Positions 1 to 64,000 of a stretch of 64,000 nt of DNA are shown piece by piece. The notes under the pieces are model-generated. The model saw only the letters and a list, made by a program, of their open reading frames with translations. It was not told the DNA's origin and did not search any database. Position 1 is the stretch's first letter. Every line of letters begins with the position of its first letter. Made by a program: the position numbers and the translations under genes. The stretch spans positions 50,220-114,219 of the IMG/VR virus record IMGVR_UViG_3300033153_000868. One strand, written 5' to 3'. The stretch comes from a virus.

Positions 1-327
1 CTAAATACAGACAAAACCTGGAAATCCATTCTAAAGAAAGATGGAAGTGTACAACACTTAGACTTTCCTACCAAAGAAGTATTTAAATCATTTGTTGAGA
101 TATCTCCAAAAGAGATTGTATTGCAGGCGGCACAGAGACAAAAGTATATTGATCAATCACAGTCATTAAACTTAATGATAGATCCATCTGTCTCAGCTAA
201 AGATATAAACAAACTATATATGTACGCTTGGGAAGAAGGTGTAAAAACTTTATACTATCAATTTAGCAAAAGTTCAGCTCAGGATTTTGCACGTAACATT
301 TTAGAATGCTCAAGTTGTGAAGGTTAA
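1..327 (+). CDS. nrdA: Ribonucleoside-diphosphate reductase class I large subunit, C-terminal part (5' end outside window)
   Basis: The open frame runs from the window edge to TAA at 325-327, giving 108 residues; the TTG at 121 is internal. The segment QRQKYIDQSQSLNL followed by AWEEGVKTLYY is the well-known C-terminal signature of class I NrdA, the enzyme that reduces ribonucleotides to deoxyribonucleotides for DNA synthesis. The tail ends ILECSSCEG. In this family a C-terminal cysteine pair passes electrons from thioredoxin or glutaredoxin to the active site, and here it is the CSSC. It is the only nucleotide-metabolism gene visible and lies on the strand opposite the late genes, so it belongs to the early/metabolic side of the genome. 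The small-subunit gene is not visible. Family assignment is firm; phage ownership is inferred from the adjoining late block. Confidence 0.9.
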   Translation, partial: LNTDKTWKSILKKDGSVQHLDFPTKEVFKSFVEISPKEIVLQAAQRQKYIDQSQSLNLMIDPSVSAKDINKLYMYAWEEGVKTLYYQFSKSSAQDFARNILECSSCEG

Positions 328-580
328 AAGAAGAATACTCAAATTACTAGCTTATAAAAATAAGCTTACATCATATCAAAAGGTTGCATCCCGTATAGGT
401 TATATGGGTGCAGGCTTTTTGATAGCAGGTCAATGGACACTACATCCGGGATTATTTATACTAGGTTTTATATGTGTAGTTATACAGACATCATCACGTA
501 AACAATGGAATCTTGTTGCTCTGAATATAAACGGGTTAATTGCTTGGACAGTTCATCTTATTAGAACAGTGCTAGGATAA
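317..580 (+). CDS. Small membrane protein, unknown function
   Basis: An 87-residue frame starts at GTG 317, overlapping the end of the reductase gene by 11 bases, which suggests translational coupling. The N-terminus is basic (KVKRRILK). Two hydrophobic stretches follow, at about residues 26-55 and 66-84, and are likely membrane-spanning helices. I recognise no family. The position after nrdA and before the convergent junction does not define a role. The stop codon lies inside a hairpin shared with the end of the holin gene on the other strand. It could be a spurious frame, but the tight overlap and the membrane-protein character favour a real gene. Confidence 0.6.
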   Translation: MKVKRRILKLLAYKNKLTSYQKVASRIGYMGAGFLIAGQWTLHPGLFILGFICVVIQTSSRKQWNLVALNINGLIAWTVHLIRTVLG

Positions 581-605
581 GAGTTAAGTTTATTTTCTTA
601 ATCCT
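574..605. terminator. Candidate bidirectional terminator hairpin at the convergent junction
   Basis: AGGAT-AAGA at 574-582 pairs with TCTT-A-ATCCT at 596-605 (nine pairs, one bulged base, 13-base loop). The hairpin overlaps the stop codons of both converging genes. Flanking T or A tracts are modest, so termination strength is uncertain. Confidence 0.4.
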
Positions 606-1003
606 TTATGGTTATCAATTCTATCTAGAATTTTATTGAGTTCTTCTGTTTTTATTAAACCTGCCATTGAAGCATTCTTTAAAGCACTTATAAGTTGTAA
701 GATCATAAAAGGAACTACAACTACTTCTGATAGCCAACCTGTTCCTGCAAAGCCTCTTTCTACCATAAGAACAACCGTGAGTATAGCTATCCATACTGCC
801 GTGTTTCTGGTTATTCTTAATGCTTTATATGTTTTAAAACCTTCTCTTTTACAGCCTGCCCAAACTCCAAAAATGCCATCCAACCATAATACTGAACAAA
901 CAGCTAAGTATTGTTCCATGTTTTCCATTGATAAATCAAAAAAGTACGTACATAAATACGTACAAAATGCTGTTATGCTCACTATGAATAATTTAGTTGT
1001 CAT
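590..1003 (-). CDS. Holin, Phage_holin_4 (toxin secretion/phage lysis) type
   Basis: A 137-residue protein with a hydrophobic N-terminus (about residues 1-22) and further hydrophobic segments at about 33-48, 70-82 and 90-106. The arrangement W-L-D-G-I-F-G-V-W-A-G followed by a charged patch KREGFKTYKALRITRN, then a second hydrophobic pair and a charged C-terminal helix (EELNKILDRIDNHKG), matches the pattern of the TcdE/Phage_holin_4 family. Holins form holes in the inner membrane at the end of infection. It is the last gene of the minus-strand late block, where a lysis gene is expected. No separate endolysin is visible in the window; one may lie elsewhere. Family assignment rests on pattern, not alignment. 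Confidence 0.7.
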   Translation of the reverse strand: MTTKLFIVSITAFCTYLCTYFFDLSMENMEQYLAVCSVLWLDGIFGVWAGCKREGFKTYKALRITRNTAVWIAILTVVLMVERGFAGTGWLSEVVVVPFMILQLISALKNASMAGLIKTEELNKILDRIDNHKGLRK

Positions 1004-1030
1004 TTATAAATCTCATTTACTTTATCTATC

Positions 1031-1085
1031 CAGGTTTATACTATAATATAACTAAATAATATGTCATATGATAGATTTAAACCTG
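1031..1085 (-). promoter_or_regulatory. Inverted repeat in the holin leader
   Basis: CAGGTTTA at 1031-1038 and its exact reverse complement TAAACCTG at 1078-1085 flank 39 AT-rich bases. The repeat lies between the end of the 1925-residue gene and the holin start at 1003. It could be an operator pair, or a leader stem that holds back holin expression. No function is proven. Confidence 0.35.
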
Positions 1086-1095
1086 TTAATTTGTC

Positions 1096-4000
1096 TTACT
1101 TAATATAGAAATCAGAGTTTTTAAGGTATGAATCCCATTTCTGAATAGAATATAGTAGTGGGAATACATCTTTAATGTTTTTATATACCTTTAATTCTCC
1201 TTTTCTTTTACCTCTTTGATATACATAATTAGAATTAGCATAAAATGCTTCTTCATTTCCGGTTGCTTTAGCCATTGTATATTTGAAACCTCCAACAAAA
1301 ATCATTTCAAAAGCTTCAGACATTTCACTTACTGATCTTGATGCAGCAATAGGTGAGTTAAACATTTGCTCTACCTGTTCAAACCCTGCAAAAGAAGGCA
1401 TGAATAAAACAAGTTCCTTATATACTCTATCTGCTTGATATCTTGTTAAATTTTTAAATCTCTTTTCAGTATCACTATCATCATCATCACCAGATAATAA
1501 ATCATCAAATAGCAAAGAAATAAACATAACACTAAACATGATACCTAAATCACCCATACTTCTATAGAAACCAAATAGTCTATTCTTAGCTCTTTGATCT
1601 ATGTTACCCCCTCCACCATAATCTCTTGCTTCTCCAAACTTTTCACTAGTATATGCTCTGACTTGTTGGTTTAGGTATTCTTTACCCATTGTTCTAAAGT
1701 TCATATTACCTTGAGCCAACTCTTTTCTTGCAAAATTTAAGAATGATAAAGCAGATCTATATCTACCTTCCATCCATCCTAGATTTTCATCAAAGTATTC
1801 TCTTTGATACCTTGCTCTAATTGCTGGAGCCAACCACTTTTTAAATTGAATAGCTAATGCACCAAGTGTATGTGACTGAAGAACAATTCTATCTTCCTTG
1901 GCATAGTTACCATGAATTTGTTTGTTAACTTCTCTAATCTCATTTCTAATTTCATATCTTATATCATCATTATAAGCTACTTCTTGTCCATTTCTTTTGA
2001 TTACTATATCAAAACCATCTTTAATTTTATTCTTATGTGTTTTTGTATCGTATTCAAATGCATCATAAAATGACAGCTCTTCTCCTGTTTTACTATTTCT
2101 AATCATAGTGTCCATAAGTATAGCCATACCCACTTTGGTCTGTGAATTATATTCAGCAGCATCTTGCATCACGTAACCCCACTCAGTTGCTCTATCAAAC
2201 CAACTCTTACCATCTTCAGTAGCTCTACTTTGTTCACGTATATCAGACATACTATCCATCATTCTGAACATATCAACAAAAGCTTCATACTTACTATTAG
2301 GTAATTTTTTATCATAGTCAGCTTTAGCTAATCCTGGTATAACACCTAATGTTACTACGTCAAGTAAATCTTCTGCACCACCATGTGCTGTTCTATTGAC
2401 TAATCCTGGAATAGCTCTCTTATTAAATTCCCAGGTTGCTCTTTTAAATGCCTTTTGACTATAAAATCTACCACCAATAGATTCAATATTGTTATTTATT
2501 CTACCAATCAAGTAGTTATTAAAGTTACCAAATGGGTTAAACGCTACATATGATAAAGAAGACAACTGAATAAGACCATCTGCAATTTTATCTACAGCAC
2601 CCTTAGTAATGTTTTCATTTTCATAATGAATCATAGACATAAACTTCTTTGCTCTACGTACTACATTTTTTTCTTGAGTACTTGTATTAGCTTTAGTACC
2701 TAAATTATCTACAACTTTATCTTTTACTTTTGCTACTAGATTTAATCTCAATCCAGGAGCAGGAGTATATGTTCTGTTTTCAATTACCTTAACAAAAGCT
2801 TTTAAGGTATCATCTACAGCGCCCATTGTTTCATAGTTTTGAGCCATTGCACTAAACTTAAGTAAACTAGATGCCATATCTGTGCTAATCTGTCCTCTAC
2901 TTGGTGTTGCTCTGAGCCTTACCATTTTACCATTTAATACAGCTATTTGCTTTTTATACTGTTGATCTTGGATTTCATTCTTTTTATACTTTGATTTAAG
3001 AAGATCAATTTCTTTTTGTAAATCAGCCATATCAGTATCAAGCTTAGGTCTACCGGTATAGTAGATAGGCATTTGATCAATAATATAACCCTCATTATCT
3101 AGTATAACATTTTTTTGAGTAGAGGTTTGTTGAAACATATTCCAAGCCCTACTCTCTGTCATACTAGCATATAGCTTGGTAAACAAAGTTCCTTTCTCTT
3201 TTACATCAGACATCAATCTATTCTGTACTAAAGGAACTCTACCCAACATTTGTGCACTTTGCCCAATAGGTATTTTCTTAAGCAAGTCATTCTCATACAT
3301 ATCTATGTATAATTGATAAAACTCCCTTTGGGCTACAGATTTTGCGTCAGTACCGCTCATTATGGCATCATACTTGGCGTTTCTCATATTACGTCCATCA
3401 AGGGTAGTTTCTAGTATTTGTCTATACTCTGCTTTAGGCACCATCATATCTTGACGGTCTTCTATAATTTGTCCTGTTGCCTCTCCCTTTATTCTTACAG
3501 CTCTGGTATATTCAACCGGCTGATAATATTTTGCAACATAAGCTGCATAGTCTGCATCTGAAATATTTTTTTTCTTTTCCCAACTTCCTCTTTGATTAGT
3601 TTCAGCACCGGGTCTCCACACTTCATATTTATTTCTGATATCAATAAACTCTTGGGTGTACTTGTGATACATACCTGAAGGACGTAATGTACCATCATCT
3701 CTTTTTTGCTCAGCCATATAAAAATCTCCATATGCTTTCTTTTTAGCAGCTAGATCTTTATTGTATTCTATATCTTCCTGACTTGCTGTTTCTAAATCAT
3801 AAACAGGTCTGTATTGATATGGTGTACCTTCATTATCATAAAGTTGACTTCTGAGTTCATTTTGTATAGCCCAATATTGTTCTCCTATTTTTGTTACATA
3901 TCTACCATTAAAAGTACCGTCTGCATCATACTCTAACATGAATTTATATAACTCGTCAAGTTTTAATTCAGGTGATAACTTTGCAAGCTTTTGTCCAGCC

Positions 4001-6873
4001 GTTCTTATAAGGTTTTCTCTTTGAGCCACAAGATCTAATAGCTTTTGATTTTGGGCTTTTCTTATTTTATCCATTGTAGCCAATAGTACATCTGGAGATG
4101 TTGCCATATCTTTAGTTTGATATTCAGTGTCACTGATATCTGCAGCTTTTTCCATCAAAAGCTCTAAGTCTTTTTCAGTATATAAACTATTTTCACCACC
4201 AAAATCTCTATTTGATTTTAGCCTCACCATTTCTTTAACATAGTCTTTTAGTGCTTCACCTACTATTCCTCCTGTGTCAGTGCCAGCACCACTAAGTAAA
4301 TTAAGTTGTTGTTGTAATGATAAAATTAAATTCTTTTGAGTATTATTTAAACCTTTTAAATCTTTAAGTATAAAAAGCCCTTCAAACGTTTTCATATACT
4401 TATCAAAGTTTAAAACATAAGAAACATATTCAGGAGAATTTATATTCTTAGGATTTTCTACATAAGCTCTAAAATCTTTTATTTGAGATAAAGCATCAAG
4501 CAAAACTTCAGACAAAGCTTTTGATTGGCCTTTAACACTACCAGCCATAGCTAAGTTTATATATGCTATTGTTTTAGATATTTGATCAATTTCATTTTCT
4601 TTTGTTGATTCCATATATATATTAGACTTCAACAAAGGAATCATATCCCTTTTCTCAATAAGTGCTTTCTGATATGTATCTAGTAAACCAGCTGCAGCAT
4701 TATATTCATCATAGTTTTCTGCTGCTTTTTTATCATCTTCAGTTGTTTCCTCTTTCTGGTCTTTACCATTCCATATTTTATTGTATGAACCTTCTTGATC
4801 TTTTTCTAATCTACTTTTTTGATAGGAGTTTCTTACTTCTGGTACAAGAGCATCTACTAAATTAAGATTTTGACTTACAGGATGAGGGACCCATCTATCA
4901 AATTCAATTGATCCATCAAACACTTGATCAGATCCTGTTCCTTCTATACCAACTTTAAAGTGTATTGTAGAGGTGGCCCATTCATCATAAGATACTTCAT
5001 ACCCCATATTTTCAGCCATTCTTCTATATACATTAACTTGTAAGTTATGCTGTTGCTCTGTTGATAATTCTTTTGCTAATCCTTGTTGATATAACACTGA
5101 GTCTTGTTCTAAGGCGTAAAATCTTTCTTTATATTGATTTCCTATACGCTTTCCTTTTTTATCATTTAAAGCTACCTCTTTACTTAACTCATTTTTTGTA
5201 GTCTTAAGATCCATGATGTTAATTCTACCATGTTGATCTATAATAAATACATCTGCAGTACCGGCCATCTTAGAAGCTTCATCAAACAAAACAACTTGAG
5301 ATAACACAATTGCACCTTTCATTTTTAAACTATCCATAATACTAGCAAGAGTATCAAAAGTATCTTTAGCTTTATCTTTAGATATGTTATTTGTCTCTAG
5401 TGCAGCATATGCATCTTCAAAAGAAAGATTAGCAATAACACCATCTAATAGTGTGTCAACCTCATTACCAATATCCAAGTTAATCTTATGAGCAACTTGT
5501 TTATCTGGTGAAAGTTTTCCTTTTATAGCTGTGGTTACTGATGTATATACTTTATCAGAATCATTAGAATTTATATATGTATGATCTTCTTTATTAAGTG
5601 TTACAATTGAATCTCCAGCAGCTGCATCTTTTACTGACGCTGACAGAGAATCAACAAGACCAGAGTTTTCACTCTGTGCTACATTAAATAGCTGCATTAT
5701 AATAGGCTTCTGCGTATCATTAGCTCTTTCTAGTGCATCTTTGATTTGTATTTCTTTAGATGGTGATAAACTATATCTTAATTTACCGTCAACTCTTTTT
5801 TCTAGTTTAAACTGAATGCCTTCCGTATTAAGTAGTTTAGCAATATCACTTAGACTTGTACCCGGTTTAATAGCAGATACAGGTAACTCTCTACCAGTAA
5901 TATATTTATTAAGGTTTTCAATTACTCCTTTAAACCACTCAAGAAGTTCTTTAACTTTTGCTAGGAATCCTTTTGTAGGTGTTGTTTCATATTCTTTTTT
6001 GAAGTGTCTTGATAATGCTTGTGTTACAATTTCAAGATCTCTTTCTGTATCTGTAAAATTTCTTGTACTACTATTGTAAGCATCTTCAATTTCTGCTGAT
6101 AGTTCTGGAAAATTATTTACTGCTTCATCAAGAAGTGAGTTAAATAATTCTTCATTCTCCATCTTTACTGCATCTATAAAAGGATGCAACATTTCTTCAA
6201 TTGCTATTTCATCTGTGACCCTACCTTTTATTAAGTAAGCTACACCATCCATATAAAAAGAATTTATCTCATTAAAAGGAACGTTATTGGTTTTAGTTTT
6301 TGGTAATGATTCATACATTACTCTTGCTTGTGCAACAGATAACATTTTAACTTGTATCTGTGGAAACATTCTTTTAAGATGCATAACAACCGCTCTTGAT
6401 CTATTGGTGTCCCATGATCTTGAACTTTCAAGTATATCTCTAGCAGAGAACATATTATTGTTAGGTTCAATCTTATAGCTTTTTGGCGTTCTTGTTACTG
6501 TAAATGAATCTTTTGGTATGTTATTAATTTCTAAGTATCTGTAAAACCTTTTTAGATTACTTTGTAAAAAAGCTTCATCATATGATAATGTCTGAGGATT
6601 TGAATTATTAATTAAAAACTGCCCTGCTAAATTGCTACCTATTCTTTCTCTTCTTAAATTATTGAGCACGCTTTCTCCAAATGCTTTTCTTTTTAATGAG
6701 AATGCAATATCTTGGTCTTTAACCATAGTCTGAGCTTGGACAACACTAGGAAACGCATCAGAATCATTAACACGTTGCCAGTCACTAATAACTTTAGATG
6801 TTTTGATATCAGTACCATATTCATCCTTTAATGCTTGGTATCCCGGATCATTTCTATTATAACATTTAGCCAT
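1096..6873 (-). CDS. Giant virion-associated protein with PD-(D/E)XK nuclease-like domain and degenerate metallopeptidase motif
   Basis: 1925 residues, starting at ATG 6873, 15 bases after the polymerase gene. An EEMLH motif at residues 226-230 sits in the context of an HExxH metallopeptidase but lacks the first histidine. About residues 440-670 look like a RecB/Cas4-type PD-(D/E)XK nuclease: GTAD with Asp541, then D-L-K with Asp555 and Lys557, preceded by helices. The long central part is charged and helical. The C-terminal third contains FKKWLAPAIRARY and NLGWMEGRY, which I associate from memory with the large C-terminal proteins of crAss-like phages, and a hydrophobic stretch around residues 1775-1795 followed by the acidic run SGDDDDSD. 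It is probably packaged and delivered with the polymerase. The nuclease might act on host DNA or on phage DNA processing; neither is shown. Confidence 0.7.
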   Translation of the reverse strand: MAKCYNRNDPGYQALKDEYGTDIKTSKVISDWQRVNDSDAFPSVVQAQTMVKDQDIAFSLKRKAFGESVLNNLRRERIGSNLAGQFLINNSNPQTLSYDEAFLQSNLKRFYRYLEINNIPKDSFTVTRTPKSYKIEPNNNMFSARDILESSRSWDTNRSRAVVMHLKRMFPQIQVKMLSVAQARVMYESLPKTKTNNVPFNEINSFYMDGVAYLIKGRVTDEIAIEEMLHPFIDAVKMENEELFNSLLDEAVNNFPELSAEIEDAYNSSTRNFTDTERDLEIVTQALSRHFKKEYETTPTKGFLAKVKELLEWFKGVIENLNKYITGRELPVSAIKPGTSLSDIAKLLNTEGIQFKLEKRVDGKLRYSLSPSKEIQIKDALERANDTQKPIIMQLFNVAQSENSGLVDSLSASVKDAAAGDSIVTLNKEDHTYINSNDSDKVYTSVTTAIKGKLSPDKQVAHKINLDIGNEVDTLLDGVIANLSFEDAYAALETNNISKDKAKDTFDTLASIMDSLKMKGAIVLSQVVLFDEASKMAGTADVFIIDQHGRINIMDLKTTKNELSKEVALNDKKGKRIGNQYKERFYALEQDSVLYQQGLAKELSTEQQHNLQVNVYRRMAENMGYEVSYDEWATSTIHFKVGIEGTGSDQVFDGSIEFDRWVPHPVSQNLNLVDALVPEVRNSYQKSRLEKDQEGSYNKIWNGKDQKEETTEDDKKAAENYDEYNAAAGLLDTYQKALIEKRDMIPLLKSNIYMESTKENEIDQISKTIAYINLAMAGSVKGQSKALSEVLLDALSQIKDFRAYVENPKNINSPEYVSYVLNFDKYMKTFEGLFILKDLKGLNNTQKNLILSLQQQLNLLSGAGTDTGGIVGEALKDYVKEMVRLKSNRDFGGENSLYTEKDLELLMEKAADISDTEYQTKDMATSPDVLLATMDKIRKAQNQKLLDLVAQRENLIRTAGQKLAKLSPELKLDELYKFMLEYDADGTFNGRYVTKIGEQYWAIQNELRSQLYDNEGTPYQYRPVYDLETASQEDIEYNKDLAAKKKAYGDFYMAEQKRDDGTLRPSGMYHKYTQEFIDIRNKYEVWRPGAETNQRGSWEKKKNISDADYAAYVAKYYQPVEYTRAVRIKGEATGQIIEDRQDMMVPKAEYRQILETTLDGRNMRNAKYDAIMSGTDAKSVAQREFYQLYIDMYENDLLKKIPIGQSAQMLGRVPLVQNRLMSDVKEKGTLFTKLYASMTESRAWNMFQQTSTQKNVILDNEGYIIDQMPIYYTGRPKLDTDMADLQKEIDLLKSKYKKNEIQDQQYKKQIAVLNGKMVRLRATPSRGQISTDMASSLLKFSAMAQNYETMGAVDDTLKAFVKVIENRTYTPAPGLRLNLVAKVKDKVVDNLGTKANTSTQEKNVVRRAKKFMSMIHYENENITKGAVDKIADGLIQLSSLSYVAFNPFGNFNNYLIGRINNNIESIGGRFYSQKAFKRATWEFNKRAIPGLVNRTAHGGAEDLLDVVTLGVIPGLAKADYDKKLPNSKYEAFVDMFRMMDSMSDIREQSRATEDGKSWFDRATEWGYVMQDAAEYNSQTKVGMAILMDTMIRNSKTGEELSFYDAFEYDTKTHKNKIKDGFDIVIKRNGQEVAYNDDIRYEIRNEIREVNKQIHGNYAKEDRIVLQSHTLGALAIQFKKWLAPAIRARYQREYFDENLGWMEGRYRSALSFLNFARKELAQGNMNFRTMGKEYLNQQVRAYTSEKFGEARDYGGGGNIDQRAKNRLFGFYRSMGDLGIMFSVMFISLLFDDLLSGDDDDSDTEKRFKNLTRYQADRVYKELVLFMPSFAGFEQVEQMFNSPIAASRSVSEMSEAFEMIFVGGFKYTMAKATGNEEAFYANSNYVYQRGKRKGELKVYKNIKDVFPLLYSIQKWDSYLKNSDFYIK

Positions 6874-6888
6874 TTGATTATTGTTTAA

Positions 6889-9800
6889 TTATATAAGACA
6901 TTTAAGTCTCTCAATTATTTCTTGTTCTCCCTCTTCTGTTTGTGAAAATAAATCACCGTATAAAGCTATTGCATCATCAAGTGTTTTTATATTTTCTCCA
7001 GAAAGCTTTTCTAAAGCAGCACTATTACCTTCTACATTTGCATCCCACCATTCTACTAAACTTGAAGCTTCTGAAATTTCTTCTGAAGCAAAAAGATCAA
7101 GTTCTAGTTGTTCTTGCTCTTGTTGTTCAAGTTCTGTAGCTTCTGGAATGCTCATATCAGTATCTTCTATAATAGCATTTCCTGTCTCATCAAATATAGC
7201 ACTATCTGTGTTAGCAGACAACTCAGCCATTATTTTTGCCATATCAGATATATTTGTTTCTGCTGCATCTATATCTGCTTTAACTGTTACAGAATCTGTA
7301 GTTTGATTAACTATTGCTGAGTCAGAGTTTAATACTTCATTAACTTCTAGTATAGCTCCAAGATTAGTATCAACAGGATACTCAACCTCACTAGTTTGTT
7401 GTGCTGGTTGTTCTAGTTGTGCAGCTCTATCTTGAGGTAAACTATTTTGTGTAGTTCCTTTGCCTACATTTCTTGCTTGATCATATGTAAGTCTAGGTCC
7501 TCCTACAAAACCACCACCAAATTGTTGATTAGAACCCATAGAAGGAACTTCTAAGTATTCAGTTACCTTTGCATTAGGATTATCTTTAGCAAGCAATCTA
7601 AACAAAACATAGAAATCTCTACCTTGTCTTTCAACTTTAACCCTTACAAACTCTTTTGCATTTACATGTTCAAAACTCTCAGAAGTAATAGTAAACTTAT
7701 TAGGTCTAGAAACTGGGTCAAAAGTAAAGCCTTCATCAAGACTAGAAGCATCATAAGTGACAAGCAATGGTCCTACAACATTAGATTGTAAGTATCCATA
7801 TTTAAAATCTTTCATCACTTCTTCTTTAGAGATACCAAAGACACTTTCAAATTCTACTTGTCCTTTAAGTGCAGCTTCTACAGAACCAACATTCTTAAGA
7901 TATTTATTCATAATAAAAGGACTCATTGCACTCATAAGACTTCCATACTTAAGCTGCAATCCATCTTTAACCATCATGTAATGCAGAATGTCTTCAGCTA
8001 TTTCTCTTGTCTCAAGTGAACCATATAGTTTTGCAAAGGATGTTTGTAAATCAAGTTTATTAGATGCATTAAGTCTTCTCCATGTATCCGCTTTTACTAA
8101 ATTCATTCCTGTGTTATTACCCTGAGTTCCGGCATATTGAGTACCTACAAAATTATCTAAGAAGTAATTAGGCTCTGCACCTTGTTCAGCTCTTAGCAAT
8201 TGTAAATCTTCAATTTTTTTAATCAATGATAAGTTAGTTGTACCTACAGGACCAGGATAAAGCAATGTGTTTTCTACAGAAGAATTACCAGAGCTATTAT
8301 TAAGAAGATGTTGGTATGACTTAATTGTTAAATAAGATAATAGATCTTGTTCAATACCATTTTTTGCTACATTATCAAAACCTCTTGAGTCAACATTCAT
8401 TTGATTATAAGTAGGCTCTAGTATATCATTAAAGTCCTGACTCATAGTTAAAATAGTGTTAGGTAAAAGATCATTATGTATTTGACCAAATATTTCTAAA
8501 TAAGTACTCTGCCAAGTTTTGCTATTCTTACCATAAATAGGTCTGATATTCATAGGTGCTTCCTTATCAAACAAACTAGTAATTGTCTCAATAGCATCTT
8601 TCATTTCTGGTATTGAACTAGGTAGACCTTGAGTAAGACTTGTTACTTTATTTATTTTACCTGTAAAGTTTTTAATGTTATTAAGTCTTTCAAATAAAAA
8701 TAGTATTTGAAGTCTTTCATTATTAGTTAAATCTTCAGTGCTGTCTACAGCTGTCTCTAAAAACTCATCTGATAGTTTTACAAATGGTGGTTTATTGCCA
8801 CCTTCTTTTTCCTTAGCAACTAATGAGGCTAAAGATCCAATACGTTTTGTTAAAAGAGTATCTAAACCTGCATCAAATTTGTCCTCTTTATTTAAAGCTT
8901 GATCATACAAGTCTCTTATTTCAGCAGAATTTACTAATAAAATTGAAGTTCTTAGTGGGATCCCCAATGAAACCATATTACCAACTAAACCAACAGCATG
9001 AATATTAAGTCCAAACTTTGCTATTAAACGTTCTTTAGCATTATCAGTTTCCATTGTTACTAGAGTAGAAATAATATCTTGTATTCTTTCACCATTTATT
9101 TTGTCTTTAGTAAACCCATCATATGTATTATTATTAAATTTTATAGGTCTAGCTAATTTAATATTGTACTCACGCAATAAACTTAAAGCTAAATTAGGTT
9201 TAACAATAGCACCAATTGCAGCTCCTTTGTTTGCTTCAAAGGCTTTTATCATTCCATGAAGTGTGTCAATATCTACATCAGAATCCTTTCTGCTTGCAAA
9301 TAATTCTATACCCTCAACATTAGAAAGCTCATCAAATAAATCCTCTAATATTTTTAAGTCAGCTGCTTGATAAGCAATAGGTAAATCAGACTTACCTTCA
9401 CCAGCATCTTGATCAATAGTCTTTAGTGTTTCACCTGTTACACCAGTATTACCTGCTAATACATATCTATAATCTAAAATGTTATTGTTTAAAACCGCCT
9501 CATTAGGTGATCCAAACTTTTTAGAATATTCTTCAAATTGTTTTTTAGTAACAGGAAGACCCAATATTAACATTGCTCTAAGAGCTTCTTCTGATATACT
9601 GTTTACACCTTGTTTATCTGTAACTCTATTTTGTTCAGAATCACTCAAAGAGTTTTCCCTTCTAATAGCCAAGGTTTCCTCCTTGTATAAAGAAGATGAT
9701 GTACTATAAATATTATTAGGTTCAGAAGCTTTTTGATTCATGTACTTTATATACTCAAAATAAGAATTACCAGAACCGTAAGCTTTAAATTCTTTATTGC

Positions 9801-12800
9801 TATCTAAATAGTACTCTTTTGCCAATGCATATACTTTATCAATATCAAAATCCGCTCCTGATATTTCTACAAGTTCTTTTGGAAATATAGCTGTTGAACC
9901 ATAATATACAGGCATAAAATCAACAACTCTTATGTTTACAGCTGAATGTTTATCTTGTGTTGGTATACGTACTCCAAACAACTTGGCTACTGCATCTGGT
10001 ATTGAAGCATTTGAATTTTCTTGAATTAACTCCATTACATTTCTATCCATAGGAGGCATAATAGTTTCACTATATCTTACTCCTGTAGGCTCCCCATTTA
10101 CAACATCATCATTTTGGTATTCCATAACCCCTGTTCTAAGAACATCAAGAACAAGAATGCCATCATGTTTACCATCAACAAGATCATTTATATTTTCTAG
10201 GCTCTCTCCATTATAAGAACTTTCTCTTACAATCTCAGATCTAATAGGCATACCGTTTTTCATTTCATATACACGTCTGTAAACCTTATGACCAAATGAA
10301 GATAGTAATGCAACTGAAGTACCAGGTACTTTTTCTCTTAGTGTGCCTTTGCTAAAATAAGTCAAGAAAAGTTGTTCAAACTTTTTAGCTGTTACCGGAC
10401 TGTTTAAATTATACTTTTGAACACCATCTTCAACTCCAAAGAACTCAAGTAAGTTTGATGCAGCTCCTGAAGCCATAAGACCTTTTTGTGCTTCTAATAA
10501 AAATGCAGCAAGATTTGGGGTAATGGCTCCTTTTTCTTTTGATAATTCTAACTCATCAAGTGCCGTGTCAAAACTAAATACTAAATTTCTTTTGTTTTTG
10601 TATTTTAAAGTTACTCTTTCTCCTACTGCTTTGTTGTATGCGTCTCTTACTTTTCCTACAGTATTTAACTCAGGGCTTCCTTCTATAGTAATTTCTACAT
10701 CATCACTTTGTTCAGAAGTTATAAGCTCCTTGATTTGGTTCATATCAGTTACTATAATCTTGTTAGAAGGGTTTACAACTTGAAGACCCAAGTAAGATGT
10801 GTCTAAATTAATAGATTGCAAATCTTGTGTTGTATCAAATACATTTGACTCAAGTAAATTAATCCCCTGTTTTAGCATTTTTATTGCTGAAACTGGAGCC
10901 GCCATTGCAAAGTTTTTATTTGCTTCTTCATTAGCTTCCATTTGTTCACGTAAATAATGAAGCTGTTGCATGTTAGGTTTAGCCTCCCACGTACCTGTTT
11001 TTTGATTATAGTTGGATGTATACTCTTTTGTTAAAACGGTAACTGACATTTTTAAAGCAGTTTTACCATCCATATATACAAACTTCTTAGAGTTTATAAA
11101 GTCCTGTTGCTTTGCTAAATTAATAGAGTTTTCAGCAGAACCCCATGCTCTATCAGCATTTATAGACTCACCCTTATCAATGCTATCTAGCATACTTGCC
11201 ATTGCAGGACTTAATCTACCAAATGCAAAAGTAGAATATCTTATACCTTTTGTAGTAATATAAACTTGAGCATCTGCTAATTCAATATCATTACCTGTAA
11301 AATCAGACTTAGCTGTTGGATCTTGGAAAGGATATAAATCAAAATTAGTACTAGAATGAGTAATACCTTTATTAAGATCCGTAATTTCACTATAGGCACT
11401 ATAGTATGCGGCATTCTGTAGTTTTGCTCTTTTAACTTTATCAACCATGTCTTTTAAAGATACAGCTTGATCACCAAGCAGTAAATCATTCATTGACTTA
11501 GAATTGATATAGTTGTTAAAAAATATTTGTTTTAAGTTATATGCTGAATCATTTGTAAGATTTAACTTAAGTTGTGATAATTCAACAGCACCTCTAGAAA
11601 CACCAGATGCAATAGTTAATCCGTTTAATACTTGCGTAGAAAGATTATCTTTTGCTTTTAATGATGTAATCACATCATCAAATTCTTTAAAGCTTTGCTC
11701 TAAGCTTTTATTAACTTCTGATCTAATAGATGCATTTGTTACACCTACAGCTAGTGACACAGCTTGTTTAAAAGAAACCGTCTCTCCTTGTTTAGCTTTA
11801 TCAATAGCAACTTGTATTAATGCTTTTTTGGTTGATTCAGAAAGCAATAATCCATTATTAGTAAATTTGAATGCTCTGCCTTTATCAGACCTATCACTTT
11901 TTTCATTATTAAATCCTTGAATATCACCAGGTGCATTTTCAAATGCTAATGTTTCTTTGCTAATTCTATCAAACTCAGCCTCTATGCTATTTATAAATAC
12001 ATTAATAGCTTCTGGTGTAAGAACAACATTACCGTTAACTTCAGTAACTGCTTTAATAACAGGCAAACTTGTTAGGTCTCCAGTGTTAGCTGCTTCCATT
12101 ACTCTTAAAAATACAGGAGCCATTGCAACTTGTTGGCCACCTTTTCCTTCTACAGTTTCAACTCTACCCGTTCTTCTGTTAAAATTAGAAACATAGTTGT
12201 TTATAATAGCTATAGCAAACTCTTGTGGCGTAAACTCTCCAAAACTTTGTGTTGATTTATTTTTTGATATAGATTCATTTAATATATCTTCAACAGCTTG
12301 ATCATTTTCAGCGTTTGTAATTTGCTCTTTAATTTTACTACCAGCAACTCTTATTACTTTTAGTCTATTCTGATCAGATAAGTTTAAAAATGCTTCACTA
12401 TTAAGCAAATAATTATTTGATAAAAAGTCTTCACTTTTTAATTGTTCAATTTTAGATCTGTTATTTAATGACCCAATGCTTTTTAAATGATATGTAGGTA
12501 ATTGATGAGCATATACAATATCACCATTAGGATTTATAAATGTTGATGATCCAATTGTTTCATCAAATGCAGCATTAGAAATACTAAGCTTAGTAAGTCT
12601 TGATGCCATACCATCCTGTTTAGTGGAATATATATTTGCATTTGTACTAAACCCAGAATATAATTGATCTAATAAATCATTTGTTATTGGTTCCTCTGTA
12701 TATCCATCTGACAATGCTTTTAATTCAGGACTGTTTTTTAAGTCAGCTTCTGTTTTAGATTTAGCAATACTATATGCAATGTAGTTAGGGCTTAATCTAA

Positions 12801-15800
12801 TACCTATTAGATCAAACATGCGTTGAGAAAACTCTCTAGACATTTGATATGCTAAAGATGTTGACTCTGGATATGAAGTCATTGCCTCTTTCATATCTTT
12901 AGTAAGGCTTAAGAATTGCTTTAATCTCTTAGGGTTAGCTGCAGCAAGTTTTCTTTTTGTTATGTATGCTTGAGCCCATTCATCTAACTGAGCATTAATA
13001 TCATCTCTTTCAGATGCAGTATATACTAATAAGTTACCATTACCATCTCTTTCATTAAATAGATAATCAACCTTGTAGTTTTCAAATCCTTTTAATATTG
13101 ATATCAATAATGAACCATCTTTAACATCTTTAAATGGTTGCTCTGATGTTAGACCTTCTATTGTTAATCCCGTATCATTAAATAATTTATCTACAACCGC
13201 CTTACCTTGTGGATTTAATCTAGAATATGCATACATTCTTTTAAGCATAACTACAGGATCACTTTCATTTGAAACTGATTTTAATAAGCTAGTATATGCT
13301 TCTTGAAATTTAACAGGAACAATCAATGCTTCACCCTCAGTTAATTCTGTCTTACCAAAGAAGTCAGTATCAACCATTGTTGTAGTAGCTATATATGATC
13401 TTACTTTATATGATAAAGAGTTAAAACCACCTATCTCTGCTGCATCTTTATTAAAGTCACTTGTACTTCTTATACCTGAAGTCTCTTCAACATTTTCTAT
13501 TTTTAATTGATTAGCCTGATCCATATCAGAAATAACATTAATCAAAGCAAACACTTCTTTTTTAATGTCTTCAGGATAATTTATAAATGCCATATCAATT
13601 TGTTCAAGATATGCTTTCTTTGTTCCAGAAAAACCTTTGTTGGCTTCTCCCTCTGGATCAAGCATAATCATGAAATCTGTTTCAAGATCATTATATACTT
13701 TTGTAGGGTTATATGACTTCTCAGTTAATGATAATTCATTTACTCTATTTATAAACATACCAGCCATAGATCTAATTAAAGGATCTATTACATCTGAGTC
13801 AACATATAGCTCTCCTGCAGGCTCACCATTTTCTACAGCTTTAGATGCTGTGTCATATCTAACTAATGCATTGGCAATACTAAACGCACCGCTTAAAGAG
13901 TCATCAAGTTGTGTAAATTCATTAAGTTGTACAGGGGCATTTTTAAATTTACCTGAATCTATATTTTCATATAACGTTAGTAACTCTGTAGAAGAGTACT
14001 TAGAAAATACAGCTTTAATCCACTCTATTAACTTAGTAAAAAATGATTTTATTTCTGTATCTATTTTTGAGCTTCTTGGATTCATTTTGAATGCATCAAA
14101 TTCATCCGCCATATATTCTTCAGCAAACTCATTTTCTAACTCAAGTTGAGACATTTCTTTATATTGCTCAGCTGAATTCTTAAACTTTTCTAATTCTATT
14201 TTATACTTAGATCCATACTTGGCTTTTAATTCTTTTTTAGCAATGCTTCTATATCTATCAATCTGCCCTTGAGTAAGAACTGTTCTAAATATACTATGGA
14301 ATGCCTCATGGTATTTATAAGGGCTTAATGGGCTTGTATATATAATACCGTTTACATCTACTCCATTAGCTACCCTATCTAAATTTAATACAAAAGAACC
14401 TACTCTTTCATATCCTTTAGAAATACCATTGTCAGCAAGAACCAAAAGATCTTCTACACCAATTATATCTGGTAAATTATCATTAGCCCAATCTAAAAAC
14501 TCATTGTAGTCTTCTATACGCTCTACTTCTGATGTTGCTTGTACTAGCTTATTAGCTCCTCTTTCTAGTTTTTTTCTTTTAGCTAATAAATCTTGGTACT
14601 CCTTGCTTTCTTTAATAGCTTTTATTTTATCCTTCTTGGTAGTTAGGCCTTCTTCTAGCTTCTGCTTTAAAGCACTAAGCTCATTTTTTACACTATCAAG
14701 AGTAGTTTCTTTTTCTGATTTTTCTACAGCTAGTGCACCGGCTCCTCCACCTTTAATCACCATAAGGTTAACTAACTGTTTAAAGTTTGAGTCTTTCATT
14801 AACTCTTTTTCTCTTTCAGTTAATTCAATCCCTCTGAGTATTGCATTAGAAATGTGATCAATATTTTCTTGATATTCTCCAAAGTTATTATTAGATACAT
14901 CATCTACCATTTTATCAAACTCAGCTTCTTCCATATCAGATACGGAATCCTCTGCTTCTGCAGATGTAGGTCTATCTCTACCTACTGCTGATTCCATTTC
15001 TAACTCATTGCTTTTATCTGTATTAGGAATATATGCAATATCACGTGATAATTGTATAGAATCTGATGAAGCAGAAACTTCTGCTGTTTGATTTTTTACT
15101 ACTTGTGGTAAAACTTCAGTAGTACTATTTTCATATATTACATCAGGAGATACACCTGTTGCAAAAGATTTTCTAAAGTTTTTATTTTTTAATCCTGCAT
15201 TTAAATCATCTACTGTTTTATCTTGATTATACTTTGCAAGTAAGTCTTCAAATACATCTTTAGCAAACTCTTTTGCTTCAACTTCTTCTGGTTTTAGACC
15301 AACATTTAAACTTGTTTTAGTGCTTGTATTATCTAAAGAAATAAAAATAGATCCGTCAGGTCCTACATTTAACTCTATTAAGTTACCCGAATAACTACTT
15401 AAAAACAATCTTTCATTTAATTCTGCATTATACTTTGCAGCTTCTTCCATACTTTTTTCTGAATCTTTTATAGCACCTATTCTTTTAGCTGCCTCAACTA
15501 CATCTACATATAATTCTTGTAATTCAGTATTAGTATATTCAACCGGTTTTAAATTTACTTTTGCGTATGTACCATTTGGCAACCTAACCATAGCTAGATA
15601 TCTGTCAGTACCCTTTCCTGCATCCAGTAAGTTATCCCACTGATTCTGCATTCTAAGTTGTTGCTCTATTGCTTCTTCTAAAGCCTCTCTTTCTTTACCT
15701 TTTAAATTAGTAGTAAAGTCATAAATTCTTTTACCTGTCTCTTTATCATATTTTAAATCAAATACAAATAAGTTACCTTCTTGATCTGCTGTATTGTACT

Positions 15801-18800
15801 GCAATGCATCCATTGATATAGGATAAACCGTTTCTCTAGATTTAGCATATGCAACTTGACCACCCCCGGCTACTAAGTTTATATTAAAAGGAAGCTCCTT
15901 AGAGTCTGCCATAAAATATGAAGGCTCACTACCTATATTTAAATTATCAAATGTTTGTACAATTAATGCATTTATTGCAAACGCTCTGTGCACTTTCTCT
16001 AGTGCTTCAGCTTTTTGTTCTTTGTTTAATCCTTTTTCTGCTAGTATAACATTGCTTGCTTGTTCTCTAGTCATAGATCTAGGATCTATAGGACTGTTTG
16101 TACGTTGATCTCTAATTAAAAAAGATTCATTGTTTATATAAGCAAAAATTCCTTCCTCACTATTGGATGGTTCAATGCCCATCTCAACTAGTTTTATGTT
16201 AATACTATCACGTAAATCAGATGTAGCTGCTCTTATACCAATGACGTATTTACTTACTAATCTATCTATTAATGGGTTTGCTTCTTTATATATTTCACCA
16301 TCTCTATTTTTAGCAACATAAGCACCTGTATTGTTACCGCCATCAGAAGTTCTCATAACAACCAATTGCAATCCTGCTATTTCTTCAGGAGAAAGCAAAC
16401 TAAGAATAGCATTATATCTTTCTATTGCTTTAGCATTATCAGTACCCACACCACCTTCAGTATAGTTTACATGAGGATAGAATGAAGTTAAATCTTTTAA
16501 TTGAATCTTAGTTACTGTATCCGGAATCAAGTTAAATGTAGTTTCTTCTAAAGTAAACTTGCCATTAAACTCACCTTGTGGAATAAACAAAAACTTTCTT
16601 TCTGAAATAGGACCTGTATTATCAGATTCTTTAATTACTTTAAGCTTTTGATTTTCTCCATACTTTTTAGAAAACCTTGGATCTTGAACAACTATATATT
16701 TTACACCATCTTTGTATACTATTTGTCCATATGTTAATCCATCAACACCATCAAAACTAAATGGAGTTGTGGAGTCTACTAGATTTGCATTCAAAGATTC
16801 TAATGCTTGTTTAGCTGTTTTACCTTGTCCAGATAAAAATACTCCTTGTACTGATTTAAAATTTGTATCTATAAAGTCTAAGATATCATCTGATAACTCA
16901 TTCCCTTTTTTATCCAGGAGTTTATACATTTCAACAATTTCTCCTGTTTGGTTATCTACTACTGATATCTTATATATATCTGCAGTAACACCTTCTTTAT
17001 AGAAAACTCTTTGAGGTGTATCTTCTAGCGCTTGCCCTTCTTCTAAACTAACATCCTTACTTTCAACAATATCAGACATTTCAACACCTGATTGATTTAG
17101 TATTGATGTTATAACAGGGTTGTTAATTAAAACTTCAGGGTCTTGTAGAAACTCTTCAAATCCGGTATCATTTTTTATTACATCTTTTTCAAGCGGATTG
17201 ATAAACTCTAATATGCCCTCAACATTTACTTCAGGTTTTCCTGATGCCCAAACCTTTTTTATAGCATTAACAACATTTCTAATATTCACTGCTTCTGCAG
17301 TATTCATCCATTCAGTGCTATCTAAAATAGGCTGTCCTAATCTTGCTTGTTTTGCTCTATATTTATTATAACTTCTTTTTAAAGCATTGACTAATAAAGG
17401 GCTATTAACACTTACATCAATTTTAATATCTATTCCCGCTTTATCTAAAAGCATATCTAGTGCAGATCTAGTTTCTTCACTTTCTTCAATAGATATTTCT
17501 TCTTCTGTTTTTACTTCTTCAGGTTGAGTGCTTTCTGCTCTAGTTTCTTTATAAACGTTTAGGTGACTTTGAATTTGTTTAAATAATACTGAATGTACTT
17601 CTGGTACAACCTTACCATTATCATCATAGAAGTCCTGTAAAAATGTTACATTACCTGTTTCCAAAAACATTTTTGTTTGTGAAATAGCCGGGTATACGCC
17701 CATTTTACCTAACTGATTTATTAATTCATTTGCCTCAACAATACTTACATACTGCTTTAACATTGCTTCAGTTATCTTAGAACGCTGATTATAAATCTCT
17801 TTGTTTACTTCGTATTGTCTTTGTTGAATCTCAGAAAACTTTTCTGGATTTTGCATGTATTGAATAGCTTTATCATATACACGTGCTCTTCCTTTTAAAG
17901 CACCGTAGTCAACAATTTGCTCAAGAGCTGCATCTATTTTTGATTCATCAGCAAATGTACCAGCAGCAGATGCCATGAATCTTACATAGTTTCTAAATTC
18001 AGTTCTAAGCTTTCCTTTTAAAAGTTTGTTTCTTTTAAAGGTTCCATTCTTAAATCTATTCTTTGGATCAGTAATGATTTTTTGAATGGCTTTTAGTCTT
18101 TTTATTTTTTCTTTTTTTGTTTTATTAGATTCTCCAATACCTTTATCTGAACCTTCAGTTGCAATAATCTCAAGGTTAAGCATATCTATTTCATTCTGAA
18201 TTGATTTTTCATCAAGCAAGTTTGTTATATCATTTGCTGACATTTTATCAAATAGCGGATCAGATTGTAATTTAGTGTAGATACTATCTGCTCTTTCTAA
18301 TGCTCTTGTAAATCCATCATTAGTAAACATATATAAATAACGCACATGTTCATATGCTTCTTCATTTAACATTTCTCTAATGTATTCTCTTTGTTGAGTC
18401 TTAGGATTAAATTTATTTTTGTTAAAAGGGTTTTTATATTTATCCTTGTTTAAATTATAAGACTCCTCCATCTTATCAATACCCACAAGCATATCATTAA
18501 TACGTCCTCTTAGCTTACCATCTTTTTTATCTTTATTAGATACGCCTGGAAATGCTTGAGCTAACTCTTCATCTGTTAATTCTAAAAACCCTCTTAATTG
18601 ATCTTTAAAGTGTTGTGACCCATTACCAGCAAACATTGTATAGTATTGTTGGAATTTAGCTCTATCAGCACTATCAACAAAATTAAATATATCAAGAGCA
18701 CCCTTTATGTTTTCAGCTGCTTCTTTCTGAATCATAAAGTTTAATCTGTTTACATCAAATAAACTAGAAGGATCTATTGCTTGCGCATCCCAAGATTTAT

Positions 18801-20712
18801 TATATGATTCTACAACTTTTTGAATCATATTTTCTCTATTAGTCTTGTACTCTGTATATGCTTCCTTTTGAGACTTAGTTGCTAAACCTATACCTGCTTC
18901 CTGAAGACCATAGTTATATATAGAAGGTATACCTTGAAAGAATAACTTTTGAGGACCTTGCACTAAACCACCCATTAAAAAACCAGATAAAAACACACCT
19001 GCTCCCTCAGATGAAAACTGATCACCCATTGCTGATAGTATCATTTGATTTTTAAGTGCTTCACCACCTTGAGCTGGATTGTTAAGTACTTCTGTATAGT
19101 AACCTACTGTTGCTGCAGAAATAGCTTCCTGTCCAATTTCTTGTATACCTTCAGCAACATTGGCTGCAAAATAATCAAGCATAGCTATACCACCCGAACC
19201 AACAATACCTTTAAAACCTCCTGCTTTAACTTTTGCTAAAGTGTTTTTGAATCCACCACTTACATATTTAAATGGGCTTTTAATTACTTCACCTGCACCA
19301 TTGATAACTTTTTTACCTGCGGTGTTAACAATATTTTTATTTATGCCTTTCTGAAATGTAGAACCCAAAGTCCTTTGTATTCCTCTTTGAAAACCACCCA
19401 TAGCATTACCAATAACAAACCAGTTACTAGCATATATAAGAGGTGCATTACCCAATAATGTTTTAAATGCAGCTTGATTAGCAGCATTAGATACATCTCT
19501 ACCATCAGTAATACCTTGTCCGCCACTAAAGTTATTAGCATCTGTAAGACCTTGCTTAAGAACCTTGTTGTAAACCATACCTGATTCCAATTTACTTTCA
19601 GCCATTGCTAAATTTACAGCTCTAAGATCTCTATAGAAACCACCAAAGCCAGAACTCATTTTAGCAAGATTAGTCATGTTTTGCCCAGCATTTTGTGCTG
19701 TCTTCATGTTTTGGAATGCTTTTACTGTGTTTGGTGTAAACCCTTTTCCTAATGTATTAATCACCATTTTTCCACCTGTAACAGAAGCATTATAAAAATC
19801 TCTTGCTGTTTCAAGCTGTTTTGCTTTTTGAAGTATCTTTCTTGTTCTATCAAACAGTTTGCTAAAACTGTATATAGCTTTTCCTGCTTTAGCAACATTT
19901 GCAACAGTTTTTGCACCAGCAGCTGGAGCAAGGGTACCTCCAGATAAACCAGAAATACCAGCTAGGATAATTTCTTCAACAACAATAGAACTTAATATAC
20001 CAAATGTATATGCAGAGTTAGCTGCTAAATTATTAAAGAAAGCACCAGCACCTCCTCTGGTTGATGAAGCAATTCCCATGGTATCTTCAAACTCAGTTGC
20101 AGATTCAAAATCAGGAGCTAAGTAATCTCCTCCTGTAGCAAACTCATATACAGAGTTTAAACCAGTGCCAGCAAGAGACATCCATTGACCTCTCATTCTA
20201 GCCATGTCATCCCAGATAGTAGAGTTTGCATTATAAAAGTTTTCCATATTAGAATATGGTGTATAACCTAACTTATCAAATTCAGGATGATTATAATATC
20301 TCAAAAATTGACCCTGCCTCATACCAGAAAAAACAGGAGTTATCTTGCTATCAACAAATGGTTTTGGATCTAAAGTTAATACGTTCTTAACTTTTGTATA
20401 GTCATTTTCTTTAGGTATATCTTGAGTTATTGGATTATATGTATCAGTTGCAAAACTAGGTACACCAACTCCTAATGAAGCCATAGCACCTATACCATAC
20501 TTATCTATATCTGCTTTATATTCATTAACACCGGAAATATCATCTGCTGCTAAACCACTACTTAGCAAATAGTCATTAAAGTTTTCTTCAGGAGTTTCAA
20601 ACATTTCTGCCATAGGCTCAAAGCGGAACTGCCCTTCAGGTATAATGCTTGGGGCAGGTCTTTCTTGATTTCTAATCTCTTGCTGTAATGGCTTGTTAGA
20701 TTCGTTTTCCAT
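6889..20712 (-). CDS. Giant virion protein: crAss-like phage RNA polymerase fused to a zinc metallopeptidase-like domain
   Basis: 4607 residues, starting at ATG 20712, 14 bases after the 1152-residue gene. Residues 3621-3626 read DFDIDK, with three aspartates spaced as in the metal-binding DxDxD loop of double-psi-barrel RNA polymerases. It is preceded by RIPTQDK at 3582-3588, matching the R-P-x-K-x-S region before NADFDGD in cellular beta-prime subunits. Crass-like phages, including Cellulophaga phi14:2 (gp66), carry such a polymerase in the particle to transcribe early genes. HEAFH at 2135-2139 is an HExxH zinc-peptidase motif, with a downstream acidic helix (NEFAEEYMADEF) that could supply the third ligand. 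It may cleave the polyprotein. The first 600 residues are rich in Gly/Ala with hydrophobic stretches near 205-260 and may contact membrane. The C-terminus is acidic and Gln/Glu rich. Polymerase assignment is strong; peptidase activity is inferred. Confidence 0.88.
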   Translation of the reverse strand: MENESNKPLQQEIRNQERPAPSIIPEGQFRFEPMAEMFETPEENFNDYLLSSGLAADDISGVNEYKADIDKYGIGAMASLGVGVPSFATDTYNPITQDIPKENDYTKVKNVLTLDPKPFVDSKITPVFSGMRQGQFLRYYNHPEFDKLGYTPYSNMENFYNANSTIWDDMARMRGQWMSLAGTGLNSVYEFATGGDYLAPDFESATEFEDTMGIASSTRGGAGAFFNNLAANSAYTFGILSSIVVEEIILAGISGLSGGTLAPAAGAKTVANVAKAGKAIYSFSKLFDRTRKILQKAKQLETARDFYNASVTGGKMVINTLGKGFTPNTVKAFQNMKTAQNAGQNMTNLAKMSSGFGGFYRDLRAVNLAMAESKLESGMVYNKVLKQGLTDANNFSGGQGITDGRDVSNAANQAAFKTLLGNAPLIYASNWFVIGNAMGGFQRGIQRTLGSTFQKGINKNIVNTAGKKVINGAGEVIKSPFKYVSGGFKNTLAKVKAGGFKGIVGSGGIAMLDYFAANVAEGIQEIGQEAISAATVGYYTEVLNNPAQGGEALKNQMILSAMGDQFSSEGAGVFLSGFLMGGLVQGPQKLFFQGIPSIYNYGLQEAGIGLATKSQKEAYTEYKTNRENMIQKVVESYNKSWDAQAIDPSSLFDVNRLNFMIQKEAAENIKGALDIFNFVDSADRAKFQQYYTMFAGNGSQHFKDQLRGFLELTDEELAQAFPGVSNKDKKDGKLRGRINDMLVGIDKMEESYNLNKDKYKNPFNKNKFNPKTQQREYIREMLNEEAYEHVRYLYMFTNDGFTRALERADSIYTKLQSDPLFDKMSANDITNLLDEKSIQNEIDMLNLEIIATEGSDKGIGESNKTKKEKIKRLKAIQKIITDPKNRFKNGTFKRNKLLKGKLRTEFRNYVRFMASAAGTFADESKIDAALEQIVDYGALKGRARVYDKAIQYMQNPEKFSEIQQRQYEVNKEIYNQRSKITEAMLKQYVSIVEANELINQLGKMGVYPAISQTKMFLETGNVTFLQDFYDDNGKVVPEVHSVLFKQIQSHLNVYKETRAESTQPEEVKTEEEISIEESEETRSALDMLLDKAGIDIKIDVSVNSPLLVNALKRSYNKYRAKQARLGQPILDSTEWMNTAEAVNIRNVVNAIKKVWASGKPEVNVEGILEFINPLEKDVIKNDTGFEEFLQDPEVLINNPVITSILNQSGVEMSDIVESKDVSLEEGQALEDTPQRVFYKEGVTADIYKISVVDNQTGEIVEMYKLLDKKGNELSDDILDFIDTNFKSVQGVFLSGQGKTAKQALESLNANLVDSTTPFSFDGVDGLTYGQIVYKDGVKYIVVQDPRFSKKYGENQKLKVIKESDNTGPISERKFLFIPQGEFNGKFTLEETTFNLIPDTVTKIQLKDLTSFYPHVNYTEGGVGTDNAKAIERYNAILSLLSPEEIAGLQLVVMRTSDGGNNTGAYVAKNRDGEIYKEANPLIDRLVSKYVIGIRAATSDLRDSINIKLVEMGIEPSNSEEGIFAYINNESFLIRDQRTNSPIDPRSMTREQASNVILAEKGLNKEQKAEALEKVHRAFAINALIVQTFDNLNIGSEPSYFMADSKELPFNINLVAGGGQVAYAKSRETVYPISMDALQYNTADQEGNLFVFDLKYDKETGKRIYDFTTNLKGKEREALEEAIEQQLRMQNQWDNLLDAGKGTDRYLAMVRLPNGTYAKVNLKPVEYTNTELQELYVDVVEAAKRIGAIKDSEKSMEEAAKYNAELNERLFLSSYSGNLIELNVGPDGSIFISLDNTSTKTSLNVGLKPEEVEAKEFAKDVFEDLLAKYNQDKTVDDLNAGLKNKNFRKSFATGVSPDVIYENSTTEVLPQVVKNQTAEVSASSDSIQLSRDIAYIPNTDKSNELEMESAVGRDRPTSAEAEDSVSDMEEAEFDKMVDDVSNNNFGEYQENIDHISNAILRGIELTEREKELMKDSNFKQLVNLMVIKGGGAGALAVEKSEKETTLDSVKNELSALKQKLEEGLTTKKDKIKAIKESKEYQDLLAKRKKLERGANKLVQATSEVERIEDYNEFLDWANDNLPDIIGVEDLLVLADNGISKGYERVGSFVLNLDRVANGVDVNGIIYTSPLSPYKYHEAFHSIFRTVLTQGQIDRYRSIAKKELKAKYGSKYKIELEKFKNSAEQYKEMSQLELENEFAEEYMADEFDAFKMNPRSSKIDTEIKSFFTKLIEWIKAVFSKYSSTELLTLYENIDSGKFKNAPVQLNEFTQLDDSLSGAFSIANALVRYDTASKAVENGEPAGELYVDSDVIDPLIRSMAGMFINRVNELSLTEKSYNPTKVYNDLETDFMIMLDPEGEANKGFSGTKKAYLEQIDMAFINYPEDIKKEVFALINVISDMDQANQLKIENVEETSGIRSTSDFNKDAAEIGGFNSLSYKVRSYIATTTMVDTDFFGKTELTEGEALIVPVKFQEAYTSLLKSVSNESDPVVMLKRMYAYSRLNPQGKAVVDKLFNDTGLTIEGLTSEQPFKDVKDGSLLISILKGFENYKVDYLFNERDGNGNLLVYTASERDDINAQLDEWAQAYITKRKLAAANPKRLKQFLSLTKDMKEAMTSYPESTSLAYQMSREFSQRMFDLIGIRLSPNYIAYSIAKSKTEADLKNSPELKALSDGYTEEPITNDLLDQLYSGFSTNANIYSTKQDGMASRLTKLSISNAAFDETIGSSTFINPNGDIVYAHQLPTYHLKSIGSLNNRSKIEQLKSEDFLSNNYLLNSEAFLNLSDQNRLKVIRVAGSKIKEQITNAENDQAVEDILNESISKNKSTQSFGEFTPQEFAIAIINNYVSNFNRRTGRVETVEGKGGQQVAMAPVFLRVMEAANTGDLTSLPVIKAVTEVNGNVVLTPEAINVFINSIEAEFDRISKETLAFENAPGDIQGFNNEKSDRSDKGRAFKFTNNGLLLSESTKKALIQVAIDKAKQGETVSFKQAVSLAVGVTNASIRSEVNKSLEQSFKEFDDVITSLKAKDNLSTQVLNGLTIASGVSRGAVELSQLKLNLTNDSAYNLKQIFFNNYINSKSMNDLLLGDQAVSLKDMVDKVKRAKLQNAAYYSAYSEITDLNKGITHSSTNFDLYPFQDPTAKSDFTGNDIELADAQVYITTKGIRYSTFAFGRLSPAMASMLDSIDKGESINADRAWGSAENSINLAKQQDFINSKKFVYMDGKTALKMSVTVLTKEYTSNYNQKTGTWEAKPNMQQLHYLREQMEANEEANKNFAMAAPVSAIKMLKQGINLLESNVFDTTQDLQSINLDTSYLGLQVVNPSNKIIVTDMNQIKELITSEQSDDVEITIEGSPELNTVGKVRDAYNKAVGERVTLKYKNKRNLVFSFDTALDELELSKEKGAITPNLAAFLLEAQKGLMASGAASNLLEFFGVEDGVQKYNLNSPVTAKKFEQLFLTYFSKGTLREKVPGTSVALLSSFGHKVYRRVYEMKNGMPIRSEIVRESSYNGESLENINDLVDGKHDGILVLDVLRTGVMEYQNDDVVNGEPTGVRYSETIMPPMDRNVMELIQENSNASIPDAVAKLFGVRIPTQDKHSAVNIRVVDFMPVYYGSTAIFPKELVEISGADFDIDKVYALAKEYYLDSNKEFKAYGSGNSYFEYIKYMNQKASEPNNIYSTSSSLYKEETLAIRRENSLSDSEQNRVTDKQGVNSISEEALRAMLILGLPVTKKQFEEYSKKFGSPNEAVLNNNILDYRYVLAGNTGVTGETLKTIDQDAGEGKSDLPIAYQAADLKILEDLFDELSNVEGIELFASRKDSDVDIDTLHGMIKAFEANKGAAIGAIVKPNLALSLLREYNIKLARPIKFNNNTYDGFTKDKINGERIQDIISTLVTMETDNAKERLIAKFGLNIHAVGLVGNMVSLGIPLRTSILLVNSAEIRDLYDQALNKEDKFDAGLDTLLTKRIGSLASLVAKEKEGGNKPPFVKLSDEFLETAVDSTEDLTNNERLQILFLFERLNNIKNFTGKINKVTSLTQGLPSSIPEMKDAIETITSLFDKEAPMNIRPIYGKNSKTWQSTYLEIFGQIHNDLLPNTILTMSQDFNDILEPTYNQMNVDSRGFDNVAKNGIEQDLLSYLTIKSYQHLLNNSSGNSSVENTLLYPGPVGTTNLSLIKKIEDLQLLRAEQGAEPNYFLDNFVGTQYAGTQGNNTGMNLVKADTWRRLNASNKLDLQTSFAKLYGSLETREIAEDILHYMMVKDGLQLKYGSLMSAMSPFIMNKYLKNVGSVEAALKGQVEFESVFGISKEEVMKDFKYGYLQSNVVGPLLVTYDASSLDEGFTFDPVSRPNKFTITSESFEHVNAKEFVRVKVERQGRDFYVLFRLLAKDNPNAKVTEYLEVPSMGSNQQFGGGFVGGPRLTYDQARNVGKGTTQNSLPQDRAAQLEQPAQQTSEVEYPVDTNLGAILEVNEVLNSDSAIVNQTTDSVTVKADIDAAETNISDMAKIMAELSANTDSAIFDETGNAIIEDTDMSIPEATELEQQEQEQLELDLFASEEISEASSLVEWWDANVEGNSAALEKLSGENIKTLDDAIALYGDLFSQTEEGEQEIIERLKCLI

Positions 20713-20726
20713 CTAATTTTGATTTA

Positions 20727-23700
20727 TTATTTACCGTGTATAGCTTTATCTTTTTTCTGCAAAGCTCTATTATTAGTTCTAATATTTTCTAAGAGTTCCT
20801 GCATCTTCATTGTTTGCTGATCAATACCCATTAAACCTTGGCTAAAATCCATTTTCTCTGAGCCAGTTGAAGTTGTATATTCAGTCCAATTAGCTTGTTC
20901 AGCTGGATCTGTTGGCTTAGGATTATATCTATTAATTTCATATATCATATCATAGTCACCGGTTCCATTTTTAGTAATTCTAAAAGTACCTGTATTTGTA
21001 ATTCCATCATCATTAGGAACAACATAATCATGATAAGTACTATTATCTCCTCCTAATATATCCATTTCAGTAGAAGAAAAATAATCATTTTTTCTAGCTT
21101 TAGGGTTTAGATCATACTTTTGATCAAAGACAAGAAATATACCCGTTCCTTGATCATCCTCACCGGCTCCTTTTAATAAAGCAATGTCATCAGTAGTTAA
21201 TGCACCAAATTGTTTTGTAACGTCTGATGTTGGTCCTTTTACTTTTGAAGCTAACCATTCAGACATATTATCTATTTCAAAACCAGCATGCGTTTTGTCT
21301 GCCTTAGATGCTATATCAAAAACAGATTTGTATGAAAGTCTAAATATAGGAGCAATTGCTGCTGTATTAGATCTTTTAGGATTATTAAGCCAAGTTTGTG
21401 TATCTTTTATTAATAGATCCAAAACCTTAGTACCAAGACCATCTCTCTGTAGAAGTTGATCTTCATTTTTCAATGTACCAGTACCTATACCAAATGGAAT
21501 ACCGTTTTCTTTTAAGTACTTTAATTGACCAAGCATGTTTTGCATTTCTCCAAATGCATTGGGGCTTGGTGATAACGGATTAAATTCATATGTATATGTA
21601 GGATTATTTACTATATCTGCATAGCCACCTTGGACACCATTCTTAATAGATTCAAATGAAGCTGACGCAGTGTTAGCATCTCTTTGATCTGTTAAAGCAG
21701 CATTTAATTCTAATGCCAAAGCATCATAAACTTTGTTTGCCTCGTCTCTAATTTCTTCTTTGTTAATGCGTCTTGCAACGTGGGGTATGTTTATAGGTCT
21801 ATCACCTCTTATTGCTTGTACAGCAGGTTTTCCTGTATTTTCTGTTGTAAACATTGTTCCATCTTGATCTGGACTATCTACATAGAACAAAGGCGTAGAA
21901 CTATTAAAAGCCTCTCTAACTTTTACCATGTCATTTCTGCTCATTGTAAATTTGAACTTATAGTTTTTATCAGTACCGCCATCAACAACCCATGATTGAT
22001 CTGTATTAATTAACTCACCTGCTCTAGCCCTTTTTAAAGCTTCTTGATAATGAGCCTCTCTAGAACCATAAGGTACACCATTCTCATCAAACAAACCTGG
22101 CATACCAGCTTCTAACATGCCTTTTATATTTGTAGCTTCAGTAGACCCAGATGTAACAGTATTCAAAACATCATTGTTATCATAAGCCTCTTTATATGTT
22201 CTATATGCTTCTTGAATAATTATATCACCTGCTTTTGCTTTTGTATCTATACCATTAACCCCAACCATTCTATTATACAAAGCATCATATTGTGTTGACT
22301 GATCTTGAGTAGTAGGTATATTATCTTTAGTTACCTGTCTAGTATCTATAAATGCAGCTTTATTTGTATTATATAATTCTTTGATAGCATCTATATATTT
22401 TAACCCTCCAGTTCCATCTGAATTAGCAGGAGTACTTAATATTCTTCTTAAATCACTAATACTTCCATTTACTTCTCCTCTGCCTTTAATATTTATACTA
22501 TAGGTTTGATCTTCAGCATTTGTATTTCCTTTAGGGTACATTAGCTGCAGCATTCCGCTTTGGTTATCTGTACCCAATATTGCTCCAACATAATCTACAG
22601 CAGTAGACTGTAAATGTTCCGCATAAGCTTTTTGTGTAGTTCCTACAATATCTGAATTAGCCGTAAAATTACCATCTTCATCTACTGCACCAGTTATAGT
22701 ATTTGCATCTGAAAGACTAAACACAGGTTCATTTAACATAGATGCTAAATCACCAAAAAAACCACCACCAGCAGCAGCAGATCCTTCAGCCCAAGGTAAT
22801 GCAACAAGGTTTCCTTCCTTGTCATACTTATACCCTTTCTCTAATAAAGTATTATCATCTTTTCTATTTGCTTTATATGCTGCAAGGTTAAATTCATTAG
22901 TAGCACGTGCTTGAATTTCTGCCATGTTATATTTAAACTCCTTTTCCTTAACAGCAAATTCATTAGGTTTCATTTCAAAGATATAGTCTCTAGCACTCCA
23001 TGCTTGAGCAGATTCTTTCATATCATCTATAATGTTACTTTGCATATACAAGTTATATGCTTTATTTATAACATTCTGATTTGTAGGAGTAGGTCTATTG
23101 ACTTCTTGTGCTATTTGTTTTTTAGCTTCTATATCTAATTTATACTTTTCTATATCAGATAGTTGCTCTCTGTCTAGTTTATCAAGACCACTACCCGGTA
23201 CAATACCATTTTTAGCTTTATAGTTAGACCATGTAACAGCAGAATTTTCTGCTTTACGTAATGCTTCTACATCATTATTTAACTCAGCAGAATTTCTAGC
23301 TTCTATTCTTCTAATAGTTTCATTGGCCCACATTTCTTGACCGTTACTAAGAGATGCAGCTGCACCATTATTAACAGCATCAGTTGCAAAGTCCATCCCT
23401 GCAACATAAGCTTCCATTTGATAAGCTTTTTGTACAGAAGGATTATCTAATAGGTTATTTCTAATCTGTTGTAGTGCTGCACCAGTAACCAAAGAACCAT
23501 TTTGTTCAGTAATAATCCAATCAGTGTTGGCTATTTCTTTTCTATTTTCACGTGATACAGGTTTATTAGGATCAAAGTTTGGGTTTGGTACTTTAGCAAA
23601 CCTATCCATTTTCATTTTCAATGGTGGATCCATGTTAGCCAACATTTGCTGACTCATTTTAAATAAGTTAGCTTTAGGCACATAATCAGGCAAAGACATT

Positions 23701-24185
23701 CTTAATGCATCTTCTGGATCAGAATTAATAAACTCATCCATTTTATATTGCATGCCTCTCATTCCAACATCCCAGTATTTTTCTTGTACCGTTTGATCAG
23801 GAGAATTTAATAAGTTCTGTGCTCTTTGTGATTGATCTCTAAACCTTGAGGTATAGACCATATCCTTTACAGTAATATCATCTTCATAGAATGGTGCAAA
23901 AACACTTTTAGCCGCATCTACATTAGAAGCTAATGATAAATCTAATCCTGATATTTGTTCTATTTGAGGAGCAATTTGCTCAGCATATTGATCTCTCCTC
24001 TCTTTAGTATCTTCTCTTGATAAGTCTGCATAAACAACTTTATTATATAAGTCATTTGTAGCTTTGTAATTAGCATCATACTTATCAGTTCTAGTTTGTA
24101 GAACAGCAGACAAGAATTTATAATCCGGTGTAAACGGTTTAATGTCTGGTAAATAAGTATCTGCTCCTTTAACGTATGTTGCCAT
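20727..24185 (-). CDS. Virion cargo-type structural protein, function unknown
   Basis: 1152 residues, ATG at 24185. The N-terminus (YLPDIKPFTPDYKFL followed by RTDKYDANYK and YADLSREDTKE) resembles, from memory, a conserved large protein in crAss-like and related Bacteroidota phages. No enzymatic motif was found. The sequence is mostly charged and helical in its first third, with long Asn/Asp/Gly-rich segments later. It sits between the 987-residue protein and the polymerase, the position of the proteins packaged in the capsid or tail barrel and ejected with DNA. Role as an ejection or cargo protein is inferred from position. Confidence 0.65.
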   Translation of the reverse strand: MATYVKGADTYLPDIKPFTPDYKFLSAVLQTRTDKYDANYKATNDLYNKVVYADLSREDTKERRDQYAEQIAPQIEQISGLDLSLASNVDAAKSVFAPFYEDDITVKDMVYTSRFRDQSQRAQNLLNSPDQTVQEKYWDVGMRGMQYKMDEFINSDPEDALRMSLPDYVPKANLFKMSQQMLANMDPPLKMKMDRFAKVPNPNFDPNKPVSRENRKEIANTDWIITEQNGSLVTGAALQQIRNNLLDNPSVQKAYQMEAYVAGMDFATDAVNNGAAASLSNGQEMWANETIRRIEARNSAELNNDVEALRKAENSAVTWSNYKAKNGIVPGSGLDKLDREQLSDIEKYKLDIEAKKQIAQEVNRPTPTNQNVINKAYNLYMQSNIIDDMKESAQAWSARDYIFEMKPNEFAVKEKEFKYNMAEIQARATNEFNLAAYKANRKDDNTLLEKGYKYDKEGNLVALPWAEGSAAAGGGFFGDLASMLNEPVFSLSDANTITGAVDEDGNFTANSDIVGTTQKAYAEHLQSTAVDYVGAILGTDNQSGMLQLMYPKGNTNAEDQTYSINIKGRGEVNGSISDLRRILSTPANSDGTGGLKYIDAIKELYNTNKAAFIDTRQVTKDNIPTTQDQSTQYDALYNRMVGVNGIDTKAKAGDIIIQEAYRTYKEAYDNNDVLNTVTSGSTEATNIKGMLEAGMPGLFDENGVPYGSREAHYQEALKRARAGELINTDQSWVVDGGTDKNYKFKFTMSRNDMVKVREAFNSSTPLFYVDSPDQDGTMFTTENTGKPAVQAIRGDRPINIPHVARRINKEEIRDEANKVYDALALELNAALTDQRDANTASASFESIKNGVQGGYADIVNNPTYTYEFNPLSPSPNAFGEMQNMLGQLKYLKENGIPFGIGTGTLKNEDQLLQRDGLGTKVLDLLIKDTQTWLNNPKRSNTAAIAPIFRLSYKSVFDIASKADKTHAGFEIDNMSEWLASKVKGPTSDVTKQFGALTTDDIALLKGAGEDDQGTGIFLVFDQKYDLNPKARKNDYFSSTEMDILGGDNSTYHDYVVPNDDGITNTGTFRITKNGTGDYDMIYEINRYNPKPTDPAEQANWTEYTTSTGSEKMDFSQGLMGIDQQTMKMQELLENIRTNNRALQKKDKAIHGK

Positions 24186-24230
24186 AATGTAAAATTAATA
24201 TAATTATATAAGTTTACAAAGTGTTTTGTA

Positions 24231-24247
24231 TAAACCCTTTAGGTTTA
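24231..24247 (-). terminator. Short hairpin overlapping the 987-residue gene stop
   Basis: TAAACC (24231-24236) pairs with GGTTTA (24242-24247) across a five-base loop and includes the stop codon. A second weak stem (ACAAA/TTTGT) follows on the minus strand. There is no clear T tract, so this may be a partial terminator or an mRNA 3' stabiliser ahead of the 1152-residue gene. Confidence 0.3.
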
Positions 24248-27208
24248 CATTCCCATCTTACCACTGTAAAATGGTACTGCCCACTTTGATAACTTTTTTA
24301 TTTCTTTTCCTTTTTGTGATCTAGTTATTGTATTCCTAGCTGCATCATATCCTACTGGTGCTCCTTGAGTGTTAAGTTCATTTTGACCATATGTTCTTTG
24401 AGTATTAGTAGAAGAACTTACAGGACCATATATTCTTTCCCACATGCTTTCTGTAACTTCCCTTTGATTACCCTTTTCATCTTTACCAACAAGTTCTTGC
24501 AGTCTTTGCCACTTTTCTATATTTGATTGAACTTGATCTCCTTGATTATCTTTCATTAATTTTTTGCCATTTGGACCAAATTCTACTATACCTGCTCTAG
24601 ATGGATTAACATTATAATAATCATACAGTTGATTCATATTATATGTATTAGCCATATTGGTAAGTCCTGCATTATATAACTCATTTGTTTTTGCAGTTTG
24701 CCAATTCTTAAAGTTATCGGCATTTTGCAATGCAGTAACTGTATCATCATATAGTTTTTTGGTTGTTGCATTATTTAACTGATCAACTTTCATGTCTAAC
24801 TGAGGCTGCATAGTTGCAACTTGATTCATAGTTCTGACATTGTTCTGATTAACTTGATTAATAGCTTTAGCATTAGCATCTAAAGTTTTACCTTGAATGT
24901 TACTACGTGCAATTGCCTGTGGACCATAAGCACCTAGTGCCTGCGCCATTGTATTTTGAGCAGCAAGATTAGCATTTACTCTACCAGTATAGTCATCTAA
25001 TACATAATCAATTTTTTGATCCTCTAATACTGGAGCAAATGGAAGATATAGATTATCTTTTATATTATTTTGTGCAATAAGGTTATTTATATCTTGTTGC
25101 CACCATTGTGGATCTACTTCTGGTTTAGGTTGTACTGCTGGTTTCTTTGTAATCTTTTCTGGATCATCTGGTAAATCCATAAACTTCTCATCTCTTGGTT
25201 GATAGTTCATATCAAAACCAGGAGCATTTACAGTATAACCACCTCTCTTACCATCAAATCTTCTTTTTTTCCATTCTTTATCTAGCTTACCATCTCCATC
25301 CTTATCATATGTAGCAGGATCATTTTTAAGTCTTTCTGCTAATACTTCATCTGTAAAGAAGTAAGGAATATATTGAACACCTTTTTTGTCAAAGTATTCT
25401 TTTCTTTTTTCTTCATATTTATTTTGAAATGTTCTCCAGTTTTTATCATAATCCGGATCTGACATTTTCATATTAAACTTAAAGTCAACCCCCTCTTCTT
25501 CTTTCATTGCATCAATGACTGCTTTATTTCTGTAATAAAAATCTTTTTCAGAATCCTCACTAGAAAAAACATTTGAACCATAGCCAAAATTATCTGTATT
25601 TACAGCTTGAACATCAGGTAATTGATTACCAGAATACTTACCACTTATAAAAGTTGCTATATCACCTACATTAGGATCCTCATTTAATTCTTGCTGAGTT
25701 CTTATATCTGGTGTATATGTATCTGCAAGAGCTCCTGAACCTGCTATTTTATCTTGATCAAATACTTGTACTTTAGTGCCTTCTTTCATGGTTCTACCAT
25801 CAACAGCTTCTCTTACAAAAGATATTTTGTTTTTACCATCTTTCTTTACTACAGTAGGAATATATCCATCTGCTATATATTGATCATATTGTTTAGCCTT
25901 TTCACTTCCTGCTGCATATGGATTTTTATTACCACCAGACTCTACAACAGTTTCTACTTGTTTGTCAGTAGCTCCTACTTGCTTATCAGTTGTTACAGCT
26001 TCTGCCTCAGTTTCTGTTACTGTCTCAGTTACATCTTCTGTAATTCTGTATTCTTCAGGTACTTGACCATTTTGAATTGCAGCAATAGCTTGTCTTCTCA
26101 ATTCTGATTTAGGAATAGGATCAGAGCCATCTTCTAAATACCAAGCTTTACCATCCCAAGTAGCATCTTTCATGTTCTTAGGATAACCAAGATTTTTTCT
26201 TTTATAATACTGTCTAGCAGTTTCACCTTTCTTTTGATAGCTTTCTAGTTCTTTACCTTCTCCTGCTTTAATTAAAAAGTCACCCAGCTCAGTACCAAAT
26301 TGAGCCATATTGCCAATCATAGCATTATTTTCCATAGCTAATCCTGGTTCACCTGCAGGTGGCATAAATGCATCCATTGGTGCAGGCATTCCTTGTTGTG
26401 GCATTTGTTGTTGAATATCTTGTTGTTGCATTTGTTGAGCCATCATTTCTTGCAACATCATTATTTGTTGCTGTTGCTCTAATGGTAATGATGCAAATGC
26501 TTTGGCTTCTGCTTCTTTTCTTGATATCTCTTCTACTTTAGCAGTAAACTCAATTGGGTCTTCGCCAATAGAAACCAAGTATGGATGAGATGCTAAAGGC
26601 ACCCCATCTGAAAAATCTTTTTTAGCTTCTTGTATAAAGGCAAGTTTAGATAAATCATTCATATTTTTTTTAAGCATAAGCTCTGCACTTGTAGCAGAAA
26701 TATTATCTGCATATTGTGAATCTAATTCTGCATAATAATCTTGCAACCCAAACTTTTTAGAAATTTTAGCTGGGGTTTTTCTACTTCCTCCTAATCCAAA
26801 CTCACTCATTTCATCTTTTGAAAGTTTAAGTTTTCTTGTATCAGAAAAAATAAAAGATTGTTCTGGCAAAAACATTGGTACACCACCACTACTATGTCTT
26901 GGTCCTGTTATATCATATAAACCAAATGTTCCATCATCATTTAAATCAGTTAATACTGTTTCTCCACCTTCTGCTTCTAAGTTAGCATCTTCTCTAGGTA
27001 CACTAGATAAACTATATCTAACAGATTCATCTTGTGAATTATTAAAGTTAGTGCTACCATAATATGCTTGTGGAGTTGTAACCAAACCATAATCAGCTTG
27101 ATCACCTGTTGTCATACCACCATCTCTCATAGACTTTGCATCTTCAACAACTTTTCCATTACGGATGCTGAAACCTTGCGGTAATTTGTTTATTTTAATT
27201 TTTGCCAT
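24245..27208 (-). CDS. Virion cargo-type protein with Gln/Met-rich tract
   Basis: 987 residues, ATG at 27208, two bases after the previous stop. Residues about 80-125 contain an acidic Glu-Ala-Glu-Gly-Gly-Glu segment, then GPRHSSGGVP and EQSFIFSDT, a motif I associate with large structural proteins of Bacteroidota phages. Residues about 240-275 form a Gln/Met-rich low-complexity tract. A single EF-hand-like calcium loop, DKDGDGKLDKEW, lies near base 25290. The last third is Asn/Gln-rich and predicted helical. The gene is tightly coupled to the 933-residue gene and the two share Gln/Met-rich and acidic-Gly features, so they may be distant paralogues or partners. Function unknown; ejected or internal virion protein is the best guess. 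Confidence 0.65.
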   Translation of the reverse strand: MAKIKINKLPQGFSIRNGKVVEDAKSMRDGGMTTGDQADYGLVTTPQAYYGSTNFNNSQDESVRYSLSSVPREDANLEAEGGETVLTDLNDDGTFGLYDITGPRHSSGGVPMFLPEQSFIFSDTRKLKLSKDEMSEFGLGGSRKTPAKISKKFGLQDYYAELDSQYADNISATSAELMLKKNMNDLSKLAFIQEAKKDFSDGVPLASHPYLVSIGEDPIEFTAKVEEISRKEAEAKAFASLPLEQQQQIMMLQEMMAQQMQQQDIQQQMPQQGMPAPMDAFMPPAGEPGLAMENNAMIGNMAQFGTELGDFLIKAGEGKELESYQKKGETARQYYKRKNLGYPKNMKDATWDGKAWYLEDGSDPIPKSELRRQAIAAIQNGQVPEEYRITEDVTETVTETEAEAVTTDKQVGATDKQVETVVESGGNKNPYAAGSEKAKQYDQYIADGYIPTVVKKDGKNKISFVREAVDGRTMKEGTKVQVFDQDKIAGSGALADTYTPDIRTQQELNEDPNVGDIATFISGKYSGNQLPDVQAVNTDNFGYGSNVFSSEDSEKDFYYRNKAVIDAMKEEEGVDFKFNMKMSDPDYDKNWRTFQNKYEEKRKEYFDKKGVQYIPYFFTDEVLAERLKNDPATYDKDGDGKLDKEWKKRRFDGKRGGYTVNAPGFDMNYQPRDEKFMDLPDDPEKITKKPAVQPKPEVDPQWWQQDINNLIAQNNIKDNLYLPFAPVLEDQKIDYVLDDYTGRVNANLAAQNTMAQALGAYGPQAIARSNIQGKTLDANAKAINQVNQNNVRTMNQVATMQPQLDMKVDQLNNATTKKLYDDTVTALQNADNFKNWQTAKTNELYNAGLTNMANTYNMNQLYDYYNVNPSRAGIVEFGPNGKKLMKDNQGDQVQSNIEKWQRLQELVGKDEKGNQREVTESMWERIYGPVSSSTNTQRTYGQNELNTQGAPVGYDAARNTITRSQKGKEIKKLSKWAVPFYSGKMGM

Positions 27209-27210
27209 AA

Positions 27211-30012
27211 TTATAATTTTTCTATGTCAGCTCCAGCTGCAATTAGTTTTGCCAACATTCTTGAATCAACTTCTACAGTCTGCTCTCCTCCATTTTGTTT
27301 TTTTGATTTAATCAAATGAATGTAACCATTGTCATCATCATAATAATCAGCGGTCTTAAAATCATATGATCTACCATCTTCACTTGGATCTGAAGTATAA
27401 TAAGGAGCTTTATTTTTATAATTTACATTAACAGGTTGACCTGCATTATATGCTTCAGGATCAATTTGTGATGCTAAGTATTGTTGTAGTTTAAACTCAG
27501 GAAACATTCTAGCACCACTTAAGTTATTGCTATTACCTATAAACAGTGTATCATTTTCAGTAACTCCCATTTGAGACATAATATCTTTTATAGCAGTTTT
27601 ATCATTTTTGTTTTTATCTCTAAATAACTCTATATACTCTTGTAGATAATTATGATCATAGTTTTTAATTCTTTCTTTTCTTTCTTTTCTTGTTTCTCCA
27701 GCATCTTGAGCTTTAGCTAACTCTCTTTTAATAACTCTATCTCTATTTGCTAAGTATGCTTCTTCTCCTTTAGCTCCACCATATGCCATATTACTAAGTA
27801 TGTTATGCTGTGCTTCTGGAGGCAATGCTTTAAAGCCAGGATTGTTTACACCACCACCTTCTTTACTCATATATAATCCTGTTGTTCTATCACCCTCACT
27901 ACCCATTAGTCCGGTGTTTACATCAAAAGTCCCCCTCTTATTAAATGCATCAGTAGTAGTTCCATATAAATTATCTGCAACTACATCACCACGCATATCT
28001 GCATAAGCATTATTCCATTCTTTTTGCTGGTAAATATCATTAAAAATATCAGCTGTTTGAACTGCTGCATTAGATAAATCACCAAATAATCTACCACCTA
28101 TTGTATTTGGAAATCTTAGTAAGCTATTATTAAAATTACTAAGTAAAGCATTAGGACTTTTATCCTTTTTGGCTGTAGGAAGATTTATATCTCCAAATAA
28201 ATCTGCTGCTGTTCTTTGAGCAGGTTGACTATTTGTTTGATCTTCTGTTGGATTTGGATTAAAAGGATTATCAAACTGTTCTTCATATTCTGCATACAGC
28301 TGTTGAGCATTGGCACCACCTCTTGTAACAGGGTCTTGCACCACCCATTCCTTAAAGGTAAGCTTATCATTTGCTACCGGACCTCCAGCTGAACCTGCAT
28401 ACTGTTTAATAGGAAGCTCTGCTCCATACATAGCAAACATTTCTTGAAAGTCTGTAAGATAAGGAAGGCCTTTTTCAAACTTTGGGTCTAAAGGACCATC
28501 ATAGTCTTTTGGTATAAACATATCAAAATTCGGATCATTACCTTCAATAGCATCTTCACCAGGTCCTTGATTAAATTCAGGATCTAAATCTACTTCTTGT
28601 GGATCTTTCTTTTCAGTAGCAGGAAACCTACCTTCAGCAGACATTGGATCTACTTGATATTCAGTTGGTATTTCTTGTCCTTTCTTTTTTAATATAGATT
28701 CAATATATGCTTTTGTTTCTGCTGTTCCTGTTTGCCATTTCTTTAGCAGATCATCAGAGATTTTTTTTACTGCACTTGGAGCATTTACATCATCTAGTAT
28801 TCTATCTGCTTCTGTTTTTATAATATTTCCTAATGCATCTTTCTGTTGATCTAGTTCTGGATTTTCAATTTTAAATTGTTCAAACCATTTAGCTGCAGCA
28901 TTTTTATTTTCATCACTTAAATCAAATTCAAATTTATATTTAGTATCTGCTGCTTTTTGTAATTGATTAGATATTCTTCTTCCTTTCCAATCTCTAAAAC
29001 TGCCATCTTTTACACCATCACCATCTTCATCTTTACCGCTAAATAAATCTTTTCCTACTGAACTAATTGCATTAAGAGTTTTACCCAAATTTAAACCACT
29101 GCTTGTTTTAAATAAAGCAGGATTAAACATAAAAGGATCTGGATTTATATATCCATTGTCATTTTGATCTACATAATCTTTAATTACATTTTTATCTTGA
29201 TCAGTGACTTTTACATTATTACCAGAAATATCTATATTACTATTCTTTGCAGCATTTGCAAAAGAATTCATCATGTCTAAGTTATCTGTGCCAGCAGAGT
29301 TTGATGTTTCTTTTCCTTCTTGTGCTTTAGGTGCATCATGAGTATATCCGGCTTTCTTTAATCTAAGGTGAGCTTCATGATCCCTTGCTCTAATCTTTCT
29401 ATCACCTTTATACATAAAGTGTGGCTCAAATTCACCACCTTCTTCCTTCTTCCATCCAGCAGCATTCTTAGCAAAGTTTGCCATTTTTACTACTGATGGT
29501 GGATAATTATCCGTGTTACTCATAACTTTGTTATAAGCTTCAGATACTGACATACCTCTTGCTTTAGCCCATCTAGTAAACTTACCTTTATTTTCAGGTT
29601 TAATTTCTATACCAGATTTAGCTTGATCAATAGATGTAATATCCATATCCATAGCAGGAGCTTGTTCTTGCATTTCTTCTGCTCTTGCTAGTTGTTGAGG
29701 ATTATTTGTTATTTCTTGAGGGCTGGGTTCTTTTGGTTGTTGCATCCTTTGAACTTCTTCAAACAATTGAATGATTGCTTCCTCTTCATAACCAAGTTGC
29801 ATAAGTGCTTGACCTATAAGATTTTGATCTACTTCTTGTTGCATTAATCCCATTAATACTTCTTGAGGTTGTCTACCCTCATCAATAGATGTAGAAAATA
29901 TTTCAGTTATTTGCATAACTTGTGGATCAACTTGAGGCTGCTGTTGCATTCCAGGTTGACCAGGCATCATTGCACCTCCTTGTTGTTTTACACTTTTTTT
30001 GTTTAAATCCAC
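27211..30012 (-). CDS. Virion cargo-type protein, Gln/Met-rich N-terminus
   Basis: 933 residues beginning at GTG 30012; no better ATG lies upstream in frame. Residues 12-35 are Met/Gln/Pro-rich. Residues about 136-190 hold a compact helical segment (ENKGKFTRWAKARGMSV, then SVVKMANFAKNAAGW) that I recall as a recurrent module in phage structural proteins of this group. It might bind DNA or another virion part. An EF-hand-like DEDGDGVKDG stretch lies near base 29025. The protein is acidic and Asn/Asp-rich. It begins a new unit: an AT-rich candidate promoter element lies just upstream. The 987- and 1152-residue genes follow closely. Confidence 0.62.
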   Translation of the reverse strand: MDLNKKSVKQQGGAMMPGQPGMQQQPQVDPQVMQITEIFSTSIDEGRQPQEVLMGLMQQEVDQNLIGQALMQLGYEEEAIIQLFEEVQRMQQPKEPSPQEITNNPQQLARAEEMQEQAPAMDMDITSIDQAKSGIEIKPENKGKFTRWAKARGMSVSEAYNKVMSNTDNYPPSVVKMANFAKNAAGWKKEEGGEFEPHFMYKGDRKIRARDHEAHLRLKKAGYTHDAPKAQEGKETSNSAGTDNLDMMNSFANAAKNSNIDISGNNVKVTDQDKNVIKDYVDQNDNGYINPDPFMFNPALFKTSSGLNLGKTLNAISSVGKDLFSGKDEDGDGVKDGSFRDWKGRRISNQLQKAADTKYKFEFDLSDENKNAAAKWFEQFKIENPELDQQKDALGNIIKTEADRILDDVNAPSAVKKISDDLLKKWQTGTAETKAYIESILKKKGQEIPTEYQVDPMSAEGRFPATEKKDPQEVDLDPEFNQGPGEDAIEGNDPNFDMFIPKDYDGPLDPKFEKGLPYLTDFQEMFAMYGAELPIKQYAGSAGGPVANDKLTFKEWVVQDPVTRGGANAQQLYAEYEEQFDNPFNPNPTEDQTNSQPAQRTAADLFGDINLPTAKKDKSPNALLSNFNNSLLRFPNTIGGRLFGDLSNAAVQTADIFNDIYQQKEWNNAYADMRGDVVADNLYGTTTDAFNKRGTFDVNTGLMGSEGDRTTGLYMSKEGGGVNNPGFKALPPEAQHNILSNMAYGGAKGEEAYLANRDRVIKRELAKAQDAGETRKERKERIKNYDHNYLQEYIELFRDKNKNDKTAIKDIMSQMGVTENDTLFIGNSNNLSGARMFPEFKLQQYLASQIDPEAYNAGQPVNVNYKNKAPYYTSDPSEDGRSYDFKTADYYDDDNGYIHLIKSKKQNGGEQTVEVDSRMLAKLIAAGADIEKL

Positions 30013-30031
30013 GTTGATAATATTATATTAT

Positions 30032-30044
30032 TAATATACAAATA
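30032..30044 (-). promoter_or_regulatory. AT-rich element upstream of the cargo-protein unit
   Basis: On the minus strand this reads TATTTGTATATTA; 11 bases (TTTGTATATTA) match the elements at 48936-48948 and 60159-60171. It lies about 20 bases before GTG 30012, in the 60-base gap that starts the 933-987-1152 gene run. Candidate promoter element. Confidence 0.4.
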
Positions 30045-30072
30045 ATTAGGGAGATTCACTAATCTTTATGGT

Positions 30073-33000
30073 TTAAGCTTTATAAAGATGAGTCAAAATA
30101 TAATTTGGTGGAGACATGTTTCCTAACTCTTTTGCATCTTTATAATGTTTTCTATTTAATTTATCATATATACTTTTAGCTTTAGCTTCTTCATTAGTAC
30201 CATCATATATTCCATCCATATAATCTTTATACATCTGAAGCTTTTTCTTTTCTCCACCTATTTTATAATCTGGCATGTACTTACCCAATTGCTGAAATTT
30301 CAAATATTTAGCATTTTTCTTAACTCCTTCAGTATATGTCTTACCGTCATCTTTGCTTGAACCACCCCAATGTTTAGGAAGAGTATTAAACAAATCATTT
30401 CTATCTACACCTTCTCTATTGTTAGCTAAAAATGCTAATCTTAACACAGTAGCAATTGCTGCTTTCTCAGGATCTAACAAATCTTTATTAGATGTTATTC
30501 CAAATTTCTTTAAAATATTTATTTGTTTTTTATTTTCTGGTAAGTTTTTATCTTCTTTAGCTATATTTTCCCATCTAAGCTGAGTTAACCCAACACTATT
30601 ATAATCTTCTTGTGCACTTTTAGAATAAGTTGGTAAGTTAATATTTGATGATTGTGCTGCAATTGCTAATAAAGGAGAAACATTTGATAACTGATTAGTG
30701 GTATCTAATGTAAAACCTTCATATTTTTTAAACACATCAGGAGATGAAGTTACAGTAGGTAACAGATTAGTTGAACCTACTACTGGCAATTGACCTTTTT
30801 TATTTAGGTCAGCAACATATTTGTTGGCTCCTCTTAAAAGGTTACCTGATTTACTATGCGTGTCACCAAAATTAGATTCATTACCATAAATACCAAAAGC
30901 AATTCTAGCAATATCATTATATACATCACTAGGTATACCTGCTTCTTGCATTATTTGTTTCTTGTTATTTACTAAAGCATTTATAAATGGCTTTGTTGAA
31001 TTTTCTTGTTCTTCTTTATCTGATGTATCTGACGTAAAGAAATTACCAACAGATTTTAAACCTCCTGTTTCATTATACACATCTTCTTCAAAAGCCTGTT
31101 GATCAAACACTGGACGTATAGGTTGATAGTTTAATGTGTTTACAGTATAGTTAGATCCTTGTTGAGTTTGCTCACTACCTTTAGAGTCAATATAATTAGA
31201 TGCATATTTTTCTCTATTATCTTTAGACATTTTTAATACAGCTTGTCCATCAACCCATTGGAAATTATTACCTTCATCTTCTGGTAATATATATACTGCT
31301 GTACCTGCTGGCATTCCTAAATCATATAATGCTTGCAAATCACTACATTGACCATTTACACAGCCATTACTTGCTCTATTATTATCTATATTACCATCAT
31401 CAAATAAACCTTTTCTACCTTTTGTGGGTCCATGAATAGCTGTAGCTACATCTATATCAGTACCATCTGTATATAAATTAAATGAAGGAACACCTTTACC
31501 ACCATATTTATCAGGTGAATCAGCATAACTTTCTTTTATATAATACTTACCAGCACCTGTATTTTTATTACCGGCACTCCAATTAGGAATCCACTTACCA
31601 TTTCTTTTATCTTCATCTGTTATTTGTCCATCATTATTCAAATCCCACATTTTTGTTACAGTTAAAGCATCACCTTCATTAGCACCTGTAAGAACTTCAA
31701 AATCTAATACTGGTTTGCCACCCCTCCAAACTTCTAATCTTTTTGTTTTTTTGTTTACTATAACATAATGACCATTTGGATCATTAACCATTTGTGATTT
31801 TTTTATAATATCTTCATCAGATGAATCATTAATATTTCTTCTATCCTGATCCAACAGCTCAACATCTTGCCAAGTTTCTTCAATTTCATCTACTGGTTCA
31901 TATGAATCTTGAGGTATCCTTAGTTCTTGATTAACAAAAATTTCATTAATATTAGATATATCATTTTCTTGTGCTAACTTTCTTACTGTTGTACCATATT
32001 TAGTTGCTATTCTTCCAAGAGTATCACCAGACTTTACATCATAAAAAGCATATTTAGTTTTACTCTTTGGTAATTTTATTTCTTGATTTATTGAAATCTT
32101 ACTCGGATTAGCTATATCATTTAACTCAGCTATCTCATCTACAGTAGTTCCATATTTATCTGCTATTCTAGTTAAGTTATCTCCAGACTTTACAGTGTAT
32201 ATATTTAATTCTTCTTTTGGTTTTTCATTTTGTTTTTCTGGTTCACGTAAAGGGCCAACAAAAGAAGAGTTTAATTCTGGAAGTTCTTCAACATAATTAG
32301 ATGGCATCCATAATTGACTATAGTCATAACCTTCTTGCTCATTTTCTCTCACAGGTCCAGCAAATTGTTTTTCAGGAAGATCATCTTGATATTTATATAA
32401 TTGCTTATAGTAATCATATGCTTCATCAGTAGTTGTCTTTAGAAAATTTTCCTGTACATTAGGTCTGCCTTCTGTATTTTTATCAAACAAAATCATATCA
32501 ATATAATCTTGAGTTTCTTTAGGTAATCTAGAAACCCATTGAACATCATTATATATATCCAGACCTTCTTCTTTTAATTCATTTAGCAAATCTCTTGTAT
32601 TACCTCTACCCCAGTTATATGCTGCTAGTGTTTTAATCAATCTTACATCTTGATCTTGATTTTCCTTATTTATAAATGATGAGTTATACAATTCATTCAT
32701 AGACCATTCTTGGACATCATGATTTTGTTCAGGATCATATGGATCTATTTCTTTAACATTTTTTGCTTTCTTATAATCTGCTATAAGACTATCTCCTATT
32801 TGACCAAGACCCATATAACCTGCACTACTTTTAGCTTTTGGATTTAAGTTAGATTCAACAAAAGCTTGCTTATACAATAGATTAGGGTTAATACTATTTT
32901 TATTTTCTACCTTTTTATCAGAGTCTTTAGGGATATAGATTCTATCATAAAACTCATATGGTTTTATGGCTGCATTTGCTATACTGTTAAAATCATACTT

Positions 33001-36000
33001 ATCATATATAGAAAGATATTTCTGATCTTTTGCTTTGTCATAACCTACCTCAACTTGAAAATTTTGTAATGGATCAATATTCATAAATTGTTCTGGTGTT
33101 ACTTTACCATCAGAACCATCTTCAGTTTTACTCCAATAATCTTCTTTCATGTAACCCGCTAAGCCATCAACAGTTTCTTTATATCCTATAGGGAGATCTT
33201 TAAAGTCTGATATCATACTTTCTCTATCAAGTATATCATCTGATATTTTATAATATTGCACTCCTTCCTCTTTTGAATTGGTTGGTGAATATTCTGTTTG
33301 CTTTTGTATATATTTTTCTTTAGGATTAAGACCAAGCGCACGTGCCCATGCTTCTTCAGAAAAATCATAATCACCATCAGAATCAAACAAGGGTTTTGTT
33401 GGTTCTGTTATACCCAGTGCATTACCTATTGCACCAAATGCTTCTTTAGTAATGCTGCCAAAACCAGGATAACTTTCAGGTCTTACTTCTTGAAATATTT
33501 TAAATCTAGTTTCAAGATCAAGTTCTGGATTAAGTATGTCCTTAGTTTTTTTACCTAACCAATCATTAAAGCTATCTGCTTTTTCAGCAGCACCTTTTAA
33601 AACTGGTATTACTGCATCATCTAATGTATTACCTCCTCTTTGGTAGAGTTTATTAATTCTTTGCTGTGTATCTATTTGTTTGCTATTGGGTTTCCATTTT
33701 GATGGACCATAATAATCTATTATATCTTCATTGTCTACTCCGCTCATAGCAAGCTTAGCCTTTTCTTCAGAATCATATATTCCTATAGTTCCACCGGTAC
33801 TTATATCACGCACTATAATCCTTCCGTCACCTGTTTTTATAGATACTAATTGACTTTTAGATTTTTTTACAGGTTCTGAAAGTGGAGGCTTATCATTCAT
33901 GTCAAAATCAGACATCAGCTTTTGTAAAGGTTTTAACTCTGGCTTTTCTATAAATTGATGTCCAAGTTCATACCATGCACTTTTAATAGTGTCATTATTT
34001 TTAATAGATGTAAAACTATCAATTTTGTTATTTTCAGCATAATCTGGATAATATTTGTTTATCCATTGTCTAAATACACTTTCATCTACATCAGATGGTA
34101 AGTCTGATAAATTATATTTAATATCATGCGGTAATTTTAAAACAGGCATCTCAGGATATTGATCTGATAAATCAGCTGCTGGATCAAAGTATGGTATATG
34201 TTTTAAGTTACTTTTGTTGCTGACTCCAGGATTTGCACCTACTTTAGCTTTACCATACTTTCCTAATGTTTGTATTGCATTTTGCCAATCCGGATTATTC
34301 TCCTGCCAATTTTCTCTTTCTTTAACTGTATTAAAAGTTGTGTCTTTATATTGATTATACCAAACATCTTTATAAAGTTCTTTTGCTTTTTCTATATCTG
34401 CTATGCTTTGATTTCTTTTATTCAATTCTATCTGATAAGCCTTACGTGCTGCATCATTTTCTAATTGTTTTTCTCTTACTCTTGGGTCAAATATTGATTC
34501 ATATACATCATCCTCATTATATCTAATGTTTACATTTTCATCCGGTGTATAAAATCTATTTAGCACTTCAAGACCAGATTGAGCATACCGTAATTTATCT
34601 TTGCTGTCATCTGCAGATGAAATCTCATTTAATTGATTAAAAATCTCATCATTACTATATACATCCTGTAATTGCATTAATGGATTGTAACCATCTGACT
34701 CTCCTCTGTTTAACTCTGAAGTTCTATCAATTATTTGTTGAAATTTTTCTCTAGTTAATGGCTCAGTCATAGGATCATATATTCCTAGATCTTTTGCTGC
34801 TGACCTAATTGTATTTAATCTAGTTCTAGCTTCAGTAGGATCAGAAACATAATCTCCCCAGGGGCTTCTCTCTATTTCTATCTGTCCTTCTTTTACAGAC
34901 CCATCTCTATTAAAAGCTACTATGGGATTACCATCTGCATCATAGGTTCCATAGCTTGCTATATCAATATTATTTATTATAGGATTTCCATCATCATCAT
35001 ACCCCTCTATATTAACCCTTTCGTCTTCAAATCTTTTAATAGTTTTTTGAGGTATAAGTCTATCTGAATTAAGGTTTTTATATATCTGTATAGCCCTATC
35101 TTCAAGATCGTTTGTTTCTTGGCCAGTAATATAATTATATGCTTGATTTGCCAAAGCAACATAGTTTGGTAAAACTACACTGCTTGGTCTAGTACTTAGT
35201 GAAGCATTTGCTAAAGCAATTTTATCTCCAATGCTTAAGTTATCTTTATATCTTTTTAATGTATCTTTTCCAACTCTATCTCCACTATGGCCTACTTCAT
35301 GTTCAAAAGTGTTTTCATAAACATGCCCTTCATGATCAGTATGTGATGGTTTAAAAAATTCAAGTTCACCATTCTTACTCCAAGATGTTGCACCTACACC
35401 TTCATCTTCGTGTGTATTAGGATTTACTATTATAGGTACGTTTTGTAAATTACCTATTCTACTATTAGTTATAAATTCAGCATCATCATTTGGACCAACT
35501 TCATTTGCTAATATTTTTTTATACATGGGTGAATCTAACCATTGTCTTTGAAATGAATTATCAACACTTTCTTGATTAGGTACAACTCCTTTAATATCAT
35601 TTACTTCACCCCTTAACTGAAATTTAGGTTTCCAAGAACCTTCTCCAAACTTTATAGCAGCTTCTTTATCTGCTCCAAAGTCTATAAGCTCACCTCTTCT
35701 TTTAGCTTCTTCATATGCTTCTTTCCAAGGTTTATTAGACATATCAACCCAAGTACCATCCGGATCTTGGAATAATGTTGGAAATGAAAACCAGTTCTTT
35801 CCATCTAAAGTTTCAGTAGCCATAAGGTGTGTTGACTCACTACCATCAGGATTTTTTCTAGCACCTTGTCTTTTAGGTACTTCAATACCATTTTGAGCCA
35901 TAGGCGTTTCCATTACCATATCACCTGGAAATTGATATTCATTTTCAGGCATCATCATTTGTGAATTACCAAGGTTATCTACACCCATAATAGGAAAGTC

Positions 36001-36159
36001 TACATCTTTCATGCTTATGTTTCCTGACGGAATGAAATTAACCGGATTGGTTTTATCTGGGCTATCATTTCTATACCCATCTACAGATATATATTGTGTT
36101 ATATCTATTAAGAACTCATTTGGTCCTCCTGGTAATCCTATGCTCTTTCTTTTTCCCAT
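30073..36159 (-). CDS. Multi-domain peptidoglycan-active virion protein: metallopeptidase, lytic transglycosylase, two LysM, L,D-transpeptidase, second lysozyme-like domain
   Basis: 2028 residues; ATG 36159 overlaps the nozzle-gene stop by one base (TAATG), so translation is probably coupled. Domains in order: HEVGH at 287-291 (zinc peptidase motif); an EF-hand-like DSDGDYDF loop near base 33375; a soluble lytic transglycosylase-like region with Glu1102 in FVESNLNP followed by SAGYMGLGQIG; two LysM repeats at about 1318-1362 (VKSGDNLTRIADKYGTT) and 1372-1415 (VKSGDTLGRIATKYGTT); a YkuD-type L,D-transpeptidase at about 1460-1620 with His1576 and SNGCVN (Cys1600), containing an EF-hand-like DLNNDGQITDED insert; and a second transglycosylase-like region with Glu1761 in YGNESNF followed by SVGLTQLRW. 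The protein most likely acts on the murein layer during DNA entry. LysM would bind glycan and the transglycosylases cut it. The role of the transpeptidase (resealing, attachment or cutting) is open. Confidence 0.85.
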   Translation of the reverse strand: MGKRKSIGLPGGPNEFLIDITQYISVDGYRNDSPDKTNPVNFIPSGNISMKDVDFPIMGVDNLGNSQMMMPENEYQFPGDMVMETPMAQNGIEVPKRQGARKNPDGSESTHLMATETLDGKNWFSFPTLFQDPDGTWVDMSNKPWKEAYEEAKRRGELIDFGADKEAAIKFGEGSWKPKFQLRGEVNDIKGVVPNQESVDNSFQRQWLDSPMYKKILANEVGPNDDAEFITNSRIGNLQNVPIIVNPNTHEDEGVGATSWSKNGELEFFKPSHTDHEGHVYENTFEHEVGHSGDRVGKDTLKRYKDNLSIGDKIALANASLSTRPSSVVLPNYVALANQAYNYITGQETNDLEDRAIQIYKNLNSDRLIPQKTIKRFEDERVNIEGYDDDGNPIINNIDIASYGTYDADGNPIVAFNRDGSVKEGQIEIERSPWGDYVSDPTEARTRLNTIRSAAKDLGIYDPMTEPLTREKFQQIIDRTSELNRGESDGYNPLMQLQDVYSNDEIFNQLNEISSADDSKDKLRYAQSGLEVLNRFYTPDENVNIRYNEDDVYESIFDPRVREKQLENDAARKAYQIELNKRNQSIADIEKAKELYKDVWYNQYKDTTFNTVKERENWQENNPDWQNAIQTLGKYGKAKVGANPGVSNKSNLKHIPYFDPAADLSDQYPEMPVLKLPHDIKYNLSDLPSDVDESVFRQWINKYYPDYAENNKIDSFTSIKNNDTIKSAWYELGHQFIEKPELKPLQKLMSDFDMNDKPPLSEPVKKSKSQLVSIKTGDGRIIVRDISTGGTIGIYDSEEKAKLAMSGVDNEDIIDYYGPSKWKPNSKQIDTQQRINKLYQRGGNTLDDAVIPVLKGAAEKADSFNDWLGKKTKDILNPELDLETRFKIFQEVRPESYPGFGSITKEAFGAIGNALGITEPTKPLFDSDGDYDFSEEAWARALGLNPKEKYIQKQTEYSPTNSKEEGVQYYKISDDILDRESMISDFKDLPIGYKETVDGLAGYMKEDYWSKTEDGSDGKVTPEQFMNIDPLQNFQVEVGYDKAKDQKYLSIYDKYDFNSIANAAIKPYEFYDRIYIPKDSDKKVENKNSINPNLLYKQAFVESNLNPKAKSSAGYMGLGQIGDSLIADYKKAKNVKEIDPYDPEQNHDVQEWSMNELYNSSFINKENQDQDVRLIKTLAAYNWGRGNTRDLLNELKEEGLDIYNDVQWVSRLPKETQDYIDMILFDKNTEGRPNVQENFLKTTTDEAYDYYKQLYKYQDDLPEKQFAGPVRENEQEGYDYSQLWMPSNYVEELPELNSSFVGPLREPEKQNEKPKEELNIYTVKSGDNLTRIADKYGTTVDEIAELNDIANPSKISINQEIKLPKSKTKYAFYDVKSGDTLGRIATKYGTTVRKLAQENDISNINEIFVNQELRIPQDSYEPVDEIEETWQDVELLDQDRRNINDSSDEDIIKKSQMVNDPNGHYVIVNKKTKRLEVWRGGKPVLDFEVLTGANEGDALTVTKMWDLNNDGQITDEDKRNGKWIPNWSAGNKNTGAGKYYIKESYADSPDKYGGKGVPSFNLYTDGTDIDVATAIHGPTKGRKGLFDDGNIDNNRASNGCVNGQCSDLQALYDLGMPAGTAVYILPEDEGNNFQWVDGQAVLKMSKDNREKYASNYIDSKGSEQTQQGSNYTVNTLNYQPIRPVFDQQAFEEDVYNETGGLKSVGNFFTSDTSDKEEQENSTKPFINALVNNKKQIMQEAGIPSDVYNDIARIAFGIYGNESNFGDTHSKSGNLLRGANKYVADLNKKGQLPVVGSTNLLPTVTSSPDVFKKYEGFTLDTTNQLSNVSPLLAIAAQSSNINLPTYSKSAQEDYNSVGLTQLRWENIAKEDKNLPENKKQINILKKFGITSNKDLLDPEKAAIATVLRLAFLANNREGVDRNDLFNTLPKHWGGSSKDDGKTYTEGVKKNAKYLKFQQLGKYMPDYKIGGEKKKLQMYKDYMDGIYDGTNEEAKAKSIYDKLNRKHYKDAKELGNMSPPNYILTHLYKA

Positions 36160-39100
36160 TATCTTTGTGATAGTAAAAGTTTAGTATTATTAAGTCTAAG
36201 CAGCATTTTTCTGTTGCCTGATACATTCCTACGTAAAATAACATTATTAGAGTAGTGTCTAAACTTCTTACGTTCCGTTTGACTTTTACCGTAATTAATG
36301 TTAGTTTGATTTAAAGGTCTAATATATCCATTACATGATGTGTCAAATATTGGTTGTTCTGCATTTGTAAACTCACCTCTATCATTAGTCACATCCCAGA
36401 ATTGATTAAATCTAAATTTATGTTCTACTTTAGAAACTAGTATTTGTATACCATTAAATCCAATAGAAGGAAAATCTAAATTAGTCCAAGGGCTGTTAAC
36501 CGGTTGTGGATTTAGTAATAGTAAACCTGATGTTTGATCATTATTATAAATAATAGAAGCATCAAAGTTAAAATCTAAATCTTCCCATTTATCTCCACCA
36601 CACATGTTGTATTGTGGATCTCCTTTATATACATAAGTTTCTAATTGATATTCAAAACTTCTTATGGTATTAACCGCTTGTCCAGTATTAGATATCAAAT
36701 CTATTTCCCATGGGTAGTCTTCACCATAATAATTTGCAAAAGAGTCACATCTTACATTGTGTCTCCAAAAACCACCCACTTTATAATTAGGCTGTAAAGA
36801 ATCATAATAAAAATAGTTACACTGCTTAGGGTTTGATTGAACAAAATCTGGATTTCCAATCTGATAAAGTAAAGGTGGTGTATCTGGACATTCACCTGTC
36901 TCAGTTAAAACAGAACCCGGTACAGTAGAAGGTGGACATTCACATGTAACTTTCCTACATATCGGTCTTTCATTTTCTAGATCACTACATGTTCCACTAG
37001 CCTGATCATATACATTTCCATTTGATGCATCTGGATAAACTAATGTATATCCTGTTGGACATTCACAAACAAAATCACTACCACATATACTTGATGTTAT
37101 TTCTTGAGCAACAACATCCCAATTAGAAATAGGATAATTTGCATTTATATTAGATTGAATCCCATATATATAAGCACTAGTTGTTGATCCAGCTGTACCA
37201 CTAGTTATAGTAATATTTTGACCATATTGACAAACTATATTGTTTAAAGCTGCACTTTGAGGTTGACCGGGTCCTCCTGGATAAGGTGAATTAACTCCAC
37301 AAAATACAGTATACATAAATTGAAAATTAGGAGCAGCATTACTTACTGTTTGAATTGTTGGAGATTGCAAATTACATTGAGGACCTGGGTTATTACCAGT
37401 ATCTGTAACAGTAATAACAATTCTTCTATAGCTTGGATCATTTTGTCTTGCTGGATAATTTGCTGCTAAACTTGATGATCCCGTTTGTTGAGCTAAACTA
37501 ATTGCCTGGTTCATACCTGCAGCTGTTGCAGTGTTACCACCATACCAATTATTTATGTACCAAGTTTGTACATTAGCAGAACTAACATTATCTGACATTG
37601 AAACAGGGCTAATAAATGCTCCATTTCCAGTTGTCCAACTTCTTTGTTGATTATTACCAGACCAACTTGTAAAACCAATTTGCATAGAACCTCCGTTTAA
37701 TGCATTTTGTATTTCTGGTTGATCAACAAAAGACATCACCCATTGTAACTGTGCAAAAGCTCTAGTCCCATTGTTTTGTGGGTTACCCGTACTACCAGAA
37801 GTATCCATTGCTACTACAATATCAATAAGACATGCTTGAGGACCTCCCGATATAATTGAGTCACGGTTATCTACAATAACTTCTGCAAGTTCTGTTGTAT
37901 TAATTCCTATTTCACATAAACCTGTACTAGGATTAAAATTATAACCCGGAGGACATTGCGGAACAGTTGTCTCAACAGTCTTTGTAGTAAAGAAGTGATT
38001 TATACTTGGTAAAGCTAACTCAGGATGCCAATCATGAAAAGATATCCATGCTTTAGATTTTGGGTCATAACTAATAGTCCATGAACAATCATCAAAATAT
38101 ATTGGATCACCAATATCAATACTTACTGGCACTCTTGCCTCACCTCTTATCTCTATTGGTCTAACTGGTCTATCAACAAATGTTGCTTGACCAATATAAT
38201 CAGGTTTTAATTGATAATCTTTTTTCATAAAGTAGACTACATCATCTACTGAATCATACATTACTTGACATCCTACTCCTGCTACAGGATTATCTGTCCA
38301 TTGTGTATTTTCTGAACTTGGAAATTGTTTTATAAATCTAGAAGGTAAATATTTAGCAAACCACCATTTCATTCCGTTATTAGATATAGGATCTAAACCT
38401 TTACCTCCATACTGAAATATTTTACCTTGTTGTTGAGATATAAAGAATAATCCAAGTGGTGTATTAATAACACCTCTTAAACTCTCACATGAACCATATT
38501 CATTTGATATGTCTGCATTAGCTACATTTTGAAACGGTTGACTAAATAAACCTCCATCACCTATAGTAAGCTTTGTATCTAATTGAGTTTTCAGTGTATC
38601 AAGACCCTGAAACATTTGTGGAGATAAGTATGGGAAAAATACTAATGCACCACTTTTGTTTATAGGTTTAATTACACTTACTTCATTTTTAAAATCTTTG
38701 TAATTGTTATTTAAAAATACTCTCCAATAATCTCTTTTTGATTCTTCTTGCGCTTGTAATGAATAAATTAATCTTTTTGGATAACTAACAAAACAATTTG
38801 CTGCAACATAGGGATCATAATCTCTAGGTTGAATTTGACCAAAAGATGACATTTGAGTAGGGAATCTACTTGGACTTAATGATTCATCATACTTGTAAAA
38901 ATTATCATCTTTTTCTATTCTTGCATGAAAGAGCTCATTTAAATCATTATAATCATATACATTATAGATTCTTTTTTTAGGTTCATCTTCCCAATCTCTT
39001 TGATCTAAATTTACTTCTGATTCAACATAAAAATCTAAGATTCCATTTACATGAGAATAAATATATGCAAATGCCATAGACAATGCAGGATTAGGATCAC

Positions 39101-42100
39101 TACCATTATTAAATATACTACCCCAAGAGGTGTTTGTTGAATTACTTGTTCTATCTAAATAAAATAAATCATTTGGCATCAATGCTGTAGCAGCATTTGA
39201 ACTACCTAATCCAAGAGTAACAAACTTTTGTGCTAAAGGTGTTAAATCAAATCTTTGTGAGTTTAACCAGTATCTTGGATATGGTATATTTACATATAAT
39301 GAATAATCAAAAGTATAACCATCAGGTTGACCTAATAAAAATCTTGTAAAAATAGGCATTATGGTTTTTTCAGTATATCTACCTATAAATGTGTCTCCAC
39401 TAAAAATTGGATCACTAGTATACATATATTGATTTGGTAATGTTGAATCTAACAATTGAATGCAAGATCTCATTGGTATTTGTTTTATACCATCTAGTTG
39501 ACCATACTGATTATCAAAATTAAATTTAAGAGCACCATAGTATGCAGATATATTACTTTTTCTTGCTTGTTTATATTTTTGAAAATATGAGTTACTATGT
39601 GGTGCAGGGTTTGAGTTTTGATATACTCCAGCTGAGCTTAATGATACATCTAATGATCCACCTATAGTATATCTTGATTTATCTTTTACATCAGGATCAG
39701 TAAGACTTTTTTCTAAACTTACAGCTACTGTAGAAGGTCTAAATAAATTATTAATTTTATAGTTACCATTATCAAATGTCTGAAATGATTGTCCAATATA
39801 GTTAGAGTCTGAATTTTTAATTCTCCATAAACCATTTGTTTGCTTATTAAAATTACTAAAGAACCCAAATGAATTGTGTTTTAAGACAAAACTATTTGAT
39901 GACTGCATGTTATATATTAGCTCTAAAAACTCATTACCTCCAGCTGCTATATTAGCTTTAGAAGTTTGAGCTGACATCCATATTTTTAAAAATATAGGTA
40001 TTGATGAAAAGTTGTTATCTGATGTCCATGCTATTTCTTCACTACCACCACGCATACCTGGCAAATTACCTATAGCTTGTGATAAACCCATCTGAATTTT
40101 TTCAGTAGCATAATTAGCAGCACCACCCACCCATAAGTCTGCTACACCAGTAGCTGAATCTAATAAAGCTTCAAGAAGTACTGATATAACTGATTGACCA
40201 GTATTAGCAGCAACATTTGCTAAAGAATATGCTGCTTGTGCAAAACCTGGTTGATTACCAATACCAGCTAATCCTCCAAAGGATCCTGACTGTGATGTCA
40301 TATTACCAGCAGCACCAACCCTTCTAACATTTTTAGTACCCCTTACTTGTCTTATTGCATAACCTAATCCTATAACTCCAGATATTATAGCTGCACCATT
40401 TCTTAATAATTTAAATTGAGGATGATCCTCGGATGGTTGAAATGTTCCACTTGCACTACCTGATAACTGACCGTATATTTTAGTTTCATATGCATTCAAA
40501 AAAGGTTTAGTAAACATAAGCTCTGGTGAAGAAAAAGTAAAAACTTTTCTTGAATATCCACTTGGCTCACCATTAATATCTGGTTCATCTCCTAATGCTT
40601 TATAATCATCTAATGATTCACCAAATGAATGAACACCGTCAGTTCTATTTAGTATATTATTTCCGCCTTTATGGAAATATACATCTGGTCTTAAATCATT
40701 ATATGGATAATTAGGATATAAACCTTGTACATCTCCACCAATTAAATTTTCTGCATTTGGTACAGTATACTTACGCATGTTTCTAAATAAACCTTTTCCT
40801 AAAATAGATTTTGCACCTAATCTAGATCCACGTAGTATTTCATAACCAACTACATTTTCTATGTAAGATCCATCATTATATTTAGGTCTCCCAATATTGC
40901 TAAACTCAACCCCTAGTATATTTATTTCGTCTCCATTTGAGCTTGTTAAATGCAATGGAGAAGTATTACCTCCTATTGATTCATCAGGCATTTTATGATG
41001 CCTTATTGGTTTACCACATAAGTCACCCCATATATCTGGTCTATTTGATGGATAAAGTTCTGTTGATTCCCAATACCCCATTTCACCTCTACCAGTAATT
41101 TTAGTTTCATCAGGTAAAGCGGTTATTGCAGTAGAAGTAATTGAAGCTGTATTGTATACTTTAAAAAGAGGATCTCCAGTTGGGTTTAGTACATTATTAC
41201 CATTTATAATTTCGTTCTCCATTGTCCCATTATACATTTCAGGTGCTCTACCTGGTATATGATATGATGAAGATCTTTCTCCTGTGTTATATATCCATCT
41301 TATAAAGAATGCATATTGTTCATCACGCAATAACCCTGTTCTATTACCGCCTTTAGAATAATATGTAGATGGTACAGAATTAATTACCCAATTTGTTTTT
41401 ATTTCATTTGCAATAGGTTGATAATTAAAATCAAATTGTTCTGTTGGTCCTTGTCTTATTAACCAATCATTAACCACAAACATAGATTCAGACTTTTCAT
41501 AAGCTGGACTTCTAAGAGGTATCAATTTTAAATCTATAGCTGATAATGACTCGTCTATAAAGTCAATGTTTATTGTGCTTACTTGAGTACTATATAAACC
41601 AATTCTTTTTGCTGAGGTTTGCCCTTGATTTCTTCTTAATATAACTAACTCAAAATAATCATAGTCTAAATCTAAATTAGAAAAATTTATGTCCAATGAT
41701 CCTCCAGTTCCTTCATGATTCCATAGTGTCTGAATATTAGATATACCTATATAATCAGTTACTCTTTGTTCATTTTCTGTATAGCCTACAAAAACTTGAT
41801 AAGCACCATTAGCCAACATTCCGCCATCAATAGACTTTTCTAAAGTAATGCAGGGTGTATCTAAAAGAGGTGCTAACCTTATTTGCTCACAGTCTAATGA
41901 TTTTGGTTCAATAATTTCATATTCTACACAGTCAGAACCATCTATATCTGGACCAGATATTTGAATTTTTTTCCAAGGTATATCATCTATATTTAGAGCT
42001 CTTGATGGATTGTTTGCATCATCCCAATATACTTCCCATGTACAATCAAAATTTTCTTTTGCTGCACCAACAATTAAATGCTTTTTACTAAAGTTTAAAC

Positions 42101-42446
42101 AAGGATCATTAACTAATGTAGTATACTTACATTCGCTGTCATCAAATCTACCTATTTCAGAACTAACGTTATCTGTAGAAAATACAACCCATTCATCACC
42201 ATATCTATGTATAGCACCTATAACAGTATAAGGTATGACACCACATGATAAATTTGAAGGCTCATTACCAATCATTCCTAGATCACCATCTTCAGAATTA
42301 TTAGCTGCATTTCTTGCATGCCACCATGCTTGTTGTCCTTCAAATGAAGGAGCAACATCTTTGTTCATCCCTTTAGTAAACGTATTTATATTTACTGATG
42401 ATGAACCAGAACTTTGTGGTTGAGATGGATTTTTCTTTTTAGCCAT
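36159..42446 (-). CDS. Tail nozzle-like protein with an embedded von Willebrand factor A domain
   Basis: 2095 residues, ATG 42446. The N-terminal NTFTKGMNKDVAPS followed by ARNAAN resembles the start of podoviral tail nozzle proteins (T7 gp12 / P22 gp10 type, crAss-like muzzle), which form a beta-propeller collar on the tail tip. It directly follows two neck-type genes, as expected for that role. Residues about 1540-1740 are a VWA domain: VVAMDTSGSTG with the MIDAS DxSxS at 1548-1552, then alternating strands and helices. Cys-rich stretches follow (CPPGYNFN before the VWA; CECPTGYTL and CECPPSTVPG after it), looking like short EGF-like or disulphide-bonded spacers. The C-terminus ends with many Arg/Asn residues. 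A metal-dependent adhesion domain in a nozzle protein suggests a part in host contact. Nozzle assignment is moderately sure, VWA assignment strong. Confidence 0.78.
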   Translation of the reverse strand: MAKKKNPSQPQSSGSSSVNINTFTKGMNKDVAPSFEGQQAWWHARNAANNSEDGDLGMIGNEPSNLSCGVIPYTVIGAIHRYGDEWVVFSTDNVSSEIGRFDDSECKYTTLVNDPCLNFSKKHLIVGAAKENFDCTWEVYWDDANNPSRALNIDDIPWKKIQISGPDIDGSDCVEYEIIEPKSLDCEQIRLAPLLDTPCITLEKSIDGGMLANGAYQVFVGYTENEQRVTDYIGISNIQTLWNHEGTGGSLDINFSNLDLDYDYFELVILRRNQGQTSAKRIGLYSTQVSTINIDFIDESLSAIDLKLIPLRSPAYEKSESMFVVNDWLIRQGPTEQFDFNYQPIANEIKTNWVINSVPSTYYSKGGNRTGLLRDEQYAFFIRWIYNTGERSSSYHIPGRAPEMYNGTMENEIINGNNVLNPTGDPLFKVYNTASITSTAITALPDETKITGRGEMGYWESTELYPSNRPDIWGDLCGKPIRHHKMPDESIGGNTSPLHLTSSNGDEINILGVEFSNIGRPKYNDGSYIENVVGYEILRGSRLGAKSILGKGLFRNMRKYTVPNAENLIGGDVQGLYPNYPYNDLRPDVYFHKGGNNILNRTDGVHSFGESLDDYKALGDEPDINGEPSGYSRKVFTFSSPELMFTKPFLNAYETKIYGQLSGSASGTFQPSEDHPQFKLLRNGAAIISGVIGLGYAIRQVRGTKNVRRVGAAGNMTSQSGSFGGLAGIGNQPGFAQAAYSLANVAANTGQSVISVLLEALLDSATGVADLWVGGAANYATEKIQMGLSQAIGNLPGMRGGSEEIAWTSDNNFSSIPIFLKIWMSAQTSKANIAAGGNEFLELIYNMQSSNSFVLKHNSFGFFSNFNKQTNGLWRIKNSDSNYIGQSFQTFDNGNYKINNLFRPSTVAVSLEKSLTDPDVKDKSRYTIGGSLDVSLSSAGVYQNSNPAPHSNSYFQKYKQARKSNISAYYGALKFNFDNQYGQLDGIKQIPMRSCIQLLDSTLPNQYMYTSDPIFSGDTFIGRYTEKTIMPIFTRFLLGQPDGYTFDYSLYVNIPYPRYWLNSQRFDLTPLAQKFVTLGLGSSNAATALMPNDLFYLDRTSNSTNTSWGSIFNNGSDPNPALSMAFAYIYSHVNGILDFYVESEVNLDQRDWEDEPKKRIYNVYDYNDLNELFHARIEKDDNFYKYDESLSPSRFPTQMSSFGQIQPRDYDPYVAANCFVSYPKRLIYSLQAQEESKRDYWRVFLNNNYKDFKNEVSVIKPINKSGALVFFPYLSPQMFQGLDTLKTQLDTKLTIGDGGLFSQPFQNVANADISNEYGSCESLRGVINTPLGLFFISQQQGKIFQYGGKGLDPISNNGMKWWFAKYLPSRFIKQFPSSENTQWTDNPVAGVGCQVMYDSVDDVVYFMKKDYQLKPDYIGQATFVDRPVRPIEIRGEARVPVSIDIGDPIYFDDCSWTISYDPKSKAWISFHDWHPELALPSINHFFTTKTVETTVPQCPPGYNFNPSTGLCEIGINTTELAEVIVDNRDSIISGGPQACLIDIVVAMDTSGSTGNPQNNGTRAFAQLQWVMSFVDQPEIQNALNGGSMQIGFTSWSGNNQQRSWTTGNGAFISPVSMSDNVSSANVQTWYINNWYGGNTATAAGMNQAISLAQQTGSSSLAANYPARQNDPSYRRIVITVTDTGNNPGPQCNLQSPTIQTVSNAAPNFQFMYTVFCGVNSPYPGGPGQPQSAALNNIVCQYGQNITITSGTAGSTTSAYIYGIQSNINANYPISNWDVVAQEITSSICGSDFVCECPTGYTLVYPDASNGNVYDQASGTCSDLENERPICRKVTCECPPSTVPGSVLTETGECPDTPPLLYQIGNPDFVQSNPKQCNYFYYDSLQPNYKVGGFWRHNVRCDSFANYYGEDYPWEIDLISNTGQAVNTIRSFEYQLETYVYKGDPQYNMCGGDKWEDLDFNFDASIIYNNDQTSGLLLLNPQPVNSPWTNLDFPSIGFNGIQILVSKVEHKFRFNQFWDVTNDRGEFTNAEQPIFDTSCNGYIRPLNQTNINYGKSQTERKKFRHYSNNVILRRNVSGNRKMLLRLNNTKLLLSQR

Positions 42447-42460
42447 AATATATTATCTAT

Positions 42461-43399
42461 TTAGCAAGTTGGGCATGAACTAGATGATGTAGTAGGCGCA
42501 GCTACTACTTGTGGATTAGCTGGTGCATAACTTAAAAACATATTATAATAATTATGATATTGTGCTCTTCTATTCATATTCCACACTTTTCTCATTTCTT
42601 GGAAGTTTGGTGTATTAACAAATCCTAATGCATTATTTCTTGCACCTCTTAATCTGCCTTCTACAAGTTGCAACTGCTGAGATACATTTTCACCATTCCA
42701 AACCATATTTTCTAATATTCTTTGTTTTATTGCATACTCATAATATTCATTGCAATAGGGTTGATCTAAAACTAATAAATCTCCCTCTGCATTTTCCATA
42801 GCACCTTGATAACTTAAATACACTTTCCCTGTTGTAAAAGTAGTTACCAAAAACCCATCTTTTATTTCTGCTATATCTAATGCTTGTGCACCTAAACTTG
42901 GACAATAACAAACTTTATCATTTACATCTTTTATTCTTAATTCAGTCCATGTTGTAAAACTTCTGAATTGTCCACCACCAATTCTTTGTACTAGTTGATA
43001 TTCATTCTTATTATCACATGTTTTAACTACACATACATCTTTACATGTATCACTGTCTTTACATGGTTCAGCATCATTAGGTGCTGGGACATAGGGTACA
43101 TCATTAAAGGTTTCAACGTGAGTACCAGATGGCATAGAGTTATTTACAGTATATTCCCCACATCTAAATGCATAATTTAAATATTGAAAATCAAAAGGTA
43201 ATTGACCTCTTCCATGTTCTATATCTATAATAACTTCTTTAGTTCTATGAATGCGTAAACCTAAATCATAATTAACTCTTTGTGCAACTTTAATTAGTTG
43301 AGCAGGTTCTATCATTCCTTCTAACGCATACGTAGAAAAATCAATAGATACGTCTTCCATCAATTGACTAAATGTTCTATATTTTTGTGATACCCCCAT
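42461..43399 (-). CDS. Neck / tail ring protein (tail-tube adaptor type)
   Basis: 312 residues, ATG 43399, 11 bases after the 224-residue gene. The N-terminus TFSQLMEDVSIDFSTYALEG, then a helix leading to RVNYDLGLRI, fits the small ring or tubular proteins located before the nozzle gene in crAss-like phages. The middle (about 100-135) has a cluster of five cysteines (CKDSDTCKDVC and nearby), and the protein ends SSSSCPTC with a terminal CxxC. Cysteines at this density are unusual for a cytoplasmically assembled ring and may bind zinc or form disulphides. Exact ring position is unknown. Confidence 0.6.
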   Translation of the reverse strand: MGVSQKYRTFSQLMEDVSIDFSTYALEGMIEPAQLIKVAQRVNYDLGLRIHRTKEVIIDIEHGRGQLPFDFQYLNYAFRCGEYTVNNSMPSGTHVETFNDVPYVPAPNDAEPCKDSDTCKDVCVVKTCDNKNEYQLVQRIGGGQFRSFTTWTELRIKDVNDKVCYCPSLGAQALDIAEIKDGFLVTTFTTGKVYLSYQGAMENAEGDLLVLDQPYCNEYYEYAIKQRILENMVWNGENVSQQLQLVEGRLRGARNNALGFVNTPNFQEMRKVWNMNRRAQYHNYYNMFLSYAPANPQVVAAPTTSSSSCPTC

Positions 43400-43410
43400 T
43401 ATTATAATTT

Positions 43411-44085
43411 TTAAGTTCTTGCTAGATTGCGTTTATTATCTGAGTCTTCAGATGGTATTTTTAATGTACCTGACATAGTAGCAATAACTTGACTTTCTAT
43501 TTCTGCAAACAATGCTTCTGGTATATATATTTCTTGTTCATATCTTGGAGTACAATCATCTTCAGTATCACAATTCCATTTTGTAATATCTGAATCAAAT
43601 ACACCTTCTACTTTTATTGCATCCCACTCAATGTTTGGACAATAAATATATCCATCTAACCACCAAAAGTATTTTGTCTTATTATATTTAAATGAAGTTG
43701 ATTTTGTTAATGAAGTATATGTACCCGGTTGAGTTCCTTGTAATTCTTGTGATCCATCTATTGAACTAATAGTACGGATTAGTGGACCCCAATAGCCTTC
43801 AAACATTGACGGCAATCTCACCTTTGTACGTTTTATTGTACATCCACTTTGTATACCAGCACAATGTGCTTCTACTTTATCTACATCTATTAATTCTACA
43901 TATGGTAATGTTTTCCATACTGAATTAAACTTTAATAACTTATTAGCATAGTCTTGTCTTCTCATTAAAAACTGAGCATATTTTTCTATTAAGCTGTATA
44001 TATATCTATCAGTAACAAAGGCATCTTGAACTCCTGCTTTTACTTGACCTCTTATTCTAGATATTGTTTCTGCTATTGTTGACAT
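43411..44085 (-). CDS. Neck / ring structural protein
   Basis: 224 residues, ATG 44085, 5 bases after the preceding stop. The helical N-terminus (TISRIRGQVKAGVQDAFVTDRYIYSLI followed by a basic stretch) resembles portal-adjacent adaptor proteins. The rest is beta-rich, ending with an acidic loop (NCDTEDDCTPRYE) and a helical C-terminus. Its place between a small conserved gene and the ring/nozzle genes suggests it forms one ring of the neck or tail. I cannot match it to a numbered crAss protein. Confidence 0.58.
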   Translation of the reverse strand: MSTIAETISRIRGQVKAGVQDAFVTDRYIYSLIEKYAQFLMRRQDYANKLLKFNSVWKTLPYVELIDVDKVEAHCAGIQSGCTIKRTKVRLPSMFEGYWGPLIRTISSIDGSQELQGTQPGTYTSLTKSTSFKYNKTKYFWWLDGYIYCPNIEWDAIKVEGVFDSDITKWNCDTEDDCTPRYEQEIYIPEALFAEIESQVIATMSGTLKIPSEDSDNKRNLART

Positions 44086-44090
44086 GTCTT

Positions 44091-44657
44091 TTATTTTTCA
44101 AATTCATTATAATACTTTAATGCTTTGTTGGTTTCTTCTGGGTTTTCATCATAAAGATGAGCCACCTTATATTTATTTTTCATTACTACATATTTGGTCC
44201 AGTTGGTAGGGTAAGTTTTTGCAACAGATCTTTTAAAATCTCTACATGCTACAAATCTCCACAACTCTCTATTTTTAAATCTATATTTAGTTGAGTAATT
44301 TGTATAAAATATTTTACCTAAATTTCCATCTGTTTCCCAATTTTTATTTTGTAATACTTTACCATATTGATTAGATAATGCATAGTTCGTGTTTACTGAT
44401 TTTGAAGAAGGGCATGTACCTATAAATAAATACCCTAATGAATCAGGTAATTCTACACCATCTCTATTCTCTACTACAGCATTCCAAAGTCTAACATTGT
44501 ATATCTTTATTATCTTTTTTAATTTAACGTTATCTATGTCTGAGTATAAAGGTTTTTTATCTTTAAACTCTTTGATTGTTTCTTCATTTAATAACCCCAT
44601 TCTTTTCTCTCTATATCTAGGAGCTTTTAAATCAGGTTTTTTGAAATTGTTGATCAT
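44091..44657 (-). CDS. Conserved small protein, unknown function
   Basis: 188 residues, ATG 44657. The central segment GVELPDSLGYLFIGTCP and the later IFYTNYSTKYRFKNRELWRF are, from memory, highly conserved in crAss-like and other Bacteroidota phages next to neck genes. No catalytic motif is evident; the protein is basic with many aromatic and Lys residues. It starts a new unit: a terminator ends the phosphoesterase gene just upstream and an AT-rich element lies at 44669-44680. It may be an assembly factor or a minor neck protein; function is not known. Confidence 0.6.
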   Translation of the reverse strand: MINNFKKPDLKAPRYREKRMGLLNEETIKEFKDKKPLYSDIDNVKLKKIIKIYNVRLWNAVVENRDGVELPDSLGYLFIGTCPSSKSVNTNYALSNQYGKVLQNKNWETDGNLGKIFYTNYSTKYRFKNRELWRFVACRDFKRSVAKTYPTNWTKYVVMKNKYKVAHLYDENPEETNKALKYYNEFEK

Positions 44658-44668
44658 ACAGTTATATT

Positions 44669-44680
44669 TATAATTTACAA
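44669..44680 (-). promoter_or_regulatory. Variant of the AT-rich upstream element
   Basis: The minus strand reads TTGTAAATTATA, one base different from the recurrent TTGTATATTAT. It sits 12 bases before the 188-residue gene and directly behind the phosphoesterase terminator. Candidate promoter element; the overlap with the terminator T tract makes it less certain. Confidence 0.3.
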
Positions 44681-44714
44681 AAAAAACCTCACTTAATGAA
44701 ATTAAAAGTGAGGT
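44680..44714 (-). terminator. Rho-independent terminator after the phosphoesterase gene
   Basis: ACCTCACTT (44686-44694) pairs perfectly with AAGTGAGGT (44706-44714) over an 11-base loop. On the minus strand the stem is followed by a run of T (44681-44686 are A on the + strand). It starts three bases past the stop codon. Confidence 0.85.
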
Positions 44715-44716
44715 CT

Positions 44717-45940
44717 TTACAAAGCTTGATAGGTTAATTCACATATATTACCCATTGTTGGGTGTTGTAATTCTAATTTACCAGATCTTCTATTACCCAC
44801 ATATTTGTTACTATAATGATAATAATCTGTCTTACCTAAGCTGGGCAAAGTCTTTTCAATAAAACCCGCTGTTTCATTAGATGTCATATATTCTACTTTC
44901 CTATCTGTATGTATATGACCTTTAAATAATGTTCTGTTAGTTGTAGCTCCCCATTCTTTTGGATACTCTGAGGCATATATCAATGGATTATTTTTACTTC
45001 TTTTATCTCCATGCTCAAAAGCATTAAAGTTGCTGTGCCATACATGAACTTTTCTTTCTTCATATTTAGTATCCCATGTAATTTCATCACTAATAATAGA
45101 TTTAGACAACGCATGCACTAAATGAAAAGAAGAAAGTCTATCATGATTTCCAGGTACATATACAATAACCAATTCTTTACAATAAGATTTAATATAATTT
45201 ATAGCCCAATGCATTGCATCAAATGCTTGCATATAAGCCTCTGTAGCACTCATACAATTATCTAAAGGGGTACCACTAGTAGTAGTCCCAGAAAACGTAT
45301 CCATGTTGATTAAATCACCTCCTACAACAAAGTACATTCTTTCTATATAATTAACTGGAGCTGCTTTTTGTATTAAGTATGTTATTGTATCTTCAAAATC
45401 TTTATCTATAGTATCATTACCTTCTTTTCCAAAATGAATATCTTGTAATGATATCACACCACAGACAGGATCATCTGATACAATATTTTTAAGATTTACT
45501 TTAGGAAGTTTGTAAGTTTTAGGTTCCCAGTTTTCCAATAACTCTTTAAAAAGTTTTTCTTCTGGGTTTTTAATTTGAGATACTAATGCTGACACTCTCC
45601 AGTGATCACCCATTTGTTTGTTCCAATACTGAGATAATTTCCATTTATCAGTATCTATTTTTAATAGCTCAATTATTTCTTCTGCACTTTTAGGTTCATG
45701 ATCAAAAGTTCCTGATATCTTACCTTCTCCCTTTTCTAAATCAATAGCTTCTACTACTTGAGCATTTTCTGCTGCCTTACTAAAAAATATTGATTTCTTT
45801 TTTTTATTCTTTCTTTCAGCTAACAATTCATTTTTAATCTTCCGGTATTTTTCTTCACTGATACCTAATCTTGCACTACTGATAGAAGGATGTTTTTTCC
45901 ACTTTAATGATTCTAATACTCTTTGTTTTAAATTGTCCAT
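44717..45940 (-). CDS. Calcineurin-like metallophosphoesterase with N-terminal helix-turn-helix-like segment
   Basis: 407 residues from ATG 45940. A longer frame to 46039 is rejected because it would cross a terminator. All family motifs are present: D-I-H with Asp167 and His169, GGDLIN, PGNHDR with His266, and GHIH at 341-344. These coordinate two metals in enzymes that hydrolyse phosphomono- or diesters such as nucleic acids or cyclic nucleotides. The N-terminal 45 residues (KQRVLESLKWKKHPS followed by ARLGISEEKYRKIK) look like a small DNA-binding helix-turn-helix. The gene is framed by terminators on both sides, so it is a separate unit between the adhesin and neck genes. Substrate is unknown. 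It could be a moron-type gene acting on host DNA or signalling nucleotides. Confidence 0.85.
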   Translation of the reverse strand: MDNLKQRVLESLKWKKHPSISSARLGISEEKYRKIKNELLAERKNKKKKSIFFSKAAENAQVVEAIDLEKGEGKISGTFDHEPKSAEEIIELLKIDTDKWKLSQYWNKQMGDHWRVSALVSQIKNPEEKLFKELLENWEPKTYKLPKVNLKNIVSDDPVCGVISLQDIHFGKEGNDTIDKDFEDTITYLIQKAAPVNYIERMYFVVGGDLINMDTFSGTTTSGTPLDNCMSATEAYMQAFDAMHWAINYIKSYCKELVIVYVPGNHDRLSSFHLVHALSKSIISDEITWDTKYEERKVHVWHSNFNAFEHGDKRSKNNPLIYASEYPKEWGATTNRTLFKGHIHTDRKVEYMTSNETAGFIEKTLPSLGKTDYYHYSNKYVGNRRSGKLELQHPTMGNICELTYQAL

Positions 45941-45970
45941 AAAAATTTTTTTGATTATTGTAAAGATATG

Positions 45971-46003
45971 AAAAAAAAAGAGACTGGAATAAATCCAGCC
46001 TCT
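45971..46003 (-). terminator. Rho-independent terminator after the 186-residue gene
   Basis: CTGGA (45984-45988) pairs with TCCAG (45994-45998) over five bases. The outer AGAG/CTCT pairs extend the stem past one mismatch. The nine A residues at 45971-45979 give a T run on the minus strand. It separates the adhesin cluster from the phosphoesterase gene and fixes that gene's start downstream of it. Confidence 0.8.
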
Positions 46004-46051
46004 TCCAACGTTTGTAGTAGAAAACCAACAAACCACCACTTGTTGTTTTTT

Positions 46052-46612
46052 TTATGCTGACAGGGTAGAAATAAGTATTTCAATTGGTTTACATCCTGTG
46101 TTACCAGCATCTACAACTTTAACTTTATATGCTGTACTAGCAGTTAAATTTGTTATAGTAAAATTATTTACTGTAGGAACAATAGGTCCTAATGGATTAG
46201 CTAATGTCCATCCTACAGGTGTTATTTGTTCATCAATATATACATTTAAACCAGTACTGTTACTCCATATACCATCCCATATAACTGAAATAGTACTACT
46301 TGTTACTGTACCTGCATAAACATTGTATGGATCATGTTGTACATCATTTGAAGTACATGTTCCAAGGCCATTAGATAAAATCATAGAAAACTTTTGTATG
46401 ATAGAATCTAATCTTTCACCAGAGGTTATAACTATTCGTTCACCAGCTTCACCTATTTGAAAAGATGTACCACAATAGCTTACACATGAAGCACACTGCA
46501 CATCATCACATCTTTCACTACCTGTACTACAATCAGTATAGGTACATGCGTTAGTTATTGCTGTGTCAGCACAACTACATTTTTGACTACATTTTGTACA
46601 ATTACATGCCAT
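46052..46612 (-). CDS. Cys-rich structural protein with a C-terminal FN3-like domain
   Basis: 186 residues, ATG 46612. The first 50 residues hold eleven cysteines, starting CNCTKCSQKCSC, with spacing like metal-binding knuckles or disulphide knots. Residues about 92-186 form a fibronectin type III-like beta domain (strands around TISVIWDG, LNVYID and STAYKVKVVDAG). It is the last gene of the adhesin cluster and is closed by a terminator. A small fibre tip or head decoration protein is plausible. No known family could be named. Confidence 0.6.
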   Translation of the reverse strand: MACNCTKCSQKCSCADTAITNACTYTDCSTGSERCDDVQCASCVSYCGTSFQIGEAGERIVITSGERLDSIIQKFSMILSNGLGTCTSNDVQHDPYNVYAGTVTSSTISVIWDGIWSNSTGLNVYIDEQITPVGWTLANPLGPIVPTVNNFTITNLTASTAYKVKVVDAGNTGCKPIEILISTLSA

Positions 46613-46638
46613 TGTTTATTTTTTTATTTTTAATTATT

Positions 46639-48885
46639 TTAAGTTAGAGGTGTTGATCCACCACATCCAGCTACTATTTCACTTGATATTGTTGTTGGGT
46701 TAGGGTCAGAGTTATATGAACCATTTGTTCCTGTTGCTAACTCTCTCCATGGATAAATAGTTTGACCTAAATCATCTATCCATACTCTATTTACACCAGC
46801 ACCACAAACAAACACTTTAATTCCTTGTACACTACATGTAGTTATAAGATTTTGAATTCTAGCCCAAGATTGATTGTTCATTACATCTTCATCTCCACCT
46901 GGTAATTGATCTGTTATTGCTATAACATATTTTGCTACACTAGATCTAAATGATCCTGTAAATGCTAAACTACTCACAATATTTTGAATAGCTATATCCA
47001 TAGGTTCTGCAACACCATTTCCTGCACCTAAATTCACACATGTTCCATCAACTCCTTTGTTTAATTTTGCAATTTGAGTTTGGAATGTTGAACCATTATT
47101 ATTTTGGAACATTTCCCAAGCAGTATATACTTGATATGCTCCTGTTGGTCCTTGTTGAATTGATTTTTGTGATGCTGGTAAAGCTATGTAATCTGCACAA
47201 TCTTTATAAGTAGGTTCACCACCTACATTAGATGCTGAATATTCATCTACTGTAGTTAAACTAATTCTATAGTTATTTGAACCAGATGATGTATCAATTG
47301 TATTTACTAAACCTGCAGCACCTGATTTAACTGTATCTATTACACCTCCCATTGATGATGTGTAATCAATAACAAATGCTACATCCATACCATTACTACA
47401 TGGAGCGTCTCCATCTAATGTATTAAATGTTACAGTTGATAATGGACATAAATTTGTTGCACCAGCAAAGTTTACAGTAACTTGAACTTGATATGATGTG
47501 CTAGGTATTAACCCTGTAAATACAGCTGATACTGTAGGGCCAGGATTATTAACAGTTTGAGTTGCTGCTACAACACCCGTAGATGCATTAATTACATTAA
47601 CTATATATGAGGCTGTAGTTCCTAAATTATTTGCAAAAGATACTGTCACACCGTCTTCTGTTATTGGATTAATTTGAAGTGATGGACAAGGAACAACACC
47701 GTTTAGTACACTTGATAATACAGTTTCACATGTATCTGTTCCATTACTTACATTAAATTGAACACTGACATTTAAATCATTTGCAGTATTTAATCCAGCA
47801 GTATCAAATAATACTCCTGAAGTTGATTGTTCTACTTGAACGCTAAATATTTGATTAAGTGATACACCATTAATATCTGTTACAATAATTTTACTAAATC
47901 CAGTCACATCAGCAAATCCTGTTGGTATTGTAGATCCTTGGAAATTAAAATTAATTCCTGTTACTAAACCTTGTGAATCAGTTACAACTTGTGCTACATA
48001 ATCAAATATAACTGAATCACATCCTGATGGACAACAGTTAGTTTGTATGTTACCTATAGCAGTATACAAATCATCTATTACAATCCAAGCATTTTGAACT
48101 GATTCTGCTAGTGTACTTGCAGAATTATTCCATCCTGTTTTAGATCCATAAGATACAGATGATGAGGTTCTAGTTAATGATGAACCTGTTATTACTGATT
48201 GTGAAATTGCAGAATTAATAGCAGATGGAAAACCAACTGCGTTTCTTAATGAACAAAATGCAGTTTCTAATGCTAAAACAACTACTGAAACATTAGTTAA
48301 TGTACCTACATTACTTACACATGATGGTACAATTTGAGCTTCTACTACACCTCCTGAACAAGGTAAAACACATGCTTCTAATACATCTATTCTTGTATTA
48401 AGACTTGATAATGTAGAATTAATAGTATTAATACTTGCTAAATTATCACATACTTGATTTGCTATTAATGTAGCAAATTGATCTAAAGGAAGTTGAGTTA
48501 CTGGGTTACCGCTTTTATCATCATACTGCATACATGCAGGTAATGTCATTATAGGAAGAGAACTAGATTTTTCATTTCCACCACCACCACTATATGCATT
48601 TAAACATATTTGATTAACCATTGCTTGTAATACTGGTACAAGCTCAGTTGGTGTTGCTCCTTTAACATTTAAACATGTAATATCTAATCCTTCTAAATTA
48701 GGATTAGCATCTACACCACTTTCTAAAAGATCACATACTTTAGTTGCAAGCTTAAATACAACTTCACTAATTGAGTCACCGTTACATAGGTCTATACATG
48801 AAATATCTGGCCCTTGCCATATTACACAATTAGAAGATATATTATCACATCCATTTGTGGAGCCGCTTGAATTTGTTGGGATCAT
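46639..48885 (-). CDS. Adhesin-like structural protein: Cys-rich N-terminus, FN3-like and von Willebrand factor A domains
   Basis: 748 residues, ATG 48885. Residues 1-110 carry regularly spaced cysteines (NCVIWQGPDISCIDLCNGDS, later YKLAT-like KLATKVCDLL). A helical and Ser/Thr-rich middle follows. About residues 400-491 are an FN3-like domain (VTVSFANNLGTTASYIV, then LIPSTSYQVQVTV). About residues 498-735 are a VWA domain with D-Y-T-S-S at 507-511 in place of the canonical DxSxS, then a helix and the Asp-Gln-Leu-Pro-Gly-Gly segment typical of the second metal loop. VWA domains bind proteins through a metal ion. This protein probably contributes to host adhesion or fibre assembly. It begins a unit with an upstream AT-rich element and a strong inverted repeat. 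Confidence 0.75.
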   Translation of the reverse strand: MIPTNSSGSTNGCDNISSNCVIWQGPDISCIDLCNGDSISEVVFKLATKVCDLLESGVDANPNLEGLDITCLNVKGATPTELVPVLQAMVNQICLNAYSGGGGNEKSSSLPIMTLPACMQYDDKSGNPVTQLPLDQFATLIANQVCDNLASINTINSTLSSLNTRIDVLEACVLPCSGGVVEAQIVPSCVSNVGTLTNVSVVVLALETAFCSLRNAVGFPSAINSAISQSVITGSSLTRTSSSVSYGSKTGWNNSASTLAESVQNAWIVIDDLYTAIGNIQTNCCPSGCDSVIFDYVAQVVTDSQGLVTGINFNFQGSTIPTGFADVTGFSKIIVTDINGVSLNQIFSVQVEQSTSGVLFDTAGLNTANDLNVSVQFNVSNGTDTCETVLSSVLNGVVPCPSLQINPITEDGVTVSFANNLGTTASYIVNVINASTGVVAATQTVNNPGPTVSAVFTGLIPSTSYQVQVTVNFAGATNLCPLSTVTFNTLDGDAPCSNGMDVAFVIDYTSSMGGVIDTVKSGAAGLVNTIDTSSGSNNYRISLTTVDEYSASNVGGEPTYKDCADYIALPASQKSIQQGPTGAYQVYTAWEMFQNNNGSTFQTQIAKLNKGVDGTCVNLGAGNGVAEPMDIAIQNIVSSLAFTGSFRSSVAKYVIAITDQLPGGDEDVMNNQSWARIQNLITTCSVQGIKVFVCGAGVNRVWIDDLGQTIYPWRELATGTNGSYNSDPNPTTISSEIVAGCGGSTPLT

Positions 48886-48935
48886 AAATGTTTTATTTTA
48901 CTATAATGTACTGCTCTGTTGTAAACTATACATTT

Positions 48936-48948
48936 ATAATATACAAAA
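48936..48948 (-). promoter_or_regulatory. AT-rich upstream element, best copy
   Basis: The minus strand reads TTTTGTATATTAT, identical over 13 bases to the element at 60159-60171. It lies 50 bases before ATG 48885. Candidate promoter of the VWA-protein unit. Confidence 0.45.
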
Positions 48949-48992
48949 TTTTTTAAAACCAAACAAGTTAATGCCAGTTTTAAAAAATTTTG
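48944..48992 (-). repeat. Perfect 16-bp inverted repeat
   Basis: CAAAATTTTTTAAAAC (48944-48959) and its exact reverse complement (48977-48992) flank 17 bases. It fills the 129-base gap between the 86-residue gene and the VWA gene and abuts the promoter-like element. It could be a terminator for the upstream gene or a protein-binding site. Confidence 0.75.
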
Positions 48993-49014
48993 CAAACAGT
49001 TATGAAAGGAGGTA

Positions 49015-49275
49015 TTAAGCTTTCTTTAATGGCTCTTCTTCTGCTTCTATCTCAGAAATAGTTCCGTCTTCTAAACTTATATTAACTGAACCATATTTTT
49101 CTTCTAATGATTGACTTACTGCTTTCCATTGTACTTGCAGTTCAGCATGTGAAGATACTAGTTGATTTTTAACTAACTCAGCATTTCCAATATTCATTAG
49201 TAATGCATTTATTTGTTGTTGAAGTTCTTTAACTTCAGTCAATTCCTTTTTAGAAATCTTTTTTGATTTTGCCAT
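49015..49275 (-). CDS. Small coiled-coil protein
   Basis: 86 residues, ATG 49275. Lysine-rich N-terminus (AKSKKISKK), a heptad-like helix at about 10-60 (ELQQQINALLMNIGNAEL and on), and an acidic C-terminus (EIEAEEEPLKKA). Likely an oligomeric helper or minor structural protein. It is followed by the 16-bp inverted repeat. I recognise no enzymatic function. Confidence 0.6.
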   Translation of the reverse strand: MAKSKKISKKELTEVKELQQQINALLMNIGNAELVKNQLVSSHAELQVQWKAVSQSLEEKYGSVNISLEDGTISEIEAEEEPLKKA

Positions 49276-49330
49276 TATAATTGGTTTTTAAAAATTTGTA
49301 TACTCTTCAAAGATAATAATATTTTTTAAA

Positions 49331-49780
49331 CTACCAAGGCAGATCAACAACTAAATTTGTATCAGGTAATAGATCTTTCTTAATTATATTCTGCATTCCT
49401 GTTATATAATCATCCCGTAAATACTTTACTAAAAATGTTTTTACATCATTTTTAGATAATGATTTATAATCTCGTTCTGCTACAACTCCTTCATCAGTAT
49501 CTTTTACAATGTATGATCCGTGTACAGTAACACTCTTTTTTTCATATGTTGATTTTAATGACTTGGGTATTACTAATGAACCTGTATAAGTAAATACTAT
49601 CTCCTTTATTAAAGAATTGCCATCTGTAACTAAAGACTCAATATCAAAATAAAATCTTTGAGATAAGTGCTCTTTAACTACAGGTGCCTCTACTTTTTTA
49701 ATAGTCTTCTTTTTTACTACTTTTTTCTTAGTGGGTTTTTTAATTACTTTTTTGCTTGATGTTTTTTTCTTTTTTGCCAT
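49331..49780 (-). CDS. Lysine-rich basic protein
   Basis: 149 residues, ATG 49780. The first 35 residues are almost entirely Lys, Thr, Ser and Val, as in a histone-tail-like nucleic-acid-binding arm. Residues about 40-149 appear to be a mixed alpha/beta domain (FYFDIESLV, then VVAERDYKSLSKNDVKTFLVKYL). It lies between the collagen-like fibre and the coiled-coil protein. It may be a DNA-condensing or adaptor protein; function unknown. Confidence 0.55.
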   Translation of the reverse strand: MAKKKKTSSKKVIKKPTKKKVVKKKTIKKVEAPVVKEHLSQRFYFDIESLVTDGNSLIKEIVFTYTGSLVIPKSLKSTYEKKSVTVHGSYIVKDTDEGVVAERDYKSLSKNDVKTFLVKYLRDDYITGMQNIIKKDLLPDTNLVVDLPW

Positions 49781-49797
49781 AATAGTTAGTTTAAATA

Positions 49798-52788
49798 TTA
49801 AAATCTAGGGCAGTCTACTGCACTAAAACAAAGAGTTGTTCCATCTTCCAGTCTTATCTGCATAATAGGAAATTTTTGTCCTTCCACAAAAAAGTCCATA
49901 CTGGCAATTGCACTAGTTTTAAAGTCAAGTGAAACTGGAAAACTTGCACCATCTTTTCCGGCTGGCCCTTGCGGCCCTTGTGGTCCAGTTGCTCCTGTAG
50001 CACCTTTTGACCCTGCAGGGCCTTGTATTCCCTGTGGTCCTTGACTTCCCGTTGCACCTGTATTACCAGTAGGTCCTCTAGCACCAGTTGGTCCTTGACT
50101 ACCAGTTGGTCCTTTATCACCTTGTGGACCTTGCGGGCCTTGGCTACCTGTGGCTCCAGCTGCTCCGGTTGCACCTTTAGGTCCAGTAGGACCAGTTGCA
50201 CCCCGTGCTCCATCATTACCATCAGTACCATTAGTTCCTGCCGGTCCTTGAGCACCTGTATTTCCTTTAGCTCCAGCTGGTCCCTGGGCACCAGTAGCAC
50301 CTTGTATACCCTGAATACCTTGAGACCCGGTGTCCCCTTTAGGTCCTTGTAGCCCAGTTGGTGAACCAACCCATTCACCTTTAACATTAATTACATCATT
50401 ACCATTTATTCTAACGTATCCTACATCTGCAACTCCTTTAAGTTTTAAGTTACCTGAAGTAGTTAAAGACATAGCTCCATCAGTATTTGACTGACCTTCA
50501 TATTTCCAAACCCATCCACGGTCTGCGTCATTATTCATTTGAAATACTGTAGCGTAGTCATTCAAATAACCATAGCTTTGACCAGATTGCATTCCTATAC
50601 CATAAGTAGATGAGGTACCCCAAAATCTATATTTACTTGGGTTATCACCTGAATTAGTATAATGATATGTCCCACCATTTGGTCCGGCTGGACCTTGTGA
50701 ACCAGTATCACCTTTTGGACCTTGTGCACCAGTATCCCCCTTTGCTCCGGCTGCACCAGCTGCACCCGCTGGACCTCTTGCTCCAGTATCTCCCTTAGCT
50801 CCTGCGGCTCCCGGATTACCTTGAATACCTTGTAAACCTTGAGGACCTCTGTCTCCAGTGTCACCCTTGGCACCCGCAGCTCCAGCGGCTCCTGCAGGTC
50901 CTCTTGCTCCTGTAGCTCCTGTATCACCTGTATCACCTTTTGCACCAGCTGATCCAGTTAATCCACGTATACCTTGTATACCTTGTGATCCTGTATCTCC
51001 CTTAACACCTTGAATACCTTGAATACCTTGATCACCTTTAGGGCCTTGTGGTCCCGTATTAGTTGGCATTGTTACAGAGTTACCATCACTAATTGTAAGT
51101 GTTTGACCTACTACAGAAAGGGTTTGTTGATCTGCACAAATAGTAACAGTTCTTGATTCTTCATCAACTTCTACATTTGTTCCTTTACAACCTACTAAAG
51201 TTAAAGTATCATTATTGCTACCCGCTTTAATAAGACCTTTACCATTAGTTACGTTTTTAAATATATCTTGAGAAGAACCTCTATCTGTATTTGTAATAGT
51301 TATAGTACCTCCACTAGATGTAGAAGTCATTTCTGATTGTATACCACTACCTTGTGCTATTGTTACTGTTTCACCATTTGTAACAGTTGTACTTTCTGTT
51401 CCGTTTCCTTCTTTAATAGTCCAAGAAGACATATTCCCAACTTGTGAGTTATCTACTTTTGTCCATGTTGTATTAGCAAATACAGCCCAATCACCTATTT
51501 GCCAATCTGTAATACCATTTAAATTTGTACTACCTGCAACAGACACTATATAATAATCTCCTGATGTACCTACATTACTTGCAAGACTTGGTGAATTTGT
51601 ACTAGCGTTCCATGTACCTTCAAATTGTAATACTCCAGTTAAAGCATCATTAATAGCTTTTTGTATTTGAGCACCTGTTGCAAGATTGGAAGACGAAGAA
51701 GTTACAGCAGCAGTTTTTGGTGTTAGTGTTACTGATGTTGTACCAGTCTTAGTTAATGTATTTGTATTTCCAGATGCAACACTTGTTACACCTGAGCTTG
51801 AACTAGTACCTGCACCAATTAATGTTCTAACTTCTGCAGCACTAATTCCTGAATTAAGTGTAGGTGTAGTTCCATTTGAAAGTATTGCTGGTACACCACT
51901 ATCTGTTACTTTTTTAGTATTATTTACAATAGCAGTTGCTTGTGTAGAAGTAATAGTTGTTGTATTACCTGCCATTGCAGTTGTTGCTGTTGTACCAATA
52001 ACTAAGTTGGAAGAACCAGTTCCTGCTCCTATAAGAGATCTTACCTCTGCTGCACTTATCCCTGTATTTAGAGTTGGACTTGTGCCATCAGATAATATTG
52101 CAGGTCTACCAGTATCTGGTAATGTATTAGTAATAGTTATAGTTCCACCACTACTTGTTGATGTCATCTCAGATGTAATACCTACACCCTGAGCAATAGT
52201 AAAAATCTCTCCATTAGATACTTTAGCTGTTTCGGTACCATTACCTTCTTTTATTGTCCAAGAGGTCATAGTTCCTGAACCAGTTCCAGCTCCAATTAAT
52301 GTCCTTACTTCTGCTCCAGTTACTCCGGAGGCTAAAGTTGGTGTACCACCACCACTAAATATACCTGGCTCAGCATAAATAGTAGAACTATTAAATGCAT
52401 TACTTCCATATGTATATGTTTGATTTGTAGCACCACTAACGCTAAATGTAAGTGTGTTACCTGATTTAGTTATGCCATCAAGATAAAAGTTTGAAGCAGA
52501 GGTTAAATATCTACCATCTAAATCTACTGTAAGATCTCCCAGACCTGAACGTGTTAATGTTAGAACTCCATTTGTTGTATTAAAACTTATACCTGATACA
52601 TAGTTATTTGTACCTGTCTGATCATCAATCCATTTTACAGCTGTACCTGTAGTACTAAGAACTTGACCATTAGTACCAGCAGATCCACTACTATCTAATA
52701 TTCTACCACCTGCCCCTAAAGAAACAGTAGTATCTACAGTGTTACCTTCTAAAGATAATAATCTTTGTGAGCCAGTTATTGTTGCCAT
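49798..52788 (-). CDS. Collagen-like tail fibre or adhesin
   Basis: 996 residues, ATG 52788. Two long Gly-X-Y stretches (about 578-700 and 813-948; for example [13 protein letters not shown]) should fold as collagen-like triple helices. They are separated by a globular insert (about 701-812). The N-terminal half is built from repeats: three copies of an AEVR(T/S)LIGAG unit, and two near-identical ~50-residue units starting [11 protein letters not shown]. The C-terminus ends [10 protein letters not shown] with two cysteines. The protein is a trimeric fibre by analogy with collagen-like phage fibres. It shares two modules with the split fibre upstream. Probably host recognition. Confidence 0.8.
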
Positions 52789-52789
52789 A

Positions 52790-54535
52790 TTATTTCTTTT
52801 TTCCTCTTAATTTAAACTTAGTCATTTTTTGTTTAATAGCAGGATCCATTTCTGATGCATACTTAGTTCCACACATCATAAAATCTTCTGAATCACTCAT
52901 CTTATATGCATTTCTAGATATGTCACCTGATGCAGATAATTTTAACAAAAGTTTATTTCCTGGTTTTGAAAACGTATGTTCTCCAGTATCAGTACCGGAA
53001 TATACTTCCCATGTTGCTCCATCATCATTAGACACATAATAACCCAATGTACAACCATTAGGAATAAAATAATCTACTCTATTCCAAAAAACAAAATCAA
53101 CAGAAGCTGAGTTATCTAATATATAAGGTCCATATACTATTTCCCAATTAGGTATAAAATGATTAGCATATTTTGCATCCCATATTCTAAAACCATGTCC
53201 ATCATATCCATAACCCATCTGAATCCACCATTCTACACCGCCTGTAGAATACATTCTAGTAATGTTACATCCATAATCAGCTCTATAAGATCTTCCTCTT
53301 CCACCAGTTGTTGTATCTTCAACAACTGTATCATGTCTACGTAAAGCAACATATCTATCATTATCTTGATCTAAGAATCCTGATATCATAGCTCCACCTC
53401 TATCTGCTGCAGTAGGAATAAAATTAGGATGACCTACCATTCTATCAGTTGGTTTACCACCTTGAGCATCTTGATACTTTACTCCAGCTCTAAATAAAAT
53501 ACCATAGTTATTACCTGGATTAGTAGCACCTTCATATGTAATTTGCAAAACAGTGGCTTTATTACCAGTAAAACATGGAGTCACATCAAGTTTAGTATGT
53601 CTACCAGACGCACCAACCCAAAATATATTAGGTTCATTTATTGGATCGGGTATAAACCATCCTTGTTCATAACCATCATCTCCCTGACCTATATCTCCCA
53701 TATCTACATAAACTGATTTAGGTTTGGCTGTAGATGCATCTAATATTAGAGAAAAGTTTGCATTATGGTAATAAGCATATAATATTCTGTCATTAATTTC
53801 ATCATACATAATCCAACCTCTGTATCCATTTCTATCTACAGGTTCGGAGCCTTCAAACATTATATTTCCTGCTGTGGCATCCATATATAATCTTTCTTCA
53901 ACACCAGTTTTCATGTTTCTACGCATACATCTTTTATAATGTCTTGCATCATAGTCACTTGCATATGCCCATTCTCCTGCTGCACACAAGCCTCCTACAT
54001 AATATAGACCTGTGCTTTCTACATAACCTCCACCAGTATCTTGTGATCCTATATATATTTGAGGATTACTGTGTGTTGGTCTTGGATCTTTAACAAAGGT
54101 TGATCCTCCATTCATAAGACCACTGTAGTCAAATGTAGTATAGCCATTAACATTATAAGTCATAACTACACCTTTCTTGTTTATTTTATCAATACAAATA
54201 GATTGTATATGGTTGTATGTAGATGTTGTATCTCTCCATAAAAAGTTACTGTCAAAAAATAACCTTGTCATAGTACCATCATCATTTAGTCTACGTACAG
54301 CAAAACCATCACCCCAACCAACTGTAAAAAGTAAGTCACCATCTATTTCAAAAGCAGTTGTATAACCAATAAGTCTGTCACCACCATCATATTCACCACT
54401 ACCAGAAGACACAGTAACATTACTCATACCTCTTTTAGTTACAGGTACAATAGCTACTTGCCCACCATAATTATTAGAGGCACATCCTACAATGGATTTT
54501 ATATCACTTTTACTTACGTTAGTTGCTTTAAACAT
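52790..54535 (-). CDS. Putative tail spike or receptor-binding protein, beta-propeller-like
   Basis: 581 residues, ATG 54535, overlapping the preceding small gene by 22 bases. The sequence has repeated strand-turn patterns with Gly/Asp and aromatics (for example [26 protein letters not shown]), fitting a beta-propeller or similar beta fold, with a C-terminal beta domain ([16 protein letters not shown]) and a basic tail. No catalytic motif was identified; a glycan-binding or depolymerase role cannot be decided. It lies between fibre genes, so receptor binding is the best guess. Confidence 0.55.
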
Positions 54536-54696
54536 TCTTGTATTTCAAATTGTAACATTTTAATCATACTATCATTAGAACCTGCTGGAGCTACATTTAC
54601 CATGTTTAACTCTTCAGCCAATGCTTCTTCAAATTCAGCTAGACAATCTAACCAATATTGTCTGTCATCTGTTATTTCAGTTCCTCTTTCTGACAT
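54514..54696 (-). CDS. Small acidic helical protein, possible fibre chaperone
   Basis: 60 residues, ATG 54696, one base after the upstream fibre stop and overlapping the 581-residue gene. The protein is acidic (LAEFEEALAEELN) and probably all helical with a C-terminal EIQECLKQL helix. Small genes wedged between fibre genes often encode assembly helpers, but I recognise no family. It is retained because both junctions are tight. Confidence 0.5.
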   Translation of the reverse strand: MSERGTEITDDRQYWLDCLAEFEEALAEELNMVNVAPAGSNDSMIKMLQFEIQECLKQLT

Positions 54697-54697
54697 C

Positions 54698-56279
54698 TTA
54701 TGTTGTTATTACTTCTACCCAAAACTGGTGAAAATTCCTACTTGCTCCTACACTATGCATATAAGATGAATTCATTCCGCTATAAACCAATGACGCATTA
54801 GATCTTGATAATGCACCTTGAGTTGTTGCTGAATCCATGTATATTTCTATGTGGTCTATAAATCTTGACAAAGGCAAATCATATTGAACATAATATGCAG
54901 AAGGTAATTCTATTACTGACATATTAATAACAGACAACGCACCTGCTGTATAAACTTGACTTACTAATGAAGGACTTGAATATACACCTTCTTTAACGGC
55001 ATATATTCTATATGACATTGTACCACTAGTATTAAATGTAGTATCCACAATAGTCATTGTGCCAGAAAAATCATCTATTGGTACTTGACCTATAATACCA
55101 AAGTCTGCACCATCATCTGATGACCAAACTTGATAGTAATCTATATTATTTGAACTTGATTTACCAAATACAACCTCTATTGTTTGACCAACCACTGAAG
55201 CTGATACATTAGTAGGAGCACCTGGAGCTGCAGGTCTATGATTGCTTATAGCATTATCTACATATGTTTTATTTGTTGCATCTGTACCAGATGAAACTGT
55301 ATCTACCCCTTGTATTCTACCAGTTCCCCCAAGGGTAATATTACCACCAGAAACTGTTATATTATTAGCAAAAGTAGAATTACCACTTGAATCATTTATT
55401 GTTGATGTTTTTCTACCTGCCCAGCTACTACTCCAATTATCAGGGGAATATTCCTGACTCAGCATTTAAATAAACTAACTCACCTGTTTGTCCTGATGCG
55501 TAACTAGATGATTCTCCTGCATTAAGTACAAGTTGTTGACCACCATAAGTTCTTACTTGATTAGTTCTTAATCCATCTGCATTACTAAAATCAGCTCTAC
55601 TTGAAAATGTTTTTACATCACCAATAGTTTGTGCACCTGAAGTTCTTACTACTGTGCTATCTAATTGAATAGTACCTGTACTTGTTATAGTACCTCCTGT
55701 AATACCATTTGTTGTAGCTATAGATGTTACACCTGAGCTTGTAGCATATCTTCCGTCAAGATCAACCGTTACTGCACTAAGACCTGATCTATTAAGTGTT
55801 AATACACCATTACTTGTATCAAAAGATGCAGAACTTAAATAATAGTTTGTTGTTGTATCCTTAGATGTAATCTCAATAGTATCTGTACTTGCATCAGTCT
55901 TTATTGTAATATTACTACCTGCTTTAAATGTAAGTGTATCATTATTATTATCTGCAACAATGTTAGATTGACCAGCTGCTGCAATATTTTTAAATATGTT
56001 TTGAGCTGAACCTCTATCACTATTTGATAAGGTTATTGTACCACTTGATGTTATTGTACCTGTACCAGATAAACCATTAGAACCTGTAACAGTAACTGAA
56101 GTCACAGTCCCTGTTCCTGAACCTGCACCAATATCTGATAAAAGTTGAGCTTTAGTTCTGTACTTCAATCCTGAACCATCCCATACTAATATACCAGTAT
56201 ATGTACTGTTATCATTCGCTATACTAGTTACAGTACATGATCCGTCTATTTCTATTGAAGATAAAAAACTTATAGCCAT
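54698..56279 (-). CDS. Tail fibre encoded in two frames, probable +1 frameshift product
   Basis: Frame one (55440-56279, 279 residues) ends ESGIFP then TGA. Frame two (54698-55465) continues with PDNWSSSWAGRK. A +1 shift at CCC-TGA joins them into a 526-residue protein. The N-terminal part has Gly/Ser/Thr fibre repeats (GNGVLT-like SNGVLTLNRSGL, VDLDGRYATSS). The second part starts with a fibre segment (GGNITLGGTGRIQGVD, NKTYVDNAI), followed by an FN3-like domain (about 350-445) and a C-terminal beta domain. The second frame's own ATG at 55465 overlaps the first gene and would begin in the middle of a fibre motif, so an independent gene is less likely. A sequencing indel in the CCCC run is the alternative. 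Confidence 0.7.
55439..55448 (-). other. Candidate +1 frameshift site TTC-CCC-TGA-T
   Basis: In frame one the codons read TTC CCC TGA. A proline tRNA can slip from CCC to the overlapping CCT, giving GAT AAT TGG next. CCC-UGA is, as I recall, the +1 slippage site of Listeria phage PSA structural genes. Confidence 0.6.
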
Positions 56280-56301
56280 GACATTTTATTCTTTGTTTGC
56301 A

Positions 56302-56311
56302 ATATACATAT
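56302..56311 (-). promoter_or_regulatory. Partial copy of the AT-rich element upstream of the split fibre
   Basis: The minus strand reads ATATGTATAT, sharing TGTATAT with the better copies. It lies 23 bases before ATG 56279, behind the terminator of the 801-residue fibre. Weak candidate. Confidence 0.25.
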
Positions 56312-56312
56312 T

Positions 56313-56361
56313 TTAAAAAAAAGGGGAAACACTAAATTCTAGATTTAAATGCTCCCCCTTT
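56313..56361 (-). terminator. Terminator after the 801-residue fibre
   Basis: AAAGGGG (56320-56326) pairs with CCCCTTT (56355-56361) across a 28-base loop. The A run at 56315-56322 gives T residues on the minus strand. It begins 16 bases after the stop. Confidence 0.65.
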
Positions 56362-56376
56362 AAATTCTACTTTTTA

Positions 56377-58782
56377 TTATCCTACAAGCTGCATTACTAC
56401 TGTAATGTTATTTGCACCTAAATTAGAAGATGCAGTAAATGTTACAGTTCCTGTAGCTGTATTCGCAACAACATCCATAAATACTTGATTTCCTTTAGAA
56501 TCATAAGTTTGAATAATCCAAGGTCCATTAGCTAATCCATGAACACCAGTAGCAATACTAAAGGTGTTTGTAGTAGTTGCTGGATAAGTACCTGTGTATG
56601 ATCTTTTAGATTGAGCACTTGCCAATGTTGCTGGAGTTACATATCTAAATGTATCTGTTCCCGCATCTACTTCAGCTTGTGTTGCTATCTCTGTAACACC
56701 AACTGATCCTGTTGCAGCATTAGGCAATGTTCTTTTACTCATTGATGTAATAACACCATCAGTAACATTAATTTGATCTACAACGTCTACATCACTTGTA
56801 TCAAGATCTGTACTAGTACCAATCTGTTTGTTAAATGTACTTGCTAATTGTGCATCACTAATTCCACCTGCTTTAACAGTAATAAATCCAGTTGCTGTAC
56901 CAGCAAAAGTTGCACTACTAAATCCAGCAACACCTTTTTCAGTTGCTCCATCTGTAGCACCTACTCCTGCAATGTTTTGATCTTGAATAACAATAGCATA
57001 ATCTGAAGCTGGAGGATTAGAACTTGCTGCAATTGCTTGATTAGCATAAATTGTATCTCCAACCTCTACATCTACAGTACTTCCATTAAATGATATAGTA
57101 CCATCTTTAGTAACAACAAAGAAATCCCCGGTTGTTAGTGCAATGTTACTTGCTCCTGCTATTGCTGGTGAGTTTGCTGATGCATCATATCCACCTTGGA
57201 ATACACCAACTCCGGCTACAAGTGCTTGCACTTGCCCTAAGTTAACTGCATCTTTTGATGCTGTACCATTTGCTAAAGTTGTAAGTTTGAAATTTCCAAA
57301 ACTTAAATCAGCAGAAGGTGCATCAAATACAGATAATGAAACTTTACCAAGCGGTTGTTTAACTGTTTCTCCTTTACCACTTGCTGCATCTTGTATTAAT
57401 ATAAGGTCATCAGTCAGTGGAACTTGTGCCATTAATGGAGCATCTTCTATAAGACCAGTTATACCATAATCAACTTCAACTGTACCTGTAGATGTTATTG
57501 TTCCACCTTTAAGACCTGCTCCTGTAGCAACACTTTTTACTGTACCAGTTGTATAAGTACCTAAAGTTAAATCACCAAGTATTACTTGACTTGATGAACC
57601 TGCTCCTGCAATGTTTATTGTACCTGAAGTAGTAATTGGTCCACCTGTAATTGTTAATGCATTACCTGTTTCTGTTATTTCAATACTTGTTACACCTGAA
57701 CCAGAATCATTAACCCACTCTACTACACCTGTTGAAGAAACAGCAAGTCTTTGCCCATTTCCACCAATTGCTAATGTAGCTAATGAATTTGCACCGTCTG
57801 CAAATAATATATCTCCTTTGGTATATGATGCTAATCCTGTACCTCCATTTACTACGTTTAATGTACCAGCTAAAGTAATTGTTCCACTACTTGTAATTGG
57901 ACCACCACTTGTTGTTAAACCAGTAAGTCCACCACTAACATCAACAGAAGTTACAGAACCTGCACCTGCATTAATATAAGTTGCTACTTGAGATAAGTTT
58001 GCAAATTTAGCATTGCTATCTGAATCATCAGAAAATAAAACTTTATCATCCGCAAGTAAAGTAACAGCTGTTCCATCAGCAGCTGCTAATACAACGTTAT
58101 CTGTTCCTGCATAATCTACTGCTAGTGTTCCTGCTGCAGTAATTGCACCACCTGTTAAACCTGCTCCAGATCCTACAGAAGTAACTGTACCATCTTTACC
58201 AAAACCTGGCATTTTATTAAGAGGGGTCTTGTAGATATTATTATCGTCTGCAGCTGAAAACCATAGATAATCTTCTGATTTAATAACTGAATCACCAGCT
58301 GTTAAGATTGCATTATCTACACCGTTATAATCAATATTTACAGTTGGGTTTACAGTTGACGTACCTGTAATACTAATTCCTTTACCTTCACTTACATCTG
58401 TTACTGTACCAACGTATTGATCAGCTGAATTAATAGTGAATGTAGAACCGGCACGTGTTACTGTAGTTGTACCAGAACCTGTATATACTATTGAATCAGT
58501 ACTAGCTGGATTTGAAGCAACTAAATTTAATGTTGCTGTTCCGTTACCAGATCCTGTTGCTGTTAAGTCATAAGTTGTGTTACCATCTGTACCTGTTGTT
58601 ATATCTACCCAAGCAGAACCATCATATAATTTTAGTTTATTTGTACTAGAGTTATAATAGATTTTACCTGCAATTCCTGACGGGTCAGCGCCAAGAGGCT
58701 GAATAATAACATTTTGTATTTGGTTATTATTCAGGTTTAAATTTCCTTGGACATCTAGTCCTGTTAAAAATTGTACTGCCAT
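56377..58782 (-). CDS. Repeat tail fibre protein
   Basis: 801 residues, ATG 58782. The first 470 residues repeat the unit T-V-x-S-V-x-x-G-x-G-L-x-G-G-x-I-T-x-x-G-T-(I/L), a hallmark of phage fibre shafts with beta-helical or beta-solenoid folds. Next come a Thr/Ala/Gly-rich domain (VFQGGYDASANSPAI; DFFVVTKDGTI) and a C-terminal beta domain ending NITVVMQLVG. The N-terminus (VQFLTGLDVQGNLNLNNNQI, then PSGIAGKIYYNSSTNKLKLYD) is a typical attachment or shaft-starting segment. It opens the adhesin cluster and is followed by its own terminator. Host recognition is likely; receptor unknown. Confidence 0.8.
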   Translation of the reverse strand: MAVQFLTGLDVQGNLNLNNNQIQNVIIQPLGADPSGIAGKIYYNSSTNKLKLYDGSAWVDITTGTDGNTTYDLTATGSGNGTATLNLVASNPASTDSIVYTGSGTTTVTRAGSTFTINSADQYVGTVTDVSEGKGISITGTSTVNPTVNIDYNGVDNAILTAGDSVIKSEDYLWFSAADDNNIYKTPLNKMPGFGKDGTVTSVGSGAGLTGGAITAAGTLAVDYAGTDNVVLAAADGTAVTLLADDKVLFSDDSDSNAKFANLSQVATYINAGAGSVTSVDVSGGLTGLTTSGGPITSSGTITLAGTLNVVNGGTGLASYTKGDILFADGANSLATLAIGGNGQRLAVSSTGVVEWVNDSGSGVTSIEITETGNALTITGGPITTSGTINIAGAGSSSQVILGDLTLGTYTTGTVKSVATGAGLKGGTITSTGTVEVDYGITGLIEDAPLMAQVPLTDDLILIQDAASGKGETVKQPLGKVSLSVFDAPSADLSFGNFKLTTLANGTASKDAVNLGQVQALVAGVGVFQGGYDASANSPAIAGASNIALTTGDFFVVTKDGTISFNGSTVDVEVGDTIYANQAIAASSNPPASDYAIVIQDQNIAGVGATDGATEKGVAGFSSATFAGTATGFITVKAGGISDAQLASTFNKQIGTSTDLDTSDVDVVDQINVTDGVITSMSKRTLPNAATGSVGVTEIATQAEVDAGTDTFRYVTPATLASAQSKRSYTGTYPATTTNTFSIATGVHGLANGPWIIQTYDSKGNQVFMDVVANTATGTVTFTASSNLGANNITVVMQLVG

Positions 58783-58816
58783 TTTGTTTTATTTATTTGT
58801 TATTTATTTTAGTTAT

Positions 58817-59359
58817 TTAATTTAAAAAGACGCACCCTGAAAAAGAGGCTGCAAATGTTATTCTTAATTGTTGTGAACTTATATATTCTACATTACCTAC
58901 TACTACTGTATTTCCACTATCTATTACTGTAACAGAAGGATACTCTCCTAAATTATGTGTAACAGTCCAAACAGATGAAGCTACTTCAAAACATTCCGTA
59001 TATGTACCTTGGTCTGCTACTACACCTTCTAAATCAAGAACTGTACAAACACTACTTGGTGTTTCAGGACAACTCATGCTGGCCTTTAAATTTATTTCTG
59101 CTAATGGTTCAACAAATACACCTGGTGTTTCTGTTGCTGCTATAACTTTATTACTAGCTGAATTCTGCCAATCACATAAATCTTTTCTTAATACTGCTAA
59201 TTCCATATCAGTATAACAACAAGCATCTATTCCAAATCTAATAGACTGAAAATTTGCATATACTTGTTTAGCAAAAGTTTGTTCAACTTTTATTCTTTTA
59301 AGTAATGCAAGTTCTTTTGCCTTTTCACTATTAGAGAATGATCTTATTGCTTTACCCAT
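58817..59359 (-). CDS. Small structural protein with C-terminal fibre-type beta module
   Basis: 180 residues, ATG 59359, one base after the zinc-ribbon gene. Residues 1-60 are a helical arm (SEKAKELALLKRIKVEQTF). The last 55 residues (VWTVTHNLGEYPSVTVID then GNVEYISSQQLRITF) are a common phage fibre or baseplate beta module with conserved Trp, His-Asn-Leu-Gly and a terminal strand. It may connect the fibre to the particle. Six cysteines are spread along the chain. Confidence 0.65.
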   Translation of the reverse strand: MGKAIRSFSNSEKAKELALLKRIKVEQTFAKQVYANFQSIRFGIDACCYTDMELAVLRKDLCDWQNSASNKVIAATETPGVFVEPLAEINLKASMSCPETPSSVCTVLDLEGVVADQGTYTECFEVASSVWTVTHNLGEYPSVTVIDSGNTVVVGNVEYISSQQLRITFAASFSGCVFLN

Positions 59360-59360
59360 G

Positions 59361-59540
59361 TTATTTATTTCTTAAATCTTGTATCTGCTGTCTAGCTAAT
59401 TCTCTATTCAAATTACTTGATGTAGAAACATCAGCATCAACTTTTGCTTTACATTGCTTGCATACTATTACTCCATTACCTAATGAAGCTTTTTGACATC
59501 CGCAAGTAAATTGCTTATTACAGTGTGCACAATTTGCCAT
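59361..59540 (-). CDS. 59-residue zinc-ribbon-like protein
   Basis: ATG at 59540, stop at 59361-59363. It encodes six cysteines: CAHC near the start, then CGC, then CKQC (residues 27-30). This is the spacing of a small zinc-binding ribbon or knuckle, followed by a basic and polar helix (LNRELARQQIQDLRN). Genes on both sides abut it (one base to the next gene, 15 bases from the previous one). It is too short for many gene finders. It could bind nucleic acid or stabilise a particle; function unknown. Confidence 0.7.
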   Translation of the reverse strand: MANCAHCNKQFTCGCQKASLGNGVIVCKQCKAKVDADVSTSSNLNRELARQQIQDLRNK

Positions 59541-59555
59541 TTTTTTTTTTTGGTT

Positions 59556-60131
59556 TTAAATTAAATATTGAGAACTTGATCCGCAGTTTCCTGATGGACA
59601 AGCTATTTTATTTAGTCTATTTTTAGCATAATTATATAATTGCATTCCATGTGCTGCAGATTGACAATATTCTACATTAGCAACAGCCGCATCAATTACT
59701 GTTCTTATATAACTCATTTCTGCTAACAATGATTGTTTTTCTGAATCTGGTTGGCATGCTTGCACTTCTAAATCACATAGTACTTCATAATAAGTAGTAA
59801 GTAATCTAGTTACTCTAAGATGATTGTATTCTACATATACTTTAGAGTTTGGTGATACACTATATTTAATAATATAAACACCATCTGGAATTTTTTCCTG
59901 TGTTGTACCACAGTCTGATTTTTGTATTGCCAGTGTACAAGCTGTAAGACACATATCAAAATCTTTGTCAACTTTTATAAGTACTGGTACAGAAAAACCT
60001 GGAAGAGTGATTAATAATTCTTCACAATCTACAGCAAGTTCTGAACTGTATTGACTTGTATCTTTAATACACAATAAATCACAGTTAGATACTGTGGGTA
60101 TTTCTAAACTTAATATATGTTTGCTTGCCAT
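59556..60131 (-). CDS. Cys-containing structural protein, unknown
   Basis: 191 residues, ATG 60131. Beta-rich first half (LSLEIPTVSNCDLLCIKD; LITLPGFSVPVLIKVD) and a helical second half (EKQSLLAEMSYIRTVIDAAVANVEYCQSA), with a C-terminal CPSGNCGSS. Ten or more cysteines. It lies between the putative abundant 401-residue protein and the zinc-ribbon gene. Possibly a head-fibre base or minor neck protein; I cannot name a family. Confidence 0.6.
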   Translation of the reverse strand: MASKHILSLEIPTVSNCDLLCIKDTSQYSSELAVDCEELLITLPGFSVPVLIKVDKDFDMCLTACTLAIQKSDCGTTQEKIPDGVYIIKYSVSPNSKVYVEYNHLRVTRLLTTYYEVLCDLEVQACQPDSEKQSLLAEMSYIRTVIDAAVANVEYCQSAAHGMQLYNYAKNRLNKIACPSGNCGSSSQYLI

Positions 60132-60158
60132 TTTTTAGTACTTTATTACACTATATAG

Positions 60159-60171
60159 ATAATATACAAAA
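60159..60171 (-). promoter_or_regulatory. AT-rich upstream element, second exact copy
   Basis: The minus strand reads TTTTGTATATTAT, identical to 48936-48948. It lies 28 bases before ATG 60131 and follows the terminator of the 401-residue gene. Candidate promoter element. Confidence 0.45.
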
Positions 60172-60184
60172 AATTACAGACAAT

Positions 60185-60220
60185 ATAAAATAAAAAGAGC
60201 AGGAGATTTCTCCCCTGCCC
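60185..60220 (-). terminator. Terminator after the 401-residue gene
   Basis: GCA-GGAG (60199-60205) pairs with CTCC-CC-TGC (60210-60218, two bulged bases), followed on the minus strand by CTTTTTATTTT. It starts about 30 bases after the stop. Confidence 0.75.
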
Positions 60221-60245
60221 TAATATTTAAAATAGAGTTCTCAGA

Positions 60246-61451
60246 TTATACTGCGTCTATATCTTGCTCATAAGGAACAAAATTACCAGCTGAATCTGCC
60301 CATGTTGCTAAAGCAGTCATAAGTTTTTCAACTTCTGCTTGAGCACCTGCATCAGAACATTTTACAAAAATCTTATATACATACTGATCATTATCAAACA
60401 CTCCAGATGGATTGTTGAATCTTGGCACAGAATGCTGAATATAATATGCTTTGTAAGTTGCACTTCTGTCAACAGCAGATAGTAATTCATCAGACATTTC
60501 AATTTCTCTGAATCTTGCACTATCAGCATTTCCTTGATTGTAAGGAGACTGACGGTATCTTTCAGACATAATTAAATCTCTAATTACTTCTTCACCTTGA
60601 GTTTGTTGCATCATACCAGGAGTTCTTGAAGCAACTCCACAGTCATTACATACTTCACCTGTTTCATCTAATTGAGAAACAATAATTTCTACAGGCTCAG
60701 CATTAAAGTGATCTCTTGTATCAAAAGAACAGTTACCAAATACAGTGTCTACATAAGCACCAACAAAGTTAGCAGCAGCACTTACTTGATCAGCAACTGG
60801 ATCAGTTGAAGGTACGTAAGTTCCGTCTAATGCTTGTTCAATAGTGTATGTTGTAGAAACACCTGCTACTGTAGCAACAATACCACCACCACTAGCTTCA
60901 GCTACAAAAGGCTTAATTAATGGATCAGCTAGAGCCATTTTTGCCATAGTTGCTAATACTAATACTGGATCAATGTACTCTTGTCCATCTACACAGCAAA
61001 TGTTTGCTGAATCAGCAATTGCATATGCATTGTGATTTAAGAATCTTAATGCTGGTGAACCTTTTACATCAATTCTTAGAAATTGTGTTTTACCACATGG
61101 TGCACAATCAGAAGCTAAAGATAAGCTTGCTGTAGCTTGTACAGCTGATTGACATGTTGCATCCCATAATCTTGTAATATATCTTGGGTTAATCCCTTTA
61201 GATTTTACAGATTCTTTGTACCCTCCGTGACCTGGATTGTTTCCAATAGTATCTTTAGAGTAGAATGAACCTTGAACTACGTAGCCAAGTGCTCCCTTTG
61301 CAGGTGCTCCTGGTAATGCTACTGATGCCCAAGTTGCATCACTTACTAAAGCTACTTGACCAGCAGTAAGAGCACTTGTTGCAGTACCCGCTGTATCTAG
61401 CGTGCTATCTGCAATAAACGTCTTGTTAAACGCATGATTAAAATAAGCCAT
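60246..61451 (-). CDS. Probably abundant structural protein, unknown fold
   Basis: 401 residues, ATG 61451. It has a beta-rich N-terminal part, Cys pairs (SDCAPCGKTQFL, CCVDGQEY, VCNDCG), and a long helical or acidic end (DAGAQAEVEKLMTALATWA). The sequence FLRIDVKGSPALRFLNHNAYAI is distinctive but I cannot assign it to a known capsid or tail family. Signals of high expression are a 126-base leader with two hairpins, an upstream AT-rich element and a strong terminator. It lies after the neck-type gene, so a head-tail or decoration component is the likely role. Not a sheath protein: no sheath motif is present. Confidence 0.6.
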   Translation of the reverse strand: MAYFNHAFNKTFIADSTLDTAGTATSALTAGQVALVSDATWASVALPGAPAKGALGYVVQGSFYSKDTIGNNPGHGGYKESVKSKGINPRYITRLWDATCQSAVQATASLSLASDCAPCGKTQFLRIDVKGSPALRFLNHNAYAIADSANICCVDGQEYIDPVLVLATMAKMALADPLIKPFVAEASGGGIVATVAGVSTTYTIEQALDGTYVPSTDPVADQVSAAANFVGAYVDTVFGNCSFDTRDHFNAEPVEIIVSQLDETGEVCNDCGVASRTPGMMQQTQGEEVIRDLIMSERYRQSPYNQGNADSARFREIEMSDELLSAVDRSATYKAYYIQHSVPRFNNPSGVFDNDQYVYKIFVKCSDAGAQAEVEKLMTALATWADSAGNFVPYEQDIDAV

Positions 61452-61466
61452 AATTATTAATTTTGT

Positions 61467-61486
61467 GTGAGGACCATTACCCTCAC
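61467..61486 (-). promoter_or_regulatory. Leader hairpin before the 401-residue gene
   Basis: GTGAGG (61467-61472) pairs with CCTCAC (61481-61486) over an eight-base loop, 15 bases before the ATG. A second five-pair hairpin lies at 61525-61540. These may protect the mRNA 5' end or modulate translation. Confidence 0.45.
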
Positions 61487-61544
61487 TGGTTATAAATAAA
61501 TGATTTTACCAGTTTACTCTGTCCGTAACTTCCTTGTTACTATA

Positions 61545-61556
61545 ATAATATACACA
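61545..61556 (-). promoter_or_regulatory. AT-rich upstream element before the 401-residue gene
   Basis: The minus strand reads TGTGTATATTAT, matching TGTATATTAT of the other copies. It lies about 94 bases before ATG 61451, upstream of the leader hairpins. Confidence 0.35.
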
Positions 61557-61577
61557 TTTTTTGTTTAAAATCATATA

Positions 61578-62282
61578 TTAATTATTTCTTTCTGCAGCTT
61601 GAGTACCTCTTTGTTGTTGAAACATATTTTCTATATCTCCTGCAATCAATGCAGCTGTATCATCTAAAATTACTTCAACAAGATCATCTTTAAATTGACA
61701 GTTTACATTTGTAGTACTCAATATACCGGTATAAGGATCAATACAACCCTCTACCTGAATAAGCACAGGTTTTTCATAATAAGTCAATATAGGATTAACA
61801 ATGTTAAAACTGCTATTCCTATATATTCTTATTGTATTTCCCAGCATTGTACAAAATGTTTCTCCCCAGTCAAAGTCTGGATTTTTTAAAGGATCCCTTA
61901 ATAACAATGATACATTAGCTTCTTCTGCTAAATAAACTGTCATTGACCTAGGTGTACAACAATCATCTTTTGCTTGAGTGGTTACTTTTTTAAATTCTAA
62001 ATATGTATCTATTGGAAAATTGTTTGATTCAAAATAATCATTTGTCTCAGCTCCAGTAAGAGATAACTCTCTAAGTAAAGGCTGTAAATCATCTATTCTT
62101 TTTTTAGATAGTTCATCACCTTCCTTATACATGTTACCTCCATGAAGATTTCTTCTACACCACTCTATCTGTGCTTTATTAAAAGCCTCAACAAATTGCC
62201 AACATTCTATATTATCATAGTCTTGACTATCAAGCTTATTTAGCCTTTGTTTTAATTTAATTAAGAGTGTACTATTTTCCAT
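61578..62282 (-). CDS. Probable neck or head-tail adaptor protein
   Basis: 234 residues, ATG 62282. Helical N-terminal region (LIKLKQRLNKLDSQDYDNIECWQ), then a beta-rich core (NPILTYYEKPVLIQVEGCID, CQFKDDLVEVILDD) and a helical end (AALIAGDIENMFQQQRG). This helix-strand-helix layout and the place after the capsid genes suggest an adaptor or ring protein that docks on the portal. No family can be named with certainty. Confidence 0.55.
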   Translation of the reverse strand: MENSTLLIKLKQRLNKLDSQDYDNIECWQFVEAFNKAQIEWCRRNLHGGNMYKEGDELSKKRIDDLQPLLRELSLTGAETNDYFESNNFPIDTYLEFKKVTTQAKDDCCTPRSMTVYLAEEANVSLLLRDPLKNPDFDWGETFCTMLGNTIRIYRNSSFNIVNPILTYYEKPVLIQVEGCIDPYTGILSTTNVNCQFKDDLVEVILDDTAALIAGDIENMFQQQRGTQAAERNN

Positions 62283-62294
62283 TAGTAATAATAT

Positions 62295-63314
62295 TTATGA
62301 GTTCCAATATGGTTCTACTTTTTCCATCAATGAAAGAAGCTGTTCTTCATTATCAGGTTTCATTAAGAACTCAAGCACTTCTGCTGGTCTTTTACCCATT
62401 CTAATACCACTATCAATAGGTTCAATCCAACCACCTGCTTTTGTTGTTATGAATCTGTAATACAGACCGTCTTTAATTAATGCTCTAATTTTTAATTCTT
62501 CCATTCCTAATTTTGAAACTTCTAAGAATTGACTTGCAGCTCTTTTCTTATTTGACTCTCCACCATTACCGTTTATATATGTATCCATATTTTCATACAT
62601 AATATCATTAGGAGTGTTCTTAGTATACTGCACACTATCTACATCAGTTACTTTAGCCACATACATTAACTTTGTAGGGTTTGTGTCATATAAACTTTGT
62701 AATGCTGATAACGCTTTATTTTTTAATTTTGTTAATTCAGTTCTTGTTGTAAGAGTTTCTTCAACAGTATCTAAATAAAATTTAGGATTATTTTGTGCTC
62801 TTTTTGCTTCTTTTAATGACGCAGCAACAATAGAAAATCCTCCTGCTTTTATTGCATGTAATTTTATTCTGTCATATGGATCTACCTCAGCATCTAAAAA
62901 TACTGGATCATTTCCACATCTTAATTGTATCTTATCCCAAAATTTAGAATTATCAGGTTTCATTATAGTAAGTTTATTCCAAAATTCTTTATCATCTGGA
63001 TCAACTAAATTAGCCGCTAATTCTGCTTCTAGTTCAGAAACAACTTTTCTGATTTCAGCAATTTTCTTTTTCTTTTCTTTTGGAGGTAGCATTTTTACTT
63101 CAGGAGCAAACTCATTTAATCCTGTAACATATCTTTTTACACCATTCATTTCTAAACATGCTAAAGACTCTTGATGAAATACTCCATCATGTAATGCTAA
63201 TCCATATTGTTCTAAACCCATATTTTCCTTGTTTGGATTAAAATAAGGTCTTATAGCAATAGTGCTACTTTTTTTTGTTTGTTGATACTTTTCAACAATT
63301 GTGTAATCTTCCAT
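62295..63314 (-). CDS. Conserved hypothetical protein near capsid genes
   Basis: 339 residues, ATG 63314. Mixed helical protein with a charged segment (PPKEKKKKIAEIRKVVSELEAELA), a Trp-containing repeat-like pair (FWNKLTIMKPDNSKFWDKIQL), and a conserved-looking core (DPYDRIKLHAIKAGGFSIVAASL). No catalytic motif. It is preceded by a hairpin-bearing gap that may start a new unit. It could be a scaffold or internal capsid component; not recognised. Confidence 0.5.
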   Translation of the reverse strand: MEDYTIVEKYQQTKKSSTIAIRPYFNPNKENMGLEQYGLALHDGVFHQESLACLEMNGVKRYVTGLNEFAPEVKMLPPKEKKKKIAEIRKVVSELEAELAANLVDPDDKEFWNKLTIMKPDNSKFWDKIQLRCGNDPVFLDAEVDPYDRIKLHAIKAGGFSIVAASLKEAKRAQNNPKFYLDTVEETLTTRTELTKLKNKALSALQSLYDTNPTKLMYVAKVTDVDSVQYTKNTPNDIMYENMDTYINGNGGESNKKRAASQFLEVSKLGMEELKIRALIKDGLYYRFITTKAGGWIEPIDSGIRMGKRPAEVLEFLMKPDNEEQLLSLMEKVEPYWNS

Positions 63315-63357
63315 TTTGGTTTTTTTAAAAATTAATAATTATTACTCTAGTCAAATT

Positions 63358-63373
63358 GTATACTGTAGTATAC
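63358..63373. promoter_or_regulatory. Short palindrome in the leader of the 339-residue gene
   Basis: GTATAC, four bases, GTATAC forms a perfect 6-4-6 palindrome 44 bases before ATG 63314. Possible operator or promoter part; no more can be said. Confidence 0.3.
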
Positions 63374-63399
63374 GCATCTATTATTACTAATATTTCTAA

Positions 63400-63419
63400 A
63401 GCAAGGTTTTACCCTTGCT
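63400..63419 (-). terminator. Hairpin after the 87-residue gene
   Basis: AGCAAGG (63400-63406) pairs with CCTTGCT (63413-63419) over six bases, 14 bases after the stop. The T content downstream on the minus strand is modest, so terminator or processing hairpin. Confidence 0.5.
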
Positions 63420-63432
63420 AAAGTTTTTGACT

Positions 63433-63696
63433 TTATTGTTGCTCAACTACTGGAATAACAATTTTTAATATGCCTTCTGTATGATATATATCTCCTGTTT
63501 TTAAACCAGCTGCAATTGCTGCAGCATTATCTAAATAAGAACTTGAAACAGCTACATCACGTACCCAAGAAATTACTTCATTTACATGCAGTAGTCTTGC
63601 GTTTCCTGTTTCTGCTCTTGATACACCTTCATAAGCAGGGCTCTCAAATTGTTGCTTCAACTTAGTTATTTGTTTTGGTGCTGCCATGATTGCCAT
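63433..63696 (-). CDS. Small structural protein with a common phage C-terminal module
   Basis: 87 residues from ATG 63696; a second ATG at 63687 (MAAPKQ) is equally possible. The C-terminal A-A-G-L-K-T-G-D-I-Y-H-T-E-G-I-L-K-I-V pattern resembles a small module often found at the ends of phage structural proteins. It lies directly behind the presumed capsid gene and its terminator, so a decoration or capsid-stabilising role is plausible. Confidence 0.6.
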   Translation of the reverse strand: MAIMAAPKQITKLKQQFESPAYEGVSRAETGNARLLHVNEVISWVRDVAVSSSYLDNAAAIAAGLKTGDIYHTEGILKIVIPVVEQQ

Positions 63697-63710
63697 ATTT
63701 ATTAGTTAAA

Positions 63711-63745
63711 AAATAAAAAAAGGGAGGAGGCATAAACCACCTCCC
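63711..63745 (-). terminator. Strong terminator after the presumed capsid gene
   Basis: GGGAGG-A-GG (63722-63730) pairs with CC-A-CCTCCC (63737-63745) with one mismatch and a six-base loop. It is followed on the minus strand by TTTTTTTATTTTTT. A typical strong terminator behind a highly expressed gene. Confidence 0.85.
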
Positions 63746-63763
63746 CTTTTAATTAAATAGTTC

Positions 63764-64000
63764 TTAGAATGATCCTCCTGTTACAGGGTTTCTCATTACA
63801 ATTTTAAGAACTTTAGTTGGATCCTTAACCCATATAGCTGGCATGGTCTGAGTCATATAAACTCTATATCCATTGAACTGACCAGTAGAAGCAAATCCTT
63901 GAGTTCTTCCCATGTAGTCCATAGTACCATTTTGGTAGAACCACTTAAGTTGATTATCCCAAGAAAGTTTCAACAAGTGAATGTTGTCATTTCCTTCATC
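63764..64000 (-). CDS. C-terminal part of a probable major capsid protein (start beyond the window)
   Basis: The frame is open to the window edge (78 residues); the TTG at 63976 is internal. The sequence MTQTMPAIWVKDPTKVLKIVMRNPVTGGSF has the character of the last strand region of HK97-type capsid proteins, but this is weak evidence. The stronger argument is context: the start of the structural block, followed by a strong terminator and then a small decoration-like gene. A tail or scaffold protein cannot be excluded. Confidence 0.5.
   Translation of the reverse strand, partial: DEGNDNIHLLKLSWDNQLKWFYQNGTMDYMGRTQGFASTGQFNGYRVYMTQTMPAIWVKDPTKVLKIVMRNPVTGGSF

Follow-up and report, generated by a model that had tools for sequence, protein, structure and literature searches.

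Introduction

What would an enzyme of the YkuD (L,D-transpeptidase) type, which bacteria normally use for wall cross-linking, be doing in a phage protein that also carries wall-cutting and wall-binding domains? The question is raised by one gene in a 64,000-nucleotide stretch of viral DNA from IMG/VR, hereafter the window, whose first-pass annotation described a single protein (P0001) uniting murein-cutting, murein-binding, and murein-crosslinking domains. No paper treating crAss-like phages and transpeptidases together was found in the open-access literature, and among the open-access papers listed on the subject, titles and opening lines of abstracts yielded no virion L,D-transpeptidase.

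Gene Structure and Domain Architecture

The single reading frame described earlier is real and lies on the minus strand: P0001 is translated from one ATG-initiated ORF of 2028 amino acids (Table 1), and the plus strand of 30073-36159 is full of stops. Further IMG/VR contigs encode the protein, two of them with 2028 residues (identities 100% and 99%) and one more with 2027 (100%); because these contigs match and the SLT-LysM-LysM-YkuD order is repeated in a 46%-identical relative (L005, the same as L094), P0001 is not an assembly chimaera. It contains two cysteines only, Cys1600 and Cys1605. Its maximum 19-residue Kyte-Doolittle mean is 1.15, and since no strongly hydrophobic stretch is present, Sec export is unlikely, as judged by hydropathy rather than by a signal-peptide predictor.

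The motif positions reported in the first-pass annotation are all exact (HEVGH at 287-291, Glu1102, His1576, SNGC at 1597-1600 with Cys1600, and Glu1761). The HMM search it had proposed places above the Pfam cut-offs its lytic-transglycosylase-like region at Glu1102, as SLT (1083-1196, E 1.8e-15, 56.9 bits against 21.3; 1090-1233 by our own relative-seeded profile), its two LysM repeats (two stretches, E 9.1e-31), and its YkuD domain (1464-1624, profile positions 2-146 of 146, E 5.3e-10, 40.5 bits against 23.4). The HExxH motif is present, but the region around it has no significant match to a zincin or other peptidase family in Pfam (best Tox-MPTase4, E 0.11).

The proposed second transglycosylase-like region held up in its residues but not in its family assignment. 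Glu1761 and the later S-x-G-x-T-Q (S1855, G1857, T1859, Q1860) are invariant in 17/17 aligned relatives, but neither Pfam nor a comparison of the alignment with PDB profiles returned anything relevant for this domain, C2 (like NlpC, SLT2, FPT, and metallo, our own label for a profile seeded from these proteins). The predicted C2 model reached pLDDT 58.9; with it, Foldseek gave no match at E<=0.001, and the best VIA match, a weak one, had 114 positions aligned with the phage endolysin 9ms6 at Z 3.7 and rmsd 3.8, the first unrelated row below it scoring Z 2.8. The invariant residues fit a lysozyme-like fold, short of proof. A common family for C2 and the SLT2 of amidase-type relatives was considered and dropped, the profile comparison giving 41% (E 2.8e-4) and then 16% with more rows.

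Table 1. Coordinates of P0001, its parts, and neighbouring genes in the window
Feature	Coordinates	Strand	Evidence
Holin	590..1003	-	PF05105 E 3.4e-6, 27.5 bits vs cut-off 22.2; phrog_199
gp49-like RNA polymerase-associated cargo protein	1096..6873	-	blastp E 8e-26
4607-aa virion RNA polymerase-type protein (gp50/gp47 similarity)	6889..20712	-	blastp E 1.5e-15 and 6e-8
Cargo protein C1 (crAss001 gp45) homologue, gene after P0001	27211..30012	-	blastp E 4e-7, 88 residues
Multi-domain cargo-type protein P0001	30073..36159	-	single ATG ORF; three further IMG/VR contigs
C-terminal tag (C-tag), residues 1976-2025 (YDKLNRKHYKDAK...NYILTH)	30085..30234	-	51/56 relatives
C-terminal lysozyme-like candidate domain C2, residues 1690-1975, Glu1761	30235..31092	-	alignments; after YkuD in 14/14
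YkuD (L,D-transpeptidase-type) domain, residues 1440-1640 (Pfam 1464-1624), His1576, Cys1600	31240..31842	-	Pfam; PDB profile matches
SNGCVNGQC, residues 1597-1605: catalytic Cys1600 and Cys1605	31345..31371	-	sequence
EF-hand-like loop DLNNDGQITDED inside YkuD domain, residues 1506-1517	31609..31644	-	pattern search
LysM repeat 2, residues 1373-1416	31912..32043	-	Pfam and own profile
LysM repeat 1, residues 1321-1364	32068..32199	-	Pfam
SLT lytic-transglycosylase domain, residues 1083-1233, Glu1102	32461..32913	-	Pfam and own profile
Putative zinc-peptidase region, residues 198-529, HEVGH 287-291	34573..35568	-	motif; no significant Pfam match
FPTLFQ-type module, residues 91-181	35617..35889	-	12/56 relatives; at 767-862 in L043
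N-terminal tag (N-tag), residues 7-91 (GLPGGPNE...GDMVMETPMAQNG)	35887..36141	-	alignment of relatives; conserved chassis element
Muzzle protein homologue (crAss001 gp44 type), immediately upstream of P0001	36159..42446	-	phrog_37948 E 1.6e-43

Operon Context and Virion Counterparts

The window appears to derive from a crAss-like podovirus, with homologous terminase, portal, ring, muzzle, and cargo/RNA polymerase genes occurring in order. The terminase matches 133 phage records, 93 of them with a query coverage of 80% or more; among the 15 matches listed, identity is 24-26%, mostly to crAss-like 'cr' phages, the others being named for Bacteroides, Flavobacterium, and Cellulophaga. The portal matches phrog_6547 (E 5e-88). 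Genes like gp40, gp43, gp44, gp45, gp49, and gp50 are present, the matches to gp40, gp43, and gp44 being weak alone, and the order from the muzzle gene through P0001 and C1 to the RNA polymerase proteins resembles that of crAss001 (PMC10172136). Besides the holin, the genome encodes a separate endolysin (PG_binding_1 and Amidase_2).

The muzzle homologue also matches phi17:2 gp43 (E 1.7e-25) and crAss001 gp44 only at E 0.003; a muzzle homologue lies upstream at 64/64 loci. The crAss001 cargo proteins C1 (gp45) and C2 (gp46), for which a role in channel formation is expected (PMC10172136), are encoded in the same operon region after the muzzle gene as P0001; in crAss001, gp45 follows gp44 directly with no annotated gene between them, whereas here P0001 occupies that place.

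In Cellulophaga phage phi4:1, gp40, which bears the N-tag, gp41, and gp42, the muzzle counterpart, are structural proteins annotated from experimental MS/MS proteomics, and gp41, a PF18013 tail lysozyme (E 5e-32), sits between gp42 and gp40. The N-tag match to phi4:1 and phi17:2 covers residues 24-91. Phi4:1 gp40 is without YkuD and beyond the tag has no significant crAss001 or window match; a suggested likeness to cargo C1 in this part was not borne out by blastp or phmmer. Because of its operon position and these MS/MS-annotated counterparts, P0001 is probably a virion protein.

Among virion-associated lysins and tail lysozymes, phi4:1 gp41 is likewise a wall enzyme encoded beside the muzzle gene, and P0001 carries the peptidoglycan-degrading domain expected of a virion-associated lysin, its SLT scoring above cut-off; what sets P0001 apart is its YkuD domain, placed in a slot of variable content that precedes the conserved C-tag. 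The catalytic domains of virion-associated lysins are described as usually glycosidases or endopeptidases, and carboxypeptidases from phages as rare (PMC6116005).

A Variable Wall-Enzyme Slot

Scanning viral contigs with the N-tag gave 127 relatives, the best 80 of which were used, 62 of them non-redundant; counts refer to the 56 with a stop codon inside the locus (including L037, identical to the window protein), so that an N-tag in 56/56 reflects selection. The C-tag is common to 51. Before it, the slot holds YkuD with C2 in 14/56 and an amidase-like domain with SLT2 in 10/56, never both, a mutual exclusion that is statistically modest alone (P = 0.04) and in which the amidase-like and lysozyme-like assignments fall below Pfam cut-offs. 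SLT stands 34-35 residues ahead of the C-tag in L047, L079, L080, and L082, and L083 has a Phage_lysozyme2-like stretch there, below cut-off (E 0.0064). A Pfam scan of five further proteins of the 'other' type found Amidase_2, in the slot and with LysM, in L064, ART-PolyVal in L051, and nothing in three. To judge from these domain assignments, the slot is one whose wall enzymes change between related phages.

YkuD is followed by C2 in 14/14 cases, with LysM present in 13/14 and SLT in 9/14. ART-PolyVal and the putative metallopeptidase DUF6782 each occur on the same chassis in 2/56. Polyvalent or injected multi-domain phage proteins form a category of long mosaic proteins with interchangeable domains; the P0001 family is likewise a long mosaic in which such domains (ART-PolyVal, putative metallopeptidases) are interchangeable, and it differs in having wall enzymes that recur directly before the C-tag.

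On a quick muzzle tree (first 700 well-filled columns, LG+G4; of 64 rows, 58 were long enough and 55 were left once 3 gappy ones had been removed), parsimony requires 11 changes of the YkuD state, 7 of them forced by well-supported branches; these changes may be gains or losses, and the YkuD label is mildly clustered. The long branches L099, L107, and L085 are unsure, and 23/55 rows fall under 'other', with slot domains that mostly have no family assignment.

Properties of the Phage YkuD Domain

Pfam matches YkuD at E<=1e-3 in 13/56 relatives. When YkuD alignments of 14 and 22 rows were compared with PDB profiles, the three best matches were L,D-transpeptidases, 3zg4 first, with a best E of 0.0036 that applies to the whole sequence, its two stretches each being insignificant alone; a first, small alignment had returned nothing relevant. 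We take 3zg4, 6fj1, and 1zat to be Enterococcus faecium Ldtfm, a cross-linker. The structure prediction suggested earlier as a check gave an AlphaFold2 model built from only 8 similar sequences, with a mean pLDDT of 40.8.

As in the YkuD L,D-transpeptidases (3zg4, 6fj1, 1zat; E. coli LdtB and LdtD), the His and Cys are conserved, being kept in 24/24 aligned domains from 18 clusters, with the Cys always in [ST]-x-G-C and SHGC itself in L148 only. SNGC in place of SHGC had been flagged as a variation to test; it is unremarkable, since E. coli LdtD reads SSGC and the phage relative L148 SHGCIR, and its reading as an active-site anomaly was rejected. The phage domains differ from those enzymes in a His-Cys spacing of 24 in 18/23, against 16 in LdtB and 19 in LdtD, in a second Cys beside the catalytic one in 23/23, in an EF-hand-like insert in 13/23, and in their fusion to wall-enzyme domains and phage tags. 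The EF-hand-like loop occurs in 12/14 YkuD domains and nowhere else in the 76,513 residues of the 56 proteins, counts that are descriptive because the pattern was written after the sequences had been seen. This loop and the second Cys, as predicted from the alignments, are new details of phage YkuD domains.

YkuD is under strong purifying selection: dN/dS is 0.08-0.16 in comparisons with five relatives, four of them belonging to a single near-identical YkuD cluster, and 0.39-0.40 with two more distant ones, L063 and L039.

Hydrolytic enzymes of the YkuD fold, DpaA and Tlde1a, resemble the phage domain in the fold that its Pfam match predicts and, in many DpaA-like proteins, in an Asn two residues after the Cys (PMC8263019, PMC9638812). 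This Asn was rejected as a decisive hydrolase mark, as it is also found in 3zg4, an L,D-transpeptidase that reads SHGCIN, and in the LdtMt2 motif HGChN (PMC5445500). YkuD profile scores, all weak (E. coli DpaA -2.0 bits, LdtB 7.0, LdtD 1.3), indicate no specific kinship with E. coli DpaA. The YkuD family is known to include carboxypeptidases, endopeptidases, and amidases (PMC12729407, PMC9638812, PMC8263019).

Against 50,697 phage records, from which those near the window genome were possibly excluded, neither tblastn with the YkuD domain (E<=1) nor a search with the L148 YkuD (E<=0.1) gave a match. A scan of bacterial genomes with a single YkuD sequence found nothing, and one with the alignment found two loci. 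The first, L120, comes from a Pseudomonadales MAG; its contig of 114,697 bases also bears the same chassis and a muzzle gene and is therefore probably a phage contig. The second, L121, encodes 365 aa and sits on a Gastranaerophilales MAG contig of 482,733 bases. YkuD also appears in 10 PhaLP entries, among the peptidase domains (PMC8310338), and in one gut endolysin composed of GH25, 13 choline-binding repeats, and YkuD, an architecture other than that of P0001 (PMC13284279).

A Proposed Tagged Chassis with an Exchangeable Payload

With moderate confidence, we propose that P0001 is a packaged protein of a crAss-like podovirus, built as a tagged chassis with an exchangeable wall-opening payload that includes YkuD. 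The account is supported by the domains, the operon context, the phi4:1 virion counterparts, the changing slot content, and the purifying selection. From these we infer that P0001 would be packed in the virion and ejected through the tail during entry, with the N-tag and C-tag perhaps docking in the tail or muzzle region. The payload between them, here SLT, two LysM repeats, YkuD, and the second, lysozyme-like domain, would act on the wall: SLT would cut glycan, LysM would bind it, and the target of YkuD would be the L,D bond in the stem peptide, attacked as an L,D-carboxypeptidase, as an L,D-endopeptidase, or by exchange with a free D-amino acid. Because sister phages carry hydrolase-type domains in the same slot, the likeliest role of YkuD is in opening or loosening murein, not in rebuilding it, although a shared slot does not prove shared chemistry.

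As the first-pass annotation described, wall-cutting and wall-binding domains and YkuD are combined in one protein, but obligatory cross-linking is unsupported, given these sister domains and the hydrolytic YkuD enzymes (PMC12729407); its two models, cutting and resealing or covalent anchoring, are possible, but nothing found specifically favours either. Resealing, in which SLT would clear the way for the tail and YkuD would afterwards limit leakage by 3-3 cross-linking of the murein around the hole, is unlikely: true 3-3 cross-linkers exist in the family (PMC12729407), the solved structures that match closely are all L,D-transpeptidases, and the Cys and His never vary, but sisters with a hydrolase-type or SLT-only slot and no YkuD at the same operon position argue that resealing is not essential, and nothing specific to it was found. 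We likewise doubt that YkuD couples the ejected protein, or one of the tail, to murein meso-DAP and so holds the conduit in the wall, as LdtA/B/C do with Lpp; YkuD enzymes are known to attach proteins (PMC12729407) and the adjoining LysM, present in nearly all cases, would keep YkuD at the wall, but relatives that lack YkuD show that anchoring cannot be essential. An ejected YkuD and putative zinc-peptidase acting on the host as a polyvalent injected protein, away from the entry hole, would parallel the T6SS effector Tlde1a, a delivered carboxypeptidase of the LDT fold (PMC9638812), and the ART-PolyVal and DUF6782 members of the chassis; the C2, LysM, and SLT neighbours of YkuD and a cytoplasm without murein make this quite improbable. 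A catalytically dead fold kept for murein binding, for which the longer His-Cys spacing and a structure model too poor to show the active site might speak, is very improbable against an invariant His and Cys and strong purifying selection.

Within the preferred account of a tagged chassis, a bolder variant, which we regard as doubtful, would make YkuD a virion-delivered L,D-transpeptidase, gated by calcium through the EF-hand-like loop and/or by the Cys1600-Cys1605 pair and active only outside the particle, that covalently bonds the ejection conduit to host murein, or the stem peptides around the hole to one another, as one of several interchangeable warheads on a crAss-like delivery chassis.

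Significance for crAss-like Phages

CrAss-like phages are described as the most abundant human gut viruses (PMC10172136). In the accessible text of that structural study of crAss001, the words 'peptidoglycan', 'transglycosylase', and 'lytic' do not occur, and passage through the wall by these phages has, as far as the available sources go, not been worked out. The P0001 family is a concrete candidate for an entry enzyme: its ends are conserved, natural relatives fill its slot with different wall enzymes, and these natural variants make the chemistry of entry directly testable by comparison. If the YkuD member should prove to make bonds rather than break them, phage entry would gain a type of step not described before.

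P0001 and its candidate domains

P0001, the candidate wall-entry protein of this crAss-like phage, recurs in three further IMG/VR contigs (2028, 2028 and 2027 aa; 99-100% identity) and is therefore no assembly artefact. The motifs that the first-pass annotation had named are all found in its translation at the residues given there, and the SLT domain, the two LysM repeats and the L,D-transpeptidase-type YkuD domain (His1576, catalytic Cys1600) each score over the curated Pfam cut-offs. Two of its proposals held only in part. The HExxH motif is present as HEVGH, but the region around it (residues 198-529) has no significant Pfam family, and the second transglycosylase-like region has its conserved Glu1761 but no relevant family match across residues 1690-1975, here called C2. 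In the C2 alignment, Glu1761 and an S-x-G-x-T-Q motif are invariant in 17/17 relatives; these residues resemble those of lysozyme-like enzymes, making C2 a candidate for that fold. Two conserved terminal stretches, the N-tag (residues 7-91) and the C-tag (residues 1976-2025), enclose these domains. The FPTLFQ-type module adjoining the N-tag in P0001 sits at residues 767-862 in a relative (L043), and by its position appears to be a mobile piece inside the protein.

Coordinates of P0001, its features and related loci
Feature	Sequence	Coordinates	Strand	Description
Window	virus record G000 (114,219 bases)	50220-114219
P0001 gene	window	36159 to 30073	minus	single frame, ATG start, 2028 codons
Cys1600 and Cys1605	window	31345-31371
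EF-hand-like loop	window	31609-31644		12 residues
Large cargo-type protein	window	6889-20712		4607 aa
DNA repair exonuclease-like gene	window	44717-46039		440 aa; phrog_704, E 1e-43
Spore photoproduct lyase-like gene, both ribonucleotide reductase subunits	G000 (L022)	36001-50400
gp40 with N-tag	phi4:1 (L115)	5971-8658		895 aa
FPTLFQ-type module	L043	2993-3280
YkuD gene	L121	5515-6612		365 aa

The phage and the P0001 locus

A search with the window terminase found matches in 133 phage records, and in 93 of these the match spans 80% or more of the query. Identity is 24-26% in the 15 matches listed, which are mostly crAss-like 'cr' phages; among the others are phages named after Bacteroides (30), Flavobacterium (29) and Cellulophaga (5). 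These relatives suggest a host in the Bacteroidota. Strong PHROGs family matches were obtained for both the portal and the DNA polymerase, and relatives of crAss001 gp49 (E 8e-26), gp50 and gp47 (E 1.5e-15 and 6e-8) and gp45, the cargo protein C1 (E 4e-7), are encoded in the window, along with weaker matches to gp40 (E 0.001), gp44, the muzzle (E 0.003), and gp43 (E 0.05). The window muzzle strongly matches gp43 of Cellulophaga phage phi17:2 (E 1.7e-25). The P0001 gene lies directly between the muzzle and C1 genes, unlike in crAss001, where no annotated gene separates the two. The 4607-aa protein of the window is similar to both gp50 and gp47, and two RNA polymerase-type cargo proteins may have fused to form it. 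An exonuclease-like gene stands within the tail-gene block, and genes for nucleotide metabolism and a spore photoproduct lyase-like protein lie elsewhere in the record (Table).

Probable packaging into the virion

P0001 is best read as packaged cargo, which we consider probable, because its counterparts in phage phi4:1 carry a structural annotation based on mass spectrometry, it has no strongly hydrophobic stretch, and the same genome encodes a separate endolysin and a holin. Residues 24-91 of the N-tag match phi4:1 gp40 with 41% identity (E 1e-5 by tblastn, 8e-19 by profile); the phi4:1 annotation lists gp40, gp41 and gp42 as structural on the basis of experimental MS/MS proteomics. gp42 corresponds to phi17:2 gp43 and hence to the muzzle, and the adjoining gene, gp41, encodes a phage-type tail lysozyme domain (PF18013, E 5e-32). 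Outside the tag, gp40 matches none of the window or crAss001 proteins tested. The N-tag here heads an otherwise unrelated virion protein, and it may serve more generally in packaging or docking. No isolate with a YkuD-type chassis protein emerged from the phage collection searched.

A variable slot before the C-tag

The N-tag search of viral contigs returned 127 relatives, of which 80 were taken on; dropping near-copies and open-ended reads left 56 proteins of 409-2357 aa. The N-tag is present in 56/56 by selection and the C-tag in 51/56, and all 64 loci examined (the 56 and eight further YkuD loci) have a muzzle homologue as the immediate upstream gene. The same chassis protein and muzzle gene also occur on L120, a contig of 114,697 bases assigned to a Pseudomonadales MAG (WLWP01000004.1) and probably a mis-binned phage. 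Profiles seeded from the relatives' own proteins detected YkuD in 14, C2 in 17, LysM in 21, SLT in 18 and an amidase-like domain in 10. The latter reaches Pfam Amidase_6 at E 8.6e-4 (L078) and 0.026 (L070), both below cut-off, and in all 10 proteins it comes with a match to a PG-binding profile and with 'SLT2', a domain of no assigned class.

C2 follows YkuD in 14/14 proteins and ends 1-13 residues from the C-tag in 13 of them, the exception (L105) having SLT in between. In 10/10 proteins with the amidase-type module, 26-42 residues separate its end from the C-tag. L064 has Amidase_2 about 50 residues ahead of the C-tag, and L047, L079, L080 and L082 have SLT 34-35 residues ahead of it. YkuD and the amidase-like domain occur together in 0/56 proteins (P = 0.04 by chance).

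On a muzzle protein tree built by a quick method (55 rows, 700 columns), 23/55 relatives lack YkuD, amidase-like and SLT profiles. The YkuD label changes 11 times, or 7 counting well-supported branches only, and is only mildly clustered, since shuffled labels gave a mean of 14.1 changes and 18/500 shuffles were as low as observed. L147, with YkuD, groups at 99% support with L109 and L093, which carry SLT without YkuD. Because slot content differs among phages with very similar muzzle proteins, recombination of the slot is suggested, gain and loss being indistinguishable on this tree.

Conservation of the YkuD domain

The further YkuD scan gave 31 loci, and bacterial genomes gave two. Across 24 aligned domains (23 phage, one MAG; 18 clusters at 90%), the His and [ST]-[NMYH]-G-C-[IV]-[NR] are kept in 24/24; the E. 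coli counterparts read SHGCVR (LdtB), SSGCVR (LdtD) and SIGCYA (DpaA). Among solved structures, three L,D-transpeptidase entries match best (3zg4, 6fj1 and 1zat; E 0.0036-0.03), followed by unrelated ones from E 0.65. Against five relatives, four of them in one YkuD cluster, dN/dS is 0.08-0.16, below the SLT, C2 and N-tag values in every pair.

Two features of the domain are unusual. The EF-hand-like loop, an insertion in YkuD, occurs in 12/14 YkuD domains and nowhere else in the 56 proteins; overall it is found in 13/23 phage domains (9/17 clusters). A second cysteine follows the catalytic one in 23/23 phage domains, at +5 in 21 and +3 in two, and the pair are the sole cysteines of P0001, as in 12/23 phage YkuD proteins altogether. 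The constancy of this second cysteine hints at a possible redox or metal switch, and calcium or redox gating of YkuD is offered as speculation. Unlike all 23 phage domains, the MAG relative (L121; 29% identity to the phage type) lacks it. That gene comes from a Gastranaerophilales MAG, where its contig is 482,733 bases long, and could be a cellular source or phage-derived.

Possible role and novelty of YkuD

YkuD enzymes are described as transpeptidases, carboxypeptidases, endopeptidases, and protein-attaching or protein-detaching enzymes (PMC12729407), and one with the YkuD fold, Tlde1a, is delivered and damages the wall (PMC9638812). The use of the slot points to passage across murein as the task of the module, and the best-fitting YkuD role would be hydrolysis or exchange. 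The residue at Cys+2 is Asn in 22/24 domains and Arg in two (L105 and L148). Asn or Ala there has been tied to DpaA-like enzymes without the transpeptidase Arg (PMC8263019), but 3zg4 also has Asn despite being an L,D-transpeptidase entry, as does the LdtMt2 motif (PMC5445500), which rules out Asn as a deciding hydrolase mark.

YkuD has been recorded in 10 PhaLP phage lytic protein entries (PMC8310338) and in one gut endolysin (PMC13284279), and large multifunctional virion lysins are already described (PMC6116005). As far as our literature searches reach, what is new is the presence of YkuD at a cargo locus of crAss-like type, together with SLT and candidate lysozyme-like domains, and its place in a variable slot that conserved tags flank on both sides.
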